From positions 29,818-93,817 of IMG/VR virus record IMGVR_UViG_3300035670_000097: a stretch of 64,000 bases of DNA; one strand, written 5' to 3'. The position numbers were made by a program, and so were the translations under genes. Source of the DNA: a virus. Below, in pieces: positions 1 to 64,000 of this stretch. Under the pieces are notes generated by a model. That model ran no database searches, was not told the origin of the DNA, and saw nothing but the letters and a program-made list of their open reading frames with translations. Every line of letters begins with the position of its first letter. Position 1 is the first letter of the stretch.

Positions 1-45
1 GCATACCGACGGAGCTTTGATTGCTCTTAGATTTGTGCTGGTCAT
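1..45 (-). CDS. partial small protein, N-terminus only
   Basis: An open frame starts at an ATG (complement of 43-45) and runs off the left window edge; it begins MTSTNLRAIKAPSVC. A GAGAG Shine-Dalgarno lies just upstream and a consensus promoter lies at 72-100, so it is probably the first gene of a leftward operon. An alternative in-frame ATG at 60 would leave almost no leader. Function cannot be told. Confidence 0.45.
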   Translation of the reverse strand, partial: MTSTNLRAIKAPSVC

Positions 46-71
46 GGGCTGCTCTCTCATCTTGAAGTACT

Positions 72-100
72 ATTATAGGCTTCTTGGGGTAAAAAGTCAA
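72..100 (-). promoter_or_regulatory. sigma-70-type promoter, leftward
   Basis: On the minus strand: TTGACT, 17-nt spacer, TATAAT. It sits just upstream of the partial gene at the window edge. Confidence 0.75.
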
Positions 101-103
101 GAT

Positions 104-256
104 TTATTTTTTTATTGGTACCGGGAGGAAATGACTCCATATATAATTCCGCAAATAGATACAAGCTCCCAGTAGTCCCCGCACATTTCTTTCAACACAA
201 TCGGATACGTACAAAAAACTATTATAGACAATAAAAATGATGACCACAACACTCAT
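104..256 (-). CDS. small membrane protein (50 aa)
   Basis: The ATG overlaps the ligase stop codon as ATGA, suggesting translational coupling. The product starts with a hydrophobic segment (MSVVVIIFIV) and has a basic tail. A GTG-started frame over the same DNA would encode a different 46-aa two-helix peptide, so the frame is not certain. No family recognised. Confidence 0.45.
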   Translation of the reverse strand: MSVVVIIFIVYNSFLYVSDCVERNVRGLLGACIYLRNYIWSHFLPVPIKK

Positions 257-1191
257 GTTACTCTCTGAATTATTCTTGGTATGATGTCTCCGCTTCGAAT
301 TACTCTTACTTGACAGCCCTCCTCTAGATTCAGTGCTTCGATATATTTCATGTTGTGTAATGTAGCTCGACTAACTGTCGCTCCGTCAATGTCTACTGGA
401 GTCAGCACAGCTACGGGCGAAACTACTCCCGAACGCCCCACATTCCAAATAACTCTTTCTAGCGTTGTTACTACGCCTTCCTTTTGAGTCTTTAGAGCGT
501 ATGCTCCTCGAGGATGGTGAGCCGTATAGCCTAGTCTCTCAAAGTCCGCATTGTTATTCATTCGAACAACAAATCCGTCAGTCGGATAAATACTTACATC
601 ATTGTGCAAGACTGTATTAAATCCGTACTTAAACAGGTCTGCTAAATCATCTTCGTACTTAACATTTACATATGGAGTAAGCCCATAAGCATAAAAAGTC
701 AGATTACGAGTTTTAAACTCATCTACAGACTTTAGATTAAGTGCGCCCGCAGCATAATTTCTAGCGTTCTCGATTGTCGCGGGAGCGACCACTTCGCCAG
801 TAATTTGTACAATACCTTTTAGCGGTATCTGTTTCGGAATCGAAAGAGTACTTACTAGCGAAGTAATATCTTGCCCACGAGTACCGTCACCTCGAGTAAG
901 AGCAAGCCAGAACTCACCTTCTACATAGAGAAGCGAGACGGCTGCTCCATCGAGTTTAACAGTAGTAACGCCTAGAATCTCTGCCCAAGGCCGCTCGTCT
1001 TCAGGGTACACTTTTTTGAGTGAATACATCTGATAGGCATGAGCGATTCCTTTCGGATGCTTATGCCCTACGGAAGCGTAATTATATTGATCGACTAGAG
1101 CATCAAACTCTTCGTCGGAGAGAACTGGAGTGCCTTCATAGTACGCTTTAGAAACGTAATCAAGGTACTGTTTAATGCTTTCTAAGTTCAT
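253..1191 (-). CDS. ligA: NAD+-dependent DNA ligase, short form
   Basis: Seals nicks in DNA using NAD+. Visible: an Ia-like N-terminal region with YYEGTPVLSDEEFDAL, the nucleotidyltransferase motif KLDG with the adenylated lysine at residue 79, TRGDGTRGQDIT (99-110), GEVV, NARNYAAGAL, DGFVVR and an OB-fold part with VGRSGVVSPVAVL (251-263). At 312 aa it ends after the OB fold, so the zinc finger, HhH and BRCT domains of cellular LigA (about 670 aa) are missing. Some phages encode a split or shortened NAD+ ligase; no second subunit is seen here. A promoter lies at 1215-1243. Confidence 0.93.
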   Translation of the reverse strand: MNLESIKQYLDYVSKAYYEGTPVLSDEEFDALVDQYNYASVGHKHPKGIAHAYQMYSLKKVYPEDERPWAEILGVTTVKLDGAAVSLLYVEGEFWLALTRGDGTRGQDITSLVSTLSIPKQIPLKGIVQITGEVVAPATIENARNYAAGALNLKSVDEFKTRNLTFYAYGLTPYVNVKYEDDLADLFKYGFNTVLHNDVSIYPTDGFVVRMNNNADFERLGYTAHHPRGAYALKTQKEGVVTTLERVIWNVGRSGVVSPVAVLTPVDIDGATVSRATLHNMKYIEALNLEEGCQVRVIRSGDIIPRIIQRVT

Positions 1192-1214
1192 AGCCTGCTT
1201 TCCAAATTTTATAT

Positions 1215-1243
1215 ATTATACAAAACTTAGAAAGAATAGTCAA
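1215..1243 (-). promoter_or_regulatory. promoter of the ligase gene
   Basis: Minus strand TTGACT, 17-nt spacer, TATAAT, ending about 24 nt upstream of the ligase start. Confidence 0.8.
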
Positions 1244-1246
1244 CAC

Positions 1247-1528
1247 TTATTTTTCGTATATCTCTTGTAGCAATTCTTTGAAATACTCGTTAATTATTTC
1301 TTTGCTTTCCGCAATAGAAAGAATCTCTGCTAGTCCTGCGAATAATTCTTTGCTGTTTTGTAGATCAAGAGCGAAAGAAATACCGGTGCCAGAAGGAAGC
1401 CATTCTTCGTCAAAACTTAAGTAGTACTTTCGTAGATGTAGATATTCGATTCCATTAAATTCGTTTACTACTAAACGTATTTGATGATGCTCTCCGTCCT
1501 CAATAATGCGTTGATATATATCAGTCAT
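1247..1528 (-). CDS. hypothetical protein (93 aa)
   Basis: Acidic soluble protein with no recognised family. Its start overlaps the 3' end of the gene at 1521-1784 by 8 nt, so the two are probably one transcription unit. Confidence 0.7.
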   Translation of the reverse strand: MTDIYQRIIEDGEHHQIRLVVNEFNGIEYLHLRKYYLSFDEEWLPSGTGISFALDLQNSKELFAGLAEILSIAESKEIINEYFKELLQEIYEK

Positions 1529-1784
1529 TGTTGAGAATTGAGCTCAAAGGAGCTACACTAGTTATATTGTCAGGCGTCATAAGACGATAAGAGTCTGTAT
1601 CCCAGCAAAACATGAGCACTGTGCTAGAGCTCTCTTTTGCTCGATTGTTTTTGCTTTGAATATACTCATTGTTGAAATCCAGCGTACAAACATTATACTT
1701 AACTTTATTGGAATTTGGGCTTCGATAAGTAATAATGGCGTCGCCATACTCGTTTAATAACTGTTTTAATTCTTCTTTTTTCAT
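1521..1784 (-). CDS. hypothetical protein (87 aa)
   Basis: Begins MKKEELKQLLNEYGDAIITY and is mainly soluble. It is preceded by the Shine-Dalgarno AAGGA and followed by the 8-nt-overlapping gene at 1247. It lies downstream of a terminator at 1853-1884, so it must use read-through or a weak promoter that is not evident. Confidence 0.7.
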   Translation of the reverse strand: MKKEELKQLLNEYGDAIITYRSPNSNKVKYNVCTLDFNNEYIQSKNNRAKESSSTVLMFCWDTDSYRLMTPDNITSVAPLSSILNND

Positions 1785-1852
1785 TCTACATTCCTTAGAA
1801 AGTATTGCAAAACTTATTTAGCAGGGACTTTCTTTGTTAGTTTCTGTAGACG

Positions 1853-1884
1853 AAAAAAGACCGGGAAGGTGTTACCCTTCCCGG
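1853..1884 (-). terminator. intrinsic terminator
   Basis: Nine-bp CCGGGAAGG/CCTTCCCGG stem followed on the minus strand by a T-rich run (TCTTTTTT), directly downstream of the HTH-like gene at 1899. Confidence 0.85.
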
Positions 1885-1898
1885 CAATTTTAGAAGTA

Positions 1899-2342
1899 TT
1901 ACGCAGCTTTTGCGCTACCCAACACTTCTGCAAAGTAAAGAGCCGCCTTGCCAGTAAGTTTCTCGATAATCTCGGCATTTGGCTCGAGGCCAAGATCCCG
2001 AATTGCTGCTTCGAGCTGTTCGAAGGCTACGGTCTTGCTAACCTTTGAACTACCTTCTGACTTCGAAGCCTTAGCCCCAGACCCCGCTGCGGCTTCCTTC
2101 TTAATATATACGCCTGCTTTGGTAAGAATCATTCGAACTCCGTTCGGAGACTCGTCGAGTTCTTCTGCAATGTCCTTCACGATCTCCATCGAATTTTCTG
2201 GAGTCGGTTCTGCTTCTTCATACATGCGAATTGCTTCTGCCCGTTTTTCGTCATCCCACGCCACTTTTCGTCTCCTTTTGCCTGTTACACCAATCGTAGA
2301 ACCCGTTGCTCTAAGTTGAGCTTCGTAAAATCTATCGCCCAT
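1899..2342 (-). CDS. HTH-like protein of the expanded SIIAK family (longest member)
   Basis: Likely DNA-binding. The segment IVKDIAEELDESPNGVRMIL followed by TKAGVYIKK aligns with the LAE-x(n)-SIIAKLxREGVYxK core seen in four other proteins here (24194, 25862, 28814, 33248). This member has an extra basic N-terminus (KRRRK) and an Ala/Ser/Lys linker. It has its own promoter (2367-2395) and terminator, so it is a monocistron. Function inferred only from the HTH-like core. Confidence 0.75.
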   Translation of the reverse strand: MGDRFYEAQLRATGSTIGVTGKRRRKVAWDDEKRAEAIRMYEEAEPTPENSMEIVKDIAEELDESPNGVRMILTKAGVYIKKEAAAGSGAKASKSEGSSKVSKTVAFEQLEAAIRDLGLEPNAEIIEKLTGKAALYFAEVLGSAKAA

Positions 2343-2366
2343 GTCTTTTTCTCATTTTGAGAATAT

Positions 2367-2395
2367 ATTATAGAGCCTATAGCAACGAAAGTCAA
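2367..2395 (-). promoter_or_regulatory. promoter of the 1899-2342 gene
   Basis: Minus strand TTGACT, 17-nt spacer, TATAAT, about 25 nt upstream of the start codon. Confidence 0.8.
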
Positions 2396-2407
2396 CACTT
2401 ATTTATA

Positions 2408-2665
2408 TCACTGGTCAAATTTAGTTAATTCTTCGAGAGTTGCTTCACGAATTTTCCGACACCGTTCTTTGCTGAATACACACAGATAGAAGAAGATCGG
2501 ACTGAACAATGTAGACATGCCTAGTGCAAGCAGGTAATAAATTGTTGCAGCGATAAAACTCGGTCTGCGAAAACTGGTTCGCATGTAGTCTCGTCGAATC
2601 GGATAAAAAATCTCTTTAATTGCAAGAATGTTTGTAGCTACTGCGAACGCGATAAAGTACATCAT
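2408..2665 (-). CDS. small membrane protein (85 aa)
   Basis: Two hydrophobic segments, near residues 1-17 and 37-63, separated by a basic loop (RRDYMRTSFRRPS). The ATG overlaps the stop of the gene at 2662 as ATGA. No family recognised. Confidence 0.65.
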   Translation of the reverse strand: MMYFIAFAVATNILAIKEIFYPIRRDYMRTSFRRPSFIAATIYYLLALGMSTLFSPIFFYLCVFSKERCRKIREATLEELTKFDQ

Positions 2666-3342
2666 ATGTATTTAAAAGACACTCCGTATTGTTCCAAATG
2701 TTTTAGTTTGCCCAGATCGTACCCAGGCACGTATGCAAAAAATCCGCCAAACTCAACAGAAGGAAAATACGTAGCAGTACTTTCCATTTTTTCTGTGATA
2801 TACACTCGATAGCACTTAGAGCCGTATCGTTCCGTGTAAACTGGCTCAGTCATCTCTTTTTCAACTCGACAAGGTGCATGATACTTTGCTGACCAAGCGA
2901 TCTCTCCTATAGCAAACTCTTCTCCGACGCACTCTTCTGGCAGCATAGCAATTTTATGCTTATCGTCTCCAGTTATTTTTTCAGGAATACCGATTCTAGC
3001 TACAACATTTTTTACAAATGCTGGCGAACGGTAGATGCGTTTTGAGATTGCGGCAACATTGTCTCCTTCTAGAAGAGATTCCGCAATATTGCGTATTTCT
3101 TCTGGTTGAGCAGGCTTGCCGCGGCGCTCTTTCTTTCTTTTCGCCGTATTTTCCTGATCTTCTTTCCAGTTTGAAAGAATTGTATTTAGACGAGTTGTGT
3201 TGTACGATATGTTCAATATCTCGCAAGCCTCTTTCTTTGAAATCGGCTTTTCCGAGTTTTCTAACAGTTCGATAACTCGACTGATATTAGCATCAGTAAG
3301 CTTTTCGCTTGCTTGCTTTTTTACTCGTTTTTGAACTTTCAT
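2662..3342 (-). CDS. putative DNA-binding protein with HTH segments (226 aa)
   Basis: The N-terminal third is strongly basic and contains an HTH-like stretch (KKEACEILNISYNTTRLNTIL, about 37-57) and a second one (AISKRIYRSPAFVKNVVARIG). The C-terminal half is beta-rich and aromatic. This suggests a phage regulator, but no named family is recognised. It lies three nt downstream of the glycosidase-like gene and overlaps the next gene by 4 nt. Confidence 0.7.
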   Translation of the reverse strand: MKVQKRVKKQASEKLTDANISRVIELLENSEKPISKKEACEILNISYNTTRLNTILSNWKEDQENTAKRKKERRGKPAQPEEIRNIAESLLEGDNVAAISKRIYRSPAFVKNVVARIGIPEKITGDDKHKIAMLPEECVGEEFAIGEIAWSAKYHAPCRVEKEMTEPVYTERYGSKCYRVYITEKMESTATYFPSVEFGGFFAYVPGYDLGKLKHLEQYGVSFKYI

Positions 3343-3344
3343 TT

Positions 3345-4499
3345 TTACTCTTGCGTTTCACTTTCCGAAGGTGTGCAACCCTTAACAAAGCTCTCAGGAC
3401 AGTTTACATTTGGAAATGACCCTCCAACAGAACGAATAAAAGGAAGTACTCCAGTTTGCCACTGTTGAGTCGGCCCCCCATTCCAAGTATTACGTTGCCA
3501 TGAGATATGTGTAGCTTTCAAATCATACGCTGCCTTATCATAAATTCCCGTAGGCTCGTACTTTTTAAGATCGCTTTCCACATTGAACATGATAGGTACT
3601 TTTCCTCGAAAATCTACTTCTCCTGTAGCTCCTACGATTAGAGCTTGAGAGGCGTTTGTACTTGCCGCTGGAGTTGCCAGAATAATATCTGGCCCGCCTA
3701 GTGCATACTGATAGCGCAACGACTCATTATGCAGTCTTACAAATAAACTCTGACTAGGCCAATAGTTTGTCGATAGCCGAACTATAGTTCGCGGCCAAGC
3801 AGCTCGTGATGCTTGCATCAATCTTAGATATTGATCTGTGGCTGCTGTAGACGAAAACCCCGGAAGATTAGTAACAGTACCCCCTAATGCAGTCTCGGCT
3901 GTAGCAATTGCTTCAAAGTTTGGGTGTGAATCGTATCGCTCTCCCAATGCTTGATACAGTGCAATTAGCCGATCCATCACAGCAGGATTCCATACACGAG
4001 TCGCAAATCGGGTGCCATCATTGTAGACGGAATAGTCGCCCCCACCATATTCTTCAGTCTGAATATAAGCCGGAGAAGGCTTCAGTCTTCCTCCAAAAGA
4101 ACGAGTCCATACTTCTAATATAATTTGCTTGTTTACAGACTCAGCTCTATCTAACAGAGCGTCCAAAGCTAGAAAATCATATTCACCCTTTCGAGGCTCT
4201 AGTTCGTTCCAATAGTAACGTACCTGAAGACCTCTAATAGAGGGCTCTTCAGCAATTTCATCCAAATATGCAAGACGTTTAAGCAGCCCCGCTCCATTAT
4301 CTGAAATTACATAATGCCCAGGATTCCATTTAATGGCCGAAGAAACTTCGCCCGGCTCATCAACCCCGCTACAGCTTGTGCCTATATCACACAGTGAAGG
4401 CGCATCAGGAGTAGAAGCGTATGTTGGCGTGAGTGCGAGCACGCTCGAAATCATCATTGCTAATGCTGTTCGTTTCGCTAATAGTTTTGATTCTATCAT
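3345..4499 (-). CDS. secreted clan GH-A-like glycoside hydrolase (384 aa)
   Basis: Probably exported. The start chosen is the ATG overlapping the upstream stop (ATGA), giving a signal peptide ending TPTYA. The mature part reads like a (beta/alpha)8 glycosidase: YYWNELEPRKGEYDF near 95-109 resembles the GH42/GH5 entry motif, a candidate acid/base Glu lies in IATAETAL (E202) and a candidate nucleophile Glu in MFNVESDL (E308). A Cys-rich N-terminal segment follows the signal. Substrate is unknown; exopolysaccharide or envelope glycan is an inference. It is unusual among the small neighbouring genes. Confidence 0.65.
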   Translation of the reverse strand: MIESKLLAKRTALAMMISSVLALTPTYASTPDAPSLCDIGTSCSGVDEPGEVSSAIKWNPGHYVISDNGAGLLKRLAYLDEIAEEPSIRGLQVRYYWNELEPRKGEYDFLALDALLDRAESVNKQIILEVWTRSFGGRLKPSPAYIQTEEYGGGDYSVYNDGTRFATRVWNPAVMDRLIALYQALGERYDSHPNFEAIATAETALGGTVTNLPGFSSTAATDQYLRLMQASRAAWPRTIVRLSTNYWPSQSLFVRLHNESLRYQYALGGPDIILATPAASTNASQALIVGATGEVDFRGKVPIMFNVESDLKKYEPTGIYDKAAYDLKATHISWQRNTWNGGPTQQWQTGVLPFIRSVGGSFPNVNCPESFVKGCTPSESETQE

Positions 4500-4684
4500 G
4501 ATTCTATCCACTCGTATCCGCACTCATAACATTCGTAACCAATATGGTCTAGTTCACCTTTATTATCTTCGTATACGTCATCAACAGTTTGAAGTTGTGC
4601 ATTGCACAGAGGACAATGATACGTTACAAAGTTAATGTGAGTCACTACTCTGGGCTGAGGCAGATTTTTAAGTACAGCTTTCAT
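4496..4684 (-). CDS. small zinc-ribbon protein (62 aa)
   Basis: Contains CPLC and CYEC pairs about 30 residues apart, a typical zinc-ribbon arrangement. The internal ATG at 4684 is chosen because AGGAAG lies just upstream and it begins right after the upstream gene's stop. Function unknown. Confidence 0.7.
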   Translation of the reverse strand: MKAVLKNLPQPRVVTHINFVTYHCPLCNAQLQTVDDVYEDNKGELDHIGYECYECGYEWIES

Positions 4685-4685
4685 A

Positions 4686-5294
4686 TTATCTTCCTGAAAT
4701 TCTCCTATCGTAACTAGCAAAAGATTCGTCCCACCATTCGGGTTTATTTCTAAACTTCCACTGAGCAAACGTTGCTTTGTCGAGCATATAAAAATATCTA
4801 TAAGTTTGAACAGGGTCGTTTGGATTTCTTAGTTCTGGCGGGAAATGTTGGGATAAAGCTAACGCAAATTGCGTTAGCCCCAAATTGGGCATATTGTTAG
4901 GAATATTGAAATTCTTTACAATATGCTCGAGTTCACGAATTTTTCCATATCTATAGGTGTACTCATCACAAAGCTCTGCCGCATAATTAAAAGTGTAGGC
5001 ATAGTTTTCATATGACGAGCGCACCCAGATAGTACACGGATGATTATACATAGTAGGCAGATACGGCGACAAAGGCCTCTCTGGTAAAGGAAGGGGAGCG
5101 ATTTCTTTCTTCGCTTTATTAAGAATACCAGTTTCTTCTTTGGTAAGAGCACGAGGAACAAAACCTAATAGTTTATCTACCCATAGAGCTGTGCTCATCA
5201 TTTGAGCAGCTTCAAGCGGCATTTTCACTACATGCTTATCGACATGATATTCAATACTTTTTTTAAGATCGTGGTCGAGAATAAAGATGTTCAC
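4686..5294 (-). CDS. conserved phage protein with DKHVVKMPLEAAQ motif (202 aa)
   Basis: Belongs to a recurrent phage and large-virus family starting MNIF(I/Y)LD and carrying DKHVVKM-x-LE-x-AQM-x-STA, then HPCTIWVRSSYENY and EYTYRYGK. Conserved His, Glu and Trp residues suggest an enzyme. Family members are sometimes annotated as pyrimidine-dimer glycosylase-like, but I cannot confirm that. Own promoter at 5321-5349. Confidence 0.75.
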   Translation of the reverse strand: MNIFILDHDLKKSIEYHVDKHVVKMPLEAAQMMSTALWVDKLLGFVPRALTKEETGILNKAKKEIAPLPLPERPLSPYLPTMYNHPCTIWVRSSYENYAYTFNYAAELCDEYTYRYGKIRELEHIVKNFNIPNNMPNLGLTQFALALSQHFPPELRNPNDPVQTYRYFYMLDKATFAQWKFRNKPEWWDESFASYDRRISGR

Positions 5295-5320
5295 TAAAGT
5301 TCTCTGACATTGAAAGATAT

Positions 5321-5349
5321 ATTATATATAATTGACGTAATAAAGTCAA
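5321..5349 (-). promoter_or_regulatory. promoter of the 4686-5294 gene
   Basis: Minus strand TTGACT, 17-nt spacer, TATAAT, 27 nt upstream of the start codon. Confidence 0.8.
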
Positions 5350-5359
5350 GAAACTTTTT

Positions 5360-5491
5360 CTAAAATTTGAGGCGTAGCTTTAAAATTAAATACCTGAGTA
5401 CGAGTCTACAGCGTTCATCCGAAAGTTCACTTACAGTGAGTTCCTGATTCATAAGCTGCTGTAAAATTTTCTCGTACTCAGGCTTAATCAT
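5360..5491 (-). CDS. small hypothetical protein (43 aa)
   Basis: Begins MIKPEYEKILQQLMNQELTV, with an AAGGA Shine-Dalgarno eight nt upstream. It follows the 59-aa gene closely and is predicted mostly helical. Function unknown. Confidence 0.55.
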   Translation of the reverse strand: MIKPEYEKILQQLMNQELTVSELSDERCRLVLRYLILKLRLKF

Positions 5492-5494
5492 TAG

Positions 5495-5674
5495 TTATTC
5501 CTTATCATCCATTCCTTCTGTGTCTGAGTAAGCCCCAGATTTACCTCGATGTTGGTTCCAGGTAGAATAACAAACTGCAACTGCTTGCTGCTGATCGCGG
5601 CCTTCTCTTATAACTTCTGGCACACAGCGGGCAATAAAAGACTCTTCCGTTTCGTTTTTTCTAGGTTTTGGCAT
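5495..5674 (-). CDS. small phage protein with FIxRCxPEVI motif (59 aa)
   Basis: Reads MPKPRKNETEESFIARCVPE then a Gln-rich stretch and AVCYSTW. The P-x-x-x-E-x-FI-x-RC pattern followed by AVAVCYS-x-W is a recurrent phage motif, often found in or near head-maturation genes. Overlaps the next gene by 14 nt. Exact role unknown. Confidence 0.7.
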   Translation of the reverse strand: MPKPRKNETEESFIARCVPEVIREGRDQQQAVAVCYSTWNQHRGKSGAYSDTEGMDDKE

Positions 5675-6104
5675 TATTTGATCTCATCAACTCTACATAA
5701 CTAGAGAGTTCTCCTACTAGCTCCTCGATACGATCGAGCAACGAGTCAAAACTTTCATCGTCTTCGTCATCTTCATATGCAACTTTATCGTTATTCAATT
5801 GCTCTACTTTATTTCGAGCCCAAGACTGCCCAGGATCACCTCCCCATAAAGCCCAGGCAATTCTCCCAGCACTAGGGTACCCCTGCTCTCCTGGGGAAAA
5901 TCCTTGGCCTTGCTTATCGACTTCGTGTCGAGAAAAATAAGAATGCATACGCCGAACCGTGCGCGGAGAAAGATTTTCTTTTCGAATCAATTGATTTGCA
6001 CGAGTGACTCCTACAATCGTACCACCTCGATTATATTCTTTGCGCCACTCTAAACCCCGCTTGGCTTCGGCTGCCATTGCATCTGTAGGAACTAAATCTA
6101 CCAT
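5661..6104 (-). CDS. conserved phage protein with GLEWRKEYNRGGT domain (147 aa)
   Basis: Contains the widespread phage domain GLEWRKEYNRGGT then VGVTRANQL, LSPRTVRRMHSYFSRHEVDK and YPSAGRIAWALWGGDPG (about 17-95). In other phages it occurs beside or fused to portal or protease genes; here it stands with its usual RC-motif partner (5495) but far from the head module. The C-terminus is acidic. Starts 14 nt after tRNA-Ile. Role unknown. Confidence 0.8.
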   Translation of the reverse strand: MVDLVPTDAMAAEAKRGLEWRKEYNRGGTIVGVTRANQLIRKENLSPRTVRRMHSYFSRHEVDKQGQGFSPGEQGYPSAGRIAWALWGGDPGQSWARNKVEQLNNDKVAYEDDEDDESFDSLLDRIEELVGELSSYVELMRSNNAKT

Positions 6105-6117
6105 TGTTTACTCCATA

Positions 6118-6193
6118 TGGTGCTTCGAGATGGGATTGAACCATCGACCTGACGCTTATAAGACGCCCGCTCTTACCCCTGAGCTACCGAAGC
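6118..6193 (-). tRNA. tRNA-Ile (UAU anticodon)
   Basis: Cloverleaf on the minus strand: acceptor GCTTCGG/T-CGAAGC, D-arm GCTC/GAGC, anticodon loop CTTATAA, T-arm GATGG/CCATC, encoded CCA. The UAU anticodon would read AUA directly rather than through lysidine-modified CAU. Confidence 0.9.
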
Positions 6194-6197
6194 GAAT

Positions 6198-6274
6198 TGG
6201 TGGGCTGTCTGGGATTCGAACCCAGGACACCCTGGTTAAAAGCCAGGTGCTCTAACCAACTGAGCTAACAGCCC
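6198..6274 (-). tRNA. tRNA-Lys (UUU)
   Basis: Minus-strand cloverleaf with acceptor GGGCTGT/ACAGCCC, anticodon stem CCTGG/CCAGG around loop CTTTTAA, and encoded CCA. Four nt from tRNA-Ile. Confidence 0.95.
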
Positions 6275-6280
6275 TTACGA

Positions 6281-6354
6281 TGGTGCGGCTTGAGAGAATC
6301 GAACTCTCACCTCTAGCTTGGAAGGCTAGGGCACTACCTTTATGCAAAAGCCGC
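6281..6354 (-). tRNA. tRNA-Gly (UCC)
   Basis: Minus-strand cloverleaf with acceptor GCGGCTT/AAGCCGC, anticodon stem CTAGC/GCTAG around CTTCCAA, and encoded CCA. Its first base overlaps the last base of the upstream gene's stop codon. Confidence 0.93.
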
Positions 6355-6725
6355 TAAAGGGGAATTTCTGCTAGCCCAGATTCGCGATCTAGGTACTTGT
6401 AAGACACGTTGACTGGCTCAAATTCTTCCAGCGCCTGAAACACATCTCTTGGGTCCATAGGACCACAGGTATATACGTCAAGTTGAATAAGTCCAGGATT
6501 CGTTTCATCCCAAACATGAATCGCAATATGACTGGTCTCGATAATCACAACTCCAGTCAATCCACGATTTCCTTCGACATTTAAATAATGAGAAATAGGA
6601 CCTTTACAAATTTTCATGCCAATCTTAGAGACTAGCGTAGTCATCCAGTGCTCCAAGTGCTCTGTAGCCGTTGGAGGATTTAGTACTTCTGCGCGAATGA
6701 TTAAATGTACGTGTACAAGGTGCAT
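6354..6725 (-). CDS. speD: S-adenosylmethionine decarboxylase-like protein (SpeD family)
   Basis: SpeD is a self-cleaving pyruvoyl enzyme of polyamine synthesis. The core ETSHIAIHVWDE at 63-74 matches the SpeD processing region ESHxxIHTWPE, with the precursor of the pyruvoyl group at Ser65, His70 and the proton-donor Cys87 in YTCG. The residue before the serine is Thr instead of the usual Glu. At 123 aa it is the size of class 1b bacterial/archaeal proenzymes. Phage SpeD homologues exist and some have shifted to arginine or ornithine decarboxylation, so the substrate is open. It sits in the tRNA cluster. Confidence 0.8.
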   Translation of the reverse strand: MHLVHVHLIIRAEVLNPPTATEHLEHWMTTLVSKIGMKICKGPISHYLNVEGNRGLTGVVIIETSHIAIHVWDETNPGLIQLDVYTCGPMDPRDVFQALEEFEPVNVSYKYLDRESGLAEIPL

Positions 6726-6734
6726 ATATTTCTC

Positions 6735-6944
6735 TTAAAAATGTTTTGTCAAAATCTGTAGTTTTTCTTCCCACTCTGCTAGAATTGCTACTTCCTGATC
6801 AATTGTTTTCATAATATCAGGATGCTCGCCAACTCCAACATGATTGTTCAATAGAATTTCAATATTTACTTTATGAAATTCTATCTCTGCTTCGTACTTT
6901 TGTTTGAGAGCCTTTAAAATATTACTGCGATGAGTTATGCTCAT
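6735..6944 (-). CDS. small coiled-coil protein (69 aa)
   Basis: Start chosen at the ATG at 6944 (MSITHRSNILKALKQKYEAE) because longer versions would overlap tRNA-Leu; an AGAGA Shine-Dalgarno precedes it. Mostly charged helix. Function unknown. Confidence 0.6.
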   Translation of the reverse strand: MSITHRSNILKALKQKYEAEIEFHKVNIEILLNNHVGVGEHPDIMKTIDQEVAILAEWEEKLQILTKHF

Positions 6945-7010
6945 ATAATTCTCTAAAAGTGGTGCGGGTAGCCGGACTCGAACCGGCACGCTATAAAAGC
7001 GACAGATTTT

Positions 7011-7659
7011 CTTACCACTACGTGTTTCCACGCCATTACTGTTTGTGGTCTGGACTTTGTCTTTACCATAGTGTTTCCACTTTAGGTACCTCGTGTAAAG
7101 TCTCTACACTCGTCTTTCGACTAGCACGGCGTTGCCATGACTAAAGGTTTCACCGTTTTAGCGAGGTCCACTTACTAAGTTTCCCTAGTAAGGCTCTTAT
7201 TTGTATAGTGCGTTACAATAACTTCTTGCGAGCTAAAAGTTTCTATATTTTGAGAAGCTTTCCCAGCGCAGCTTCTGCTGCAAAACGGCCCTTTTTTCCT
7301 TTGCTTCTATTATGTTTAGCATCGTGTAGCTTTCTCCCTTCTAGGATAAAACTAGAATGGCACACTTCACATATAAAAGTTTGAGAGCCTATTCGTTTTG
7401 CGTCAAGTTTTGCATGTGCTGAGCGGTCAATAACCGCTAAGTTATCAATATCGTTATTAGTAACGTCTCCGTCAATGTGGTCTACGGTTTCATTTTTGGT
7501 AAACTTTCTACCAATATGGTTTTCCATAATAAACTTAGGATATGAAACAGTTTTCTTTGTTCCATCAAGAAACACAATAACTATTCTAGATCTATTATCC
7601 TTAGCTATGTAGGGGCCATATATTTTTTTAATATTTTCGTAAACCATACACTATACTAA
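7011..7659 (-). ncRNA. group I intron carrying an HNH ORF
   Basis: About 649 nt between the two tRNA-Leu exons, ending in the expected terminal G (7011). Between the HNH stop and the 3' splice site the minus strand carries group-I-like core strings: AGAGACTTTACACG as the P7 5' region and AAAGACAAAGTCCAGACC as its partner, plus several GNRA-like capped hairpins. Exact splice sites are set by restoring a 7-nt anticodon loop and could be off by one. Confidence 0.8.
7243..7647 (-). CDS. intron-encoded HNH homing endonuclease
   Basis: 134 aa in the sense orientation of the intron. The HNH core is VDHIDGDVTNNDIDNLAVID (55-74) with DH at 56-57 and an Asn-rich turn, followed by CEVC at 93-96. Such enzymes cut intron-less alleles and spread the intron. 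The ORF starts 12 nt inside the intron 5' end, so it must overlap P1/P2. Confidence 0.88.
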   Translation of the reverse strand: MVYENIKKIYGPYIAKDNRSRIVIVFLDGTKKTVSYPKFIMENHIGRKFTKNETVDHIDGDVTNNDIDNLAVIDRSAHAKLDAKRIGSQTFICEVCHSSFILEGRKLHDAKHNRSKGKKGRFAAEAALGKLLKI

Positions 7660-7697
7660 AAGTCTGTTGTGTCTACCGATTCCACCATACCCGCGTA

Positions 7698-7853
7698 TCA
7701 ATCATACCAATGGCGAAGCACTCCCGCCATAATTACAAAGTTTGTAAGCAGAGTGACTATTACTATCACTGTACGAATCAAAGCTATAGTGTTTGCTTCT
7801 TTGTCCGTACTGCCGCTTTTTTCGCCTAGAGCTTTTGCCCAAAGTCTCCACAT
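7698..7853 (-). CDS. small membrane protein between tRNA genes (51 aa)
   Basis: Start MWRLWAKALG chosen just after tRNA-Thr. One hydrophobic helix (IALIRTVIVIVTLLTNFVIM). The only Shine-Dalgarno-like sequence, GGGAG, is formed by the tRNA-Thr acceptor 3' end. Could be spurious. Confidence 0.4.
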   Translation of the reverse strand: MWRLWAKALGEKSGSTDKEANTIALIRTVIVIVTLLTNFVIMAGVLRHWYD

Positions 7854-7856
7854 ATT

Positions 7857-7932
7857 TGGTGCTCCCAGAGAGAATCGAACTCCCAACCTACTGATTACAA
7901 ATCAGTTGCTCTACCTGTTGAGCTATGGAAGC
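7857..7932 (-). tRNA. tRNA-Thr (UGU)
   Basis: Minus-strand cloverleaf: acceptor GCTTCCA/TGGGAGC, anticodon stem ACTGA/TCAGT around TTTGTAA, and encoded CCA. It is first in the tRNA cluster, downstream of the promoter at 7970. Confidence 0.93.
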
Positions 7933-7969
7933 CAAAAATTGCCGAATGCTCTTTTCAAATTTGAAATAT

Positions 7970-7998
7970 AGTATACTTAAAAAAACTAAAAAAGTCAA
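7970..7998 (-). promoter_or_regulatory. promoter of the tRNA cluster
   Basis: Minus strand TTGACT, 17-nt spacer, TATACT, about 38 nt upstream of tRNA-Thr. Confidence 0.75.
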
Positions 7999-8006
7999 CA
8001 TATATT

Positions 8007-8288
8007 TTAGGATATCTTTTTATTTTTGTAAGGGTTATCTTGATAGAAGGTTTTTTGAATCATCCAATTGCATGGATAGTGAAACACATCTTTTGTTGCA
8101 GTAAAAAGCACTGTTTGATAGTCCAGCTCAAGATAACTGAGCCAGCCTGGTTGAGTTTTTTCAATTTGTTTTTTTGAAAGAACATCCAAAATTTTATATG
8201 GCTCAGAAACTATACATACGTCTACTCCAATAAATTGAAAGTATACTGGATGCCATGTTATGGTAGCAATTGATCCTATTGGGTGCAT
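8007..8288 (-). CDS. hypothetical protein (93 aa)
   Basis: Starts MHPIGSIATITWHPVYFQFI and overlaps the ParB-like gene's 3' end by 13 nt. Aromatic and beta-rich with no recognised motif. Confidence 0.65.
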   Translation of the reverse strand: MHPIGSIATITWHPVYFQFIGVDVCIVSEPYKILDVLSKKQIEKTQPGWLSYLELDYQTVLFTATKDVFHYPCNWMIQKTFYQDNPYKNKKIS

Positions 8289-8680
8289 AATTGATTATGT
8301 ACTATGATTGCCTCTTCTGGCGTGGAAACAACAATCGAATCAATATTTTCATAATTGTTTCGAAATGCAACTGCTAGTCTTTGATTTCCAAATAGACAAA
8401 GATATGGTTTTTTGGAGTCGTAAAGCGATAAGCAGTTTTCATCGACCGACTGCTTACCGTGATTGTAGGCTTCTAAAGTATTTTCTGTAACTATAATTGG
8501 ATGTTTCATTCCATTTACTAGTATATCGTTTTCCAACTCATAAAAGTTTGGTTGAATTAGTCTACTTTCATGAGTAACAAAGTTTGCTATAGAACTTACT
8601 GGTAGATTTACTACATAGTATGTAGTTGTAACTATCTCAAGCAAAGGAGTGGCTCGAGTTATTGTAAAGCTATCTTTCAT
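8276..8680 (-). CDS. ParB/Srx-like domain protein (134 aa)
   Basis: The segment ELENDILVNGMKHPIIVTEN (about 48-67) followed by YLCLFGNQRLAVAFRN resembles the ParB N-terminal/sulfiredoxin fold (L-x-x-S-I-x-x-x-G-x-x-xPIIV ... G-x-x-R-x-x-A). There is no HTH domain, so it is not a full partition protein. Role unknown; it overlaps both neighbours in the lysis-proximal operon. Confidence 0.6.
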   Translation of the reverse strand: MKDSFTITRATPLLEIVTTTYYVVNLPVSSIANFVTHESRLIQPNFYELENDILVNGMKHPIIVTENTLEAYNHGKQSVDENCLSLYDSKKPYLCLFGNQRLAVAFRNNYENIDSIVVSTPEEAIIVHNQLCTQ

Positions 8681-8993
8681 GAATGCTTCGATAGAAGAGT
8701 ATCACGCTCTGCGATTCTTTGATGTATCGCCGCAATTCCTGCACATTGTGAGACAGGTTTTCGTAGCCTTTTGGCGTAATCGCAAAAAACGGTTCATTTC
8801 CTGCTTTTGCTAAAAACTCGTCTAAATTTTTTTCTGATACGACATAAAATTCTACAGACCGTAATGTAACCGCACTTACGGGCGCGGCATGAATTATTGG
8901 AGTCGGTTCGCAGTAGTTCGGCGCAAGCTCAGGCTTTTGCTGCAAAAGCGAGCATCCGCTTAAAAGTGTTGCACAAATTATAAGTTTTTTCAC
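8670..8993 (-). CDS. o-spanin-like outer-membrane lipoprotein
   Basis: Lipoprotein signal MKKLIICATLLSGC with the lipidated Cys at residue 14, followed by a Pro-rich region. At 107 aa, with its ATG overlapping the i-spanin stop (ATGA), it fits the Rz1 role of outer-membrane partner in the final lysis step. Confidence 0.75.
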   Translation of the reverse strand: MKKLIICATLLSGCSLLQQKPELAPNYCEPTPIIHAAPVSAVTLRSVEFYVVSEKNLDEFLAKAGNEPFFAITPKGYENLSHNVQELRRYIKESQSVILFYRSIHER

Positions 8994-9403
8994 TTTAAAA
9001 GCTCAGTTTGAAATTGCTGAGTTTCAGCCTCTATAGTGTCAAATACTTGCTGCGTCGCCCGATTCACTCGTATTTGTATCAGATTTGGCTTAGCCGCCGA
9101 TAATTTTGTTAAATCGTGTTTTTGAAATATTTCTTGTGCTTTAGCTGCTTCTTCTCTAATTTTCACCGTGCGAGCATTTAAATTATTGAGCTCTAGTGTT
9201 TGAGTATTAATGCTTTGAGAAATTCGTTCAAGTGAAGTCGAAAGTTGTTGAATTTGATAAGTTCGCACTTGTAGTTGTGCTTGAAGAGTTTTATTTGAAT
9301 TTGAAAGATTATTTACGAAAATATATAAATATGTAAATAATCCTAGAGTACCAAGAATAAAAACGAGGTTAAGAATTCTTTTAAATTCCAATAGAAAGTT
9401 CAT
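8990..9403 (-). CDS. i-spanin-like inner-membrane protein
   Basis: One N-terminal transmembrane segment (LNLVFILGTLGLFTYLYIFV, 11-30) followed by about 70 residues of coiled coil. The C-terminal part with KHDLTKLSAAKP and RVNRATQQVFD is typical of phage Rz-like proteins. Sits between the lysozyme-like gene and the o-spanin candidate. Confidence 0.8.
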   Translation of the reverse strand: MNFLLEFKRILNLVFILGTLGLFTYLYIFVNNLSNSNKTLQAQLQVRTYQIQQLSTSLERISQSINTQTLELNNLNARTVKIREEAAKAQEIFQKHDLTKLSAAKPNLIQIRVNRATQQVFDTIEAETQQFQTELLK

Positions 9404-9881
9404 GAATTATTCTCATTTTGGCAGTTAGTCTTCGAGCTTGTTCGCCATACTGTGCATACCAAAAACTGGACTCCATTTCTTTAGCTACATTTGCCCAGTT
9501 TTTAGTATAAACAGTTGCGATTAATTCTTTCAAAGAAAGGAAATTATCGCGGCCCAGGAAGAACAGCATATTTATTAATACTTCCTGGGCCTCGGCAGGG
9601 ATGGTTTCCCAGTCTGGAAAGATGATTCTGAAGTCAGAAAATGCAATGGCGAGGTCTTCTTCAAACAACTCGCGACTCTGTGCTTCAGTAATTGTATCGC
9701 CTAATTTTAACGAGCGAATAGGTAAAGGATCTTTCTTAGATATTTTATGACCTATTCCTACGGTCAGAAATCCTTCTGTATCGCTGTAAACTCTTAACTT
9801 TTTTCCTGCGTCAATCTCAAGTTGACGAATTAGACGTTTTAAATTTACTTGTCCAGCATTATGTCTAGGAAACCACCCCAT
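9381..9881 (-). CDS. T4-lysozyme-like (GH24) protein lacking the catalytic Glu
   Basis: Strong similarity to T4 lysozyme: LEIDAGKKLRVYSDTEG then TVGIGH near the N-terminus, then a FEEDLAIAF-like segment, INMLFFLG and FWYAQYGEQARRL. The T4 Asp20 and Thr26 equivalents are kept (D34, T40), but the position of catalytic Glu11 is Ala25 (codon GCA). The protein may be inactive, use another acid such as E22, or act structurally. A GTG three nt upstream (9884) is an alternative start. The neighbouring spanins support a lysis role. Confidence 0.85.
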   Translation of the reverse strand: MGWFPRHNAGQVNLKRLIRQLEIDAGKKLRVYSDTEGFLTVGIGHKISKKDPLPIRSLKLGDTITEAQSRELFEEDLAIAFSDFRIIFPDWETIPAEAQEVLINMLFFLGRDNFLSLKELIATVYTKNWANVAKEMESSFWYAQYGEQARRLTAKMRIIHELSIGI

Positions 9882-9889
9882 CACTTATA

Positions 9890-9994
9890 TCAGCCGAAAG
9901 GAAGCCCAGATGCTAATTCAAAAGCACCTACGCCTACCATCAACCCAAGAAGGGTAATACCGGCTTTTTCAAAAATGTTGGAAATCGTGTTCAT
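9890..9994 (-). CDS. tiny membrane protein (34 aa)
   Basis: MNTISNIFEKAGITLLGLMV continues as one hydrophobic helix. The ATG overlaps the Hsp20 stop as ATGA. Its position in the lysis cluster makes a holin or antiholin role possible but unproven. Confidence 0.6.
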   Translation of the reverse strand: MNTISNIFEKAGITLLGLMVGVGAFELASGLPFG

Positions 9995-10377
9995 GATTGT
10001 ATCTCAATATAATTGGCGGGGTTAACTGCCCGAGGCTTGAAAGTAATCTTTAATAGCCCGTCTTTAAACGTAGCGTCTGTCACTTCAAGATTTTTTGGTA
10101 CAAAAAAACTGCGCCGGAATGCTTTTCCACTTATACCCTTATGAATATAAGTTTCTGAGCTTAAACTTTTCTCTCCTTCTACAAGCAGAATACCGTTGTC
10201 AAAATGAATCTTCACTTGTTCTTTTGACCAACCTGGAAGAGCCAAATCTACTCTATAGTTCTGATCTTCAAGCTTTACGATATTAAACCGAGGAAATGCG
10301 TCTACGTTCAGATCGCCAAAAAAGTCTGTAAAAAGCTTATCGCCACCCACAAAGAAGTGGTCAAGTAGTTTAGTCAT
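9991..10377 (-). CDS. small heat-shock protein, Hsp20/alpha-crystallin family
   Basis: 128 aa with a central alpha-crystallin domain (about 35-120): YRVDLALPGWSKEQVKIHFDNGILLVEGEK and the closing DGLLKITFKP. ATP-independent holdase chaperones of this family occur in several T4-like and marine phages. It is co-transcribed with the tiny membrane protein and the lysozyme-like gene. Confidence 0.9.
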   Translation of the reverse strand: MTKLLDHFFVGGDKLFTDFFGDLNVDAFPRFNIVKLEDQNYRVDLALPGWSKEQVKIHFDNGILLVEGEKSLSSETYIHKGISGKAFRRSFFVPKNLEVTDATFKDGLLKITFKPRAVNPANYIEIQS

Positions 10378-10423
10378 AATTTATCTCCTAAAAAATAAAC
10401 CCGCCCCTTGACGGAAGCGCCAT

Positions 10424-10455
10424 AAAAAAGCTCACAGTAATACTGTGAGCTTTTT
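10424..10455 (-). terminator. bidirectional intrinsic terminator
   Basis: AAGCTCACAGTA/TACTGTGAGCTT stem of 12 bp flanked by A and T runs on both sides, downstream of the holin candidate. Confidence 0.9.
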
Positions 10456-10465
10456 CAAACAAAAC

Positions 10466-10657
10466 CTATTTTTCGCTAATCGGAGTTTTTGTTACTGCTC
10501 GGAGCGCAACAATCAATCCACCAAGAATGCTGCCGACTACAGTTACTTGTTCCGGAGTCAATCCCGACTCGCTAACTGTTTGCTGAGCCCAGGAAAGAAC
10601 TACAGTAACTAAACCCAGCCATACAGTTTTCGATTTGAAATAATTAACAAAATTCAT
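10466..10657 (-). CDS. holin-like small membrane protein (63 aa)
   Basis: Starts MNFVNYFKSKTVWLGLVTVV, then LTPEQVTVVGSILGGLIVALRAVTKTP: two hydrophobic segments with a polar tail. This is close to a common phage holin-like type (KSKTVW-x-G ... LR-x-V-T-x-x-P). AGGAG precedes the start and a terminator follows. Confidence 0.65.
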   Translation of the reverse strand: MNFVNYFKSKTVWLGLVTVVLSWAQQTVSESGLTPEQVTVVGSILGGLIVALRAVTKTPISEK

Positions 10658-10718
10658 ACTTTTCTCCTAATTGAATTCCTAGAATTCAATCTGCTCTTAA
10701 AAGAGCTAAGGAACGCAG

Positions 10719-10850
10719 CTAGAGAATTCTAGCCACATTATCGAACCCATCCTCTTCCTCGTCTTTATCCCACCAGTCCGAACTTTCTCGAGTGGAATAA
10801 ATATCGTTAACACCAGCAAACAAAAGTATAATAACTAAAAATAAATTCAC
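10719..10850 (-). CDS. small exported or membrane protein (43 aa, GTG start)
   Basis: GTG start with AGGA eight nt upstream. A hydrophobic N-terminus (NLFLVIILLFAGV) is followed by an acidic tail (WWDKDEEEDGFD). Function unknown. Confidence 0.45.
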   Translation of the reverse strand: MNLFLVIILLFAGVNDIYSTRESSDWWDKDEEEDGFDNVARIL

Positions 10851-10867
10851 TATTGTTTTCCTAATTA

Positions 10868-11216
10868 GTGGGAGTTTTTCTGTTGCGAGGAGGTTCCTTT
10901 GGGGAACACAAAACTCCCGAAACCCCGAGAAATCATGCTGCTACAGCATATTCCTCATTATAAAAGTCATCGTTTGCTTTTATATTTATTTGCTTCTTCG
11001 ACCGGGAAGTCCCAATCCTAACGGCTTTCGCATTGCCGGATCGTCCGCGTCTTTTTCCTGCTCTGTCGAAACCAGAACACCCCCATCAAAGTATACTCTG
11101 TCGCCGTTTTTGCTACGCTGGTAACGACCAAGACCTCAAAGAATATACTTTGGTGGAGGTGGGCGGAGTCGAACCGCCTTCCAAAACAGTTCCAATCAAC
11201 ATCATACGATCATAAT
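10868..11216 (-). ncRNA. ssrA: circularly permuted (two-piece) tmRNA
   Basis: Order on the minus strand is acceptor piece, intervening loop, coding piece. The acceptor piece ends at 11151 with T-arm GGCGG-TTCGACT-CCGCC and CACCTCC-A-CCA. The coding piece starts at 11084 with GGGGGTGTTCTGGTTTCGAC, the tmRNA 5' signature; GGGGGTG pairs with CACCTCC over 7 bp. The intervening 66 nt are bounded by CAAAGTATA/TATACTTTG, extending the acceptor stem. A 14-residue tag ORF (10933-10977) and a pseudoknot-like hairpin GGGAG/CTCCC (10870-10918) follow. The acceptor 5' and coding 3' ends are approximate. Confidence 0.88.
10933..10977 (-). other. tmRNA proteolysis-tag reading frame
   Basis: Encodes ANDDFYNEEYAVAA and a TGA stop, starting at resume codon GCA in the A-rich context TATAAAA. 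The ends AND- and -AVAA match known tags, especially the alphaproteobacterial type. Confidence 0.9.
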
Positions 11217-11283
11217 TGCTCAGTTTGGATTCGAACCTTGTCCGTGTATTGTCTACCCGCACGTCCCACCGTACTGACCGAGC
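11217..11283 (-). other. tRNA-like sequence, degenerate
   Basis: Acceptor-like GCTCGGT/ACTGAGC can pair, and GGTTCGAATCC resembles a T-loop, but the T-stem has mismatches, no good anticodon stem forms and no CCA is encoded. It may be a decayed tRNA or part of the tmRNA precursor. Confidence 0.35.
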
Positions 11284-11311
11284 AAATTTATTTATTTACT
11301 TTACAGTGAGT

Positions 11312-11340
11312 ATTATAGTAAATCTTGAGCTAAAGGTCAA
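11312..11340 (-). promoter_or_regulatory. promoter of the tmRNA locus
   Basis: Minus strand TTGACC, 17-nt spacer, TATAAT, upstream of the tRNA-like element and the tmRNA. Confidence 0.75.
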
Positions 11341-11597
11341 GAATTATTTTTGGGGAGGCTAGCGTTTTTATGACTATAAAACTCCTCTAAGTGCTCTTTG
11401 AAAGTGTTATAAGTTTTGTCAAACTTATAGCTATAGAGAGTTACAAGCGAGAGCATAAAATTGTCGATTTTATCCGTAAACTCAGCCGACAGCCCAGCAA
11501 ATTCTTCGCTATCCAAAACTTCTCGAAAAAGTTTCAGATCGTCAATAATTTGCCAGACTTCCATAAGCTGTTGTTCAAGATCAAATTGTTTGCTCAT
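11337..11597 (-). CDS. conserved phage protein, QFDLEQQ family (86 aa)
   Basis: Begins MSKQFDLEQQLMEVWQIIDD, the conserved start of a recurrent small phage protein. A second copy lies at 12272-12721, so this is a local paralogue pair. Mostly helical; function unknown. Confidence 0.75.
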   Translation of the reverse strand: MSKQFDLEQQLMEVWQIIDDLKLFREVLDSEEFAGLSAEFTDKIDNFMLSLVTLYSYKFDKTYNTFKEHLEEFYSHKNASLPKNNS

Positions 11598-11612
11598 TTT
11601 ACTTTCGCCTAT

Positions 11613-11786
11613 TTAAGATTGCTGAAGATGCTCTAGCGTATGTTGAATTACAAGTTGAGTGTAGCGCTGTAGTTCTTCGTCATAGCTACAAGACCAGTCA
11701 ATTCTTTCATTGTTTTGGTTCCACTCTTCAGCTTCCCAAAAAGCAAAACCTGCTTGACGAGCTAAAAACCAAAAAATTTCGTTCAC
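11613..11786 (-). CDS. small phage protein, LAxQAGF family (57 aa, GTG start)
   Basis: The GTG overlaps the upstream stop as GTGA. It reads (M)NEIFWFLARQAGF, then EELQRYTQLVIQ, matching a common phage pattern (ELAEQAG ... ELERFAELI). Related to the gene at 14815. Function unknown. Confidence 0.65.
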   Translation of the reverse strand: MNEIFWFLARQAGFAFWEAEEWNQNNERIDWSCSYDEELQRYTQLVIQHTLEHLQQS

Positions 11787-11989
11787 AGTCCAGCACCCTC
11801 TTTCAGCATTGCATCAGCAAAAGCATAAGCATCTTTTGCATACGTGCTAAATCCGCCCGCTCGCTCAGAGTCGGCAAGCATTCCAGCGAGGGCCTGCCCC
11901 GCGAAGTAGTCACGCAGGGACATGCCCGGACAAAAGTTTTTCAAGTCTCTATGGGTCGGGAATGCCGTCCCACCATCATTCTTCATCAT
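11783..11989 (-). CDS. conserved phage protein, GMSLRDYFAGQAL family (68 aa)
   Basis: Carries GGTAFP, then GMSLRDYFAGQALAGMLA and AYAFADAML, a very common phage and prophage small-protein signature of unknown function. Driven by the promoter at 12020-12048. Confidence 0.8.
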   Translation of the reverse strand: MMKNDGGTAFPTHRDLKNFCPGMSLRDYFAGQALAGMLADSERAGGFSTYAKDAYAFADAMLKEGAGL

Positions 11990-12019
11990 TTTCTATTTCT
12001 CTTTTCGATTTCAGAAACT

Positions 12020-12048
12020 ATTATGACACGCCTCGACCAAAGAGTCAA
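12020..12048 (-). promoter_or_regulatory. promoter, leftward
   Basis: Minus strand TTGACT, 17-nt spacer, CATAAT, upstream of the 11989 start. Confidence 0.7.
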
Positions 12049-12056
12049 CAACTGTT

Positions 12057-12269
12057 TTATGTCTGGCCATAATAGTCCAAGATGCGGAGAATTGCACGAA
12101 TAGTTTTTCTAATCTTTTTTAGATCGGTCTCAAGATCAGAAGAAAATACTCCTGCCGGAATATTGCCGTTTTTTCGAGATTCATACTCTATTTGTAAGTT
12201 AGTTAAATTTTGGTGTAAATCTTGGGTAACAATCTCACAAACCATAGGATACGGAAGTTCTATTTGCAT
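12057..12269 (-). CDS. hypothetical protein (70 aa)
   Basis: Start at 12269 (MQIELPYPMVCEIVTQDLHQ) chosen for its GGGAG Shine-Dalgarno. It lies three nt after the upstream stop. Helical C-terminus; function unknown. Confidence 0.65.
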   Translation of the reverse strand: MQIELPYPMVCEIVTQDLHQNLTNLQIEYESRKNGNIPAGVFSSDLETDLKKIRKTIRAILRILDYYGQT

Positions 12270-12271
12270 TT

Positions 12272-12721
12272 TTAAATCTCCCAATCAGGCGGACTAGAGC
12301 GATTCTTCAAAAATTCTCGTATCTCTTTGGCATAATGTTTAGCAACGGTTTCTGAAACCCCAGCATACTCAAAACGCTCTGCATAAGACTCCAACATTTC
12401 TTCCGGCGTAAGCGGATAAGTTTCAGGCTTATTGATCCCCCTCATTGACTCTATACGGTCTGCTAAAGGTGTTAACGTTTCTCTGGGAGAAATGTCGGCA
12501 AGCTCGTATGGTTCAATCTTGCCAATCTCTTTCAGCATTTTCTCAAAAGTTTGAAATAGCTGATCAAACTTTAGATGATACAGCTTACTGATCCCCATCA
12601 ATATGGTCGGGACTTCATCAGAGTCCTCGAACAAAGTATCAGAACTGTAGATCGACTTAAGATCGTCTACTATTCCCCAGCAGTCCATAATTTGTTGTTC
12701 TAGATCAAATTGAGTTGACAT
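12272..12721 (-). CDS. conserved phage protein, QFDLEQQ family, long form (149 aa)
   Basis: Begins MSTQFDLEQQIMDCWGIVDD after an AAAGGA Shine-Dalgarno, paralogous over the first 50 residues to the gene at 11337. It is extended by a helical C-terminal half ending VAKHYAKEIREFLKNR. Function unknown. Confidence 0.75.
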   Translation of the reverse strand: MSTQFDLEQQIMDCWGIVDDLKSIYSSDTLFEDSDEVPTILMGISKLYHLKFDQLFQTFEKMLKEIGKIEPYELADISPRETLTPLADRIESMRGINKPETYPLTPEEMLESYAERFEYAGVSETVAKHYAKEIREFLKNRSSPPDWEI

Positions 12722-12738
12722 AGGTTTTCCTTTCAAAA

Positions 12739-12933
12739 CTATTCTCTTGTAATCTTCTGGCTAAGTATTTTAATAGATCCTTGTATACGATCAAATCTAT
12801 TAATCCTCATGCTCTTAAAAGAAGCTCCAACTACTCTAAGACCATAACGCTCGGCTCTCACTAGCTTTTCTGCGGCCATCCTCGTTGGAGCTTCTACTTC
12901 TATCTCTGCTTTTAAGATATACTTATATTTCAT
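12739..12933 (-). CDS. small basic protein (64 aa)
   Basis: Start MKYKYILKAEIEVEAPTRMA chosen for its GGAG Shine-Dalgarno. Beta-alpha pattern with a basic C-terminus. The longer frame overlaps the next gene. Function unknown. Confidence 0.6.
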   Translation of the reverse strand: MKYKYILKAEIEVEAPTRMAAEKLVRAERYGLRVVGASFKSMRINRFDRIQGSIKILSQKITRE

Positions 12934-12949
12934 CTCAGAGACTCCAGTT

Positions 12950-13423
12950 TTAATCCCAAAGATGTGAGTAATACTTTCCAAAAAGTCTAAAGCCATTTTG
13001 TATGCGATCACAATAGTCGTAATATTCTTTTGGGAGAGTAAACTCTCGTGTTTTAACTCGAAAAGATTCTTCGTCCTCTGCTTCTACCTCGGGAAAGAAC
13101 TGATCTTCCCAGCTTTCGTCAATTTTATTATCAAACGCAAAGATCATCTCATCCAGTATCCAGTCCCACCGATCAAAATGAAATTCATCGATTTCCCATA
13201 CATCTTCTTTGGGGGAAGCCGAAGTAGATCGTAGGTGCTCTGGTACATCTTCGTCATCGGTATTCGGAGCACCGTGCTTAGTTGTCTTTAGCTGTTTCAG
13301 CATAGGAGAAATTATCAGCGCAAGAGTATGCTCCATATTGTAGGTATCCCACTTATCTATGCGAATCTCTATACTTCTTTCCTCGTCGTAACTGTCGGGG
13401 TAAGGACCAATATTTACATACAT
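12950..13423 (-). CDS. conserved phage protein, KWDTYxMEHTLALII family (157 aa)
   Basis: A widely distributed phage protein: IGPY near the N-terminus, WDTYNMEHTLALIISPMLKQ, KHGAP and DDEDVPEHLRS, then RWDWILDEMIFAFDNK. Acidic and Trp-rich; function unknown. Has its own promoter and a hairpin in its leader. Confidence 0.85.
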   Translation of the reverse strand: MYVNIGPYPDSYDEERSIEIRIDKWDTYNMEHTLALIISPMLKQLKTTKHGAPNTDDEDVPEHLRSTSASPKEDVWEIDEFHFDRWDWILDEMIFAFDNKIDESWEDQFFPEVEAEDEESFRVKTREFTLPKEYYDYCDRIQNGFRLFGKYYSHLWD

Positions 13424-13440
13424 AAGTAGCTCCTAGAGTT

Positions 13441-13474
13441 AGGCTTCGCTACCCGGCGGCGAATAGCGAAGCCT
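13441..13474 (-). promoter_or_regulatory. leader hairpin upstream of the 12950-13423 gene
   Basis: An 11-bp stem AGGCTTCGCTA/TAGCGAAGCCT lies between the promoter at 13511 and the start codon. On the transcribed strand it is not followed by a U run, so it looks like a stabilising or regulatory leader structure rather than a terminator. Confidence 0.5.
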
Positions 13475-13510
13475 TTTGAATTGTTCAATGACTCTCTAAC
13501 TTTCGGATAT

Positions 13511-13539
13511 ATAATACCGAAAACGAGCTATCAAGTCAA
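13511..13539 (-). promoter_or_regulatory. promoter, leftward
   Basis: Minus strand TTGACT, 17-nt spacer, TATTAT, upstream of the 12950-13423 gene. Confidence 0.75.
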
Positions 13540-13549
13540 GAACTAAATT

Positions 13550-13897
13550 TTAGAAGTACCGACGAATTTCTGTCTCGACCCGAGAGCCAATTTCACCTTC
13601 GAAGCTGTCAAGCTGAAAGGTTTCTACTTCTCCTCGAATCTCCCAGTTATCCGCGAACGGAATCGAATAGCCAGCCTCCAGAGCAAGCCCATACTCACCG
13701 TCATAAAATGCCGGACCTACTTCGGCATACAGGTACTTTCCCTGAGCGCCAAGGCTTACAGTATTAATCGAGCTATTGTCTACATAGTGTTCGTCAACAA
13801 AACCGACCTCGTTTCGATACTCGCCATAGAAACGAACCTCTGCCAAAGCAGAGCTTGCAACTGCCAGCAGTCCAGCTGCGATAAGATATTTAGTCAT
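13550..13897 (-). CDS. small exported outer-membrane beta-barrel-like protein (115 aa)
   Basis: Signal peptide ending SSALA, then alternating strands (RFYGEYRNEVGF, KYLYAEVGPAFY, YGLALEAGYSIPF, WEIRGEVETFQL) and a C-terminal aromatic (RRYF) as in Bam-inserted outer-membrane proteins. At about 95 mature residues it would form half a typical barrel, so it may be a fragment or oligomer. Phage-encoded outer-membrane proteins often alter the host surface or exclude superinfection; that role is inference. Confidence 0.65.
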   Translation of the reverse strand: MTKYLIAAGLLAVASSALAEVRFYGEYRNEVGFVDEHYVDNSSINTVSLGAQGKYLYAEVGPAFYDGEYGLALEAGYSIPFADNWEIRGEVETFQLDSFEGEIGSRVETEIRRYF

Positions 13898-13906
13898 ACA
13901 TTCTCC

Positions 13907-14425
13907 TTAAAATTTTGTTAGCATTGAAAGAGCTTCTTCAGTGACTTCTTCTGTTCGGCGGCTCCAGCCCTTTCCAAAAACTGGAAAAGTAGAAAGTCGA
14001 CGATAGTAGTCAAGTCGAAGCGTTTTAAATTCCATAATCGCCACTACAGGATTATGAATGTTTAATGCTGCACTAATGGTACGGGGCCCAAGCACGCCAT
14101 CCTCTTTAGCTTTTACAATTTTTTGTAAAAATCGAACAGCGCGCGAAGGCCCCGCGTTGACACCAAAATCAAATACTATTAAATCAATACCTACAGGTAA
14201 TTGATCGCAGGACATGCGGTCCCAGTATTGCTTTCGGTAGATAGGCTCAACATCTTTTATCGTCAAAGCTTTAATGTCTTCGACCGATACGGTTCGTTTC
14301 ACCCATCGTTCATAGGTGGCTTTTGTAATGCCAAGATTTGTAGCACCTCCTGGATCTTGGGGATGGTTTACAAAGCCACCTTCGTGTTTTAGAACAATTT
14401 TTAGACAGTGATCAAACGTTTTCAT
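13907..14425 (-). CDS. GH108 N-acetylmuramidase endolysin
   Basis: N-terminal catalytic motif KHEGGFVNHPQDPGGATNLG (Glu15) followed by GIT, and a C-terminal DFGVNAGPSRAVRFLQ with PGRT-like GVLGPRT: the GH108 plus peptidoglycan-binding-3 layout of phage lysozymes, 172 aa. The start MKTFDHCLKIV is chosen on family length; it overlaps the upstream gene by 14 nt and has a weak Shine-Dalgarno. Probably the main peptidoglycan-degrading enzyme, given the defective GH24 protein at 9381. Confidence 0.88.
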   Translation of the reverse strand: MKTFDHCLKIVLKHEGGFVNHPQDPGGATNLGITKATYERWVKRTVSVEDIKALTIKDVEPIYRKQYWDRMSCDQLPVGIDLIVFDFGVNAGPSRAVRFLQKIVKAKEDGVLGPRTISAALNIHNPVVAIMEFKTLRLDYYRRLSTFPVFGKGWSRRTEEVTEEALSMLTKF

Positions 14426-14585
14426 TCGTGAAAGCTGCATCAGCCTTTTCAGGCTTCTTGGCAGCATTTGCCAGTGCATGATTTAATACTTTTAAGGCCT
14501 CGCTAGGCTTATCATTCCACAAAGCTTGAATTGCTTCTAGCATTGCCTCCATATTTTCATCGCACTTACAATTTTTGCACGCCAT
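14412..14585 (-). CDS. small Cys-motif protein (57 aa)
   Basis: Begins MACKNCKCDENMEAML; three close cysteines may bind metal. Followed by a helix and a charged tail. Overlaps both neighbours (20 nt upstream, 14 nt downstream). Function unknown. Confidence 0.6.
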   Translation of the reverse strand: MACKNCKCDENMEAMLEAIQALWNDKPSEALKVLNHALANAAKKPEKADAAFTNENV

Positions 14586-14811
14586 CGCTGTGTTTCTCCA
14601 CCTCCACAAGAATGTTCTCACACAATCTTCGGAGCTCGTCCAATAGAACGTAGTATTTTTGTACATCAATTAATTTTTCAATTAATTCATTCGGTAGTCG
14701 ACTTTTCAGCCGTTCAGCCTCTAGTTCATTTCGTAGCTGCTCGACTTCGCTGGGTAAACCTCGCTTTGGATGAGCTATTTCTAAAGCAAATCCACACTTG
14801 GTACAATGCAT
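14566..14811 (-). CDS. CxxC plus coiled-coil protein (81 aa)
   Basis: MHCTKCGFALEIAHP gives a half zinc knuckle, followed by about 60 residues of coiled coil. Function unknown. Confidence 0.65.
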   Translation of the reverse strand: MHCTKCGFALEIAHPKRGLPSEVEQLRNELEAERLKSRLPNELIEKLIDVQKYYVLLDELRRLCENILVEVEKHSDGVQKL

Positions 14812-14814
14812 AAT

Positions 14815-15051
14815 TTAAACAAACTCTTTTAAACGTCTTACAAGAGCGTCTCTGCCCGCCTTTACTCCCGATGCTCTTTCAGAAAGATCAAGAGCATTTC
14901 GTTGAGAGTCGATAGTAGCTATCGCTTCTCTCCACAATAAAACAGCAAATTCCTCAATATCTGAAGTAGTTATACCGCTTGCAACGCTAGGAATATCTGA
15001 GCTTGTTACAAGCCCCGCTTCGGCTGCCAGTTCAAATATACGATTTGTCAT
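14815..15051 (-). CDS. small phage protein, ELAAEAGL family (78 aa)
   Basis: MTNRIFELAAEAGL followed by IEEFAVLLWREA is the same pattern as the gene at 11613, extended at the C-terminus. Common in phages, function unknown. Confidence 0.7.
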   Translation of the reverse strand: MTNRIFELAAEAGLVTSSDIPSVASGITTSDIEEFAVLLWREAIATIDSQRNALDLSERASGVKAGRDALVRRLKEFV

Positions 15052-15053
15052 GA

Positions 15054-15887
15054 TTAATTAGGCGGAGCGTTTACTGCTGACAGTGCGCTGAGATTTCCTT
15101 GGAATCCGTATGTTCCCACATGAGTGAGAGAAATCCAAGGGCAAGCCCAAACTTTTAATCCAATATCAATAATCTTTCGCGAAAAGTAATAATCTTCGGA
15201 AAGATAACGTCGGCTAACCGGATCAATTGCACAGTCAAAGTATGCTACAATATCTCTCTCGCCGTTAAAGTCTGTCGAGTATTTGTGATCTGGCGAGTAC
15301 GAATTTTCTGGGTAGGCAGCTTTAAACTGATCAAACACATGCCGTTGAATAAGCATAAATCCAGTAGCGCCTTCTAAAATTTGTACCGGCTCAGTAAGTT
15401 TAAAGCTTTCTGTGCCAGGAATCAAATTAAAAGCAAATCCTCCTCCAAACTGAGCAAGTTCATCAGGATTTTTAAGTTCAATGTTGTCTTGAACCGCCTT
15501 TTGAATACGATCCCAGTGAATTTGTTTTTTCGGATACAGCCCACAAAGCACATCATATTCAGACTTTTTATCGGCCAAAGCCAGCATTCCTAGAATATCC
15601 ATAGGATTAAAAGAAATGTCAGAGTCGATAAACATCATGTGCGAACAGTCGCTACGCAAAAATCCATCTACTAGATAGTTTCGTGCTCGCTGAATCAGCG
15701 ATTCATTATAGTGAAAACTAGCATCCCATTGAAGATCGTATTGGCGACAAACGGTAGAAAACTGAAGCATAGAGTGAACGTATGGTCCAGTGCACATACC
15801 GCCGTACATAGGTGTAGCAATGAAGAGTTTTCGTTTTCGAAGCTCTTCAATATCAATCGTTATTTTTCTATCCTCTACCTTGGCCAC
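15054..15887 (-). CDS. GT-A-fold glycosyltransferase (277 aa)
   Basis: FIATPMYGGMCTGPYVHSML and then MMFIDSDISFNP with a DxD motif (88-90) match phage glycosyltransferases of the type found in cyanophages. A central LEGATGFMLIQRHVF and C-terminal DYYFSRKIIDIGLKVWACP support it. Target (phage DNA, virion or host surface glycan) unknown. Confidence 0.8.
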   Translation of the reverse strand: MAKVEDRKITIDIEELRKRKLFIATPMYGGMCTGPYVHSMLQFSTVCRQYDLQWDASFHYNESLIQRARNYLVDGFLRSDCSHMMFIDSDISFNPMDILGMLALADKKSEYDVLCGLYPKKQIHWDRIQKAVQDNIELKNPDELAQFGGGFAFNLIPGTESFKLTEPVQILEGATGFMLIQRHVFDQFKAAYPENSYSPDHKYSTDFNGERDIVAYFDCAIDPVSRRYLSEDYYFSRKIIDIGLKVWACPWISLTHVGTYGFQGNLSALSAVNAPPN

Positions 15888-16026
15888 GATATTTTTTGTA
15901 ACTCCTTTTTTGATGTTTAGACATTGTGCTTCGCTTCATCATACTAGGATTACCGCTCGATGAAGTACGCTTCGGCTTGTGCTTAATCTTTTGTTGTTGT
16001 TTCGAAGCCGTTGATCCTTTAGCCAT
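15868..16026 (-). CDS. small basic conserved phage protein (52 aa)
   Basis: MAKGSTASKQQQKIKHKPKR continues with a KRSYKKYRGQGRG tail. This Lys/Arg-rich protein (ASKQQ-x-KIKHKPKRTS ... KKYRGQG) is widespread in podoviruses and siphoviruses; likely nucleic-acid binding. Overlaps both neighbours. Confidence 0.8.
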   Translation of the reverse strand: MAKGSTASKQQQKIKHKPKRTSSSGNPSMMKRSTMSKHQKRSYKKYRGQGRG

Positions 16027-16213
16027 TTTTTGCCTTTTCTATTGCTTCTAAAAAGTAAATGAACGTGCCATCCGGCTGTTCTTCTACACGATAGCGAGTT
16101 GCCCAGTCGCGCGCTTCCGCTTCTGACGAAAAAAGATCAGAAAGAATGCCGCCACTAGGCAACTGCCAAGACCACGTATTTTCTAATAATCCTTTATTCT
16201 TCACCAACTTCAC
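16019..16213 (-). CDS. hypothetical protein (64 aa)
   Basis: Compact protein with SSEAEARDWATRYRVEEQPD. Overlaps the 3' end of the upstream gene by 20 nt and the next start by 8 nt. Function unknown. Confidence 0.65.
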   Translation of the reverse strand: MKLVKNKGLLENTWSWQLPSGGILSDLFSSEAEARDWATRYRVEEQPDGTFIYFLEAIEKAKNG

Positions 16214-16487
16214 GAGGGTCGTCTCCTGCTAGAAGCGAGAGATAAAAAATTGCTTTTCGAATATCTGCTTCCATATTGTCCTTAAAAGGAGCGCGCATAA
16301 GGTACGCAAGAGCTGAGCAATAGTAATGCGGCTCTATAGACGAAGACATTACATACGACTCTGCATCAATTTTATCGCACAACGCTTCCAAAATACTAAG
16401 AACATCGGTATCAAAAGTTTCTTCAGAGTTTACGCTCTTTACATTACAAAGCTGATAATGCTGAGGGTGATTAATAAAATCTTCCAT
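16194..16487 (-). CDS. DUF3310-like protein (97 aa)
   Basis: INHPQHYQ at the N-terminus, YYCSALAYLMRAPFKDN and DIRKAIFYLSLL match DUF3310, the family of T7 gp1.7 nucleotide kinase-like proteins. Located next to MazG and ThyX, so a nucleotide-metabolism role is plausible. Confidence 0.75.
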   Translation of the reverse strand: MEDFINHPQHYQLCNVKSVNSEETFDTDVLSILEALCDKIDAESYVMSSSIEPHYYCSALAYLMRAPFKDNMEADIRKAIFYLSLLAGDDPREVGEE

Positions 16488-16882
16488 TAGATATCTCCTT
16501 TTGCGCGATTTTCAGAATTTTCTACTTGAAATCCGTTTGGATAACGAGCGCTCAACTTATGAATATTTTCATTAATAACCGATTGCGGATCGAACTCGAG
16601 TGCTCGACAGGCCGAAATCCAATAAAAGAAAATATCTCCAAGTTCGCGCTTCATGTGATAGATATTATCACCTGTCATGGGCTTGCCTTGAAAGAAGATT
16701 TTCTTCACAACTTCTTGAAACTCTCCAGTCTCGCTTCCCAGCCCAATGGCAGAAGTGAGAAGCAGCGGAGCATTGACAGTATCATTATGCAACTCTCGAA
16801 GGCGATCTGCAAAGGACGTTAGATAAGTACTTTGATCGCTAGTAATACTCGCAATAAACTTTGAATACTGATTAAGATTCAT
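16487..16882 (-). CDS. MazG-like NTP pyrophosphohydrolase
   Basis: ETGEFQEVVKKIFFQGK (E51xxE54) and KRELGDIFFYWIS (E80xxD83) form the metal-binding motif of the all-alpha NTP-PPase fold. Such proteins hydrolyse (d)NTPs or ppGpp. The start overlaps the DUF3310 stop or start region (TAATG downstream, 11-nt overlap upstream with ThyX). Confidence 0.85.
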   Translation of the reverse strand: MNLNQYSKFIASITSDQSTYLTSFADRLRELHNDTVNAPLLLTSAIGLGSETGEFQEVVKKIFFQGKPMTGDNIYHMKRELGDIFFYWISACRALEFDPQSVINENIHKLSARYPNGFQVENSENRAKGDI

Positions 16883-17528
16883 CTTTTTTTCCGTTCAATA
16901 GTTCGAAAAGAATTTGTCCACAAGCCTGAGCAATTTTTTGATGCTCTTTTTGAGTTCCATTTGCGGAGCGCAGTTCTACATAATGTAGCCAAGATCGCAC
17001 TGTACCCGCCATATAAAGACGCGAAGGCGTCATACCTTCTGGAAGAACAGCTCTCGCTTGCTCTTTTGCTATTCCATTTTCCAGAGCACTATTATACACA
17101 TCTTGAGCGTGCAATGCAAGTTCTTTTTGTAGCGTTGCCCAAAGTTCGTTCAAATTTTCATTTGTAGATTCAATGGAGTTTTGTCGATTTTTTGTATCTT
17201 GAAGCCTGGTTTCTCGAATTTCCCACTCCGTTGGGACGATTGAGTATCTTTGGCTAAACTCCTGAAAGGAAAAGCTACGATGCCGAAGTATTTGACGAGC
17301 AATGTCTCGAGTTGTATTAATTTCCATACAAACCCAAGCCATTTCAAATGGACTCCAGTGTCCATGTTTTTGCAAATAATTTAACAGCTTAGGAGCTGTT
17401 TCTGTATTTATTTGATTTTCTGGGTTTGATACTCGAGCAACATACGCAATCAAATCAGATAAAGTTTGCAGACCAAGAGATTGTAAGTCTTCGCTAGGAG
17501 TGGAGTAAGAAATTAATTTTACATTCAT
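16872..17528 (-). CDS. thyX: FAD-dependent thymidylate synthase
   Basis: The ThyX signature RHRSFSFQEFSQRY is at 82-95, with HWSPFEMAWV upstream and LPEGMTPSRLYMAGTVRSWL near the C-terminus; 218 aa is normal. Makes dTMP from dUMP with methylene-tetrahydrofolate and NADPH, supporting phage DNA synthesis. Its ATG overlaps the upstream stop as ATGA. Confidence 0.95.
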   Translation of the reverse strand: MNVKLISYSTPSEDLQSLGLQTLSDLIAYVARVSNPENQINTETAPKLLNYLQKHGHWSPFEMAWVCMEINTTRDIARQILRHRSFSFQEFSQRYSIVPTEWEIRETRLQDTKNRQNSIESTNENLNELWATLQKELALHAQDVYNSALENGIAKEQARAVLPEGMTPSRLYMAGTVRSWLHYVELRSANGTQKEHQKIAQACGQILFELLNGKKDES

Positions 17529-17701
17529 TCTAAAAGCTCTAGCTGTGTTCTCAGCGCCCAGCCATTTTTAGGCCAAGTATTATTGTCAATATACCTAAAA
17601 CAAAAGGAGTCTAACTTAGGTATATATTTTGTAAGCTCAACTACCGCATAGGGTCCACCAAAAAAGCGAACTCGAACTATGTGTCCTACTTTTAATTTCA
17701 T
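17525..17701 (-). CDS. small protein, tandem paralogue A (58 aa)
   Basis: MKLKVGHIVRVRFFGGPYAV, then VELTKYIP and NGWALRTQLELLE. Closely follows the same pattern as the neighbour at 17698 (VGD-x-x-x-IR ... LTKYLP ... KGWAPTTHFEPL), implying tandem duplication. SH3-like beta fold is possible. ATGA overlap on both sides. Confidence 0.65.
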   Translation of the reverse strand: MKLKVGHIVRVRFFGGPYAVVELTKYIPKLDSFCFRYIDNNTWPKNGWALRTQLELLE

Positions 17702-17892
17702 AAAGGTTCGAAGTGAGTTGTAGGAGCCCAGCCTTTTTTAATTATACTTCCTGGGCTCATAATTTTAAAGTAAAAGCCATCTACTTCTACTTCTTCACTT
17801 TGAGGAAGATATTTAGTAAGCTGAACTTCTACATAAACGTTCTCTAAAAGACGAATTTTTGCTCGATCTCCGACTTTAAAAGGGATTGTCAT
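17698..17892 (-). CDS. small protein, tandem paralogue B (64 aa)
   Basis: MTIPFKVGDRAKIRLLENVY, then VQLTKYLP and KKGWAPTTHFEPL. Paralogue of the gene at 17525; small beta-barrel pattern. Function unknown. Confidence 0.7.
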   Translation of the reverse strand: MTIPFKVGDRAKIRLLENVYVEVQLTKYLPQSEEVEVDGFYFKIMSPGSIIKKGWAPTTHFEPL

Positions 17893-18085
17893 ATACTATT
17901 TTAGCAGTCAGCATACTAGTATCAGTCTTGAGAATAAGCCAATCCTCTTTGTCTATTGTAAAAGTTACCCAGAGAAGATCGGGGTCTTTCTTAAAGAGCG
18001 ATGCCTGTTCGTACACTTCGATCGGAGTCACGCTTTTCAGTTCGCTCCTCTTCCCGTAGCAGATGTTCGTGATACTTTTTGACAT
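17876..18085 (-). CDS. hypothetical protein (69 aa)
   Basis: Start MSKSITNICYGKRSELKSVT chosen for a GAGG Shine-Dalgarno. It overlaps the 3' part of the gene at 17991 in another frame by 95 nt; both have good ribosome sites, so the overlap may be genuine. Function unknown. Confidence 0.55.
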   Translation of the reverse strand: MSKSITNICYGKRSELKSVTPIEVYEQASLFKKDPDLLWVTFTIDKEDWLILKTDTSMLTAKIVYDNPF

Positions 18086-18200
18086 AAGTTCCTCGTTCTT
18101 CTGAGTTCCAGATAAGAGTTCCATATTTCCAGGCTTTTTCTGCTTGTCGACTACACGTTCCGACTTTTCGTCTTTCTAAAATTTCATACTGAATACTCAT
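17991..18200 (-). CDS. small basic protein (69 aa)
   Basis: Start MSIQYEILERRKVGTCSRQA with GGAGAGA just upstream and ATGA coupling to the 29-aa membrane peptide. The C-terminus is highly charged. The 95-nt overlap with the gene at 17876 leaves one of the two uncertain. Confidence 0.5.
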   Translation of the reverse strand: MSIQYEILERRKVGTCSRQAEKAWKYGTLIWNSEERGTYVKKYHEHLLREEERTEKRDSDRSVRTGIAL

Positions 18201-18286
18201 AGTCTCTCCGTAACAAACCAAACAAGTAGGCTAAGCCAAGCGACCCCGCCGACAATGAAAATAAGAGCTGCAAATCGGTCTTTCAT
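18197..18286 (-). CDS. tiny membrane peptide (29 aa)
   Basis: MKDRFAALIFIVGGVAWLSL and then LVWFVTERL: one transmembrane helix. ATGA overlaps at both ends support translation. Confidence 0.55.
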   Translation of the reverse strand: MKDRFAALIFIVGGVAWLSLLVWFVTERL

Positions 18287-18642
18287 AGCACTCTCATTCT
18301 GATAATTACACGACTGGGGCGATTGTCATTAATAGTGAGAGAAACTTCATTACTGCGACGAGACTCTTTCAGTTCTGCACTTGTCGCCGTCAATGTAAAG
18401 TAATGAGTGCCAGGAGCAAGATTATTTAATGCAATCGAGCGAGTAGTAGGAGAAATTGTAGTCTTTCGTGTGTACTGACCGGAAGTAGTTCCTCGATACA
18501 ATGTATATTTTACAATGTCTCGAGATGGAGTTAAAGTTCGTCCGTCTTCATACTTTGTAGGAGCAACAAATCTTAATACTGTAGTTGTGTCTGCATAAGC
18601 AGCTCCGCCAATAAAAGTCAATAACAAAAGTAGTTTTTTCAT
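18283..18642 (-). CDS. secreted fibronectin type III-like protein (119 aa)
   Basis: Signal peptide MKKLLLLLTFIGGAAYA, then one FnIII-like domain with YTLYRGTTSGQYTRK and LNNLAPGTHYFTLTATSA. The start is the second ATG, which overlaps the upstream stop (ATGA). Phage Ig/FnIII folds often bind surface carbohydrate; here it is a free exported protein. Confidence 0.65.
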   Translation of the reverse strand: MKKLLLLLTFIGGAAYADTTTVLRFVAPTKYEDGRTLTPSRDIVKYTLYRGTTSGQYTRKTTISPTTRSIALNNLAPGTHYFTLTATSAELKESRRSNEVSLTINDNRPSRVIIRMRVL

Positions 18643-18827
18643 AGCCATTCCGCGAATACGATCTCTCGAGCGGCGGCCGCAGCCGCTTCTCTACTGTGGG
18701 ATTTATGTTTATAAAGCCGGTTCAAAAGAGAACCGGCTGTTTCAACTAGTGCAACTTCATCTACTTGAGCTTTTTTCAGATCTTGCAATACACTGCAAAT
18801 GAGTTCTTGTTTTTCAAGGCTGTTCAT
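18639..18827 (-). CDS. hypothetical protein (62 aa)
   Basis: MNSLEKQELICSVLQDLKKA followed by an Ala-rich helix (REAAAAAAREIV). Function unknown. Confidence 0.65.
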   Translation of the reverse strand: MNSLEKQELICSVLQDLKKAQVDEVALVETAGSLLNRLYKHKSHSREAAAAAAREIVFAEWL

Positions 18828-18851
18828 TCTTTAGCCCTTCGATTTCGTGGC

Positions 18852-18983
18852 CTACCACTCGTCACTCCCGAAGTATCCGTAATCTTCGTCAGTTCCCCAA
18901 CCTGCGGAGGTCATAGCAGAGTCATGATCTCCATCCATGCTGTCGTCGTAGTACTCTTCTTCTTCAAGCTCTTCTGGTTCCAT
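18852..18983 (-). CDS. very acidic small protein (43 aa)
   Basis: MEPEELEEEEYYDDSMDGDH and an acidic/Tyr-Gly tail. It starts directly after the upstream stop with a GAGG Shine-Dalgarno. Possibly a DNA mimic, but there is no direct support. Confidence 0.55.
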   Translation of the reverse strand: MEPEELEEEEYYDDSMDGDHDSAMTSAGWGTDEDYGYFGSDEW

Positions 18984-19241
18984 TTAACGCCTCATTTTAG
19001 CTAGGTCTTTTGCTTGTTCGTTCGAAGTTACTGGAATTGCATTTGACTTGTGCATAGTGCCGATTCCGATAACATATGTACCAGTGTACTCCATTCGTGG
19101 CTTAAGACTCGTACTTGCAGTCTTAGGAGCTACGCTTGGATAGACCTTGCGATCTTCGTAAAAGGGATTGACTCGTCTCGTAGTTTTAGCGCGAAGGCGC
19201 TCGGCTCGAGAATAAATTGCATACTCATCAATACTTTTCAT
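18984..19241 (-). CDS. conserved small phage protein (85 aa)
   Basis: MKSIDEYAIYSRAERLRAKT, then a basic region and YVIGIGTMHKSNAIPV. Family known only as a recurrent phage hypothetical. Promoter TTTACT-17-TATACT at 19269-19297 lies in the left direct repeat. Confidence 0.7.
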   Translation of the reverse strand: MKSIDEYAIYSRAERLRAKTTRRVNPFYEDRKVYPSVAPKTASTSLKPRMEYTGTYVIGIGTMHKSNAIPVTSNEQAKDLAKMRR

Positions 19242-19265
19242 TTTTTACTCTTTTCACTTACAAAC

Positions 19266-19360
19266 TATAGTATAGAATATCCGAGCGAAAAAGTAAAGTC
19301 AAAAAAATTGATTGCCAAGAGCGCCCTTCAAATCAAACCAACGAATGGTTATTTTAGTTT
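19266..19360. repeat. direct repeat, left copy, bounding the Gly/Tyr cassette
   Basis: About 95 nt nearly identical to 20563-20657, offset 1297 nt. The copy contains a vestige of the 3' end of the 20596 gene (reading ITIRWFDLKGALGNQFF) plus a leftward promoter. Confidence 0.85.
19269..19297 (-). promoter_or_regulatory. promoter in the left direct repeat
   Basis: Minus strand TTTACT, 17-nt spacer, TATACT; drives the 18984 operon. Confidence 0.6.
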
Positions 19361-19486
19361 CCTGATGATTGGTTCTGCTTTAATAAAGGGAACGAACGGC
19401 CACACAAACAGTAAAGCTGCAACTACTGTTACTATTATCAGAGGCCATGCAATGGTTAGAATAACTCTGTTTAGAACTTCTTTCAT
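19349..19486 (-). CDS. small membrane protein ending the Gly/Tyr cassette (45 aa)
   Basis: MKEVLNRVILTIAWPLIIVT followed by more hydrophobic residues: one long transmembrane helix. ATGA overlap with the third Gly/Tyr gene suggests they work together at the membrane. Confidence 0.65.
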   Translation of the reverse strand: MKEVLNRVILTIAWPLIIVTVVAALLFVWPFVPFIKAEPIIRKLK

Positions 19487-19743
19487 TTCCTTCTGCCTCT
19501 TCCAGACTCGACGTTCCCGTAGCCGTAGCCGCTGCTATAGCCGTCGCCATAGCCGCAGCCACCGCCGTAGCTGTAGCCGTAGCCGTAGCCATCCCCGTTG
19601 CCGTTGCCGTAGCCATTACCGTCGCCATAGCTATAGCTATAGCCATTGCCGTCGCCGTAGCCGTAGCCGTAGCCATCGCCATCTCCGTAGCCATCGCCGT
19701 TGCCGTAGCCGTCACTGTAGCCAATCGGATAAAAGCTATTCAT
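19483..19743 (-). CDS. Gly/Tyr-repeat protein C (86 aa)
   Basis: Almost wholly GY-x-G repeats (MNSFYPIGYSDGYGNGDGYG onwards) ending NVESGRGRRK. A GGAGAAG Shine-Dalgarno precedes the ATG, which overlaps the previous stop. Low-complexity Gly/Tyr/Asp/Asn composition resembles condensate-forming or adhesive sequences. No phage family recognised. Confidence 0.75.
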   Translation of the reverse strand: MNSFYPIGYSDGYGNGDGYGDGDGYGYGYGDGNGYSYSYGDGNGYGNGNGDGYGYGYSYGGGCGYGDGYSSGYGYGNVESGRGRRK

Positions 19744-20000
19744 TCCCGCCTACTTCTCCTAGACTCGACGGTCCCGTAGCCGTAGCCGTCGCTGTCGCCG
19801 TAGCTGTCGCCGTTGCCGTAGCCGTCGCCGCAGCCCTCGCCGTAGCCCTCGCCGTAGCCGTAGCCCTGGCCGTAGCCGCATCCCCAGCCGCATCCCCAGC
19901 CGCCGCCGTCGCCGTTGGCGTAGCCGTCGCCGTTGCCGTAGCCGTAGCCCTCGCCGTAGCCGTAGCCCTCGTCGTAGCCAACCGGGTAAAAGATATTCAT
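19740..20000 (-). CDS. Gly/Tyr-repeat protein B (86 aa)
   Basis: Begins MNIFYPVGYDEGYGYGEGYG and ends TVESRRSRRE; contains a few Trp and Cys (GWGCGWGCGYG). GGAGG Shine-Dalgarno and ATGA overlap. Paralogue of its two neighbours with the same head (FxPxG) and basic tail. Confidence 0.75.
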   Translation of the reverse strand: MNIFYPVGYDEGYGYGEGYGYGNGDGYANGDGGGWGCGWGCGYGQGYGYGEGYGEGCGDGYGNGDSYGDSDGYGYGTVESRRSRRE

Positions 20001-20239
20001 TTTCTTCTCTGCCTCCCAGACTCAACGGACCCGTAGCCGGAGCCGGAGCCGCGTCCGTAGCCGTAGCCGTTGCCGTAGCCGTAGCCGCGTCCGTAGCCAG
20101 CATCGTCGGCGTAGCCGTCGTCGCCGCCGTAGCCGTTGGCGTAGCCGTCGCCGTTGCCGTAGCCGTAGGCGTTGCCGTAGCCGTTGCTGTAGCCCTTGCC
20201 AACCGGACGAAAAACGACGGCTTGATCCCCCGCCGTCAC
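19997..20239 (-). CDS. Gly/Tyr-repeat protein A (80 aa, GTG start)
   Basis: GTG start with GGGGG upstream and GTGA overlap with the previous stop (the longer ATG version starts at 20251). After VVFRPVGKGYSNGYGNAYGY the repeats continue and end SVESGRQRRK. First of three tandem paralogues. Confidence 0.7.
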   Translation of the reverse strand: MTAGDQAVVFRPVGKGYSNGYGNAYGYGNGDGYANGYGGDDGYADDAGYGRGYGYGNGYGYGRGSGSGYGSVESGRQRRK

Positions 20240-20529
20240 TTGAGCCCCCATCCGTCACGAACGGGCACGCAGAATATCTCCGCACCCTCCGGCATATCTA
20301 CGTCGGCAATTGGACGCAGATCGGCGTTCTCGGTCTCGACCATTTTTGCAAATCCAATGGAGTCCCAAGAAAAAACATGAATTGCTCTACTTAGGCGAAT
20401 TCGACCGTTCTCGCGAGTCACATCGCCTGCGAAGATCCAGCCACGGTCAACGACCACGACCGCACGAGTACCAGTCGGACGATTGCCAACCGGAGCATAC
20501 TCAACACCATTGATGATTAAATTTTCCAT
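20236..20529 (-). CDS. conserved phage protein with VVVVDRGWIFAG motif (97 aa)
   Basis: MENLIINGVEYAPVGNRPTG, then VVVDRGWIFAGDV and a basic/beta pattern. A similar MENLIINGVEYAP...DRGWVFVG layout occurs in many phages and prophages with unknown function. First gene of the Gly/Tyr cassette, right after the promoter in the right repeat. Confidence 0.7.
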   Translation of the reverse strand: MENLIINGVEYAPVGNRPTGTRAVVVVDRGWIFAGDVTRENGRIRLSRAIHVFSWDSIGFAKMVETENADLRPIADVDMPEGAEIFCVPVRDGWGLK

Positions 20530-20562
20530 ATCAATTCCTTCTATGCTTTCCCAATCAACCAA

Positions 20563-20657
20563 TATAGTATAGGCTATTCAGTCGAAAAAGTAAAGTCAAA
20601 AAAATTGATTGCCAGGAGCGCCCTTCAAATCAAACCAACGAATGGTTATTGCAGTTT
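20563..20657. repeat. direct repeat, right copy
   Basis: About 95 nt matching 19266-19360. It covers the end of the 20596 gene and its downstream promoter. Confidence 0.85.
20566..20594 (-). promoter_or_regulatory. promoter of the Gly/Tyr cassette
   Basis: Minus strand TTTACT, 17-nt spacer, TATACT, inside the right direct repeat. Confidence 0.6.
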
Positions 20658-20895
20658 CTTTTTCAAACAACGACACAAGTTCCAACAGCGTAAGCGGCTC
20701 TACACTTGTGAAGCTTTCTGCCCAAATACTAAACTGCGTGTAGTCGTGCTTGTGCATAGTGGGAAGAGGAATTTCGTAGTCATTCACTTGGGCTTTACCA
20801 TAGACATTGATACGCCCGCCAGCCCATTGATCGGTGTTTTTCTGAATCCACTCGTAGTTCACTGGACCCATCCAGCAAGTTGAGTATCTATACAC
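20596..20895 (-). CDS. hypothetical protein (99 aa)
   Basis: MYRYSTCWMGPVNYEWIQKN with later YGKAQVNDYEIPLP and C-terminus ITIRWFDLKGAPGNQFF, which is duplicated as a vestige at 19.3 kb. Similar WMGP-x-NY-x-W-x-x-EN starts occur in other phages. Overlaps the upstream gene by 8 nt. Confidence 0.7.
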   Translation of the reverse strand: MYRYSTCWMGPVNYEWIQKNTDQWAGGRINVYGKAQVNDYEIPLPTMHKHDYTQFSIWAESFTSVEPLTLLELVSLFEKETAITIRWFDLKGAPGNQFF

Positions 20896-21046
20896 GACTA
20901 AGCTCCTTTCTCAGCTCCAAAATTTCATCACAAAGCCGATCAATGATACTTTCTTGAGCGTCGATCGTATCTGCAAACTCTTTAAGTTGCAAACTCATTC
21001 GAGTTATGGTAGCCAAATGCTCGTCACAAAACTGACAGTCGTACAT
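20888..21046 (-). CDS. small CxxC protein with coiled coil (52 aa)
   Basis: MYDCQFCDEHLATITRMSLQ followed by a coiled coil. The ATG at 21046 is used because it has GAGG and because the upstream ATG at 21106 would lie above the predicted transcription start. Confidence 0.65.
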   Translation of the reverse strand: MYDCQFCDEHLATITRMSLQLKEFADTIDAQESIIDRLCDEILELRKELSRV

Positions 21047-21106
21047 TTTTTGCCTCAATACTTTGTAGTAGCTCAAGATATGCGAATTTTCCCATTTGAA
21101 GTACAT

Positions 21107-21135
21107 ATTATAAAGTAAAAGAAGGAGTTTGTCAA
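21107..21135 (-). promoter_or_regulatory. consensus promoter, leftward arm of a divergent pair
   Basis: Minus strand TTGACA, 17-nt spacer, TATAAT: full consensus. Confidence 0.88.
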
Positions 21136-21166
21136 GAGTTAAAATTATACATGCTAAAAATAACTC

Positions 21167-21195
21167 TTGACAATATGCTCAGTATTTTTTATAAT
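21167..21195 (+). promoter_or_regulatory. consensus promoter, rightward arm of a divergent pair
   Basis: TTGACA, 17-nt spacer, TATAAT: full consensus, driving the 21219 operon. Confidence 0.9.
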
Positions 21196-21218
21196 ATACA
21201 CTTTGGAGTAATACGCGC

Positions 21219-21368
21219 ATGAGATGGAGCTACAAAGAAAATGTAATACTACAAAAAAATTATGGCAAGTGTTCATCAGAAGAGCTTTTAAAGCTACTGC
21301 CGGGCAAGAGCCTGAACAGTATTTATGCTCAGGTTCACCGACTAAGGAAAAAAGGATGGCGACTATAA
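21219..21368 (+). CDS. small Myb/SANT-like or HTH protein (49 aa)
   Basis: MRWSYKENVILQKNYGKCSS, then EELLKLLPGKSLNSIYAQVHRL: three helices with W-x(n)-Y-x(n)-LPG-S-IY spacing as in phage Myb-like proteins. First gene after the strong promoter; candidate regulator. Overlaps the next start. Confidence 0.65.
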   Translation: MRWSYKENVILQKNYGKCSSEELLKLLPGKSLNSIYAQVHRLRKKGWRL

Positions 21369-21610
21369 TACCCTTTCCTGTGCAGCCTTATACACGCACA
21401 TCGCGACGAGAAGACTATCTTCAGTATTTTTATTATACAGTAGCGTCACTGGCAAATGAGCTGGACATGGATACGGAGAATCTAGAGGAAGACTTTGCCG
21501 TATTGTTTGAAAACATAGAAACTTTAGTAAATAAGCATCTGGAAATTTATGATTATACAAGTGAAGAATTTGGATCGAGCGATGAAGAAGTTCAAGAGAT
21601 TATCGAATGA
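21356..21610 (+). CDS. hypothetical acidic protein (84 aa)
   Basis: ATG at 21356 with AAGGAAAAAAGG upstream (MATIIPFPVQPYTRTSRRED). Acidic helical C-terminal half. Function unknown. Confidence 0.7.
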   Translation: MATIIPFPVQPYTRTSRREDYLQYFYYTVASLANELDMDTENLEEDFAVLFENIETLVNKHLEIYDYTSEEFGSSDEEVQEIIE

Positions 21611-21743
21611 GAAACTTCTAGATTTGAGAAAGTATGAGTACTGGGAAAAGCAAAGTGTTCGAAAGCGACGGCGACTTAACTCCGCCAAACGACGGGAATA
21701 TTTACGCCAGCGAAACAGTGAGAGTAACGATACGAAGTATTGA
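21582..21743 (+). CDS. small basic protein (53 aa)
   Basis: MKKFKRLSNEKLLDLRKYEY, then KRRRLNSAKRREYLRQR. Nucleic-acid binding is plausible. Overlaps the cupin gene by 110 nt, which weakens the call. Confidence 0.45.
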   Translation: MKKFKRLSNEKLLDLRKYEYWEKQSVRKRRRLNSAKRREYLRQRNSESNDTKY

Positions 21744-21915
21744 AAGCTCTAACTGGGAGCGCCGACCTACCGAAACCAAGATCGTTCATGTACTTAGCGG
21801 TACACTTACTTTAAATGGAAAACCGGTACATTCAACTGCAACAATTTTGCCAGGTACTTGGCACAGGTTTGCAGGCCCCGCTGAAATATTAGAAGTAGTT
21901 CACTACTCTAAGTGA
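21634..21915 (+). CDS. cupin-fold protein (93 aa)
   Basis: VHVLSGTLTLNGKPV, then ATILPGTWHRFAGPAEILEVVHYS is a single-cupin core with the G-x-L ... PG-x-x-H pattern. Enzymatic role unknown. Followed by a strong terminator. Confidence 0.65.
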   Translation: MSTGKSKVFESDGDLTPPNDGNIYASETVRVTIRSIESSNWERRPTETKIVHVLSGTLTLNGKPVHSTATILPGTWHRFAGPAEILEVVHYSK

Positions 21916-21916
21916 G

Positions 21917-21948
21917 AAAAATAGCGAGCTTAGTCTCGCTATTTTTTT
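21917..21948 (+). terminator. intrinsic terminator
   Basis: ATAGCGAG/CTCGCTAT stem with a run of seven T downstream and A tract upstream (works both ways). Separates the regulator/cupin genes from plcP. Confidence 0.9.
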
Positions 21949-21960
21949 ATTTAAAAAATT

Positions 21961-22698
21961 ATGCATAAATATGAAACTGTCTTTATTTCCGACCTGCATC
22001 TTGGCAGCAAAGGCTGCCAGGCGGAGAAACTGAACGAATTTCTAAAAATTGTAGAGTGTAAAAATCTTTTTCTAGTGGGCGATATACTTGACGGCTGGAA
22101 AGTTGCTCAAAATAAAATGCACTGGAAAAACTCTCATACGAGCGTAATTCGTCATATTCTTCGACTGGCAAAGAATGGTACGAAAGTTCATTATGTTGTG
22201 GGCAATCACGATGAGTTTCTTCGACCCCTGTTAAAGTATTCCATGACTTTTGGACGAATTGAAATTGCAAACTCTTTTACTCACGTTGGGCTGAACGGTA
22301 AACGATATCTAGTAGTGCATGGAGATTTTTTCGACGGCATTACTCGATTGGCTCCGTGGCTAAGCTTTTTAGGTGATCGAGCTTATGGAATATTGCTTAG
22401 TATAAACTACCGATTTAACTGGATACGCCGTAAGTTTGGTTTTGGATACTGGAGTTTGAGTGCTTGGCTGAAGCATCGAGTGAAAAGAGCAATTGACTTT
22501 TTATTTGAGTTTGAAAACAATATTACTAGCTATGCGAACCGAAAAGGTTATCAAGGAGTAATTTGTGGCCACATTCATACTGCTAGTATTAAAATGATTA
22601 ACGATATTGAATACATGAACGACGGAGACTGGGTAGAATCTTGTACTGCACTGGTCGAGACCGAAGAAGGAGAATGGAGAATATTATGCTTGTCCTGA
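21961..22698 (+). CDS. plcP: PlcP-like metallophosphoesterase (phospholipase C of lipid remodelling)
   Basis: 245-aa calcineurin-like phosphoesterase with SDLHLGS (10-16), GDILDGW (40-46), GNHDE (81-85), VVHGDFFD (118-125) and CGHIHTA (202-208). The body (YWSLSAWLK, INYRFNWIRRKFG, GDWVESCTALVE) matches alphaproteobacterial PlcP, which releases diacylglycerol from phospholipids under phosphate starvation; the fold is also shared with LpxH. Adjacency to the glycosyltransferase reproduces the chromosomal plcP-agt pair. No clear Shine-Dalgarno. Confidence 0.85.
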   Translation: MHKYETVFISDLHLGSKGCQAEKLNEFLKIVECKNLFLVGDILDGWKVAQNKMHWKNSHTSVIRHILRLAKNGTKVHYVVGNHDEFLRPLLKYSMTFGRIEIANSFTHVGLNGKRYLVVHGDFFDGITRLAPWLSFLGDRAYGILLSINYRFNWIRRKFGFGYWSLSAWLKHRVKRAIDFLFEFENNITSYANRKGYQGVICGHIHTASIKMINDIEYMNDGDWVESCTALVETEEGEWRILCLS

Positions 22699-23636
22699 TT
22701 ACTGACGCCTGGCATCCGCAGGTAAATGGAGTTGTTACCACTTACACAAACATACTGAATCATTTGACAATTCCGTATGAAGTGATTTCACCTCAAAACT
22801 TTAAATCAATTTACAATCCTTTTTATCCAGAAATTCGACTGGCTTTACCTTTTGGATTGAAACAAAAATTACTTAGTTACGAACCCAACACTTCATTTCA
22901 CATTGCAACTGAAGGACCGCTCGGCTGGAGAGCTCGCAGCATATTGAACAAAGCGGGACGAAGATACAGTACAGCTTTTCATACACGCTTTCCTGAGTAC
23001 TGTAACGTACGCTTTGGAATTCCAGTAAGCTGGGGATATAAATTTATAAATAAATTTCATTCCACTTCCAGTCGAGTATTTGTACCGTCAAATGAAATTG
23101 CAAAAGAGTTTTCGAACCGATCAACTGCTGTAATTTCTCGAGGCTACGATACGGAATATTTTTATGACGATAAGAAAATGGAAAGAAATAGCATACTGTA
23201 TGTCGGACGACTGAGCAAAGAGAAAAACATAGAAGCCTTTTGTTCATTGCCGTATGACAATCTCGTAGTAGTTGGCGATGGCCCCGAGCGCAAAAGACTG
23301 GAGCGTAGATATAAAAATGTTCAGTTTGTGGGCTATAAGTTTGGACAAATTCTAGGCAATTATTATCGGCAAGCAAAAGTAACAGTATTTCCCAGCAAAA
23401 CGGATACATTTGGAATCACTTTACTGGAGGCAATGGCGTGCGGAAGCCCCGTGGCGAGTTATAACTGTAACAATACTAAAAATATAATTATAAATGAATT
23501 GAACGGCTATCGCAATGACAATCTACATTTTGCTGTCAAAAAGTGTTTGACGATGAACAACAAAAGTGTAGCGAAAAGCGTGACGAAATATAACTGGCCT
23601 GAAGTGGCTCAAGAATTTCAGAAATGGCTGGTATAG
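22686..23636 (+). CDS. agt: Agt-like GT4 glycosyltransferase (glycolipid synthesis)
   Basis: 316 aa starting MLVLITDAWHPQVNGVVTTY (GGAG six nt upstream), overlapping plcP by 13 nt. Later LYVGRLSKEKNIEAF, VVGDGPERKRLE and FPSKTDTFGITLLEAMACG are GT4 nucleotide-sugar motifs with the E-x7-E glutamates. Agt makes mono- or diglycosyl diacylglycerol from PlcP's product, replacing phospholipids. The pair may free phosphate or alter the host membrane; that role in infection is inference. Confidence 0.82.
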   Translation: MLVLITDAWHPQVNGVVTTYTNILNHLTIPYEVISPQNFKSIYNPFYPEIRLALPFGLKQKLLSYEPNTSFHIATEGPLGWRARSILNKAGRRYSTAFHTRFPEYCNVRFGIPVSWGYKFINKFHSTSSRVFVPSNEIAKEFSNRSTAVISRGYDTEYFYDDKKMERNSILYVGRLSKEKNIEAFCSLPYDNLVVVGDGPERKRLERRYKNVQFVGYKFGQILGNYYRQAKVTVFPSKTDTFGITLLEAMACGSPVASYNCNNTKNIIINELNGYRNDNLHFAVKKCLTMNNKSVAKSVTKYNWPEVAQEFQKWLV

Positions 23637-23703
23637 TTCGCACACAGTAAGATTTAATTAACCCCTACTCAAAAATAAAATAGTACTTTTTTAACTGAAA
23701 GAC

Positions 23704-23732
23704 TTGACTTCTTACAAAAGTCATGATATAAT
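23704..23732 (+). promoter_or_regulatory. promoter of the 6S-like RNA
   Basis: TTGACT, 17-nt spacer, TATAAT on the plus strand, in a region without ORFs. Confidence 0.85.
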
Positions 23733-23738
23733 AATAGC

Positions 23739-23908
23739 ATATAATTTATTACAAGCGACATTAACAGTTTCGTGCTAGGGTCTGGGAACTAGTTTAATTG
23801 ATTAGTAAGCTGCATGATCACCTCTCGGGAGCCTGAAGCGGGAGAGAGGACAGTGATGCTGTTTACAATCTAATGTTAGTTGTTTCCATACCCTAGCACG
23901 CGGTTTTT
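23739..23908 (+). ncRNA. rod-shaped small RNA, 6S RNA-like
   Basis: From the expected start near 23739 the RNA forms an 11-bp closing stem (23771-23781 with 23890-23900), then GGGAAC/GTTTCC, a large asymmetric internal bubble, ATTAG/CTAAT, GTAA/TTAC, ATCAC/GTGAT and a terminal CCTCTC/GAGAGG stem. The closing stem is followed by TTTTT, so it also ends the transcript. A long rod with a central open bubble is the architecture of 6S RNA, which binds sigma-70 RNA polymerase; identity is inference. Confidence 0.55.
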
Positions 23909-24000
23909 ACATACCCTAAACGTGATTTCATTCTAAATATACGGTTTACATAATTGAATTTTACGGTTTGTATGGTTGAATGAATTGAAATTGCGGTTTG
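23901..24000 (+). repeat. short CGGTTT repeats in AT-rich DNA
   Basis: Four copies of CGGTTT followed by an AT-rich triplet (23901, 23942, 23964, 23993). The remaining DNA to 24193 is AT-rich with no gene. Spacing is irregular; could be protein sites or an origin. Confidence 0.4.
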
Positions 24001-24193
24001 TAAAAACTACAAAGTTCTAATCAATAATAAGTCGTAAAGTTTATTTGATTTATGTAATTACGTACAATATGAAGTCTAATTGCGTCAATTCGCGATTCTC
24101 GGGCGATACCGTTTATTGATTTTTGAATGAGCTGAGGAATTTAATAGCTAATAAGCTTATCTTAAATTTATAGGTAATTTTTATTAATTGTCT

Positions 24194-24535
24194 CTAGCTT
24201 TGGGCCTTTATGCTTGCATGTTTCTCCAGTATTGCTTTTTCCAGCAGTTGAAGTTCCAGCTTAGGAGCTTTTTCTAGTCCTTGAATACGCTCTGGGTTGA
24301 GGTTCAACAACCCCGCCAGGCGTGCAATAATCTCCTTTTTGGTTTCTGGTAGCTCGCCTCGCTTATTGAGATACCGCGTCTTTTCATACACTCCTTCTCT
24401 TGCTAGCTTGCCGATGATGCTTTTTTCGCTCTTGGAATAGCGGTCCGCCAGCTCCTCAATAGCACGCCTCTTGTTCTCACTCGCCACATAAAACGATACG
24501 ATCTCATTAGTAATTTCTAGGTTGTAATTGCTCAT
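24194..24535 (-). CDS. HTH-like protein, SIIAK family member (113 aa)
   Basis: AIEELADRYSKSEKSIIGKL then REGVYEKTRYLNKRGELP carries the family core; the C-terminal GLEKAPKLELQLLEKAI helix is also conserved. Most likely nucleic-acid binding. Couples to the gene at 24532 by ATGA. Confidence 0.75.
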   Translation of the reverse strand: MSNYNLEITNEIVSFYVASENKRRAIEELADRYSKSEKSIIGKLAREGVYEKTRYLNKRGELPETKKEIIARLAGLLNLNPERIQGLEKAPKLELQLLEKAILEKHASIKAQS

Positions 24536-24750
24536 AAACTCAACTCCAATTGATAGGGTTCAGACAGCCGCACGTCGCAGTTTTTAATCATGGTTGAAAA
24601 AATACTGTCGTAGTTGTGAACTTCAACGGCCAGCTCGATGTTGTAGTGATCTATAATTTCTACAAGAGCTGCGATTTTAGTTTCACTTTCCGCTAATCGA
24701 GCCAGATAAGATTCTCTCGAAGTATTAGTGATAGGAAATTGTACGATCAT
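24532..24750 (-). CDS. hypothetical protein (72 aa)
   Basis: MIVQFPITNTSRESYLARLA with GGAG nine nt upstream; mostly helical. Function unknown. Confidence 0.7.
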   Translation of the reverse strand: MIVQFPITNTSRESYLARLAESETKIAALVEIIDHYNIELAVEVHNYDSIFSTMIKNCDVRLSEPYQLELSL

Positions 24751-24760
24751 ATTTACTCCA

Positions 24761-24796
24761 ATAAAAAACCCCGCAGAAGTTTCCCTCTGCGGGGTT
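24761..24796 (-). terminator. intrinsic terminator of the 25-kb noncoding RNA
   Basis: AACCCCGCAGA/TCTGCGGGGTT stem (11 bp) followed on the minus strand by six T. Confidence 0.9.
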
Positions 24797-25049
24797 GTAT
24801 TCTGAGTAGCTCCCCGCTGCTCTCAGATTGAAAGTTTTACACTTTCTCCCGTACCTACGCTATTCATTCCAGAGTAGCGTCGCTATTTTATAGTAGCTTA
24901 GTAATTCGCTACTTGCAGCAATTCGGTCCTGAAAGGACCAAACCCCGCTGGGGTTTTAAATAGAGCTTAAATCTAACAATTTAAGATATTTTGCGCTGAA
25001 AGCGCACAACCCCGCTGAAGTTTGTGTTAACATGTAACTCAACTTCAGA
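24797..25049 (-). ncRNA. structured noncoding RNA with serial hairpins
   Basis: Lies between a consensus promoter (25056-25084) and a strong terminator. The minus strand holds hairpins GTGCGC/GCGCA, AACCCC-AGC-GGGGTT, GGTCC/GGACC and GTAGC/GCTAC and no convincing ORF (a 25-codon frame from near 25032 is possible). The total transcript of about 290 nt would end before the 24532 gene. No Rfam-like family recognised. Confidence 0.5.
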
Positions 25050-25055
25050 AAATAC

Positions 25056-25084
25056 ATTATAGAGCACTTGAGCTAGAATGTCAA
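25056..25084 (-). promoter_or_regulatory. consensus promoter, leftward
   Basis: Minus strand TTGACA, 17-nt spacer, TATAAT. Confidence 0.85.
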
Positions 25085-25087
25085 CAA

Positions 25088-25258
25088 CTATTTTTCAATT
25101 GCTGCTAACTTCTGGGCTACTTGAACCGCCTCAATGTAAAGTGGATGCCCACGATGTTTAATCGCTTCGTTTCTTAGAAACCAGCGAGCATTGAGAGGAG
25201 TACCCTCTTGGCGGTTCTCAGGAACACCTAGCTTTTTCATTATGCTTGCAAAAGTCAT
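25088..25258 (-). CDS. hypothetical protein (56 aa)
   Basis: MTFASIMKKLGVPENRQEGT, basic helical protein. ATGA overlap with the upstream gene's stop. Ends directly upstream of the promoter at 25056. Function unknown. Confidence 0.65.
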   Translation of the reverse strand: MTFASIMKKLGVPENRQEGTPLNARWFLRNEAIKHRGHPLYIEAVQVAQKLAAIEK

Positions 25259-25509
25259 GTTTCTGATCTCCGCTGTCGAAGATCCTCAAGAGCTACGCGA
25301 AACATTTCTTTTTCCAGCGTCATGAGCGTGCTTTCGTAAATTACGGCTACGTCAGCTAACGCAGAAAAAAGTTCTGCATCAGTAAACTCGCCTTGAATTC
25401 CACAGTGCTCTTTCATCTCAGAAACTTCCAAAAGAGAGGCAACAACGCAGCCGTTACGATCTTCCCAAGATTGAAGTTCCCGCCATTTTTGTTTTGCTTT
25501 AATATTCAT
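25255..25509 (-). CDS. hypothetical protein (84 aa)
   Basis: MNIKAKQKWRELQSWEDRNG with a helical C-terminus ending VALEDLRQRRSET. ATGA coupling at both ends. Function unknown. Confidence 0.7.
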   Translation of the reverse strand: MNIKAKQKWRELQSWEDRNGCVVASLLEVSEMKEHCGIQGEFTDAELFSALADVAVIYESTLMTLEKEMFRVALEDLRQRRSET

Positions 25510-25724
25510 GCCTTAGGACTCCGCACCAAATAATAGGTATTGTTTTCGATGTAACAGCCGTAGTCGTGTTTTACACGAAGATAGAAAATTGCATTTTCTG
25601 TTCGTCCATGTACGAAAGCTACTGGACCTTTCCAGCATTCTTCAAAGAAGTCATTGCTTTCGCGTACAAAATGACAAATTCGTAGTTGAAGTAGAGCTGC
25701 TGCTCTGCTTTTCCACTCGTACAT
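25506..25724 (-). CDS. hypothetical protein (72 aa)
   Basis: MYEWKSRAAALLQLRICHFV and YYLVRSPKA; aromatic-rich with alternating beta pattern. Function unknown. Confidence 0.65.
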   Translation of the reverse strand: MYEWKSRAAALLQLRICHFVRESNDFFEECWKGPVAFVHGRTENAIFYLRVKHDYGCYIENNTYYLVRSPKA

Positions 25725-25842
25725 TGTTGCACTCCTTGAAATACAAAAGTCGCCCCTCTCCCGCGCTTTTGTTGACTTTCCACACTTGTTGAAAGTCTTA
25801 CCGCACTTCTATGCGAGATCAGCGTTGCGCTGCTCGTAAGAA

Positions 25843-25863
25843 GAGGAAGCTTTGCACTTCCTC
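25843..25863 (-). terminator. terminator of the 25862 gene
   Basis: GAGGAAG/CTTCCTC stem followed on the minus strand by TTCTT. Confidence 0.65.
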
Positions 25864-26200
25864 AGACCTGACCAACTGCCGCAACTTTAAGCTCTTCGAG
25901 CTTACGATACAAGCGAATCAGGTCAATTTTGCTTGCCTTGCCGAAGGATTCTACAGGAAAACCCAGAGTACCTTCGATCATGGAGACAAGCATTTCTTTG
26001 CGTACCGGGAGCTCCCCAGTCTTGGTGAGACGAGGCTGCTTCCGGTAAACACCTTCACGAGAAAGCTTAGCAATGATCGACTTTACAGGTCGATTCATTT
26101 CTTCTGCAAGCTCCTGAACCGTCTGAAGATTGGGTTCAGCCGAATAGCGCTCTACCATGTGAGCCACCATTTCGCTCGTGTAGTTCGTTGCTTCTTTCAT
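25862..26200 (-). CDS. HTH-like protein, SIIAK family member (112 aa)
   Basis: Start MKEATNYTSEMVAHMVERYS after GAGGG. The core is LAEEMNRPVKSIIAKLSREG then VYRKQPRLTKTGELPVRKE, the most canonical member. C-terminal KASKIDLIRLYRKLEEL conserved. Monocistronic with own promoter and terminator, like the 1899 gene, suggesting a regulator. Confidence 0.8.
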   Translation of the reverse strand: MKEATNYTSEMVAHMVERYSAEPNLQTVQELAEEMNRPVKSIIAKLSREGVYRKQPRLTKTGELPVRKEMLVSMIEGTLGFPVESFGKASKIDLIRLYRKLEELKVAAVGQV

Positions 26201-26226
26201 TTGCTTTTCCCTCATTTCGAAAAACT

Positions 26227-26256
26227 ATTATACAGGCAATCGAGGTGAAAAATCAA
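26227..26256 (-). promoter_or_regulatory. promoter of the 25862 gene
   Basis: Minus strand TTGATT, 18-nt spacer, TATAAT. Confidence 0.6.
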
Positions 26257-26331
26257 GTACTATTTTTTTAATCCTTGGAGCTGCTTGCTGAATAAAAATT
26301 GGTACTTGCTTTCCCGCCGAATTGAGAAACT

Positions 26332-26359
26332 ATTATGCGCTCACCAAGCAGTAAAGTCA
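26332..26359 (-). promoter_or_regulatory. possible promoter, leftward
   Basis: Minus strand TTGACT, 16-nt spacer, CATAAT, downstream of the 26364 peptide gene. Confidence 0.5.
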
Positions 26360-26363
26360 AGAG

Positions 26364-26441
26364 TCATTTTTCGATTGTAAACAAAATGTACAGACCAATG
26401 ACAAGTGCTGCTAGCATTGCAAAATCCATAAGAAACTGCAT
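26364..26441 (-). CDS. tiny membrane peptide (25 aa)
   Basis: MQFLMDFAMLAALVIGLYIL and FTIEK. TAATG overlap with the upstream stop and GGGAG upstream argue that it is translated. Confidence 0.55.
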   Translation of the reverse strand: MQFLMDFAMLAALVIGLYILFTIEK

Positions 26442-26725
26442 TAGGTACTCCCAGTTACAATTGCATTGTGAATGTCTAGAAAACCTGCTTCTTGTGCAAG
26501 ACCGTATGCAGAGCGATCAAAACCAAAAACATTATACAGCACATGCCGATAACTGCCTTGATCGACAATTTCACCCTGATGAATACGTCGAATAACAGCA
26601 CAAAACAATGCCAGTTGATCTTCTTTCGAAAAAGAATTCCAAAATTCTTCTTGCTTTTGAATTACAGCAGGCCGTCGAGCTTCGTAGCTTTGTTGAAGTG
26701 CATAAAAAAATTCAATGTTTTCCAT
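26441..26725 (-). CDS. conserved phage protein with YRHVLYNVFGF motif (94 aa)
   Basis: SYRHVLYNVFGFDRSAYGLA then QEAGFLDIHNAI is a recurrent phage signature. Function unknown. TAATG overlaps at both ends. Confidence 0.75.
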   Translation of the reverse strand: MENIEFFYALQQSYEARRPAVIQKQEEFWNSFSKEDQLALFCAVIRRIHQGEIVDQGSYRHVLYNVFGFDRSAYGLAQEAGFLDIHNAIVTGST

Positions 26726-27081
26726 TAAATAAACTCCCGTCCTCGAAAACTATAGCCTTCTGCGTCGATCCAATCCTGCACACTCATACCAACTTCATTG
26801 AGAGAAATATTTTTTATGCCGTCTTCAGAAACATAGTTTGGAGATTTATACGTTTCAACGTAGTTTACAAACCAGGAGTAAGTAACTCGATCTCCAAACT
26901 CATCATAAATTTGTTCGTTCTTAAGAAACTCTTTCCACTCCTGCCACGACTCTAGCTTTTCGTGAGTGTACCCACGAAAAATAAACGCATGACCAAATGC
27001 CGCAACACCGATATGATAAAGTTCATCAAATCGCTTGCAGCATTTACAGAAGTTGTTCCCTGTGTAATAATTAACTTTCAT
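26725..27081 (-). CDS. conserved phage protein with CxCC and YHIGVAAFGHAFIF (118 aa)
   Basis: FCKCCKRFDELYHIGVAAFG then HAFIFRGY and W-x-x-W-K-EFL; a phage family with a probable metal site at the N-terminal cysteines. Function unknown. Confidence 0.75.
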   Translation of the reverse strand: MKVNYYTGNNFCKCCKRFDELYHIGVAAFGHAFIFRGYTHEKLESWQEWKEFLKNEQIYDEFGDRVTYSWFVNYVETYKSPNYVSEDGIKNISLNEVGMSVQDWIDAEGYSFRGREFI

Positions 27082-27367
27082 TATTCATTCCCTCTGCAAA
27101 CGCTTCATAACCTTTTTGCGTCAATACAATCGTCTCATCGAAAGACTGTATCAATTCCTTTCGAACAAGAGAGCTGCAAACTCCTGAAAGAGCTCTTCCT
27201 TCCAGACCAGAAGGATATTTTGCATCATTGATACAATTCGTCCAGACTTCTGCATTTGCTTCTTCGTAGCAAGTAGGAATTCCGTAGTTCATGTGATTGA
27301 AACAATTCGTTGCAATCGCACGAAGAACTGCAAACTCTTTATTCGTTAGATTCATTTTCTTCGACAT
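27071..27367 (-). CDS. winged-helix-like phage protein (98 aa)
   Basis: LTNKEFAVLRAIATNCFNHM, then GRALSGVCSSLVRKELIQSF and TIVLTQKGYEAF: the layout of a MarR-like wing-helix protein common in phages. Possible regulator. An in-frame ATG at 27355 is an alternative start. Confidence 0.7.
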   Translation of the reverse strand: MSKKMNLTNKEFAVLRAIATNCFNHMNYGIPTCYEEANAEVWTNCINDAKYPSGLEGRALSGVCSSLVRKELIQSFDETIVLTQKGYEAFAEGMNNES

Positions 27368-27533
27368 TCCACATACGAATATAGTTTAGTGCAAATGCGA
27401 CTTGATTAGCAGGATAACCACTATCCAACAGAAAAATTCTCAGATCTGGATCTTTTTGAGAATTCCAGATCTTAGGAAAACCAAATCTCCAGCCTTCTGG
27501 TGGGTCTATCCAAACTTTACCGTAATTATACAT
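27339..27533 (-). CDS. conserved phage protein with VWIDPPEGWRFGFPK motif (64 aa)
   Basis: Start MYNYGKVWIDPPEGWRFGFP chosen for GAGG. The same short protein with ...DSGYP... is frequent in phages; function unknown. Confidence 0.75.
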   Translation of the reverse strand: MYNYGKVWIDPPEGWRFGFPKIWNSQKDPDLRIFLLDSGYPANQVAFALNYIRMWNVEENESNE

Positions 27534-27534
27534 T

Positions 27535-27825
27535 TCAGTAATCCTCGTTATCTCGACCGGTCGTACCCCAGGAAACTGGACCATATGCAGTCGACTTAAT
27601 GCTGTTGTAGAGAATCACTCGCCATGCGTCGTAGTATGCTTGAGTCGAATTGTCAAACTCCTCCAAATCGTCTTCGGTAGGAGGGGGCAGTTCTTCAAAG
27701 GCTTCTTCTGCCATGATCACAGCTTGCTCATAACCATAATCTTCTGCATCTTCACGCGAACACGCCGAGATGACAAGCTCGTAGTCTTTGTTGTAGATTC
27801 CATAATTAACGAGGTACCTAGGCAT
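27535..27825 (-). CDS. hypothetical acidic protein (96 aa)
   Basis: Start MPRYLVNYGIYNKDYELVIS with GGAG. Acidic middle (EELPPPTEDDLEEFD). One base separates it from the next gene. Function unknown. Confidence 0.7.
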   Translation of the reverse strand: MPRYLVNYGIYNKDYELVISACSREDAEDYGYEQAVIMAEEAFEELPPPTEDDLEEFDNSTQAYYDAWRVILYNSIKSTAYGPVSWGTTGRDNEDY

Positions 27826-27872
27826 GTATGCTCTCCATTTGTGATTGCAAGCTTTTTCCAAATTCGAAAAGT

Positions 27873-27902
27873 ATTATAGGTTCATTGGGTCGCAAAGTCA
27901 AG
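27873..27902 (-). promoter_or_regulatory. promoter, leftward, of the 27825 operon
   Basis: Minus strand TTGACT, 18-nt spacer, TATAAT, heading the 26364-27825 gene run. Confidence 0.65.
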
Positions 27903-28788
27903 AGAGAAATTCGGTTTCCTAAGGATTCGATTGAGCAAAATTTTCGGGGCCCAGCAAATTTTGTCAACTACTTTTTTATAATTTGGACAAAATTTTCCCC
28001 AAAATTGTATAAAACCGGATTAAATTCCTGCAATTCCACGGACCCCGCTCCGGGGGCCGGAAAAAATTGGGGTAATTTGTGCGGGGTCGGTGCAAGCCGA
28101 GTCGGGGTTTGTGCAAATTACTGCAAATTAGTGCACCCGCCCGGGCGGTTGTAAAAAGACTAGCAAAAGCAACTCGGTGGAGCAAATAAAAAATTTGACT
28201 TGACAAATAGGGGGTGCGAAAAGTATAATGGGCGCGCGCAAGTGCAGCGCAATTTGCATTGCTTTTGCACTTGGGCGCGGAAAATATTGCATTGATTTTG
28301 CACTTGCTGGTCGGCGCGCGGGTTCAAGCGGGGTTGGAAAGCAAAACGGGGTTGCTGCAAATTTATTGATAATTAGTGCAAATTGGTGCACCCGCCCGGG
28401 CACTCGTAAATTTAGTACTTGACATCGCTTTCGCACTTGGGCGCAGGCTCGCTGCAAATTTTTTTCTTCAAAAAAATTTTTTTAAGTGCAAAAAACTTGA
28501 CTAAAGTACAAAAATGCAGCAAATTCAGCAGCATACGTAGATTTAGTACTTGCATCGCTTTTGCACTTGGGCGCAGGAGGCGCCGGGGGTTGAATGGGCA
28601 GGTAGCTTGCCGCCGGGGGGTTGAATGGGCAGGTGGGTTGACGAAATCGGGGGCAATGGCAGGTAGCTTGCGCAAACCCCGCCCGATGAGCAAGAAACTT
28701 GACGAACGCCCCCAGGCGGCAAATGCGAATGAGAATCATTCGCATTTCCGGCGCAATGTTATAACATACCATTGAGCGAGTAAATGAA
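27903..28788. repeat. gene-less 0.9-kb repeat region I
   Basis: No believable ORF. Direct repeats: GTGCACCCGCCCGGGC at 28131 and 28386; TTTAGTACTTG(A)CATCGCTTT and following TTGCACTTGGGCGCAGG at 28411 and 28542; and a short array of about 31-bp units starting GGCAGGTAGCTTGC at 28597, 28628, 28658 and 28689. Contains one right-facing promoter and ends with the AAATGCGAATG hairpin shared with other units. Confidence 0.75.
28200..28229 (+). promoter_or_regulatory. right-facing promoter, unit 1
   Basis: TTGACA, 18-nt spacer, TATAAT. Followed by GCGCGC and a large CAAGTGC/GCACTTG hairpin instead of the CAAGTAGCTTG palindrome. Confidence 0.65.
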
Positions 28789-28807
28789 GGGGCGCTCGTC
28801 GCGCCCC
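28789..28807 (-). terminator. terminator of SIIAK copy A
   Basis: GGGGCGC/GCGCCCC stem; the minus strand continues TTCATTT. Same arrangement at 33223-33241. Confidence 0.6.
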
Positions 28808-28813
28808 AGTCAT

Positions 28814-29134
28814 CTATCGAGCGATCGCTTCGAGCAACCGTTCGAGTGACACCTTACTTGCCTTTTCCAGCCCATCCAGACTGTTAGCGGCCAGACTCAA
28901 TGCCTGCTCAATTCGGTCTACCGTGACTTCCTTGGAAGCAACCGGCTTTCCATCCTTACGAACCCGTTCGAGTTTTTGGTAGGGAATTCCTTCCCGAATC
29001 GCTTTTGCGATGATGCTTTTGACTTTCGCATCAAACTGCTCTGCCAGCCCTTCTACCTTTTCAAGGTTGAGCGGGGCCGCATCGCGCATCGCGGTCAGAA
29101 GGGTCGGGTTAAACGTGCTAGCTTTCTCTGCCAT
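28814..29134 (-). CDS. HTH-like protein, SIIAK family, duplicated copy A (106 aa)
   Basis: LAEQFDAKVKSIIAKAIREG then IPYQKLERVRKDGKPVASKE is the family core. Differs from copy B (33248) at three residues over 106. The gene, its flanks and its terminator are part of a roughly 0.6-kb duplicated block, so the duplication is recent. Confidence 0.8.
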   Translation of the reverse strand: MAEKASTFNPTLLTAMRDAAPLNLEKVEGLAEQFDAKVKSIIAKAIREGIPYQKLERVRKDGKPVASKEVTVDRIEQALSLAANSLDGLEKASKVSLERLLEAIAR

Positions 29135-29254
29135 TTTGGCTTCCTCTTTTGGCTCGCTGGCCTATCCAGCGAATGAGAGAATTATACGCCCATCGAGCCG
29201 AAAAGGAAAGAACTCTTTTTCATATCGCTGGCCGTTTTCATGCGAAAAAATTCC

Positions 29255-29394
29255 TTGACAAGCGCAGCGCGCTTGTGATAAAATCGGCGCGGCTATTGTC
29301 AAGTAAGTTGACAATTCGCCCCCAGGCGCCAAATGCGAATGAGAATCAATCGCATTTGGCAAGCAAAAAATAAGGCGTTATAACGCCTTATTTT
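29255..29394 (+). promoter_or_regulatory. right-facing promoter-palindrome-hairpin unit 2, with terminator
   Basis: TTGACA-18-TAAAAT at 29255-29284, palindrome TTGTCAAGTAAGTTGACAA at 29296-29314, hairpin GCCAAATGCGA/TCGCATTTGGC at 29328-29360, and AATAAGGCGTTATAACGCCTTATT terminator-like palindrome (given in halves: AATAAGGCGTTA and TAACGCCTTATT) to 29394. A complete small RNA gene of about 100 nt can be drawn. Confidence 0.6.
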
Positions 29395-29505
29395 AAATAT
29401 GCATCCTCGTATGTATCAAATATAAACGCGCATTCTAGCAGAAGATTTATTATTAGCGGGTTTAGGCAAATTAGCCTAAACCCTTCTACCAGTTCCATCA
29501 TATTA

Positions 29506-30177
29506 TTATGCCGCCTTTTGAACAATACGCCACGGATTAGGCGTTATTACATTGTAGGGAACCTTGCGCTTATGCTTGAAACATTCTGCAAGAATTTCCG
29601 TTTCGATAATAGCGTCCGACAATGCAGTATGATCCTCGATAAAGTCATGATTACCGGAAATAAAACGATAGGCAAACTCTGCACCAGTCTTAATATTACC
29701 CTTAGCAGAAACCCAACCGCTATTCTGAGCGAGTTTAATGTAAGACTTTTTGTTGAGTCTTACTTCGCAAGCAAAACGCCAGATATCGAGTTCACGAATA
29801 TCGGACGAAAACAGCGGAGCGGTATTATATTGTTCGCCCATGTTACGCAATACACGTTCATCGAATCCCAGATTATAAGCGGCTACAGTATCAATCTTAT
29901 AATCAATCGCAAGATTGCGAATAGTATTAGATACCGTTTCCCATGATTCCATCTTAACAGTACCGTCGTTCAGCATGGGGGCGTAGTGCGTGAACATCTT
30001 GCGAGCGTAGAATGCGCCCATCATTCGTTCCGCATTCGTGAATACTTCGCGCACCAGTGCATTGTACTGGTGAACAATGTTACCCTGACGATCAGTAATC
30101 GTAAGGCCAACGTCGTAAACGTGACCGTTCAGGTCGCACGTTTCGGTATCGAGAACCATAATCATTTGCTTTGCCAT
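29506..30177 (-). CDS. DnaQ-like 3'-5' exonuclease (DEDDh)
   Basis: 223 aa from the ATG at 30177. DTET at 10-13 gives the first Asp/Glu pair, YNLGFDERVL the second Asp, and DHTALSDAIIETEIL the final His/Asp of a DEDDh nuclease. Likely a stand-alone proofreading or nucleic-acid trimming enzyme. Own promoter at 30209. Confidence 0.85.
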   Translation of the reverse strand: MAKQMIMVLDTETCDLNGHVYDVGLTITDRQGNIVHQYNALVREVFTNAERMMGAFYARKMFTHYAPMLNDGTVKMESWETVSNTIRNLAIDYKIDTVAAYNLGFDERVLRNMGEQYNTAPLFSSDIRELDIWRFACEVRLNKKSYIKLAQNSGWVSAKGNIKTGAEFAYRFISGNHDFIEDHTALSDAIIETEILAECFKHKRKVPYNVITPNPWRIVQKAA

Positions 30178-30208
30178 CTTCGCGAACCCTTGCTGTGAGT
30201 GAGAACCT

Positions 30209-30237
30209 ACTATACTCAACGCCGAACCGGCTGTCAA
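30209..30237 (-). promoter_or_regulatory. promoter of the exonuclease gene
   Basis: Minus strand TTGACA, 17-nt spacer, TATAGT. Confidence 0.75.
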
Positions 30238-30659
30238 CGGTTTTCGTATCGAAAGACAAAAAATTCCTGCATCGCTCGGGCTTCCATTTCCCAAGGGGCG
30301 AGCCAATAGTCTAAATCCGTTTCGTTGGAATAAACCTTGCCTTTATATAAAACCTTATCGTTTGCAATATCTTGCAATTCTCCTTTTACCCATTGTTTAA
30401 TATGCGTCATTTCATGCGCTACTAATTCCATTAGTCGCTGTTCTGACAACATAAGTTCTTCATTAATAATAATAAAGAACAAATCGTCATCGCCCCTAAA
30501 ACATGCAGCATCCGCAGCACCAGAAACAAAATTTTCTATGCAGTCTGCCGATATATCAACGCCAATGTTTTTTGGCAGCTTATAAAAGCTTACGCAATCT
30601 TTTGCGATAGCTTTCGCAATAGTATTAAAGCGCTTAAAGCCCAAATCAACCTCGATCAT
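30234..30659 (-). CDS. zinc metalloprotease-like (HExxH) phage protein (141 aa)
   Basis: HEMTH at 82-86, then WEMEARAMQEFF with a likely third ligand Glu, as in SprT/ImmA-like metallopeptidases. Conserved in phages; substrate unknown. Promoter TTTACT-17-TATAAT at 30689. Confidence 0.8.
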   Translation of the reverse strand: MIEVDLGFKRFNTIAKAIAKDCVSFYKLPKNIGVDISADCIENFVSGAADAACFRGDDDLFFIIINEELMLSEQRLMELVAHEMTHIKQWVKGELQDIANDKVLYKGKVYSNETDLDYWLAPWEMEARAMQEFFVFRYENR

Positions 30660-30688
30660 TTTCGCGTTCCTTCACAACCAACACAGAT

Positions 30689-30717
30689 ATTATAGTCTAA
30701 CGGGGGCCAAAAGTAAA
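30689..30717 (-). promoter_or_regulatory. promoter, leftward
   Basis: Minus strand TTTACT, 17-nt spacer, TATAAT, upstream of the 30659 start. Confidence 0.6.
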
Positions 30718-30787
30718 CATGAGAATTTCGTTTAGAATCAATGACTTAGATCAACCCGACCTTCGAGTTTTTCAATTTCAGTCATAC

Positions 30788-30973
30788 TTACCACACCAAG
30801 CGACGTACTTCCGAATCTAGCATCCATTCTTCAATGTAAACTGTTTCTACCATTTTACATTCATTATCGAGTTCAAGAGCCCGACATTTCGCTTTTTCGA
30901 GGTCAGAATATACTGCTACCGTAACGCGACCGTTCTGCGTACTTTCAAGAACAATACCATACACTACATTCAT
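30788..30973 (-). CDS. small protein, YIEEW family member 1 (61 aa)
   Basis: MNVVYGIVLESTQNGRVTVA, then YSDLEKAKCRALEL and VYIEEWMLDSEVRRLVW. One of three paralogues (31909, 35105), each sitting beside a right-facing promoter unit. Function unknown. Confidence 0.7.
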   Translation of the reverse strand: MNVVYGIVLESTQNGRVTVAVYSDLEKAKCRALELDNECKMVETVYIEEWMLDSEVRRLVW

Positions 30974-31066
30974 TTTCGCGTTCCTTCATTCGATGACAAG
31001 CATTCTAGCGGGTTTCATGCAGCCAGACTAGTGAAAGATTTTCATGGTGCCATGAGAAAAATTCGC

Positions 31067-31168
31067 TTGACAAGTATGGGATGGGGATGGTATAATTTCG
31101 GCGCCATATTGACAAGTAGCTTGTCAATCGCCGAGGCGCCAAATGCGAATGATTCGCATTCGCATTTG
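31067..31168 (+). promoter_or_regulatory. right-facing promoter-palindrome-hairpin unit 3
   Basis: TTGACA-18-TATAAT at 31067-31096, perfect palindrome TTGACAAGTAGCTTGTCAA at 31109-31127, and 12-bp hairpin CAAATGCGAATG/CATTCGCATTTG at 31140-31168. Points against the flanking minus-strand genes. Confidence 0.75.
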
Positions 31169-31172
31169 CCCG

Positions 31173-31427
31173 TTATTGGTAAACAATCAACGCCAAAAGC
31201 GATGATTGTAAAAAGAACCCTATTCCGTTTGACGTTATATGCAAAAAGTCACGGTTGCCTATTGCGCGAATAAAATAAAGCGCCAGCCCAGCCCACACCA
31301 TTAAGACTAATGAAATTTCAGGCAATTTAACATCCTGCCCGTTCAGTATTCCTATCGTAGTGGGAACCGTCGCGCCTTGAATAAATAGCATACCGAGCCA
31401 TCCGCAAAATTCGCAAAGGTTTTTCAT
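31173..31427 (-). CDS. small polytopic membrane protein (84 aa)
   Basis: Three hydrophobic stretches (LCEFCGWLGMLFIQGATVPT, ISLVLMVWAGLALYFI, IGFFLQSSLLALIVY), resembling a half-transporter fold. ATGA overlap with 31424. Function unknown. Confidence 0.65.
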   Translation of the reverse strand: MKNLCEFCGWLGMLFIQGATVPTTIGILNGQDVKLPEISLVLMVWAGLALYFIRAIGNRDFLHITSNGIGFFLQSSLLALIVYQ

Positions 31428-31642
31428 TCCTTCACCTTGACTTCAGTAATGCTGCAAGTCAGAAAATGATCTGGAGTCGCTCCCCAGATATACCCGTTTT
31501 CAGAATGCCAAGTTATTGGGTCACCATCTAACATTTTGTGTATCGCTTTTTGCGCGGCCTTCACGCTAACGTAAAGCCCTGCAATTGCACCGATTTCTTG
31601 GATATATACAACCGGATCTATGGTTAGCTTGTAAACGATCAT
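31424..31642 (-). CDS. hypothetical protein (72 aa)
   Basis: MIVYKLTIDPVVYIQEIGAI, later SVKAAQKAIHKMLDGDPITW. Resembles the layout of the YIEEW proteins (strand, helix, strand). Function unknown. Confidence 0.7.
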   Translation of the reverse strand: MIVYKLTIDPVVYIQEIGAIAGLYVSVKAAQKAIHKMLDGDPITWHSENGYIWGATPDHFLTCSITEVKVKE

Positions 31643-31668
31643 TTTGCGTTCCTTCAGTTGAGAGAAGT

Positions 31669-31697
31669 ATTCTAGCCCAGCGCGCGCTCGGTGTCAA
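31669..31697 (-). promoter_or_regulatory. promoter, leftward
   Basis: Minus strand TTGACA, 17-nt spacer, TAGAAT, overlapping the 3' end of the 31694 gene and driving 31642. Confidence 0.65.
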
Positions 31698-31903
31698 TCA
31701 TTTTCTTCGGGCTTTTTCCAGTAGACTGCCAAGCGCTTGCAATTGAAGCGAATCGTGATTGATTCGTGCCCGTCGCGAATCGAAGTGTATCGCTTATAAT
31801 TGGGACCAATGCTATCAACTTGAAAATCCCTGCCATTTTCCCAGTCTGCCAGCGCCTTAGCGGCTGAAGTGTAATCGCGACCATACCCCGGAATTACTGT
31901 CAT
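31694..31903 (-). CDS. conserved phage protein with MTVIPGYGRDY start (69 aa)
   Basis: MTVIPGYGRDYTSAAKALAD, then WENGRDFQVDSIGP and ITIRFNCKRLAVYW. A common phage small-protein family of unknown function. ATG at 31903 used. Confidence 0.75.
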   Translation of the reverse strand: MTVIPGYGRDYTSAAKALADWENGRDFQVDSIGPNYKRYTSIRDGHESITIRFNCKRLAVYWKKPEEND

Positions 31904-31908
31904 TTTAT

Positions 31909-32103
31909 TTATTCCCTCGACCAAACTGTAACAGAAAATTCGCTATCCATCATCCATTCTTCAATATAAACGCTTTCTCCCATTTCGCATTGGCTCAATA
32001 ATTCTTCAGCGAGTTTCACCGCCTTATTATAATCGGAATAAACTCCGACCGTAGCATAGCTGTTGTCCGAAGGCTCGCCAAATACAACAGTGTATACATT
32101 CAT
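31909..32103 (-). CDS. small protein, YIEEW family member 2 (64 aa)
   Basis: MNVYTVVFGEPSDNSYATVG, then VYSDYNKAVKLAEELL and VYIEEWMMDSEFSVTVW. Paralogue of 30788 and 35105. Confidence 0.7.
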   Translation of the reverse strand: MNVYTVVFGEPSDNSYATVGVYSDYNKAVKLAEELLSQCEMGESVYIEEWMMDSEFSVTVWSRE

Positions 32104-32196
32104 TTTTACATCCCTCTATTCGATGACAAGCATTCTAGCGGGGTTCGTGCGAATAGACTAGTGAAATATTTTCATGATGCCATGAGAAAAATTCGC

Positions 32197-32296
32197 TTGA
32201 CAAGTAATGGATAGGGGTGATATAATTTTGGCGCCATATTGACAAGTAGCTTGACAATTCGCCCCGAGGCGGCAAATGCGAATGATTCTCATTTGC
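32197..32296 (+). promoter_or_regulatory. right-facing promoter-palindrome-hairpin unit 4
   Basis: TTGACA-18-TATAAT at 32197-32226, imperfect palindrome TTGACAAGTAGCTTGACAA at 32239-32257, hairpin CAAATG...CATTTG to 32296 overlapping the end of the 32289 gene. About 110 nt upstream are near-identical to unit 3. Confidence 0.75.
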
Positions 32297-32432
32297 ATCG
32301 CTGCTCTTGTACCTCGCGCCTAACCAAATGCTTGACAATTGCGCGCTTAACATGCTTACCATGTTTAGCGGAATGCGTTCCTGCTCGCCCTGCTAAATGC
32401 GCGTTTTTAGCTACAAAATTTTGCGCTTTCAT
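32289..32432 (-). CDS. small basic protein (47 aa)
   Basis: MKAQNFVAKNAHLAGRAGTH, His/Lys-rich afterwards. TAATG overlap with the HAD gene's stop. Resembles small basic NFVAK-x-A phage proteins. Function unknown. Confidence 0.6.
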   Translation of the reverse strand: MKAQNFVAKNAHLAGRAGTHSAKHGKHVKRAIVKHLVRREVQEQRCK

Positions 32433-32878
32433 TATACGTCCCTCGGGTGTATTGCGTTAATTCCCAGTATTTTAACAGTGTTTCTTACAGAATCATTATC
32501 TTCATAAAATACATTAGAAACGCGGTGAAAGTCTACATTTAATCCTGACAGTAAGTCATATTTTAGAAGTGCATCGGGCCGATTATCGTTCTCACCTTCG
32601 CGGGACAATACGCGATCAAAGTGTAACCCATGAGTACGCAAAAAGGTAAAGTCTGCCATCTGCAATACTCGCGCAGTACAAATTACGACAATATTACCAG
32701 CATTCCAAACGTCACGCCAAACGTTAGCGAGCGGTAAAAGTTTATCTTGCATAATCTTTTCGGGCGTAGAATTTGCTCGCCATCCGGCAAGGCAAAAGCT
32801 ACCGTCCGCATTCGCAACAGAACGATGGCTTGAATCTATGACCGTTCCATCTAAATCGAAAATGTTATATCTTGGCAT
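32432..32878 (-). CDS. HAD-superfamily phosphatase (148 aa)
   Basis: FDLDGTVIDSSHR with nucleophile Asp8 and Asp10, motif II in VVICTAR, and FYEDNDSVR as the C-terminal acidic motif. The pattern is close to the 3'-phosphatase domain of phage polynucleotide kinases, without a kinase domain. Start MPRYNIFDLDGTV at 32878. Confidence 0.82.
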   Translation of the reverse strand: MPRYNIFDLDGTVIDSSHRSVANADGSFCLAGWRANSTPEKIMQDKLLPLANVWRDVWNAGNIVVICTARVLQMADFTFLRTHGLHFDRVLSREGENDNRPDALLKYDLLSGLNVDFHRVSNVFYEDNDSVRNTVKILGINAIHPRDV

Positions 32879-32882
32879 TTTC

Positions 32883-32978
32883 TTAAACCCCGTAAACGTG
32901 TGCGCTGGCAACAATGATTGCAAAAAGAACGACTCTGCTAAGAGCGGAAGTGAGTACTAATTCTGCGAGCTTTTTCAT
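32883..32978 (-). CDS. tiny membrane peptide (31 aa)
   Basis: MKKLAELVLTSALSRVVLFA followed by IIVASAHVYGV: one transmembrane helix with basic N-terminus. Ends 4 nt before the HAD start. Promoter at 33007. Confidence 0.5.
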   Translation of the reverse strand: MKKLAELVLTSALSRVVLFAIIVASAHVYGV

Positions 32979-33006
32979 TCGTTCCGTTTCCTGATTCAAT
33001 GGGAGT

Positions 33007-33035
33007 ATTCTACCGGGTCCGAGCAAAAAGTACAA
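33007..33035 (-). promoter_or_regulatory. promoter, leftward
   Basis: Minus strand TTGTAC, 17-nt spacer, TAGAAT. The same sequence pair recurs at 33615 and 35329. Confidence 0.6.
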
Positions 33036-33080
33036 GAACTCTTTTTCATATCGCTGGCCGTTTTCATGCGAAAAAATTCC

Positions 33081-33176
33081 TTGACAAAACCCATGCGGTT
33101 ATCGTAAAATCGGCGCGGCTATTGACAAGTAGCTTGTCAATTCGCCGAGGCGGCAAATGCGAATGATTCTCATTTG
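33081..33176 (+). promoter_or_regulatory. right-facing promoter-palindrome-hairpin unit 5
   Basis: TTGACA-18-TAAAAT at 33081-33110, perfect palindrome TTGACAAGTAGCTTGTCAA at 33122-33140, hairpin CAAATG...CATTTG to 33176. It would transcribe antisense into SIIAK copy B. Confidence 0.75.
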
Positions 33177-33222
33177 CATTTGCCGAGCAACGTTATAACA
33201 TACCATTGAGCGGGTAAATGAA

Positions 33223-33241
33223 GGGGCGCTCATCGCGCCCC
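33223..33241 (-). terminator. terminator of SIIAK copy B
   Basis: GGGGCGC/GCGCCCC stem, duplicate of 28789-28807. Confidence 0.6.
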
Positions 33242-33247
33242 GATCAT

Positions 33248-33568
33248 CTATCGAGCAATCGCTTCCAGCAACCGCTCGAGTGACACCTTACTTGCCTTTT
33301 CCAGCCCATCCAGACTGTTAGTGGCCAGATTCAATGCTTGCTCAATTCGGTCTACCGTGACTTCCTTGGAAGCAACTGGCTTTCCATCCTTGCGAACCCG
33401 TTCGAGTTTCTGGTAGGGAATTCCTTCCCGAATCGCTTTTGCGATGATGCTCTTGACTTTCGCATCAAACTGCTCTGCAAGGCTCTCTACCTTTTCAAGG
33501 TTCAGAGGCGCTGCATCGCGCATCGCGGTCAGAAGGGTCGGGTTAAACGTGCTAGCTTTCTCTGCCAT
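33248..33568 (-). CDS. HTH-like protein, SIIAK family, duplicated copy B (106 aa)
   Basis: Near-identical to copy A (28814). It lies between unit 5 and unit 6, just beside the large repeat arrays whose CAAG-N3-CTTG sites would be natural targets for a DNA-binding protein; that link is inference. Confidence 0.8.
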   Translation of the reverse strand: MAEKASTFNPTLLTAMRDAAPLNLEKVESLAEQFDAKVKSIIAKAIREGIPYQKLERVRKDGKPVASKEVTVDRIEQALNLATNSLDGLEKASKVSLERLLEAIAR

Positions 33569-33614
33569 TTTGGCTTTCTCCTTTGGCTCGCTGGCCTATC
33601 CAGCGAATGAGAGT

Positions 33615-33643
33615 ATTCTACAGGGCCTGAGCAAAAAGTACAA
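33615..33643 (-). promoter_or_regulatory. promoter of SIIAK copy B
   Basis: Minus strand TTGTAC, 17-nt spacer, TAGAAT. Confidence 0.6.
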
Positions 33644-33688
33644 GACCTTTTTTTCATATCGCTGGCCGTTTTCATGCAAAAAAATTCC

Positions 33689-33748
33689 TTGACAAGCGCA
33701 GCGCGCTTATGATAAAATCGGCGCGCCCATTGTCAAGTAGCTTGACAA
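33689..33748 (+). promoter_or_regulatory. right-facing promoter-palindrome unit 6
   Basis: TTGACA-18-TAAAAT at 33689-33718 and palindrome TTGTCAAGTAGCTTGACAA at 33730-33748, leading directly into the tandem-repeat arrays. Confidence 0.7.
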
Positions 33749-33767
33749 TTCGCGCCGAGGCTACAAA

Positions 33768-33970
33768 TGCGAAGATTTTTCACTTGCAAACCAGGCCCAG
33801 GCCTGGCATTGAAATTTCACTTGCAAATTCGCCCCAGGCCTGGCATTGAAATTTCACTTGCAAACCAAACCCAGGCCTGGCATTGAAATTTCACTTGCAA
33901 ATTCGCCCCAGGCCTGGCATTGAAATTTCACTTGCAAATTCGCCCCGGGCCTGGCATTGAAATTTCACTT
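33768..33970. repeat. tandem array, 37-bp unit, five copies
   Basis: GGCATTGAAATTTCACTTGC starts at 33805, 33842, 33879, 33916 and 33953, exactly 37 bp apart; each unit also has a CCAGGCCTGG palindrome. The units are contiguous, with no spacers. Confidence 0.92.
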
Positions 33971-34021
33971 GCATAGGTTTCTAACTTGCATAGATTTCTA
34001 ACTTGCATAGATTTCTAACTT
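33971..34021. repeat. tandem array, 17-bp unit, three copies
   Basis: GCATAG(A/G)TTTCTAACTT repeated at 33971, 33988 and 34005. Confidence 0.9.
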
Positions 34022-34026
34022 GCATG

Positions 34027-34352
34027 TGCAGGTTTCTTGCCTTTCCCCTCGATGGGCAGGTAGCTTGCAGGTGAGCCCGCCGATGGGCAGGTAGCTTGCA
34101 GGTGAGCCCGCCGATGGGCAGGTAGCTTGCAGGTGAGCCCGCCGATGCGCAAGAGACTTGCCTTTGCCCGCCCGATGGGCAGGCAAGTTGACGAATTCCA
34201 TGAGATGCGCAGAAAACTTGCATTTTCGGCGCGGTTGGCACGTTTCTTGCACATGAGTCAAAGCTGGCATGAATTTTGCATGTACTCCACAATTGGCATG
34301 ATTCTTGCAGATTCGGCGCGGTCCGCAAGATGCTTGCACAATTCCGACAAAT
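34027..34352. repeat. degenerate tandem array, 28-31-bp unit, eleven copies
   Basis: Units begin (G/C/T)GCA at 34027, 34055, 34086, 34117, 34148, 34178, 34208, 34237, 34266, 34295 and 34324. Each carries GCA-N5/7-(C/G/T)TTG; three central units starting GGCAGGTAGCTTGCAGGTG are perfect. Spacing near three helical turns would put the sites on one face of the DNA. No gene in this stretch. Confidence 0.85.
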
Positions 34353-34378
34353 GCGAGTAATTCGCATTTGTCGGAATT
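34340..34378 (-). terminator. strong hairpin downstream of the HNH gene
   Basis: 17-bp stem AATTCCGACAAATGCGA with its complement, 12 nt past the HNH stop. Contains the AAATGCGA half of the unit hairpins. The U-run is weak, so it may be a processing or barrier structure. Confidence 0.5.
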
Positions 34379-34389
34379 ATAAGCGATTA

Positions 34390-34734
34390 TTAAGTAGTCG
34401 CTTTATGTTCTTCTAGCATACGCGCGAACAATGCGCGCTTATTATTAATAATCGCTTCGGCTTTTATTAGAATATCGAGTTCTTCTGCCGTTAACTCAAT
34501 CGGATCAAGTTTCGGCAATCCTTCTGTAGCGTTCTTTTTATTATTGCAGTCATGGCAAAGGCATTGTAACCATTCAGGATCATTTAAATCGATACCCATT
34601 GCAAGCAACGTTTTGCGTGGATAAACATGATCAATTTCAAGATTAGAACCACTACCGCAAGCTGCGCAGCGATAGTTATATGCTGCAAATACTTGCGCGC
34701 GCAGTCTCATTTCAACCTTGCTAAACTTTGCCAT
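34390..34734 (-). CDS. HNH endonuclease (114 aa)
   Basis: ATG at 34734 with GGAG. C23-x2-C26, LEIDHVYPRKTLL (D35 H36) and CLCHDCNNKKNATEG give a complete zinc-bound HNH domain. Free-standing; may be a homing enzyme or a general phage nuclease. The promoter is weak (TTGCCA-16-TATAAT near 34769-34796). Confidence 0.85.
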   Translation of the reverse strand: MAKFSKVEMRLRAQVFAAYNYRCAACGSGSNLEIDHVYPRKTLLAMGIDLNDPEWLQCLCHDCNNKKNATEGLPKLDPIELTAEELDILIKAEAIINNKRALFARMLEEHKATT

Positions 34735-34852
34735 CTCGTCTCTCCAGTACCGTTGCTCTATGGTTCCCATTATACAGGCATCCTCGAGCATGGCAATAGG
34801 CGAGTTAGACCTTTTTTTCATATCGCTGAGCTTTCTTATGCGAAAAAAATCC

Positions 34853-34912
34853 TTGACACGCTCTGGCGTGGTAAGGTAAAATCGGCGCGCCCATTGTGAA
34901 GTAGACTGACAA
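34853..34912 (+). promoter_or_regulatory. right-facing promoter-palindrome unit 7
   Basis: TTGACA-18-TAAAAT and a degenerate palindrome TTGTGAAGTAGACTGACAA at 34894-34912. Confidence 0.65.
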
Positions 34913-34943
34913 TCATTCAGCGGCCTACATGAAAAAAATTCGC

Positions 34944-35004
34944 TTGACAAGTATAGGATAGGTGAGGTATAATTTTGGCGCCATATTGGCAAGTAGACTG
35001 ACAA
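34944..35004 (+). promoter_or_regulatory. right-facing promoter-palindrome unit 8
   Basis: TTGACA-18-TATAAT and TTGGCAAGTAGACTGACAA at 34986-35004. Units 7, 8 and 9 are in tandem about 91 bp apart. Confidence 0.7.
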
Positions 35005-35034
35005 TCATTCACCGGCCTACATAAAAAAATTCGC

Positions 35035-35098
35035 TTGACACGCTCTGGCGTGGTAGGGTATAATCGGCGCGCCCAAATGAGAGGTATTCTCATTTGGG
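35035..35098 (+). promoter_or_regulatory. right-facing promoter-hairpin unit 9
   Basis: TTGACA-18-TATAAT at 35035-35064 followed by an 11-bp hairpin CCCAAATGAGA/TCTCATTTGGG (35072-35098); the CAAGTAGCTTG palindrome is missing. Confidence 0.7.
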
Positions 35099-35104
35099 TT
35101 ACCG

Positions 35105-35293
35105 TTACTCCTCGCTTCGCCACACGACCGAGGAGGCATTTGAATTCAACAACCATTCCTCCACAAACACAAGTTCGCCAGTCTCATGTGCGAGTCGCTC
35201 GGCCTCTTGCACGGCAGCCTCGAGCGTGCTATAGATTGCTTCCAGCGAGTCAGCTTCATGATCGACTGCGGTCCCGACTACGTATACTTGCAT
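35105..35293 (-). CDS. small protein, YIEEW family member 3 (62 aa)
   Basis: MQVYVVGTAVDHEADSLEAI, then LEAAVQEAERLAHET and VFVEEWLLNSNASSVVW. Most divergent of three paralogues. Own promoter at 35329. Confidence 0.7.
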   Translation of the reverse strand: MQVYVVGTAVDHEADSLEAIYSTLEAAVQEAERLAHETGELVFVEEWLLNSNASSVVWRSEE

Positions 35294-35328
35294 TTTCGCG
35301 TTCCTCTGTTTCCTGATTCAATGAGAGT

Positions 35329-35357
35329 ATTCTACACGGTCTGCCGAGAGAGTACAA
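35329..35357 (-). promoter_or_regulatory. promoter, leftward
   Basis: Minus strand TTGTAC, 17-nt spacer, TAGAAT. Confidence 0.6.
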
Positions 35358-35380
35358 GACTTTTTTGTAACAGAATGTAA

Positions 35381-35434
35381 CGTGCGTCGACTTGTTACCG
35401 TGCGTCGACTTGTTACCGTGCGTCGACTTGTTAC
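35381..35434. repeat. tandem 18-bp repeat, three perfect copies
   Basis: CGTGCGTCGACTTGTTAC at 35381, 35399 and 35417, in the gene-less stretch between the two arms. Confidence 0.92.
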
Positions 35435-35526
35435 CAGCCCGGGGCGGTTCCGAGACTGTCAAGTAGCTTGACGCTCAGGCTACCCCGCACGTACAACTTT
35501 TGGAATTTTTCAAAAATTGAAAATTA

Positions 35527-35578
35527 AAGCAATCTGCCCAAGCAATTTGCCCAAGTAATTTGCCCAAGCAATTTACTC
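35527..35578. repeat. tandem 13-bp repeat, four copies
   Basis: AAG(C/T)AAT(C/T)TGCCC-like units at 35527, 35540, 35553 and 35566, ending 33 bp before the late promoter -35 box. Confidence 0.85.
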
Positions 35579-35610
35579 TTCAAAAATTTTTACCATCAAA
35601 AAAATAATGT

Positions 35611-35639
35611 TTGACATTTCGTTTCGTAGCAACTATAAT
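35611..35639 (+). promoter_or_regulatory. promoter of the structural operon
   Basis: TTGACA, 17-nt spacer, TATAAT: full consensus. The expected start site falls on or next to the terS ATG. Confidence 0.88.
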
Positions 35640-35646
35640 AGTCGTC

Positions 35647-36093
35647 ATGAATTTGGTAAAAATTTCTCCTGAAAGTCTTGAAATTGCAAATGCATATTTG
35701 CAAAATGGCAGCATTGCTAGTGTTGCAAAGGCGCTCGCACTTCCAGAAAATGAGGTGACAGAAATTCTCTCTCGCCGAGAAGTAAAAGCGTATCTAGATT
35801 CCATTTATCTAGATCACGGCTATCGAAATAGATTCAAGTTAGCAGAGACTCTCGATCTTCTCATAGACGAAAAACTTCGTGAAGCAGAAAGTACCGAGAT
35901 GTACACTAACAAGGACTTAGCCGATCTGTTACACCTAGCTCATAAGATGCGTATGGATGAAATTAAAGCAATGACCGAACTTGAGAAAGCTCGAGCAACG
36001 CCGATTAAAAATCAAACCAACGTTCAGATTAATGAGACTCCATTTGGTGCTGGCAACTACGGCAAGTTAATGGAAAAACTTTTGCAATCATGA
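35647..36093 (+). CDS. terS: terminase small subunit
   Basis: 148 aa. An N-terminal HTH-like region (GSIASVAKALALPENEVTEI) with ILSRREVKAYLDSIYLDHGYRN, then a central helical oligomerisation part, fits TerS, which recognises packaging DNA. First gene of the packaging module; overlaps the next gene by 4 nt. No leader or Shine-Dalgarno, suggesting a leaderless mRNA. Confidence 0.78.
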   Translation: MNLVKISPESLEIANAYLQNGSIASVAKALALPENEVTEILSRREVKAYLDSIYLDHGYRNRFKLAETLDLLIDEKLREAESTEMYTNKDLADLLHLAHKMRMDEIKAMTELEKARATPIKNQTNVQINETPFGAGNYGKLMEKLLQS

Positions 36094-36377
36094 AAGAATT
36101 TCTAGCAGAACTCGGCATGAACGCCGGTCTCATTGTCGCGGGTCTGTTTGGCTCGCTTTTAACTTTGCGGGGGGATGCCGCGAAGAGGCTTGGAAGTGTT
36201 ATGGTAAGTTTAGGAACAGGAGTAGGGTCCGCAAACTATTTAACTCCAGTAGTTATTGATCTACTGGGCGTTCAAAGTCGAAATCTCGAGTTTGGAATAG
36301 CTTTTATACTAGGCTATTTGGGGCTAAATGGCATTGATTTTCTAGCTCGACGACTTTTTGAGAGCAAAAAACCATGA
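36090..36377 (+). CDS. phage membrane protein near the terminase (95 aa)
   Basis: LGMNAGLIVAGLFGSLLTLR, then ANYLTPVVIDLLG and GIAFILGYLGLNGIDFLA: three hydrophobic segments. The same pattern (PGLIIAGLFG ... NYLTP ... GMN) is common next to terminases, sometimes annotated as holin. Function not proven. Confidence 0.75.
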   Translation: MKEFLAELGMNAGLIVAGLFGSLLTLRGDAAKRLGSVMVSLGTGVGSANYLTPVVIDLLGVQSRNLEFGIAFILGYLGLNGIDFLARRLFESKKP

Positions 36378-36613
36378 TCGAAAGCGCACTTTGTCTATCC
36401 ATGATATTTTTTTACGTTTCATTGCTGAATGATAAAAAAATTTGCTCTTGGTCGAAGCCGAAAGTGTGGATATTGCGTTCACTTTTTGCAGGCAGCATTG
36501 CTTCCGTAGCTTGGAGTGTATTTTACGAAACAGAATTACCCTATCTATTTCTTACTGCAATTTTTGGTTGGGGCTTTTATTACCATCGGTATACGTTAAA
36601 TGGAAATCAGTAG
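36374..36613 (+). CDS. small membrane protein (79 aa)
   Basis: MIESALCLSMIFFYVSLLND and two further hydrophobic segments. ATGA overlap before, 14-nt overlap with terL after. Function unknown. Confidence 0.65.
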   Translation: MIESALCLSMIFFYVSLLNDKKICSWSKPKVWILRSLFAGSIASVAWSVFYETELPYLFLTAIFGWGFYYHRYTLNGNQ

Positions 36614-37883
36614 ATCAGATATACAGTGCGAGTACGTTGAAGAATGTAAAACTTTCATTAAACTTCCAATTGTACCGTATCTTGAACTTCTAAACATAAA
36701 TCCCATTCCATCTCAAATTGCAATTATCAATGCGATACAGAAATATCGCTTTGTGGTCGCCGCAGTTTCTCGAAGACAGGGTAAAACTTTCATCGCAAAT
36801 GTCATCGGACAACTGGTTACACTAGTACCCGGGTGTAATGTGCTCATCATGGCACCCAACTACAATCTTTCTCAAATTTCTTTTGATCTACAAAGATCGC
36901 TGATAGATCATTTCAGCATTGAAGTTGAGCGAGACAACGCGAAAGATCGTGTAATTGAGCTTGTAAATCGTTCTACCATTCGCATGGGCTCGGTAAATCA
37001 AGTCGATTCGGCAGTAGGACGCTCTTACGATCTCATTATTTTTGACGAAGCCGCTCTTGCAGACGGTGAAAATGCTTTTAACGTTGCTTTGAGACCTACG
37101 CTGGACAAACCGAACGCACGCGCGATCTTTATTTCAACTCCTCGAGGTAAAAATAACTGGTTTAGCCGCTTCTGGGCTCGGGGTTTCTCGGATGAGTACC
37201 CTCAGTGGGCTTCGATTCGCGCAACTTGGAAAGACAATCCTCGAGAAAACAAGGAAAACATTGAAGAAGCGCGTAAAACCATGTCAGCCGCAGAGTTTTC
37301 GCAGGAATATTTAGCAGACTTCAATGTTTTCGAAGGACAAGTGTGGAGATTTGATGGCGAACATTGTGTTGCCAATCTGGATGAGCTTAACATTTCCGGT
37401 ATGGACATTATTGCAGGGCTGGACTGGGGCTTTCGTGACCCTACAGCCATGTGCATAGTTGCGTATGACTGGGACAAAGAAATTTATTATCTACTCGACG
37501 AGTACTTACATGCCGAGCGAACTACTGAACAGCACGCTTTTGAAATTCAAAAGCTTTTGGACCGTTGGAATCCAGACTTTATTTTTATCGACTCTTCGGC
37601 TCAGCAAGTTCGATTTGATCTAGCACAAAATTACAACATTGCAACTACCAATGCGGAAAAAGATGTTTTAAGTGGTATTGGGCATGTGGCGGGTATTGTA
37701 GACAACAATCGTTTAATCGTATCTCGAGATTGTAAAAATACACTTGCTGCTCTAGACGCCTATCAATGGGACGACAATCCAAATTTGTTGAAGGAAAAGC
37801 CGAAGCATAACTATGCTAGTCACATGGCTGACGCGTTGCGATACGCTCTTTATAGTTTTAAAACTTCGTCCACGATATTTTAG
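36600..37883 (+). CDS. terL: terminase large subunit
   Basis: Packaging ATPase/nuclease, 427 aa. Walker A SRRQGKT (57-63), Walker B DLIIFDEA (144-151), FISTPRG coupling motif, nuclease Asp in GLDWGFRDP, FIDSSAQQ and SHMADALRYAL. Complete. Ends 64 bp before the HNH gene. Confidence 0.96.
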   Translation: MEISRSDIQCEYVEECKTFIKLPIVPYLELLNINPIPSQIAIINAIQKYRFVVAAVSRRQGKTFIANVIGQLVTLVPGCNVLIMAPNYNLSQISFDLQRSLIDHFSIEVERDNAKDRVIELVNRSTIRMGSVNQVDSAVGRSYDLIIFDEAALADGENAFNVALRPTLDKPNARAIFISTPRGKNNWFSRFWARGFSDEYPQWASIRATWKDNPRENKENIEEARKTMSAAEFSQEYLADFNVFEGQVWRFDGEHCVANLDELNISGMDIIAGLDWGFRDPTAMCIVAYDWDKEIYYLLDEYLHAERTTEQHAFEIQKLLDRWNPDFIFIDSSAQQVRFDLAQNYNIATTNAEKDVLSGIGHVAGIVDNNRLIVSRDCKNTLAALDAYQWDDNPNLLKEKPKHNYASHMADALRYALYSFKTSSTIF

Positions 37884-37903
37884 TACATAAAAAAATTTAG
37901 TAG

Positions 37904-37932
37904 TTGACACTTACGCCATCATTCTCTATAAT
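37904..37932 (+). promoter_or_regulatory. internal promoter before the HNH gene
   Basis: TTGACA, 17-nt spacer, TATAAT, 14 nt upstream of the ATG. Confidence 0.85.
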
Positions 37933-37946
37933 GTGAAAATCGAAAT

Positions 37947-38315
37947 ATGACAAAACCAGTTCGAGATTTAGTAAAATATGTTCGAGACAAAGCAAAAGCA
38001 AGGTACAATCGAGGAAACAAGTGTTTCGTCTGTGAATCATCAGATAATTTAGACTTTCATCACTTCTACAGTCTAACTGAGTTGTTGAATGTGTGGTTGC
38101 GAAAAAATCGCATCACCGTAAAAACAGAAGAAGAAATTTTAAATGTTCGAGATTTATTCATAGAAACGCATACACGAGAACTTTATGACGAGGCTGTTAC
38201 GCTTTGCCACTCACATCATTTACAATTACATTCGGTCTATGGAAAAAATCCTGGGCTCGGAACCGCTGAAAAACAAAAGCGATGGCTGGAAAAATTAAGA
38301 AATGGCATGGTATAA
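37947..38315 (+). CDS. HNH nuclease beside terminase (122 aa)
   Basis: CFVC (26-29), LDFHHFYSL and VTLCHSHHLQLHSVYG form a zinc-bound HNH domain. HNH proteins adjacent to terL assist packaging in HK97-like phages; it could also be a free-standing homing enzyme inserted with its own promoter. Confidence 0.82.
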   Translation: MTKPVRDLVKYVRDKAKARYNRGNKCFVCESSDNLDFHHFYSLTELLNVWLRKNRITVKTEEEILNVRDLFIETHTRELYDEAVTLCHSHHLQLHSVYGKNPGLGTAEKQKRWLEKLRNGMV

Positions 38316-39519
38316 CTTTCGCAAAACAGAGAAGTTGAATCCAGCACAGCCGAGTATCGCTTTATCGGAAGGCAGCGTTATTGAATCTCGAGAGATTGTA
38401 ACAAATTATCGAATTCAATATGAAAATTTAGAAGTTGTAAATCGAGCAGTAAACATGCTCGTAGACGACATTGCAGAAATTAGCATTGCTGTCAATGAGC
38501 GTTTAACAGGAATCGTACCAGCCGCACGCCCAACCGTGGAAACGGGTGCGGTAGTTCCGGTTTTTCGACAAAAGCAAGTTTACAATCTTTTAAATTTACA
38601 GCCCAATCCTTATCAAGATATTAATAGTTTTCGTCGCAATCTTTTTGTTGACTATCTTATCGACGGAAACATCTTTGTATACTTTGATGGCGTGTATTTG
38701 TATCATCTGCCCGCCAATCTGGTAGAAATTATACCAGACAAAAAGAACTATATTGCAGGCTACACCTATGATGGTCTGCTCGATTTTAAGCCGTGGGAAA
38801 TCATTCACGTTAAAGAAAATTCGTTTTATTCGATTTATCGTGGAGTTTCTCGCTTACGCCCAGCTTATCGCACTATGCAGCTTCTTTCGAAGATGCGTAA
38901 ATTTCAGGACAACTTCTTCGACAACGGAGCAGTACCTGGACTAGTCATTAAAAGTCCTAGCACTTTAAGCGATAAAGTAAAAGAGCGTATGTTGCAGTCG
39001 TGGCAAACTCGCTATCGGCCCGACGGCGGAGGCCGCCGTCCGATTATTTTAGACGGTGGACTTGAAATTGATAGCATTAGCAATATCAACTTCAAAGAAA
39101 TGGATTTTCAGTCTTCCGTCAATTCGATTGAAAATATTATATTGAAAGCAATTGGAGTTCCTCCATTGCTTTTGGACTCGGGCAACAATGCAAACATTCG
39201 TCCGAATCATCGACTGTATTATCTGGAAACTGTAATTCCAATTCTTCGAAAGTATATGTTTGCTTTTGAAAGATTTTTCGGTTACAATCTCACAGAGGAT
39301 GCATCGAATATTCCAGCATTGCAACCGGAGTTGAGCGAACAAGCGCGTTACTATTCTACTTTAGTAAACAGTGGTATTATAACGCCAAACGAAGCTCGAC
39401 TGAAACTGGGCAAGCCTGCACTTGAAGGATTGGATGAAATTCGAATTCCTCAAAATATTGCAGGCTCCTCTGTGAATCCCGCCGTAGGCGGGCGGCCCAG
39501 TGAAGAGGAGCGAGCGTGA
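38302..39519 (+). CDS. portal protein, HK97 type
   Basis: 405 aa: IIHVKENSFYSIYRGVSRLR, then FFDNGAVPGLVIKSP, the long helix region and SGIITPNEARLKLGKP near the C-terminus are HK97 portal hallmarks. Forms the dodecameric channel at the packaging vertex. Overlaps the HNH gene by 14 nt. Confidence 0.93.
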   Translation: MAWYNFRKTEKLNPAQPSIALSEGSVIESREIVTNYRIQYENLEVVNRAVNMLVDDIAEISIAVNERLTGIVPAARPTVETGAVVPVFRQKQVYNLLNLQPNPYQDINSFRRNLFVDYLIDGNIFVYFDGVYLYHLPANLVEIIPDKKNYIAGYTYDGLLDFKPWEIIHVKENSFYSIYRGVSRLRPAYRTMQLLSKMRKFQDNFFDNGAVPGLVIKSPSTLSDKVKERMLQSWQTRYRPDGGGRRPIILDGGLEIDSISNINFKEMDFQSSVNSIENIILKAIGVPPLLLDSGNNANIRPNHRLYYLETVIPILRKYMFAFERFFGYNLTEDASNIPALQPELSEQARYYSTLVNSGIITPNEARLKLGKPALEGLDEIRIPQNIAGSSVNPAVGGRPSEEERA

Positions 39520-39851
39520 GCTACGATTACATCTCCGGTACGCTCGGAGGAGCAATGCGACGTCGTCGTCGGCGTCCTCGTGTTAGATTTGCGTATAAAA
39601 CGAATAATGCAATCGAATTAACACTTACAGCTCGCGGAGAACAAGAATTTAATTTTGCATCGTATTTTAGCGGTGAAAACTTAAGTTTTAGTCTAAGCGG
39701 GGATACAGCAAATCTTTCTATTGATGAAAGCACTGGAATTGCCAATACATCACTAGTGCCAGAAGGAAGCGCGGTTTACAACTTCTACGTGACTGCAACC
39801 AGTACACTCGGAAGTGTTCAATCGCCTGTCTTCGTGCTAAGTACGGAGTAA
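39516..39851 (+). CDS. Ig-like protein in the head module (111 aa, GTG start)
   Basis: GTGA overlap with portal. A basic stretch (RRRRRRPRVRF) is followed by a beta-sandwich-like domain (LTLTARGEQEFNFASYF ... YNFYVTATSTLG), cadherin/Ig-like. Candidate head decoration. Confidence 0.6.
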   Translation: MSYDYISGTLGGAMRRRRRRPRVRFAYKTNNAIELTLTARGEQEFNFASYFSGENLSFSLSGDTANLSIDESTGIANTSLVPEGSAVYNFYVTATSTLGSVQSPVFVLSTE

Positions 39852-39853
39852 TT

Positions 39854-40129
39854 ATGACAAAAGGACAATTACTTGAAACCATTGCAAACTATTTTGTTGC
39901 AAAAGGTAAATATTTAAATATGCGAGAGTACAAGCAGCAGCCTGACTTTCCTGTAAGTCCGAACTTAGTACTTCGTGCTTACGGATCGTGGGGTCGTCTA
40001 CCGAGCAAGATCAAGAAGTATTATCCTGATATTGCAGCTAAGATTGGAGCGCCTGTGGCTGCCCCTAAGCCTGCGCTCAAAAAAGCAAAGGTAGCTGAGC
40101 CTGTAAATGAGCAAAGCAGCGAATCTTAA
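39854..40129 (+). CDS. small phage protein, possible HTH (91 aa)
   Basis: MTKGQLLETIANYFVAKGKY, then APSW-like YGSWGRLPSKIKKYYP; helical N-terminus and an Ala/Pro/Lys tail. Overlaps the capsid polyprotein by 23 nt. Function unknown. Confidence 0.65.
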   Translation: MTKGQLLETIANYFVAKGKYLNMREYKQQPDFPVSPNLVLRAYGSWGRLPSKIKKYYPDIAAKIGAPVAAPKPALKKAKVAEPVNEQSSES

Positions 40130-42392
40130 GACAGGAGACTATGTAAAGTGGAATTCGTCTGGCGGCATAGCCAAAGGACGAATTGAGCACACAATGAAAG
40201 AAGGCGTGTTAGGAATTCCTGGTAGTAGTTTTTCGATTACTGCTACAGAAGAAGATCCGGCAGCTTTAATTCGTATTTACAGGGACGGTAAAGAGACTGA
40301 AACTCTGGTAGGCCATAAGTTTTCTACTCTTACTAAAATTTCCCGAGAAGAAGCTTTAAAGGCTGCGGACGGAATTAATATCATGACAAAAAATTTCTTT
40401 TTAGATACAGAGTTTAAAGCCTATGTAAGCGACGACGGGGATACTTACATTACAGGGCTTGCCAGTACTCCGGAAGTAGATCGCACTGGCGATATTATTG
40501 AATCGAATGCATGGTTAAAAGGCGGACTGGAAAATTACAAGAAAAATCCAGTAATTCTTTTTAATCACTCTTATGCGAAGCCAATCGGTAAAGCGGTAGA
40601 AATTCAAACCGATGTAGAAGGCTTACGAATTAAAGCTAAGATTTCTCGTGCTGCGGGCGAGATTTTAGATCTTATCAAAGATGGAGTCCTTGGAGCTTTC
40701 TCCGTTGGTTTTCGAATCAAGGATGCCGATTATATGCCAGAAACCGACGGATTTCGTATCAAAGATGCAGAGTTGTTTGAAATTTCAGTAGTATCTGTTC
40801 CTGCAAATCAATCTGCAATTTTTTCTTTGTCAAAGTCCTTTGAAAGCTCAGAGGAATATCAAAGTTTTAAACAGACCTTTATGAATGACGGCCTAGACGG
40901 GTTAGAAGAGAAAGTAAATGCTGAATCTTCGAGCGCCCCTGCGCCGGGAGAAGCGACTTCAGTCGCAACTATGGAGATAAAAAAGATGGATCCAAAAGAG
41001 TTAGAAGCACTAGTAGCTTCTGTTGCAGAAAAAACTGCACAAACATTAGCTGCTGCACAAGTCGAGCGTGAAGAAAAGTCTCGTCTTGCTGCCGAAGAAG
41101 CTGCTCGAAAAGCATCGGAAGAAAAGCAACTCTCCGATAAAATCTCGGTAGCAGTTACTACGGGGGCGGAACGACTTGTTGCAGATATTGAGAAGCGTTT
41201 TGCTGATAAGAACGCTGATCTGGAAAAGATCGTTAGCGATCTTCGCAATGAAATTTCTGAGAAGTCTCATGAAATTATGCAAATTCGTGAATCCAAGCGA
41301 ATTTTTGCCGATCGTGCAGATGGCGACTGGAAGAAGGCTTTTGCAAAAGATGCGGATGACGCATTTATTCTTGGCCTGGTTACTCGCAAAGGCTGGCAGC
41401 AGACTTCGCTGGGTCGCCAACTGGTTGAGAAAGTTAACCAGCATTCTGGCGTTGAAGTTTCGAGTGCCGACTTTGAACAGACGGTATCGACGAACATTGA
41501 GCGTGATATTCAGAACGAGCTGATTCTGGCTCCTCTGTTCCGCGAAATTCCGATGACAGCAGCTAGCCTGATTCTGCCGATTCTGCCTGACGCTGGTTAC
41601 GCAGAGTTTACGTCTTCGCAAGCTGCTGGCGGTTCTTCGCCGAAAGGTAACTTAGATCCGCGTTCGAATGCTTATGGTTCGCCCTACATCGGTGTTACCA
41701 TGTCCGAGCGTGTACTGACAACCAAGAAGCTGATTTCGAAGAGCTATCTGGGCAACGAGACAGAAGAAGATGCAATTCTTCCGATTCTGCCTCTGATTCG
41801 TGAGTCGATGGTTCGTTCGCACGCTCGTGCAATCGAAGCTTCGATTCTCGTAGGTAATCACGCTGACGGTCCTTTTGGAACTGGTGGAGCTTCGTATGAC
41901 GGTCTGATTACTCTGGCCGCCGCTGATAGCGATAAGACTCAAAGCTCGACTGTAACGTATGCAAATACGGTCTTTACAGCAGCTGATCTGCTTGGTCTGC
42001 GTAAGAACATGGGCAAGTATGGCGTTCGTCCGGAAGACGTTGTTTACATCGTTAACCAGCGTACCTACTTCGAACTGCTCGAAGATGCTGAGTTCCAGGA
42101 CATGAACCTGGTTGGAAATCTGGCTACGAAGATCAATGGTCAAGTTGGTCAGATCTATGGCAGCCGTGTTCTGCTCTGCGATGAGTTCGCAACTCCGGCT
42201 GCTGGAAAGTATGCCGCTATCGCAGTCTATCCGCGTAACTTCGTTGTTCCGCGTCTGCGTGGAGTTACGATTGAATCGGATTACGATGTTGAGAATCAGC
42301 GTCGTGTGCTGGTTGCATCGCAGCGTCTTGGCTTTATTGATATTATCGACGGAGCTACGTCTAAGTGGGCACTTCAGTACCCTGGTTCGTAA
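40107..42392 (+). CDS. prohead protease-scaffold-major capsid polyprotein (761 aa)
   Basis: Four parts in one frame. Residues 5-75: a DUF2945/Tudor-like strand domain (LKTGDYVKWNSSGG). About 95-235: an HK97 prohead protease with His154 (ILFNHSYAKPIGK), Ser199 (GAFSVGFRI) and FEISVVSVPANQS. About 290-395: an Ala/Glu/Lys coiled coil like the delta/scaffold domain. About 405-761: an HK97 capsid fold (PLFREIPMTAASLILPIL, TSYLGNETEED-like E-loop, YPRNFVVPRLRG). An internal in-frame ATG at 40986 with GGAG eight nt upstream could give a separate scaffold-capsid precursor. Terminator at 42411. Confidence 0.9.
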   Translation: MSKAANLKTGDYVKWNSSGGIAKGRIEHTMKEGVLGIPGSSFSITATEEDPAALIRIYRDGKETETLVGHKFSTLTKISREEALKAADGINIMTKNFFLDTEFKAYVSDDGDTYITGLASTPEVDRTGDIIESNAWLKGGLENYKKNPVILFNHSYAKPIGKAVEIQTDVEGLRIKAKISRAAGEILDLIKDGVLGAFSVGFRIKDADYMPETDGFRIKDAELFEISVVSVPANQSAIFSLSKSFESSEEYQSFKQTFMNDGLDGLEEKVNAESSSAPAPGEATSVATMEIKKMDPKELEALVASVAEKTAQTLAAAQVEREEKSRLAAEEAARKASEEKQLSDKISVAVTTGAERLVADIEKRFADKNADLEKIVSDLRNEISEKSHEIMQIRESKRIFADRADGDWKKAFAKDADDAFILGLVTRKGWQQTSLGRQLVEKVNQHSGVEVSSADFEQTVSTNIERDIQNELILAPLFREIPMTAASLILPILPDAGYAEFTSSQAAGGSSPKGNLDPRSNAYGSPYIGVTMSERVLTTKKLISKSYLGNETEEDAILPILPLIRESMVRSHARAIEASILVGNHADGPFGTGGASYDGLITLAAADSDKTQSSTVTYANTVFTAADLLGLRKNMGKYGVRPEDVVYIVNQRTYFELLEDAEFQDMNLVGNLATKINGQVGQIYGSRVLLCDEFATPAAGKYAAIAVYPRNFVVPRLRGVTIESDYDVENQRRVLVASQRLGFIDIIDGATSKWALQYPGS

Positions 42393-42410
42393 GAACTTAG
42401 GCGATACTAG

Positions 42411-42440
42411 GAAGGAGAGGGGTTTCCCTCTCCTTCTTTA
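42411..42440 (+). terminator. terminator after the capsid gene
   Basis: GAAGGAGAGGG/CCCTCTCCTTC stem (11 bp) followed by TTTATT. Confidence 0.88.
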
Positions 42441-42481
42441 TTAATCTGATTTCCATATCAAGTTTTTTACAAGTTGATTAT

Positions 42482-43060
42482 ATGAGCGCAAATCTTATTA
42501 CTATAGAAGATTATAAAACTTTGATGGGAATTACAGGCGTAAAGGATGATGAAAAACTTTATGTACTTATTCCCAGCATTAGTCAGCTTGTAAAAAACTA
42601 CTGTGATAATACGATATTAGATTACTACTCCACTCCGTATACGGAGTATTTTGATATTCAGTGGGATACTTACACTGTTCAGTTAAAGTATAGCCCAATT
42701 GTTACTGTATCGCAAGTTTATGAGCGAGAAAGCCAAACTTCTGAATATCAATTGTTGGACGCAAATACAGATTATTGGATCGACCACATTTCTGACAGCG
42801 TATTTCGTACTGATGGATCGGGTCGGTACTCAGATTGGAAGAAAGGTGTTGGAGCTGTTAAAGTTATTTACACAAACGGCTATGAAAATACGCCGGAAGA
42901 TTTAAAGCTTGCTGTAGTTGATCTCATTACTTATTATCTAAAGGACGAAAGAAAAGAACGTCGCAGCCTTGGAGCTGCAACAATTTCTTATGCAAAAAAC
43001 GCTAATGATGGCAGTTTTCCTGATTACATCAAAAGAGTTTTGGATATGTATAGAACATGA
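42482..43060 (+). CDS. head-tail connector, gp6-like (192 aa)
   Basis: MSANLITIEDYKTLMGITGV with later YYSTPYTEYFD and DLKLAVVDLITYYLKDERKER: HK97 gp6/phage adaptor-type helical bundle with a tail. Position right after capsid fits. Confidence 0.75.
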   Translation: MSANLITIEDYKTLMGITGVKDDEKLYVLIPSISQLVKNYCDNTILDYYSTPYTEYFDIQWDTYTVQLKYSPIVTVSQVYERESQTSEYQLLDANTDYWIDHISDSVFRTDGSGRYSDWKKGVGAVKVIYTNGYENTPEDLKLAVVDLITYYLKDERKERRSLGAATISYAKNANDGSFPDYIKRVLDMYRT

Positions 43061-44400
43061 GCAAAACAAGGTTAAATAGGTTATTAACAGAGTTAGAAAC
43101 TGGTTTATCTGAAAATTTTAGAAAAATTATAGATTATAATAACTTATGTTTTCAATTCAGCGTAGCTCAGGTAGAAAAAGAAATCAAAGATGAATTAGAA
43201 TTGATAGGACAAGGACAAAAGCTACGAAACGGTATAGTAAGCCTTATTGCCAGAGAAGCTGTAGTAAACTTAAAAAATGCATTTACAAAAAGCAACAGTC
43301 CGACTCTAGTCAAAGATAAAGCAGAAAGAGCAAAAGAAGTAGCGGCAGGAAAAATATTTTTATCTAATAAAAGTGGTACTAATACTTTTAGAGCTTTAAC
43401 AGAAATTTTAAAGCCTGTTAAAGCAACGATAATACAAAGAGTAAGAATTGCCGGAGTTTCTTTACCTACTGGTCCAGAAGGAGAAGAGTCTCAGTTTTTT
43501 AATATTGAGCACTTAACCACTGTCTCCGATATACGAATGGCAGACGTTATACTTAAGGCGGCGGGCAGCAAGAAAAAAGCAACAAATTTAATAGGTAAAA
43601 TAAAACAATTTTCCTCCCCCGAAGCTAAAATTATTTTTGACGAGTTTATTTTAACTGTAATAAATCAAACCAAAGGTAACAAAGGAACTATAGAAAAAGA
43701 CCTAGAATTAAAGTTAGAATGGAAGTCGGAAAAAAGAAACAAGAAAGAGGGAAGAGAAGAAATCGCGGCAAGAAAAAGAATTTTAGTCGAAGAATTAAAA
43801 AGAATTATTAGCGAGCAAATTAAGCATAGACAAACTCTAGGGGCCTCAGATACAGTCGAAGAATTAACAAGTAAAAAAGTTACTGCTCTTATTGACGAAG
43901 CGATAGCAGATACTCCCAAAATAAAAAAAAAGTTTAGAAATACAAAAATAAAAAATACAACTACAAAAGCAAAGAAAGTTGTAAAAGTACCGTCTAAAAT
44001 AAAGGCTAATAAAAGCGCGCGCATGGGCCCTTCTGGCATTTCTTTACCGGAGAAAAAAGCAATGCCCGAAGTACAAGGACCAAGCGCTCTAGAGATGCTA
44101 GCGTATATTAATTCTAGATTACCGGATACTGTAGCTAAAAATATGGACTTACCAGGGCTACAATATCAAACAGGCCGCTTTGCTCAAAGCGTAAAAGCGC
44201 TTAATGTACTAAAAACTAAAGGTGGATTCCCTAGCATTGAATATACTTACCAACGAGATCCTTATCAAGTATTTGAAATGGGAGCAGGAAGAGCTCCATG
44301 GGCAACGCCAGATCGTGACCCAAGAAAACTAATTGATCGGTCTATTCGTGAAATTGCTGTGGAGCTTTTGACAGGTAGACTTTACACACGGAGAGTTTAA
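43057..44400 (+). CDS. virion neck/tail-completion candidate (447 aa)
   Basis: Long, Lys/Ile-rich helical protein. The C-terminal quarter (LQYQTGRFAQSVKALNVLKT, IEYTYQRDPYQVFEMGAGRA and PWATPDRDPRKLIDRS) resembles conserved phage head-closure or neck proteins. Uses AGA and ATA codons far more than the capsid gene, suggesting different origin. ATGA overlap before, TAATG after. Confidence 0.65.
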   Translation: MSKTRLNRLLTELETGLSENFRKIIDYNNLCFQFSVAQVEKEIKDELELIGQGQKLRNGIVSLIAREAVVNLKNAFTKSNSPTLVKDKAERAKEVAAGKIFLSNKSGTNTFRALTEILKPVKATIIQRVRIAGVSLPTGPEGEESQFFNIEHLTTVSDIRMADVILKAAGSKKKATNLIGKIKQFSSPEAKIIFDEFILTVINQTKGNKGTIEKDLELKLEWKSEKRNKKEGREEIAARKRILVEELKRIISEQIKHRQTLGASDTVEELTSKKVTALIDEAIADTPKIKKKFRNTKIKNTTTKAKKVVKVPSKIKANKSARMGPSGISLPEKKAMPEVQGPSALEMLAYINSRLPDTVAKNMDLPGLQYQTGRFAQSVKALNVLKTKGGFPSIEYTYQRDPYQVFEMGAGRAPWATPDRDPRKLIDRSIREIAVELLTGRLYTRRV

Positions 44401-44855
44401 TGACCGAAGCAAGACTGTACACAACCCGAAGGCTTGCTATTGTAGGAGCAATTGTAGATAAGCTTGCTCTTATTAATGGCGACGGGGTTTATGTAACAGA
44501 CGTTGGTGGAAACGTACATCCTCGCCTTAAGTACTGGGATGAAATAGAAGAATTTCCTTCAATTTGTGTAAACGCCGGAGCAGAGACTCGAGAATATCAA
44601 GGTGGCGGGTACAAAGATCGTTTTTTAAATGTAAAAATTACTTGTTATGTAAATGAAGAAGATCCAGTAAGCGCTCTAGAAGCCTTAATGGAAGATGTGG
44701 AAACCTGCCTCGAAGAAAACAGTAGACTAATGTATACTACAAGATCAGGCAAGGTAGGCTATACGCAAATGATCACAATATTAAGCTTAGATACCGACGA
44801 AGGAGTAATGGCTCCTTTAGGAATTGGCGAAATATTGTGCGAAGTACGATATTAA
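44400..44855 (+). CDS. tail-terminator-like protein (151 aa)
   Basis: MTEARLYTTRRLAIVGAIVD, then EFPSICVNAGAETREYQGGG and LNVKITCYVNEEDPVSALEA: the alpha/beta pattern of minor tail gpU-type proteins. It sits immediately before the tube gene, as in lambda-like phages. Confidence 0.7.
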   Translation: MTEARLYTTRRLAIVGAIVDKLALINGDGVYVTDVGGNVHPRLKYWDEIEEFPSICVNAGAETREYQGGGYKDRFLNVKITCYVNEEDPVSALEALMEDVETCLEENSRLMYTTRSGKVGYTQMITILSLDTDEGVMAPLGIGEILCEVRY

Positions 44856-44858
44856 TTT

Positions 44859-44878
44859 TGAGCTTACTAGTAAGCTCA
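44859..44878. promoter_or_regulatory. perfect 20-bp palindrome before the tail tube gene
   Basis: TGAGCTTACTAGTAAGCTCA, immediately after the stop of 44400-44855. No U-run; could be an RNA processing hairpin or an operator. Confidence 0.45.
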
Positions 44879-44906
44879 ATGCTGAGAAATCAGTTCGGAG
44901 AAAAAA

Positions 44907-46133
44907 ATGGCGGAAAAATTACAACTTAGTAGAAATACTAAAGTTTATATCAGAGATGTGGACAGCACTCTGACGAATGCCACCCCCGTATGGTGGGAAC
45001 TGCCTGTATTAGACGGGTTTGCGTTTAGTCAAGGTACAGAAAGTATCGAAATTACACTGTCCGAAGCAGCTGATTCCAATAATAACACGCGTCGCGGTAA
45101 GCTCGCGTTTAACACAGCGTTGGCTCCTGTAGAATGGAGTTTAACAACCTATGTTCGTCCCTTTAAGAGCGTAGGCGGCCGCACAGCCTCCGTCGGTGGA
45201 TTTGTAGACAACGTCGCGGGGTATGTGCACGCTGTAGAAGAGCCTCTCTGGGCTTATATGGTCATGGGAGCTGGAGAGACTTACACTTCGAATACAGGCA
45301 GCACTCGGGCAGCCGGCAATAACTGGGGCAGCACAACGACTGGTGTATGGTCGAATACTAGCCTTATGAGTATTGACTTTGCAAAGTCGAACAAGACCGC
45401 ATTGCGTACATTTGAAATGTACTTTGCAATGTCTTCGACGGGTACGGGGTCTCCGGACACTGTTTATCGGTTAGTGGATGCTTGTGTTAACAGCGTAACT
45501 ATTGACTTTGATATTGAAGGAATTGCACAGTTGCAGTGGGCTGGATTTGCAAAGCAAATTACTCATGCAAACTCTGCTCCGTTCTTGTCTGGAACTGCAA
45601 ATAGCATTACAGAAGCAGTAAACTCTACAAATACATTTATTCGTAATCGACTTACTACTGCAAACGTTGGCACGAAGATGACAAACTTTGGTGGTGACGG
45701 TGTTAATAATAAGTATTACAATATCATTTTGACAGGTGGTTCGATTACCATTGAAAACAACATTACTTATTTGACCCCAGAAGAGCTTGGAAAAGTAAAT
45801 ATTCCTCTTGGTCATGTAACTGGAACTCGCAGCGTTTCGGGAACTTTTACAGCTTATCTTGACGACGACACAAGTGCAAACAGCTCTGGTGCATTGTTAC
45901 GGGACATGGCTGCAAATACTAGCGCTGCTCGTAACGAATTTGCTGTATTGTTTTCGATTGGTGGAGCAACCGCTCCCAAAGTTGAGTTTAATATTCCCAC
46001 AACTCACCTCGAAATTCCGACGCATAATATTGAAGATGTGATCGGTGTTGAGGTAAACTTTATGGGACTGCCCACAGATATTTCGAATACAAACGAAATG
46101 TCGGTTCGTTACTATGGAGTTGTACCTGCTTAA
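44907..46133 (+). CDS. major tail (tube) protein (408 aa)
   Basis: LSRNTKVYIRDVDS at the N-terminus, FAFSQGTESIEITLSEAADS, then WSLTTYVRPF and a C-terminal VEFNIPTTHLEIPTHNIEDV are typical of large siphovirus tube subunits. GGAG upstream. Position between terminator and chaperones fits. Confidence 0.85.
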   Translation: MAEKLQLSRNTKVYIRDVDSTLTNATPVWWELPVLDGFAFSQGTESIEITLSEAADSNNNTRRGKLAFNTALAPVEWSLTTYVRPFKSVGGRTASVGGFVDNVAGYVHAVEEPLWAYMVMGAGETYTSNTGSTRAAGNNWGSTTTGVWSNTSLMSIDFAKSNKTALRTFEMYFAMSSTGTGSPDTVYRLVDACVNSVTIDFDIEGIAQLQWAGFAKQITHANSAPFLSGTANSITEAVNSTNTFIRNRLTTANVGTKMTNFGGDGVNNKYYNIILTGGSITIENNITYLTPEELGKVNIPLGHVTGTRSVSGTFTAYLDDDTSANSSGALLRDMAANTSAARNEFAVLFSIGGATAPKVEFNIPTTHLEIPTHNIEDVIGVEVNFMGLPTDISNTNEMSVRYYGVVPA

Positions 46134-46142
46134 AAAAAGTAG

Positions 46143-46171
46143 TTGACTTTTAGGTAGTATTAACTTATAAT
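46143..46171 (+). promoter_or_regulatory. promoter before the tail chaperones
   Basis: TTGACT, 17-nt spacer, TATAAT. Confidence 0.8.
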
Positions 46172-46180
46172 AGGTAACAA

Positions 46181-46207
46181 ATAGAGGGAGAATTTTCTCC
46201 CTCTATT
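46181..46207 (+). terminator. terminator after the tail tube gene
   Basis: ATAGAGGGAGA/TCTCCCTCTAT stem with TTTT. It lies just downstream of the promoter at 46143, so it would also attenuate that transcript. Confidence 0.75.
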
Positions 46208-46240
46208 TTACATAACAATAAAAATTTTTTGGAATATATT

Positions 46241-46672
46241 ATGACAGATTCAATTTCTTTATCTACGCTTTTAACGCCAAGCAAAACAGTAAGTTTTGAA
46301 TATCCTGGATTTCCCGGCTTTTTTGTAGACCTTTGTTTTTTGTCTCGGGACGAAATGTTAAAACTGCGTAAGCGTTGTGTGACTACAAAATTTAATCGCC
46401 GTACTCGTCAGCCTGAAGAAGAGCTGGACGAGGACAAGTTCGCTGTAGAGTATACTCAGGCTGTAATCAAAGGTTGGAAGGGTCTCAAAGTATCTTACTT
46501 AGAAGAGCTTCTGTTAGTGGATACATCGTCGCTTCCGGCAGATATGAAAGAGCTTGTCTACACTCAAGACAACGCAATCACTCTGATGAAAAACAGCTCA
46601 GACTTTGATACTTGGGTTGTGGAAACTGTGGGTGAACTTGCAAATTTTTCGAAAGCCAAGTCGAAGAAGTAA
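46241..46672 (+). CDS. tail assembly chaperone, G-type (143 aa)
   Basis: ATG at 46241 (12 nt inside a longer frame) with TTGGA upstream. Alpha/beta N-terminal domain, then helical. Functional analogue of lambda gpG: binds tape measure and tube subunits. Carries the slippery AAATTTT at 46642-46648 before its stop. Confidence 0.8.
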   Translation: MTDSISLSTLLTPSKTVSFEYPGFPGFFVDLCFLSRDEMLKLRKRCVTTKFNRRTRQPEEELDEDKFAVEYTQAVIKGWKGLKVSYLEELLLVDTSSLPADMKELVYTQDNAITLMKNSSDFDTWVVETVGELANFSKAKSKK

Positions 46673-47049
46673 GTAAACTTATTCGACGACGCATAAAGCA
46701 AGAATCTGACATATCAATAGAGAGTTACCTAGCTATATGTGAACAGCTAGGTCGCCTGCCTGATCCTGACAAAATGCCACTGACCGACGCTGATTTTCCC
46801 GCGGAGGCTCAAGTGGCATTTTTTATTTATAGTTATTTGCCAGATCGTTGGGACGGAGCTTCCGGAGCTTTTATGGGCAAAGACTGGTCTTCTCTTTCTA
46901 CTATTTTTGATTTATTTGAAATTGAAGACAGAAGATTTATTTTTCAGCTTATAAAGATTATAGAAATAACTTCGATAGATGCGATAAATGATAGAATTTC
47001 TCAGAAGCGAAAATCTTCTGAAAGAGCTGCAAAAGCTAGAGCACAGTAA
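46648..47049 (+). CDS. tail assembly chaperone frameshift extension (T part of GT)
   Basis: The -1 frame is open from the slippery site to 47049: it continues FESQVEEVSKLIRRRIKQES, then DISIESYLAICEQLGRLPDP and MPLTDADFPAEAQVAF. There is no need for a separate start, though an ATG at 46774 exists. The join G(46241-46648)+T(46648-47049) gives the GT fusion known in lambda-like phages. Confidence 0.82.
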   Translation, partial: FESQVEEVSKLIRRRIKQESDISIESYLAICEQLGRLPDPDKMPLTDADFPAEAQVAFFIYSYLPDRWDGASGAFMGKDWSSLSTIFDLFEIEDRRFIFQLIKIIEITSIDAINDRISQKRKSSERAAKARAQ

Positions 47050-50000
47050 TGGCAAGAAATATAATCACTGTTGATGTAGAAGCAAGGTCTGGAGGCTCTT
47101 TTGATAGAGTTGGTCTCGAGGCTCGGCGTGCTGGAGGTGGTTTAAATCAAGCAGCAGAAGGAGCTGCCCAAGCCGATCGTAATATTAAAGGTGCGGCTAA
47201 TGCTTCATCTAACGCCACAAAAAACTTTTCTAAAATGTCACAAGGCATGGGTGGACTTGTCGCTGCCTATGCTACCGTTGCCGCTCAAGTTTTTGCTTTA
47301 TCTGCTGCGTATCAATTTTTATTAAATGCGGCAGATTTTCGTATTCTTTTGGAAGGTCAAAAAGCTTTAACAGCTACTACTGGTCTTGCTTATACTTCGA
47401 TTACCAAATCTATTCAAAAAGCTACAAATGCTCAGTTAGCATATCAAGAAGCTGCTCAATCGGCAGCCATCAGTACAGCAGCAGGGCTTGGCGCAGATCA
47501 AGTTACTCGCTTAGCAGAACTTGCTGATACAATTTCGAAGACGCTAGGCCGTGATTTAACGGATACTTTTAATCGACTTGTTCGAGGTATTACAAAAGCC
47601 GAACCAGAACTGTTGGACGAATTAGGTATTGTACTTCGATTAAAAGACGCTACAGAAGAATATGCTCTTTCTGTAGGCAAGAGCGCATCCTCTTTAACTT
47701 CGTATGAAAGAACTCAAGCCGTATTTTTAAATACAGTTGGTCAAGGAGAGGAAAAATTTGGAGCGCTTGGTGATACACTCGACGGCTCTTCAAATAAAAT
47801 ACGACAACTTGGCGTCGCTTTAGGCGAAGTCGCAAATAAACTAAAGCCTGTTATCAGTGCTGTAAGCGAGTTTGCTGCGGGAGCTTTAACTGAAAATCTT
47901 GCTGCGACTATTACAACTTTTGGCCTTTTGGCGGGAGGAGTACTAAAACAACTTCTTCCGAGTATTCGAGAGGTAGAAGAAAATTATGCCGCCGCCGCGG
48001 ATCGAATGGCAGAGAAACAAACAAGGTTTAATAAATCATTAGAAGAAACTCGAGCCTCTCAGCGAGTTTTGAGCCGAATGGCGGGCAGAGAAGCACAAGG
48101 CGCACAAGCGGCAATTGGTGATATTAATGCGGAAACTAGAGCAGCTCGAGCCGCTCAAGGCATACAAACGCCAATTTCTAAAACAATGCAAAAACTTGCA
48201 ACTGGACAACTTGATCCAAATTCAGCAGCTTTTAAAAAATTTAGAGCTAGTGTAGATAAAGAATTAAAACTTTTAGAACAAAGCAATGCCACAACTGTTA
48301 CTCGTATGAGAACTCAATTTGTAGGCATGACACGCGCACAATTACTTGCTATGCAAAACGCCACTACACTTATGATGGGGCAGCAGACTCGATTGGAAAT
48401 AAACCAACAAAGATTAATTAATGCGGGCACGATAGGCTACACAAGACTTCGACTAGCTATCAATGGCGTAGCAGCAGCACTTTCAACTGGCGCCCGTGCT
48501 GCTGCTACTTTTGGCATGGCACTATTAAGCTTTTTAGGCTGGGTTGGCCTTGCTATAACTTTAGGCACTCTTCTTTATCAGGGTATTGTAGCAATATATA
48601 ACTATCTTAATAAGCCTGTAAAAACTGACGGGTTAACGCCGTTGTCAGAGAGGCTTACTTCTTTAAGTGACGAGACAAAAACACTAGTTCAAGATTTTGA
48701 AAAAATGCAAGAAAAGGCGGACTCGTTTAACATTAAAGGAGTCTCCGGCCAAATAGAGTTTTTTGGAAATGCCGCAACCTCCCTTCCGATTGATAGTCTT
48801 ATAAGTTCCCTTGGTAAATTAGATGCTAAACAAAGATTTTTTACTTCTACTCTTCTAGAGACTTCGAGCGTAGAAAGAGAAGTTGCCGCAAATAGACAAA
48901 AAGCTCAATCAAATTTAGAAGATGCTACAAATAGTAGCATAGCTAGCCTAGAAAAGTATAGAAAGAAACAAGAAGAGCTTAAAGCTTTAGAGTCTTTTTC
49001 TGAAAAGGAAGCAAATGCTATAGCTAATCTGACTACAGAAACTTATGCTTCATTAGCTGCATTTGCCAAGCTCGATCCTAGATTAAAAGAGCAGGCTGCA
49101 ATTCTCAGTGATGCTGCCGTAGAATCAAATAAACTGTCAGAGCAGTTCAAAGAAGGTAAAAAAGACGTTTTTGCTCTTAGTGCAGGGCTCTCTCGTCTCG
49201 CTAGAGATACAAAATCGGCGACAACCGAAGTTATAGCGGCTGCTCAGAAATGGAGGGATGCTTCCGCAGCTTTTTCTTCTTTACAGCAATCTATAAAAAC
49301 TTACAATGATAGAATACGGGGTTCTATAAACTTAACTGAAATTCAGCAATCTTACTTAGAACTGTCTAATATTGCCAAAAATTATAATGATACTGTAGCA
49401 GCTCTTCCGACTAACGTTAATATTAAGACTTACCAACAATTGGAACAAGTTAAGAACGCTTACAAAGAAGTAATAAAAGTAGTTAAAGATCTTTATGAAA
49501 GACAAAAACTTCTGTCGAAGGAAAAAATTCAACTTAATATTAACGAGAAACAGCTTGGCTTAATTCAAGGAAGCTCGGAAGAGCTTATAAGATTAAGAGC
49601 TAAACAAGAAAGAGCTGCTATTGCTCTTCGGAAAAGAGAAGAAGAATTAGAAATAGAGCGCTTAAATTCAAAATTGAAAGAGCTTCGTGCAGCAGGGCTT
49701 AATATTAAGCCTGAAGCCTTAGCTACCCCAATCGGTGAGTCTATAACAGAAGCAGGAAAAACTCAAGCTGAGTTAGTCGGGGAGGCTATTGAAAGCTCAG
49801 CAGATTATCATGCTAGAGCTATTGCTGAAGCAATGACAGGAAAGTCTTTAAAAGACTTAGGAGAAGAAAACGCTGTCTTTGCTGACGTTCTCAAAAGAAT
49901 AGGGGCAAGACAACAACCTAATCAACCAGTCCCCGAAGACGAGATTACGGATGTACCAATACCTTTTAGACCATTAATAATGCCAAAAGCAGGCTTACAG

Positions 50001-51863
50001 GGTGCCTTCGAAGGCGCAGCTATAGATAGCGCTGCACTTTTTGTTGATGCCCTTGATACAGAAATAAAGAATAAAGGACTTAGTTTAAAACTTTTTGATA
50101 ATGAAACATTAAAATCGCAAGTTAACGAAGTTTTTGACATATATAAACAAAAAATAGAGAATGCAACTCGCGAAAGCGAGCAACGCCTCGCGCCGCTGCG
50201 CGAAATTGCCAGTACCGCAGAAGGTTCGGAGCGAGTTCGACAACAACTTTATATTGCAGAGCAAGAAAAAGTGTTATCGGAGCGTACTGTAGAACTAACT
50301 AGAGAAAGAAATGCAGAAGTATTTAAGCTTTTATCTGCCCAAGGTAACTTACAAAGCGTACAACAGGCTATTCTTGATATAGAAACAAATACTTTAGAAC
50401 TTGCTGACGAAGCGAAACAAAAAGCGCTTGATAAATTGAGATATGAAGAACAACTTTTACTTATCGCAGAAAAATACAATAAGCTGAATCAAGAAAGACA
50501 AATTCAAGAAAAGTTTTTAAGTTTATCCGCAGGATCTTATGCCGACGCAGCACGTGAAAGTCTTGCTGTTGCGAGCGCTACAAATGAAACTAATCAAATT
50601 GCTGAAGAAATTAATGCTCGAAAATTGCGTATGTTAGATTTAACCAGTGCTTTAGAAATGGAAGCAGATGGCAAAAAGCAACAGCAATTACTCAAAGAAA
50701 TTCAGGCCGAACAAAGCCTTTTAGAAAAGAATGCAGAATCTTATGCTCTTTCAAAAGCATCTCTTGAAGTTTTAAAAGAGCAGGTAAGCGTTGTATACAA
50801 AATTGGAGAGGCCGCAAAAAGTGCCCTCGGAGAAGGGCTGACTCAAGAATTTGCAAACTTTTTAAAAGGCGGATTGGTCGATGTAGAAAAAAGCTTTTTA
50901 ACTATTCTTCAGGGCGTAGGAAATGCTGTTGCAGATCAGATGGCAAAAATGCTTTCTGATAGTGCAATGAATATACTCGGAATGGGTCCTATATCTGAAG
51001 AGCAAAAAGCATTAGAGCGCGCTAAAGTAATTGCGGAAGCGCAAGCAAAAATTCATACTGATGCACTTATTCCAGTATTTGAAGCGCACGCAAATAGTAT
51101 TAGAGGAGCTCTTCCAGCCGGGGCAATTAGTGGGGTCCCTCTTGTAGATGCAAATGCTGTACCGCCTGGCTTCACTTTAGAAGGAGGGCTAGCAGGAACT
51201 GCTCAACCAGAGGCGGGGCCTAAAACTCTTAGTAAAAAATTTCAAGGCTTGGGAGATGATTTAAGAAACTGGAGTAAAAACGTTAAAGAAACTTTTGCTA
51301 AAGAGGATACTCCATTTTTAGATAAGTTAGGGAGTATATTTAATCCTGAGGCTGACTGGCTTAAAGGCATGGTAGGGGGCTTGACCGGAGTTCTCGGAGC
51401 TTTTGCCATGAGTAAGCTCGGAGGAGGGGACCCCGGATCTTGGAGAAATGCAATTGTAGGTGGAATTATTTCTGCCGCTACTGCCGGATTTGGTGGATTT
51501 ATGCAAGGCGTAGGAACTTCCTTTTTTGCAGCAAATGGAGCTGTATTCCCGGGCGGTTTTCGTTCATATGCAAACGGTGGAATGGTAAAAGAGCCTACTC
51601 TTGGGCTGGTTGGCGAAGGAAAGTATAATGAAGCAATTGTACCTTTGCCCGACGGAAGATCTATTCCAGTAATTATGCAAGGAGCCGGAGGGGATCGAAC
51701 AACTGTAGGAATTAATGTTAATGTTAACTCTTCCGGTCAAGCTCAAACTAACAGTCAAGGTCAAGGAGACCGGGGAGTTGCGATGGCTCAAGCGCTCTCG
51801 GCAGTTGTTCAACAAGAAATTAAGAGACAAAAACGTCCTGGCGGTTTATTAAGCCCGTACTAA
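47049..51863 (+). CDS. tape measure protein (1604 aa)
   Basis: Sets tail length. Long helical/coiled-coil protein, with hydrophobic stretches near 69-90 (GLVAAYATVAAQVFALSAAY) and 480-520 (MALLSFLGWVGLAITLGTLL), and the C-terminal FANGG-like signature YANGGMVKEPTLGLVGEGKY. TAATG overlap with the chaperone gene. Confidence 0.95.
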   Translation: MARNIITVDVEARSGGSFDRVGLEARRAGGGLNQAAEGAAQADRNIKGAANASSNATKNFSKMSQGMGGLVAAYATVAAQVFALSAAYQFLLNAADFRILLEGQKALTATTGLAYTSITKSIQKATNAQLAYQEAAQSAAISTAAGLGADQVTRLAELADTISKTLGRDLTDTFNRLVRGITKAEPELLDELGIVLRLKDATEEYALSVGKSASSLTSYERTQAVFLNTVGQGEEKFGALGDTLDGSSNKIRQLGVALGEVANKLKPVISAVSEFAAGALTENLAATITTFGLLAGGVLKQLLPSIREVEENYAAAADRMAEKQTRFNKSLEETRASQRVLSRMAGREAQGAQAAIGDINAETRAARAAQGIQTPISKTMQKLATGQLDPNSAAFKKFRASVDKELKLLEQSNATTVTRMRTQFVGMTRAQLLAMQNATTLMMGQQTRLEINQQRLINAGTIGYTRLRLAINGVAAALSTGARAAATFGMALLSFLGWVGLAITLGTLLYQGIVAIYNYLNKPVKTDGLTPLSERLTSLSDETKTLVQDFEKMQEKADSFNIKGVSGQIEFFGNAATSLPIDSLISSLGKLDAKQRFFTSTLLETSSVEREVAANRQKAQSNLEDATNSSIASLEKYRKKQEELKALESFSEKEANAIANLTTETYASLAAFAKLDPRLKEQAAILSDAAVESNKLSEQFKEGKKDVFALSAGLSRLARDTKSATTEVIAAAQKWRDASAAFSSLQQSIKTYNDRIRGSINLTEIQQSYLELSNIAKNYNDTVAALPTNVNIKTYQQLEQVKNAYKEVIKVVKDLYERQKLLSKEKIQLNINEKQLGLIQGSSEELIRLRAKQERAAIALRKREEELEIERLNSKLKELRAAGLNIKPEALATPIGESITEAGKTQAELVGEAIESSADYHARAIAEAMTGKSLKDLGEENAVFADVLKRIGARQQPNQPVPEDEITDVPIPFRPLIMPKAGLQGAFEGAAIDSAALFVDALDTEIKNKGLSLKLFDNETLKSQVNEVFDIYKQKIENATRESEQRLAPLREIASTAEGSERVRQQLYIAEQEKVLSERTVELTRERNAEVFKLLSAQGNLQSVQQAILDIETNTLELADEAKQKALDKLRYEEQLLLIAEKYNKLNQERQIQEKFLSLSAGSYADAARESLAVASATNETNQIAEEINARKLRMLDLTSALEMEADGKKQQQLLKEIQAEQSLLEKNAESYALSKASLEVLKEQVSVVYKIGEAAKSALGEGLTQEFANFLKGGLVDVEKSFLTILQGVGNAVADQMAKMLSDSAMNILGMGPISEEQKALERAKVIAEAQAKIHTDALIPVFEAHANSIRGALPAGAISGVPLVDANAVPPGFTLEGGLAGTAQPEAGPKTLSKKFQGLGDDLRNWSKNVKETFAKEDTPFLDKLGSIFNPEADWLKGMVGGLTGVLGAFAMSKLGGGDPGSWRNAIVGGIISAATAGFGGFMQGVGTSFFAANGAVFPGGFRSYANGGMVKEPTLGLVGEGKYNEAIVPLPDGRSIPVIMQGAGGDRTTVGINVNVNSSGQAQTNSQGQGDRGVAMAQALSAVVQQEIKRQKRPGGLLSPY

Positions 51864-51871
51864 GTAAAATT

Positions 51872-52243
51872 ATGGCAATAGGATTTAATGATGGAGTTGC
51901 AAATCGAATTCCCGATCGTACGATGCAAAAGCGAAGCACTGCTAGAGTTCTGCTTGCTTCCTTTGGAGATGGGTACGAGCAGCGCCTCCCTTTAGGTATC
52001 AATACCTTGAATCAAGAATATGGAGTTACATTCCGAACGCGGCCAAAAGCCGAAATAGATGATATTGTAACTTTTCTTGAGGGCACAAAAGGTGCTAATA
52101 GCTTTAACTTTACAGTGCCAAATACAAACTCTACAAATAACGAGAGCACAATTAAAGTTGTTTGTGCAGATTTTTCTACAACCTATGAATATGATGAGTT
52201 TTATACTCTTGAAGCAACTTTTAGACGAGTTTACGAACCATGA
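51872..52243 (+). CDS. minor tail protein, lambda gpM type (123 aa)
   Basis: LLASFGDGYEQRLPLGINTL, then GVTFRTRPKAEIDDIVTFLE and YTLEATFRRVYEP match the phage minor tail protein family. Starts 8 nt after the tape measure gene. Confidence 0.88.
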   Translation: MAIGFNDGVANRIPDRTMQKRSTARVLLASFGDGYEQRLPLGINTLNQEYGVTFRTRPKAEIDDIVTFLEGTKGANSFNFTVPNTNSTNNESTIKVVCADFSTTYEYDEFYTLEATFRRVYEP

Positions 52244-53400
52244 CAGATATAGTACGCGATTTACAAAAACAAAATCCTGGCTCCTCTTTAATTGTATTAT
52301 ACGAATTGGAAATGCCAGATGGAGTAACTACTTGGTACTTTCACGATGGAAAAAATGCAAATACTAGTCAAAATATTACTTTTGATGGAAATACTTATGA
52401 GTGTATCCCTGTTCAATTTGATGGGGTAGACATTACTTCCGATGGGCCTGGGTCCAGGCCTACTCTTATAATCGGAAATGTACTTACAGTATTTAAAGAC
52501 GCATTAGGAGCTGGGTATACTTATGAAGATCTGCTTGGTCGAAAATTTACTCGACGCCGTACTCTTTCCGCCTATCTAACCTCCAGTCCTGCTGTGGAGC
52601 TTCCCAAAGACATTTTTTATGTTGATCGTATTGCAAGTACTTCAATTTTAAGTGTTTCAATTGAGCTTGCTTCGCCCTTTGATATTGAAGGAATCAAGCT
52701 TCCAGCTCGAACCATTATTGGTGGCGGTTGTAGTTGGCAATATCAAGGAGCCTCCTCTGGGTTAAGTGAAAGTCAAAAAGTGGGGGGATGTACTTGGAAT
52801 CGTTTTAGCTCAATTAGTATACCCGGAGGAAGCGATTACACAAACTATGTGAACTCAAACGATGAACCTGTAGTTCCAATTGCCGCGGTTGTAGGAGCTT
52901 GGGCGGGTTCGGGAAGTGTTAATTCTATTTATTCTACTGACCAAGATGGGCTAACTCGAATTAACAAAGATCGAACTTTTACAACTGGAGTTACGGGTAA
53001 AAATTATTGGCAAATGGTTAAAGCTTCACCAGGTACTCCAAGTGACACAAACCCAGCCTGGCGACGTGTTCGAGTATATTCATCTTATAGCTCATCTGGT
53101 ACTTATACAGTATTTACCGATCCTAGCTATAATAGTTATGTTACTTATAACTATGACGGCGGTACTCGACTATTTAAAAAAATTTATGCAACACAAGGTA
53201 GTACGTCGGAAGGATCAACTCCTGCTTATAATAAATTTTGGGAATTAGGAGACGTTTGTGGAAAAAGACTTTTTTCTTGTACTCGAAGATTTCAATACAG
53301 ACCAGCAACTTCTAGTGGACAGCCTGTTCCAAGCACCGACTATAATCAAGAAATTATACTCCCGTTTGGAGGATTTCCTGGCTCCAGATCATATAACTAA
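52240..53400 (+). CDS. minor tail protein, lambda gpL type (386 aa)
   Basis: The N-terminal half (EMPDGVTTWYFHDGKNANTS, IELASPFDIEGIKLPARTII) is gpL-like. Four cysteines (GGGCSW, GGCTW and VCGKRLFSC) match the iron-sulphur site of lambda gpL. An insertion with beta repeats separates cysteine pairs. ATGA overlap with gpM. Confidence 0.85.
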   Translation: MTDIVRDLQKQNPGSSLIVLYELEMPDGVTTWYFHDGKNANTSQNITFDGNTYECIPVQFDGVDITSDGPGSRPTLIIGNVLTVFKDALGAGYTYEDLLGRKFTRRRTLSAYLTSSPAVELPKDIFYVDRIASTSILSVSIELASPFDIEGIKLPARTIIGGGCSWQYQGASSGLSESQKVGGCTWNRFSSISIPGGSDYTNYVNSNDEPVVPIAAVVGAWAGSGSVNSIYSTDQDGLTRINKDRTFTTGVTGKNYWQMVKASPGTPSDTNPAWRRVRVYSSYSSSGTYTVFTDPSYNSYVTYNYDGGTRLFKKIYATQGSTSEGSTPAYNKFWELGDVCGKRLFSCTRRFQYRPATSSGQPVPSTDYNQEIILPFGGFPGSRSYN

Positions 53401-53689
53401 TTTAGTCTTTGATTGTTGCAGAGAGTACCCGAAAGAAATCTGTGGAGTGACTTTAAATTCAAAATGGTACAAAGCTAAAAATGTGGCAGAAACTCCTAAC
53501 AATGATTTTGTAATGAACGATTTAGATTGGATTAAATTTCAGTTATTAGGCAGCCCTTCAGCAATTGTTCATAGTCATCCAAGAAGCGGAGCAAATTTAA
53601 GCGAATTTGATAGAGTACAGCAGGCTCGATTTAAAATACCTTTTATAATAATCTCATTACGAGATTGGAATGTGGAAATTTATTCATGA
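53258..53689 (+). CDS. tail assembly peptidase-like protein, gpK type (JAMM part)
   Basis: Contains KEICGV, then HSHPRSGANLSEFD: JAB1/MPN metalloprotease motif E ... H-x-H-P-x-S-x(n)-D. The NlpC half of lambda gpK is absent. The GTG at 53258 would overlap gpL by 143 nt; a start near 53366-53380 beside GGAGG is more likely. The stop overlaps gpI as ATGA. Confidence 0.75.
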   Translation: MEKDFFLVLEDFNTDQQLLVDSLFQAPTIIKKLYSRLEDFLAPDHITNLVFDCCREYPKEICGVTLNSKWYKAKNVAETPNNDFVMNDLDWIKFQLLGSPSAIVHSHPRSGANLSEFDRVQQARFKIPFIIISLRDWNVEIYS

Positions 53690-54477
53690 TACGAAAAGTT
53701 CATTTAATGGGAAATTTAGGAAAACAGTTCGGAGAGGAGTGGTCAGTAAACTGCACCACTGTTTCAGAATGTCTTCGTCTTATCGAGTGCCAAGCCACAA
53801 ATTTTAGAAAATACCTTATAGAAATCGTAGAGCAGGGCACAAATTTTTCTGTTCGTACAGGAGAAGAACTAATAGGAACGGGCGAAGAGCTATTCATGAA
53901 TGTAAATGCAGAAGATATTTATATTACTGAGATTCCTGCGGGCTCTGGGGGTTGGGGAAAAATTCTCGTTGGAGCTTTACTGATTACAGCAGCAATTTTT
54001 GTACCCTATTTACCAGTGTTTCTTTCCACAGTTACTACTACAACTATAGGTGCTGGAGGACTGGCTACAGCTACCGTAACTCTTGGCACTACTGGTGCCG
54101 GGGCTTTTGCGGCGATGGCTCTTGGTAGTATAGGATTAAATTTAATCATGGCTGGAGTAAATGAACTTCTTATGCCTAAACCAGATAAAGGAAAAGCTGG
54201 TGGAGCAATATTTTCAGGCCCTGTAAATAACGTCAAACAGGGGCAGCCTGTTCCTTTGCTTTATGGTGAATTAATCGTAGGCGGATCTCCAATTTCTTCC
54301 ACGTTTACAAAAGCAAAAATTAACTCAACCGGAGTAGCTTATAGCTCTGCTAGTTCAATTCCAGGCGCTACGCCTACATATACTGGAGGCAGCCCGACAC
54401 CTTTTGTTTCTGAAGGAAGTTTTAATAGTCCAATGGAAGTACTTCCGTTACTTCGTATTACACCAGAGGGGGTCTAA
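53686..54477 (+). CDS. tail assembly protein, lambda gpI type (263 aa)
   Basis: Ubiquitin-like start (MIRKVHLMGNLGKQFGEEWS), LFMNVNAEDIYITEIPAGSG, a hydrophobic middle (ILVGALLITAAIFVPYLPVF) and GPVNNVKQGQPVPLLYGELI match TipI/gpI. Start at the ATGA overlap. Confidence 0.88.
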   Translation: MIRKVHLMGNLGKQFGEEWSVNCTTVSECLRLIECQATNFRKYLIEIVEQGTNFSVRTGEELIGTGEELFMNVNAEDIYITEIPAGSGGWGKILVGALLITAAIFVPYLPVFLSTVTTTTIGAGGLATATVTLGTTGAGAFAAMALGSIGLNLIMAGVNELLMPKPDKGKAGGAIFSGPVNNVKQGQPVPLLYGELIVGGSPISSTFTKAKINSTGVAYSSASSIPGATPTYTGGSPTPFVSEGSFNSPMEVLPLLRITPEGV

Positions 54478-57400
54478 ATGGGCGGCATACCAAATTATAA
54501 TAAGATTAACTCTAATCCAAATCAGCCTGATACAACTAGTGCTACCTCGCAGAGTACCATACAGTTTAATAATAACGCTCAATATGCTCTTATCTATGAT
54601 TTGATTTCAGAAGGCGAAATTAGCGGATTGGTTGAAGGAGCTAAAAGTGTATTTTTAAATGGTACTCGTCTTACTGATACAGCTTCTGCATCCTCGGTTA
54701 GTCCTATCGGCACTACTACAGGAACTTTTACAGCCAGTAGTACTACGGTAACTGCTTCTGGCGGTCTTTCTGGAACTCTGAATAGACTAATAATTTTAGA
54801 AAGGGGCGGTAAACGTTCTTCTACTTTTTCCGGGACATCTGGTAGTAATGTACTGAATACAGGAAGTGCTTATTTTGAAAATAGTATGATTGGAGGCTCC
54901 ACAAGCGGAGCGGGGTTAGCAACAACTCGCAGAATTCGAGTAGATGGTTTAGGTCCAAATGGGCGTGAATATATTGGTACAATTGTAAAACGTATAAGCG
55001 ACACTAGCGCTGAAGTTTCTCCTGCTATTTCAACTACAGGCTCTGGAAAATCAGGAGGGCTAGATCATCTTACTGTAGTTACTGCCGTAAATAGCTCATC
55101 TTCTATAACAGTAGCTCAAGCTCCTCAAAGCTCTGGCACTAAGTTTCAAATTGTTACAATTACTCCTAATAATACTATTCAAGCTCCTGTAGACGATCGC
55201 TGGAACTTTAAAAATGTAACTCTTGACTTTAGAGCTGGATCAAGAGAGCAAAGCATAGTAGAAAAAAATAGTTTACCTACTGCAAGTTTTTTGACTAGCA
55301 TTGGAGAAGAACTACAATGGGGCTTAGGGTACGGTGGGGACGCAAACCCTCTGGCCTATAGTAGTGCAGCTCTTGGGGTCGGTACAGATCCCTCAGAAGT
55401 AGATAAGATAAAAATAGGTATAGAATTTCCTGGGGGGCTTTATGTAAATACAGGGGAAAAGGCTAAAATTCAACGTACTGTTATGGGAATTCGCGTTGAA
55501 TTTCAATATACTCAAGGCGGCGTTTCAAAATCTGCTGTAATTGTTGGACCAACGTCTTCAGCAGGCTGGCCCGATGCTGTGCGAGGGTTTGATTGGATTA
55601 GCTATTTACAAAATAGAGGAGGAATAATTGGAGAGTCTACTTCACCTTTTGTGCAAGACATTGAGTTTTCTGTAGAAAAATTTAAGCCTTTTACAGATTT
55701 TTCTATTTTAGTTACCAGAACAACTCCTCATATTTCTGACGATTTTCCTACTAAAGACAATACTTTTATATTTTCTGCTCGATTGAAGTATGTTGAACTT
55801 CAAATTGTTGATAAATTTAGTTACCCATTAAGTGCTTATGCAGCAATGAGCTTTCCTGCCGAAGGATTCTCTAATCTTCCAACACGCTCATATCATGTTC
55901 GCGGGCTAAAGATTAAAGTACCTAGTAACTATATTACTCGAGAAGAGAGCGCTGATAGCGTTGCAAAATATATTGGTCAGTGGGACGGAACCTTTATTAC
56001 AAAGTATACCAATAATCCTGCGTGGATTTTTTACGATCTTGCAACAAACAATCGTTATGGATTAGGTAAATATATAGATCCTACGCTTATAGATAAGTTT
56101 TCATTGTATAGAATTGCAAGATATTGCGACGAGCTTGTTCCCGACGGAAAAGGCGGCCAAGAGCCGCGATTTACGTGTAACGTTTATATTTTTCAAGCTG
56201 AAGAAGCTTATAAGCTAATGAGAGACCTGGCTAGTACTTTTAGAGCGCTTACTTACTGGGCTCAAGGTAGCTTAATCACTGTACAGGATAGTCCAAAAGA
56301 AGCAATTTATACTTTTACGCAAGGTAATGTAATTGATGGGATATTTAATTATGAGTACTCTGGAAGAAATGCTCGATATAATGAGATTAACGTAACTTGG
56401 ACAAATCCTGATCAATTTTATCAACAAGACGTATTAACGGTTACCGATCATACCGACGTTATTAAGCGTGGAAGAGTCGTACCTATGGATACGATTGCTT
56501 TTGGCTGTACTAGCGAAAGTCAAGCATACCGAGTTGCAAACTGGAATTTATTGACTTCGCAGCTTGAAACGGAATTTATCTCTTTTGGCACAGGCATAAA
56601 TGCCAGCTTTTTACTGCCTGGAGATATTATAAATGTACAAGATCACCATTTACAAGCAGTTCAAGCTAGCGGACGAGTTCGGTCTGCGGCGAGCGCAACT
56701 TCTATTACTCTTGATAGAAATGTTACTTTGACTGCCGGAAGCACTTATAAACTGCATTTAATTTTTGACGGCCCCGGATGTTATTTACAGCAAGCTTCAG
56801 CAACAATTGGGGGAACAACTTATACTCGAGGCGATTTAATTCCAGGAATTGATACTAGCGAAGAGGCCGCTCTTTTAGTAGACGCTAGTAATAATCCTGT
56901 TGCGGTATCTTTTAGTGCGGATAGTCATGTTCAAACTAAAACTATCAATAATTCTTTGCCGTATACAGGAAATACAATTACTGTGTCATCTGCCTTTTCT
57001 TCTACTCCTTCGAGCGAAGTAATTTGGGCAATAGAAAACGCAACACTTGATGCTGCTGGAAACGCTAAACAATATCGAATTTTAAATATTAAAGAAGAAG
57101 AGAACCACACATATTCAATTGTAGCAGCATTGTACGCTCCTGAAAAATTTGAAGAGCTTGAAGCTAAAGTTAAAATTGCCGCGCCTCCATTCTCTGGGCC
57201 TCGCCCCGGGGACGATGTCCCTCCAGTAACAAACTTAAATGTTGTGTATACTCGTACAGTTCTGGACGAAGAATTCGAAGAGGTTGACAGTACTTATTAT
57301 GCTCTTATTTCTTGGACACCTCCTGAAGAGACCTATAGAGACAGCGCTAATAATTCCGTTACTCGAGCCTACCCGTATGTTGTGGCATATCAAATTGAAT

Positions 57401-60270
57401 ATAGCTTTTTTGATATTCCTTCTACACAAATAAAAGAGTATGTGACAGAAGAAATTACGGGAGATAGAAATAGTTTACGAGTTTTTGGCGTAGCTCCTGG
57501 AACCTATGAAGTTCGTGTTCGAGTAAAAAATTCTATCGGAGAGTTTTCTCCTTGGGTCAGTCGAACTCTTACTCTTGAACCAGACTCCTCTCTCGGCGGA
57601 GCTCAGCTTAATGGGCTGCAACTGGGCGGGGCTTTAGATACTGCTACGCGCTTTACGGATAATACTTATAGTATTACCGATACGTTCTACACTTATACTG
57701 CACCTAACTTCAGAACATACTCAATAGAGCCAGCAACCAGCGCGCAGAGCGCGCAAAGCTTCGCTAATTTAAGTGCAAACTCTGAATACTATTTATTGTG
57801 GGATTCGAGCAATACAGAAGATCCGCTCAAAGCAGTAGCACATTACGAAGATACCAATGTTGCTTCCCCTTACGGAGCTACAAGTTCGTACTGGAGAGAC
57901 GCTTATGCCGCAAATGATGGCATGGAAGCGCTTCCAGGTACGATCAGTGCAAGTCAGTTTACTAATAAAATTACTGGCACAAGCACCTTTTTTGAATCAA
58001 ATCTTGCAGTTGGAAACTTTATAAAACTGTATGATTCTTCCAACTCTGCAAATTCGTTTTATACTGTCGTTACAGAAATTACAAGTAATACAGAATTGTA
58101 CACGCGAGAAATTATACTTAAGAATTTTACTAACAAACAAATTCAAGTTCCCACCTATCGTGTAAACTATCGAAATGACGTAATACTTGCAAAAATTGTT
58201 ACAGATGAAAATACAGTCGCATCGCTGGAAGCTCAATATGTAACTACTACAATTGATGAACCGCAGTTTTTGGACGTATTGTCGAACGGTCAAACTTTTA
58301 CTTATTATGCAAACAATGAACTGATCGGTCCTCAGCAAATTGACTTTACCGTTAATAAGCAAAATATTCTTGCAGCTACTGAGTGGGAACTTCGAGATTC
58401 GGAAGACAATCTTCTTAGCAATACTTATCTAGATGCTATAACAAACACGAGCGCTACGCTAAATGCAAATAGCTTTGGTTCAATTACAAACAATTCATTT
58501 GTTCAAGTAACTGCTAAAGCACTTGATTTAAGCGATACCGTTTTAGTCAACAAACTTTTGTATGGACAAGATGGATTAATTGGAGAAGATGCAGTAACAA
58601 TAAGAATTGCTGGATCTCGTCAAATTTTTACTTTTGACGCAAATAATGCTTTTAAGCCTGCCGGACAGTCCATTGTTTTAACTGTATCAAAACAAAACAG
58701 TACAAACACAGTAAACTGGACTTCATCTCCTTCTGTAAACTTACGAGAAGGTGTCTCTCCTTCCAGCCCCATTGTAACAACAGGAGATACTGTTTATTTA
58801 TATATTGAAGATTTTGGACAAAATAATGAAGTAGTTGAATTTACTGCCACGCTAGATGGAACTTCTATTTTTGATAAGTTTAGCGTTTATAAATTGCGAG
58901 AAGGTCGAGAAGGACATACAATTGTATTAAGCAATGAAAATCATAGTATTCCTTTGGAGTATGACGGACTTTCGGGAAACTACTTAGGCTCAGGTACGGA
59001 CATTCGAGTTTGGGAAGGAACTACAGCCTTAACTTATAATGCTACGGCCGCTTCAAATGCAACCTTCAATGTAAGCGTATTAAGTAACACGAATATAACT
59101 CCTGATCCTACTCCGACTACAATTACTACTATAGTTACAAACGATACTCGTCGCTACGGTAACGCTAGTAATATAACAGCGAATACTGCAAGCATTGTTT
59201 ATACGATTGGAGTTCGTGATAAATTTGGTAATTTTAGTACTTATACGCGTCAACAAAGTTTTTCAGCAGTTCGAGAAGGTGCACCAGGAGCTGATGGAGC
59301 TAATGGAGCCAACGGAACTCCGGCAGTAAGTATGTTTCTTTCGCGAGCTGGAGTGACTTTATTTGCTTATGCAGATGGCTACGTAACAGGCTATGCGGAT
59401 GCAACAGGTCAAGCTGAACTTTATAGTGGATCTACTCGAGTTACTGAAAGTGCTTCTTGGTCGCGCACTCAGTCAACTGGACTAACTGGTACAGTTTCAA
59501 ATACCGCGGGAACTAAAGGGGCTTACTCAGTTACAGCGTTATCAAATACTGTTCTTACTGGCACGCTTACAATTAATGCAAGTTATCAAGGTCAAACTTA
59601 TACTAGTCGTTTTTCAGTTGCAAAAGCCGTAGGGGGTTATCAAATCGTATCTTCTCTTCCGAGCACAGATCTTTTTGAAGGAAGAGTTGTATTTTTACTT
59701 TCAGACGATAAGCTTTATCGCTATACTGTTCCTGGAGGCTGGACCGCATCGGTTCCAAACGTAGATATTAGCGGACTTATTACGAACGCTCAAATTCAGT
59801 CTATTGCAAATACAAAACTGACGGGGACCATAACGAGCACTCAAATTGGTGCAAATGCTGTAACTACTCCAGCATTGGCGGCGGGGTCAGTAAATACTGC
59901 TCAGCTTGCAGCAAATTCTGTGATTGCAGGTAAAATTGCTGCTTTGGCAGTAAATACAATTCATTTAGCTGCGGACTCCGTGACGGCGAATAAAATTGCT
60001 GTAAATGCAATTACAGCAGATAAAATAAACGTAGGAGCAGTAACCGCAGCAAAAATAAATGTAACAAATCTTTCTTCAATTAAAGCAGACGTAGGTATTT
60101 TAAATGCAGGAACAATTAACGTTACTAACATGACAATTACCGGAATTTCAAATACTGCGCTGAGTGTTAAAAGCGCTTTTTCAGGCGAGCGTCTTGAAAT
60201 TTCGAGTGACGTTATTCGAATTTATGATTCCAGCGATGTACTACGAGTTAAATTAGGAAAACTGACATAA
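54478..60270 (+). CDS. central tail fibre/tip protein, lambda gpJ type (1930 aa)
   Basis: ALIYDLISEGEISGLVEGAK, then IELQIVDKFSYPLSAYAAMS-like core, HVRGLKIKVPSNYITREESA and DLATNNRYGLGKYID are gpJ tip hallmarks. FnIII-like domains (around 910-1040) follow, Ig-like repeats, a short collagen-like GAPGADGANGANG near 1600, and an alpha-helical C-terminus. Probably determines host binding. Starts right after gpI. Confidence 0.93.
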   Translation: MGGIPNYNKINSNPNQPDTTSATSQSTIQFNNNAQYALIYDLISEGEISGLVEGAKSVFLNGTRLTDTASASSVSPIGTTTGTFTASSTTVTASGGLSGTLNRLIILERGGKRSSTFSGTSGSNVLNTGSAYFENSMIGGSTSGAGLATTRRIRVDGLGPNGREYIGTIVKRISDTSAEVSPAISTTGSGKSGGLDHLTVVTAVNSSSSITVAQAPQSSGTKFQIVTITPNNTIQAPVDDRWNFKNVTLDFRAGSREQSIVEKNSLPTASFLTSIGEELQWGLGYGGDANPLAYSSAALGVGTDPSEVDKIKIGIEFPGGLYVNTGEKAKIQRTVMGIRVEFQYTQGGVSKSAVIVGPTSSAGWPDAVRGFDWISYLQNRGGIIGESTSPFVQDIEFSVEKFKPFTDFSILVTRTTPHISDDFPTKDNTFIFSARLKYVELQIVDKFSYPLSAYAAMSFPAEGFSNLPTRSYHVRGLKIKVPSNYITREESADSVAKYIGQWDGTFITKYTNNPAWIFYDLATNNRYGLGKYIDPTLIDKFSLYRIARYCDELVPDGKGGQEPRFTCNVYIFQAEEAYKLMRDLASTFRALTYWAQGSLITVQDSPKEAIYTFTQGNVIDGIFNYEYSGRNARYNEINVTWTNPDQFYQQDVLTVTDHTDVIKRGRVVPMDTIAFGCTSESQAYRVANWNLLTSQLETEFISFGTGINASFLLPGDIINVQDHHLQAVQASGRVRSAASATSITLDRNVTLTAGSTYKLHLIFDGPGCYLQQASATIGGTTYTRGDLIPGIDTSEEAALLVDASNNPVAVSFSADSHVQTKTINNSLPYTGNTITVSSAFSSTPSSEVIWAIENATLDAAGNAKQYRILNIKEEENHTYSIVAALYAPEKFEELEAKVKIAAPPFSGPRPGDDVPPVTNLNVVYTRTVLDEEFEEVDSTYYALISWTPPEETYRDSANNSVTRAYPYVVAYQIEYSFFDIPSTQIKEYVTEEITGDRNSLRVFGVAPGTYEVRVRVKNSIGEFSPWVSRTLTLEPDSSLGGAQLNGLQLGGALDTATRFTDNTYSITDTFYTYTAPNFRTYSIEPATSAQSAQSFANLSANSEYYLLWDSSNTEDPLKAVAHYEDTNVASPYGATSSYWRDAYAANDGMEALPGTISASQFTNKITGTSTFFESNLAVGNFIKLYDSSNSANSFYTVVTEITSNTELYTREIILKNFTNKQIQVPTYRVNYRNDVILAKIVTDENTVASLEAQYVTTTIDEPQFLDVLSNGQTFTYYANNELIGPQQIDFTVNKQNILAATEWELRDSEDNLLSNTYLDAITNTSATLNANSFGSITNNSFVQVTAKALDLSDTVLVNKLLYGQDGLIGEDAVTIRIAGSRQIFTFDANNAFKPAGQSIVLTVSKQNSTNTVNWTSSPSVNLREGVSPSSPIVTTGDTVYLYIEDFGQNNEVVEFTATLDGTSIFDKFSVYKLREGREGHTIVLSNENHSIPLEYDGLSGNYLGSGTDIRVWEGTTALTYNATAASNATFNVSVLSNTNITPDPTPTTITTIVTNDTRRYGNASNITANTASIVYTIGVRDKFGNFSTYTRQQSFSAVREGAPGADGANGANGTPAVSMFLSRAGVTLFAYADGYVTGYADATGQAELYSGSTRVTESASWSRTQSTGLTGTVSNTAGTKGAYSVTALSNTVLTGTLTINASYQGQTYTSRFSVAKAVGGYQIVSSLPSTDLFEGRVVFLLSDDKLYRYTVPGGWTASVPNVDISGLITNAQIQSIANTKLTGTITSTQIGANAVTTPALAAGSVNTAQLAANSVIAGKIAALAVNTIHLAADSVTANKIAVNAITADKINVGAVTAAKINVTNLSSIKADVGILNAGTINVTNMTITGISNTALSVKSAFSGERLEISSDVIRIYDSSDVLRVKLGKLT

Positions 60271-60563
60271 TGGCATACGGACTAGAAATTTATAACGCAA
60301 GCGGAAATACTGTGCTGTCTTATACGAGTCGCGTACCGCGGTTTGTACAAAATGGGATTTTTTCTTTAGCCTCTGGAGCGAACGTGGATATAACAGTAGT
60401 AGGAATGCAAAATAATGACTCTTGGGAAGTTTTTATAAATGCTACTCCCCGTACATTTATTCCTGCGACTGTTACTTGCAATTTGCATTCTGGATATTTC
60501 AATGCTAAAAATAATACTATTGGACAGCTTGATAATATCGCTTATTGGGTGATACGATCATGA
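60270..60563 (+). CDS. tail-tip associated protein, MxYGxEI family A (97 aa)
   Basis: MAYGLEIYNASGNTVLSYTS, beta-rich. Related at its start to the next gene. TAATG overlap with gpJ. Phage structural family of unknown role. Confidence 0.75.
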   Translation: MAYGLEIYNASGNTVLSYTSRVPRFVQNGIFSLASGANVDITVVGMQNNDSWEVFINATPRTFIPATVTCNLHSGYFNAKNNTIGQLDNIAYWVIRS

Positions 60564-61240
60564 GTTATGGAGTTGAGATATTAAATGATAATGATAGAAT
60601 TGTAATTGACACTAACTATGTAAACATAGTTCCTTTATTAGATCCTCCTACAGTAGTTGCCGGCGCGGCAGCTTACCCAGGCTACGCTAACTCTTCAAAT
60701 TCTGATTTAGTAGTTGCACAGCCTTCTACCACAGTTAATACAACGTTAGCTGTAAGAACAGGTGCAGGAGGGAGCGCTACTTGGAGTGCAGCCTCTAGGT
60801 ATAATGTACTTCGTAGATTTGATAGTTTTTCTGATGATATCTTGCCGAGTTATGGGCTACTTGTTCGTAATGAATCGGCTAATATTATTTTTAGCTCAAA
60901 TATAGGAAGAAATTTTGAAATTGTTACAATAGGAGTCTTTAATAGTTCTAAAGCAAATACTTTAAATATTGTATTACCCTCTTCAACTACATTATACTCA
61001 GATTTTAATAAATATTATTGTTGTATGGCAGGTACTTTGCTTTTTAGCTTTAATCTTTTTACCCCTCCTACTGGTTACGATTACGTCCAAGCATACACTT
61101 TTTTATATGCTAATTCTACTCATGGCCAAATACGAATAGACAGTTATACTGCTACAAGAAATCTTGACCCGCCATATGGCACAACATATGGCACAAGATT
61201 TTCTGATTTTCAATACATGATTTTAAAGGAGTTATCATGA
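60560..61240 (+). CDS. tail-tip associated protein, MxYGxEI family B (226 aa)
   Basis: MSYGVEILNDNDRIVIDTNY, beta-rich, longer paralogue of the 60270 gene. ATG overlaps the previous stop (ATGA). Confidence 0.75.
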   Translation: MSYGVEILNDNDRIVIDTNYVNIVPLLDPPTVVAGAAAYPGYANSSNSDLVVAQPSTTVNTTLAVRTGAGGSATWSAASRYNVLRRFDSFSDDILPSYGLLVRNESANIIFSSNIGRNFEIVTIGVFNSSKANTLNIVLPSSTTLYSDFNKYYCCMAGTLLFSFNLFTPPTGYDYVQAYTFLYANSTHGQIRIDSYTATRNLDPPYGTTYGTRFSDFQYMILKELS

Positions 61241-61695
61241 AACAATTTGCATCTGTAAGTTCTGATGGACAAATAGTCTCCGTCTTTTCACCCGGAAGAG
61301 ACTCAGATTATTATGATGGTCAAGATTTAGGAAATAATCTTACCGCCTATGAAATTTCTTCTAATCTGGATCAAGCTACATTTTTGCACAACAACTATCG
61401 CAAAAATGGGGAATGGAAAACAAAACCGCCCCGACCCGGCGAGTATTATTTTTGGAATTTAGAAGCCGAAAACTGGATTTTCGACTCCAATACATTATAT
61501 TCACTTTTGCGAGAACAACGAGACGGCAGGCTATTTCGATCCGACTGGACTCAATTATCTGATGCTCCGTTGACAGAAAGTAAAAAACAAGAGTGGGCAT
61601 TGTATCGCCAAGAACTGCGAGATCTGCCTCAAACTTATCCAAATCTAACTTCTCTCGAAGAAGTAATTTGGCCACAAGAGCCTTCAAATTCGTAA
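61237..61695 (+). CDS. tail fibre assembly-like protein (152 aa)
   Basis: C-terminal half LLREQRDGRLFRSDWTQLSD, then APLTESKKQEWALYRQELRD and VIWPQEP is the conserved R-x-x-x-L-x-x-SDWTQLxDxPL ... WxxYRQxLRD motif of fibre-assembly chaperones and related tail proteins. ATGA overlap with the previous gene. Confidence 0.82.
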   Translation: MKQFASVSSDGQIVSVFSPGRDSDYYDGQDLGNNLTAYEISSNLDQATFLHNNYRKNGEWKTKPPRPGEYYFWNLEAENWIFDSNTLYSLLREQRDGRLFRSDWTQLSDAPLTESKKQEWALYRQELRDLPQTYPNLTSLEEVIWPQEPSNS

Positions 61696-61739
61696 TTTAA
61701 ACTAACTCATTTTTAAAAAGCATACAAAAAAATTAGTAG

Positions 61740-61768
61740 TTGACACAAAAGTGTGTGTTTGTTATAAT
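61740..61768 (+). promoter_or_regulatory. promoter of the fibre genes
   Basis: TTGACA, 17-nt spacer, TATAAT; GGAGG follows before the ATG at 61792. Confidence 0.88.
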
Positions 61769-61791
61769 GAGTTCACAATGGAGGTACTATC

Positions 61792-62136
61792 ATGGCAGCA
61801 GGCACACATAATATAATCATTGACAAAGGCTCAGACTTTTCAATGCAACTTAGTTTAGTTCAGAGCGGAGCACCTGTAAGTTTGAGTGGGTACTCTGCAC
61901 GTGCACATTTGCGAAGTTCAAAAAGTGTCTCAGCGCCTTTAGTTGCAACTTTTGTGTGCACTATACTGTCACCAAATACAGATGGTAAAATTCATGTGCA
62001 CATGCCAAATGCAAATACAAGTAATGTGACTCCAGGTAGATATTACTACGATCTTGAGATTTATACTGCAAACGATGCTACGGTCACACGACTTGTGCAA
62101 GGAGACGTTACTATAACGCCGGAAGTGACAAGATAA
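61792..62136 (+). CDS. BppU-like baseplate/fibre-attachment protein (114 aa)
   Basis: MAAGTHNIIIDKGSDFSMQL, then LSGYSARAHLRSSKSVSAPL: beta-sandwich pattern of small phage proteins that anchor fibres. Directly followed by the collagen-like fibre (stop and ATG adjacent). Confidence 0.7.
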   Translation: MAAGTHNIIIDKGSDFSMQLSLVQSGAPVSLSGYSARAHLRSSKSVSAPLVATFVCTILSPNTDGKIHVHMPNANTSNVTPGRYYYDLEIYTANDATVTRLVQGDVTITPEVTR

Positions 62137-64000
62137 ATGAGTGAAAATCGCTTAGAAATTATCGTTCAAGAAAACGTTACTCAGGTAGTACCAGCGACTG
62201 AGCCTATAATTATTGAAACTTCTCTTGCAGTCGGCGAAGGCCCGCAAGGTGCTCAAGGATTTCAAGGCGATGCTGGCCCTACCGGCGCTCAGGGTGATGC
62301 TGGCGCTCAAGGTGACACAGGAGCTCAGGGCGACACAGGCCCGCAAGGAGATGCAGGCCCTCAAGGTGACATAGGAGTTCAAGGCGACGTAGGAGCTCAA
62401 GGCTTTCAAGGCGATGCAGGCCCACAAGGCGACGCAGGCCCTCAAGGTGATACAGGAGCTCAAGGCGACGTAGGTGCTCAAGGCTCCCAAGGCGATACTG
62501 GTGCTCAGGGCTTCCAAGGCGATACTGGTGCTCAAGGCTTTCAGGGCGATGTAGGCGCTCAAGGCGATGTAGGTGCCCAAGGCTTTCAAGGATACCAAGG
62601 CGATACTGGTGCTCAAGGCTTTCAGGGCGACACTGGTGCTCAAGGATTTCAAGGCGATATCGGGTCTCAAGGAAATGACGGAAACTTTGGTGGCGCCACG
62701 TTTGACTACACTTTTGACACTGGAATAACTGAAGCAGACCCTGGAACGGGGAGACTGCGCTTTAATAATGCATCTGATATTACTCTCGCCTCTGAGATGT
62801 ATATTGATGACACTGACGACAATGCAACAGATATTCAGCCTTTTTTACGCACTATCGACGACTCCACTTCTACTATCAAAGGCCACTTTAGAGTTTCAAA
62901 CAAATTTGATTCTTCGGACTTTGCTTTGTTTACGATCAGTGCAGTTACAGAAAACTCTGGGTACTTTAAGGTCACTTGTTCATATGTAAGTGGATCTTCA
63001 GCAACTTTTGATCAAAATGAAGACATTTTAATTACTTTTGCTCGAACTGGAGACAAAGGTGATACCGGTGCTCAAGGCTTTCAAGGCGATACTGGTGCTC
63101 AAGGCTTCCAAGGGGATACTGGCGCTCAAGGCTTTCAAGGCGATACAGGCGCTCAAGGATTTCAAGGCGATACGGGTGCTCAGGGCTTTCAAGGCGATAT
63201 CGGTGCTCAAGGCTTCCAAGGCGATATCGGTACTCAAGGATTTCAAGGTGATGTAGGCGCTCAAGGCGATACAGGCGCTCAAGGCTTTCAGGGTGATACT
63301 GGCGCGCAAGGCTTTCAAGGCGATATAGGCGCTCAAGGCTTTCAAGGCGGTACCGGCGCTCAAGGCTTTCAGGGTGATATTGGAGCTCAAGGATTTCAAG
63401 GCGACACTGGCGCTCAAGGCTTTCAGGGTGATACTGGCGCGCAGGGCGACACTGGAGCTCAAGGCTTTCAAGGCGATACTGGCGCGCAAGGCTTTCAGGG
63501 GGATACTGGCGCGCAAGGATTTCAAGGCGATACTGGTGCGCAGGGCGATACAGGTGCTCAAGGATTTCAAGGCGATACTGGTACTCAAGGATTTCAAGGC
63601 GACACAGGCGCTCAAGGCTTTCAAGGCGACACAGGCGCTCAAGGCTTTCAAGGCTTTCAAGGCGATACTGGCGCTCAAGGCTTTCAAGGCGACACAGGCG
63701 ACACAGGCGCTCAAGGCTTTCAAGGCGACACAGGCGCTCAAGGCTTTCAAGGCGACACAGGCGCTCAAGGCTTTCAAGGCTTTCAAGGCTTTCAAGGCGA
63801 TACTGGCGCTCAAGGCTTTCAGGGGGATACTGGCGCGCAAGGCTTTCAGGGCAACACTGGTGCGCAGGGCGACACTGGCGCTCAAGGCTTTCAGGGTGAT
63901 ACTGGCGCGCAAGGCTTTCAGGGCAATACTGGTGCGCAGGGCGACACTGGAGCTCAAGGCTTTCAAGGCGACACAGGCGGGCAGGGCGCTCAAGGCGACA
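62137..64000 (+). CDS. collagen-like fibre protein, 3' end outside the window
   Basis: Starts [20 protein letters not shown] directly after the previous stop. From about residue 45 Gly-X-Y triplets dominate (GAQGFQGDT nine-mers), interrupted at about 183-305 by a globular beta domain ([20 protein letters not shown] onwards). The reading frame has no stop to 64000. Trimeric collagen-like spacers are common in phage fibres and change length by slippage. Confidence 0.88.

Follow-up and report, generated by a model that had tools for sequence, protein, structure and literature searches.

The window, meaning the whole 64,000-nucleotide stretch analyzed here (positions 29,818 to 93,817 of IMG/VR record IMGVR_UViG_3300035670_000097), contains a locus in which genes on the minus strand alternate with rightward-facing compound elements that we call units (Table 1). 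The terminase genes are the fixed right neighbor of this locus, and the units point toward them.

Table 1. Features of the unit locus (window coordinates)
Feature	Position	Strand	Remarks
Unit 1 promoter, TTGACA-N18-TATAAT + GGCGC	28200..28236	+	in non-coding left border region
Dyad-like repeats (28599, 28660, 28691) and AAATGCGAATG hairpin (28721-28747)	28599..28747	+	ahead of 3' end of gene 28814-29134
A2-family helix-turn-helix protein (SIIAK), 106 aa	28814..29134	-	
Unit 2	29255..29357	+	promoter 29255-29284, dyad 29296-29314, hairpin 29331-29357
Unit 2 spacer palindrome, ACAAGCGC-AGC-GCGCTTGT	in promoter 29255-29284		
Unit 2 terminator-like hairpin, AATAAGGCGTTATAACGCCTTATT	29369..29392	.	
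Exonuclease-like protein, family F3	29506..30177	-	F3 in 30 of the compared loci
Unit 3	31067..31167	+	promoter 31067-31096, perfect dyad 31109-31127, hairpin 31141-31167
Unit 4	32197..32298	+	promoter 32197-32226, dyad 32239-32257, hairpin from 32274
Polynucleotide-kinase-phosphatase-like (HAD) protein, family F1	32432..32878	-	
Unit 5	33081..33181	+	promoter 33081-33110, perfect dyad 33122-33140, hairpin 33155-33181
Second A2-family protein of the locus, 106 aa	33248..33568	-	
Unit 6	33689..33748	+	promoter 33689-33718, dyad 33730-33748; then non-coding repeat array
Array of dyad-like sites (34029, 34057, 34088, 34119, 34150, 34239, 34297, 34326)	34029..34336	+	partly 31 bp apart
Hairpin around GACAAATGCGA..TCGCATTTGTC	34338..34380	.	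at 3' end of gene 34390
Unit 7	34853..34912	+	promoter 34853-34882 with spacer palindrome, degenerate dyad 34894-34912
Unit 8	34944..35004	+	promoter 34944-34973, degenerate dyad 34986-35004
Unit 9	35035..35095	+	promoter 35035-35064, hairpin AAATGAGAGGTATTCTCATTT 35075-35095
Right border: three 18-bp repeats GTGCGTCGACTTGTTACC (35382-35435), last dyad CAAGTAGCTTG at 35460	35382..35470	.	
Terminase small subunit (F2, 35647-36093) and large subunit (36600-37883)	35647..37883	+	

Nine units in one locus

A sequence-only reading of this DNA had listed nine TTGACA-N18-TAWAAT promoters, and all nine lie on the plus strand at exactly the positions it gave. Dinucleotide shuffles contained 0.02 such sites on average and one at most, versus nine in the 64-kb window; a motif search of the whole 93,817-base record, which that reading had proposed, returned the same nine and no tenth. 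Each of the nine is followed, 1 to 3 nt past the -10, by GGCGC, a feature absent from the earlier list. The other parts that had been described were also found: the dyad TTGACAAGTAGCTTGTCAA or a variant of it in seven units (units 2 to 8, the last two copies being degenerate), the AAATGCGAATG hairpins in units 2 to 5 and at 28721, and the predicted terminator of unit 2. A related hairpin lies in unit 9, and units 2, 6, 7, and 9 carry a palindrome in the promoter spacer (a hairpin-in-promoter). Perfect CAAG-N3-CTTG dyads occur 8 times between 27.9 and 35.5 kb and 0 times in the rest of the window; relatives have motifs of their own. This pattern fits a binding site, and we treat the dyad as a putative one.

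Distribution of the unit family

Units are present in many related loci, the conservation on which the sequence-only reading had made its proposal depend. The family comprises 498 distinct units, spread over 147 viral-contig loci; the number of loci is approximate, as a few contigs (e.g., L057 and L061) probably match by chance. The carriers are uncultured T5-like phages and form a large group: the terminase is of T5 type, with TerL matching Klebsiella T5-like phages at 48%, and the head protein matches Vibrio and Salmonella T5-like phages (Demerecviridae) at ~37%. The unit consensus had no match covering at least 80% of it in INPHARED and none in PLSDB, and a scan of bacterial genomes for units found none. 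In two close relatives (L018 and L019; terminase 88% identical), canonical units are nearly absent from the locus, which can thus do without them. A literature search returned no earlier description of such antisense promoter-hairpin borders.

A separate promoter class with the -10 in an inverted repeat

When sites were anchored on the palindrome and the -35 was not used in the scan, TTGAC nevertheless stood exactly 18 nt upstream in 85/86 of them, which indicates that the promoter is under selection. An extended -10 (TRTGN) is conserved across the family, and by its sequence the unit promoter is a strong, near-consensus sigma-70-like promoter. In relatives the -10 lies within an inverted repeat, and covariation between its two arms has no exception (TATAAT with ATTATA, 143:0; TAAAAT with ATTTTA, 38:0). 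The mirrored arm reaches at least 7 in 181/371 units, and at least 8 of 11 positions pair in 265/371. On the unit strand, mismatches in this palindrome lean toward G.T. The majority fall on the extended -10 (TRTG), which leaves them uninformative about which strand folds. Pseudo-symmetric bidirectional bacterial promoters (e.g., PMC12825309 and PMC10268837) likewise have mirror-image -10 elements on both strands, but the unit arms covary and reach beyond the -10, and the leftward genes have a promoter of their own.

Unit promoters had been proposed to form a class apart from ordinary gene promoters, and they do, by their discriminator: its GC content is 69% in unit promoters versus 40% in gene promoters, and GGCGC occurs in 0/133 gene promoters. 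The contrast in spacer length that had been offered as the mark of this class held only in part. In the window, the leftward gene promoters in the gaps behind the units, judged by eye, are mostly TTGTAC-N17-TAGAAT or similar, whereas family-wide the gene promoter spacer is 17 nt in 61/133 and 18 nt in 42/133, so spacer length alone fails to separate the classes. GGCGC lies 0 to 4, 13 to 14, or 21 to 23 nt after the -10, a spacing that suggests helical phasing, with few members in the outer classes. The units were also considered as late promoters for terminase and rejected as such; the terminase genes possess a separate TTGACA-N17-TATAAT near 35611.

Units as proposed borders between gene modules

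The units point against the genes, as had been claimed, but are placed between them and not within them: 304/371 lie between two antisense genes, and all units share one strand in each of the 120/120 loci with at least two. For the main palindromic class in relatives, the median distance to the 3' end of the right-hand antisense gene is 63 nt and that to the start of the left-hand gene is about 120 nt. A unit thus diverges from one gene's promoter and converges on the other gene's end; the leftward gene promoter behind it scores 9.1 on average, versus 5.6 in shuffles. Gene blocks (e.g., F6-F5, F7-F3, and F0-F11) are permuted among loci, with units at the junctions, and units split 25/38 of the gene pairs seen once versus 77/236 of those seen at least twice.

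The closest known elements are the promoter-early stem-loops (PeSLs) of T4-type phages, which lie in many copies between small genes, are tied to gene shuffling, have promoters directed along the genes, and carry a stem-loop that acts as an effective terminator. They are reportedly described for phages such as RB49 by Arbiol et al. in 2010 and Comeau et al. in 2014, as cited in PMC4503421. The RB49 sequence has the same hairpin-in-promoter design, an inverted repeat over the spacer and -10 of a strong sigma-70 promoter (stems of 6 to 9 versus about 3.4 in shuffles), with the stem-bearing promoter matches on the gene strand. Units share with PeSLs this promoter, their multiple copies between small genes, and an apparent association with gene shuffling. 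They differ in facing against the genes, in their 18-nt spacer, GGCGC discriminator, and second hairpin after the start site, in having a separate leftward gene promoter, and in residing in T5-like phages. The account that we favor, with moderate confidence, is that each unit is an antisense-facing PeSL-like border element between small early-gene modules.

A2-family proteins and possible regulation of the units

Several copies of a gene for a helix-turn-helix protein of the A2 (pre-early) family of T5 are present in the locus (hhalign probability 97.1, E 6.8e-11, 104 columns), with PHROG 1725 matched in 58/62. These are the SIIAK proteins that the sequence-only reading had named as candidate regulators, a standing to which their family entitles them. 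As in the T5 pre-early, or first-step-transfer (FST), locus, the A2-family gene stands beside terminase.

A tentative alternative is that the antisense promoters are switch elements: a separate temporal class, marked by the GC-rich GGCGC discriminator, that would be held off by a DNA-binding protein of the phage, bound at the dyad or hairpin, until a later release silences the pre-early genes by convergent transcription. Early and late promoters of T5 also differ mainly in the discriminator, where gpT5.026 acts (PMC7472727), and both the restriction of the dyad to the locus and the A2-family genes between units agree with such a switch. Against it, ten records yielded no gpT5.026 homologue (a negative without a control), and antisense transcription would be limited in reach at the ~40% of units that have a rightward terminator-like signal ahead of the gene. 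Moreover, the A2-like proteins have an almost constant recognition helix whereas the dyads vary among phages, so it is not obvious that these proteins read the dyad. The earlier suggestion that the units could be transcription roadblocks controlled by one repressor suits the locus-limited dyad and the relatives' own motifs, but for the same reason the A2-like proteins are no obvious candidates for that repressor. The stoperators of cluster A mycobacteriophages (PMC6550527) are comparable in being many binding-site-like repeats of phage-specific sequence, mostly in one orientation to transcription, but they are not promoters; each is asymmetric and is bound by a single immunity repressor. In the units every site comes joined to a promoter, and a repressor is hypothetical. 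We consider it improbable that the array is a dedicated pre-early device in which a hairpin can lock the -10 and A2-family proteins read the discriminator, controlling the timing of first-gene silencing or of entry of the remaining genome.

Hairpins and the small-RNA proposal

Sequences after the start site fold into a hairpin (mean z, -3.8). Terminator-like hairpins are predicted before the neighbor's stop codon in 147/354 units rightward and 114/354 leftward, versus 3 in shuffles. Purely intrinsic terminators were rejected, T-tracts directly behind the main hairpin being rare (14% and 8%). The sequence-only reading had raised multicopy small RNAs, which would be ~50-nt hairpin RNAs made from the units and acting in trans as sponges or decoys. 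A strong promoter, a hairpin within ~60 nt, the frequent terminator-like signal, and several copies per genome are what such RNAs would need, but the idea of a shared sequence did not survive comparison: past GGCGC almost no information is retained across phages and only the hairpin persists, no Rfam family scored above its gathering score, and hairpins differ even inside one phage (e.g., L063 and L166). Nor is an RNA strand marked by wobble bias, since hairpin mismatches comprise 22 G.T and 29 C.A. We therefore judge trans-acting small RNAs decidedly unlikely. A sub-threshold Rfam microRNA match at 34338 is an ordinary hairpin.

Comparison with the T5 first-step-transfer region

Slightly less probable still is a role at the DNA level in first-step genome transfer, with promoters and palindromes holding RNA polymerase or proteins and so braking entry. 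The locus resembles the T5 FST region in adjoining terminase, as the T5 terminal repeat does, in its A2 homologues and many small genes, and in a repeat-rich non-coding edge whose position is comparable to that of the T5 injection stop signal. It differs in having several A2 copies and no A1: the A1 transfer protein had no match in nine records (G000 and eight others, the window's own included), and the sole A1 match was in G012, a record without units. The corresponding region of T5 and four other Demerecviridae, Klebsiella, Vibrio, and Aeromonas relatives among them, lacks the unit family. Decayed MITE- or REP-like mobile repeats inserted by chance between genes would also be multicopy, palindromic, and intergenic, but the single strand kept in every multi-unit locus, the exact covariation of the -10 repeat, hairpins or spacers that diverge among the copies in one genome, and an apparent conservation by position and promoter function make them very improbable.

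A model for early-gene module borders

Returning to the PeSL-like border element, we infer that host RNA polymerase would start at both back-to-back promoters of each border soon after DNA entry. The ordinary leftward promoter would express its module, and the near-consensus rightward promoter would yield a short RNA headed by a hairpin, whose synthesis would stop at the neighboring module's 3' end or run into a collision over it. The head-on promoter and two-way hairpin would block read-through, so that modules are expressed independently, and A2-family proteins together with the GGCGC discriminator are the likely means of tuning this promoter class up or down. Likeness among borders may also permit recombination between them, swapping modules in or out; an operon border is a natural site of gene exchange anyway, so units at junctions are no proof that units recombine.

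These borders would place promoter-hairpin module boundaries outside the T4-type phages, in hundreds of copies and in reversed direction, with base-pair covariation running through a -10 element. They may offer a compact test system for how phages insulate and swap early genes, one tied to the T5 A2 protein family, which may take part in pre-early switching and two-step DNA transfer.

Unit promoters in the window and in related viral contigs

All nine promoter-like sites of the window (TTGACA-N18-TAWAAT, facing against the genes) lay where the sequence-only reading had placed them, every one on the + strand (0.02 expected by chance), and a search of the whole 93,817-base record found no further unit promoter. 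GGCGC followed the -10 by 1 to 3 nt in 9/9 units, and the dyad TTGACAAGTAGCTTGTCAA or a variant, also described in that reading, lay downstream of 7/9 promoters. The dyad core was absent elsewhere in the window, and a relaxed dyad search placed 16 of 19 sites inside the same 7.6 kb as the units.

Window features (kb or nt of the window)
Feature	Position	Remark
Units 1 to 9	28200-35098	+ strand
Dyad core CAAG-N3-CTTG	28.69-35.46 kb	8 copies
Further dyad-like sites	28.6-28.75 and 34.0-34.34 kb	arrayed in two non-coding stretches
GTGCGTCGACTTGTTACC	35382-35435	three perfect 18-bp direct repeats directly ahead of terminase genes; may signal packaging or an end
Metallophosphoesterase-like	21961-22698	similar to F39
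Glycosyltransferase-like	22686-23636	similar to F38
Head ORF	40107-42392	single, 761 aa; matches head maturation protease and major head protein
Low-complexity repeat frames	19050-20036 and 62000-64000	long; the second opposite an apparent collagen-like repeat at record end

Relatives were collected by an IMG/VR pattern scan (at least 119 stretches), a second, palindrome-based scan (83), and loci reached via the terminase and the SIIAK protein (family F0). This motif search, which the earlier reading had proposed, showed that units recur: the pooled set held at least 498 distinct units in at least 147 loci. Among the matches listed, units of multi-unit loci (two or more units) occupied one strand only in 120/120, and a typical genome of ~100 kb carried 3 to 9 units in a single cluster of 5 to 8 kb. 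Of 86 sites retrieved by CCAAAATTATRYNDTATAATTTTGGCGCC alone, a scan without -35 bias, 85 had TTGAC at an upstream distance of exactly 18 nt, so the unit contains a sigma-70 promoter under selection; the extended -10 (TRTGN) was conserved too. These promoters would be expected to fire. The closest relatives, L018 and L019 (88% terminase identity), retained the locus with almost no canonical unit, and another relative had one unit, with the related dyad TTGTCAAGAAAATTGACAA, showing that units are gained and lost rapidly. Variant units in L014, L015, L046, L095, and L185 carried GGCGC 13 to 14 or 21 to 23 nt past the -10, farther out than usual by roughly one or two turns of the helix.

Inverted repeat and hairpins

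The spacer mirrored the -10 over at least 7 bp in 181/371 units, compared with 0.12% of shuffled spacers. With TATAAT, the mirror was ATTATA in 143 units and ATTTTA in 0; with TAAAAT, it was ATTTTA in 38 and ATTATA in 0. Arm parts outside the -10 covaried as well (TTTTGG, TTGG, ATTGG, and CGG). Since sigma-70 does not need such a mirror, the inverted repeat must be kept by pairing itself or by arm-to-arm copying. In the window, a spacer-internal palindrome replaced the -10 mirror in units 2, 6, 7, and 9; it was weak in unit 5, and units 1, 3, 4, and 8 had little palindrome.

From ~10 nt past the -10, most units had a strong second hairpin (mean z of -3.8 in 150 units; median stem of 12). Its sequence differed between phages, with motifs recurring inside many single phages, and its wobble pairs favored neither strand. 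Predicted terminator-like signals would stop rightward transcription ahead of the neighboring gene in 147/354 units and leftward transcription in 114/354, compared with 3 in shuffles. Many relatives had a third palindrome, of type TAGGGGTAAACCCCTA, beside the -35 (between it and the left gene), followed by TGTTGTATTTTTGCAC.

Genes around the units

Genes called with a simple codon-usage method flanked 304 of 371 units on both sides and ran against the unit; in the palindromic class, the median distance to the right-hand stop codon was 63 nt, and the left-hand start codon lay ~120 nt away. The left gene had a promoter of its own (best leftward score of 9.1 versus 5.6 in shuffled gaps). Gene promoters had AT-richer discriminators than unit promoters, with GGCGC in 0/133. 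In T5, it is chiefly the discriminator, the site of action of the phage protein gpT5.026, that sets early promoters apart from late ones (PMC7472727); a search of ten records, run without a positive control, found no gpT5.026 homologue.

Resemblance to the T5 pre-early locus

The unit region was syntenic, bounded on the right by terminase genes (F2 and F4) and, in many records, on the left by F10-F0. Recurrent families were an exonuclease (F3), a HAD phosphatase (F1), HELIH-type motif proteins (F5 and F9), small membrane proteins (F6 and F7), and F0, present in 33 loci with 96 copies. Three results identify F0 as the T5 A2 family: PHROG 1725, that of T5 A2 itself, was matched by 58 of 62 members; hhalign gave 97.1% (E of 6.8e-11); and best viral matches of its structure model (pLDDT of 91) included an A2 protein of a Vibrio phage. 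Terminase and head proteins were Demerecviridae-like. The T5 transfer protein A1 was absent from the tested unit-bearing records, and L013 (G012, 43.5 to 44.8 kb), a related phage without units, had A1 and an A2-like gene in one region; both locus states thus exist. In its position and its A2 content only, the unit region matches the pre-early locus of T5, and A2-like proteins may regulate the units.

The head maturation protease and major head protein are two genes in Demerecviridae isolates; L019 and L020 share the long head ORF (753 and 761 aa). F39 and F38 adjoin the terminase in L175/L176.

Gene shuffling and T4-type PeSLs

Blocks such as F6-F5, F7-F3, F0-F11, and F9-F15 were unbroken by units, and their neighbors changed across units. 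A unit separated 25 of 38 gene pairs seen once and 77 of 236 seen repeatedly. The closest known elements are the promoter-early stem-loops (PeSLs) of T4-type phages, reportedly described by Arbiol 2010 and Comeau 2014. PMC4503421, which cites both papers, presents PeSLs as composite promoter-terminator motifs tied to module shuffling. RB49 DNA had ~8 promoters with 6- to 9-bp stems over the spacer or -10 (shuffles gave ~3.4); one such stem is ATGGGAGTA-GTAAAA-TACTCCCAT over the -10. The design is shared, but RB49 stem-bearing promoters lie on the gene strand whereas units face against the genes, so the units are a variant of T4-type PeSLs rather than members. Unit borders may act in insulation or recombination.
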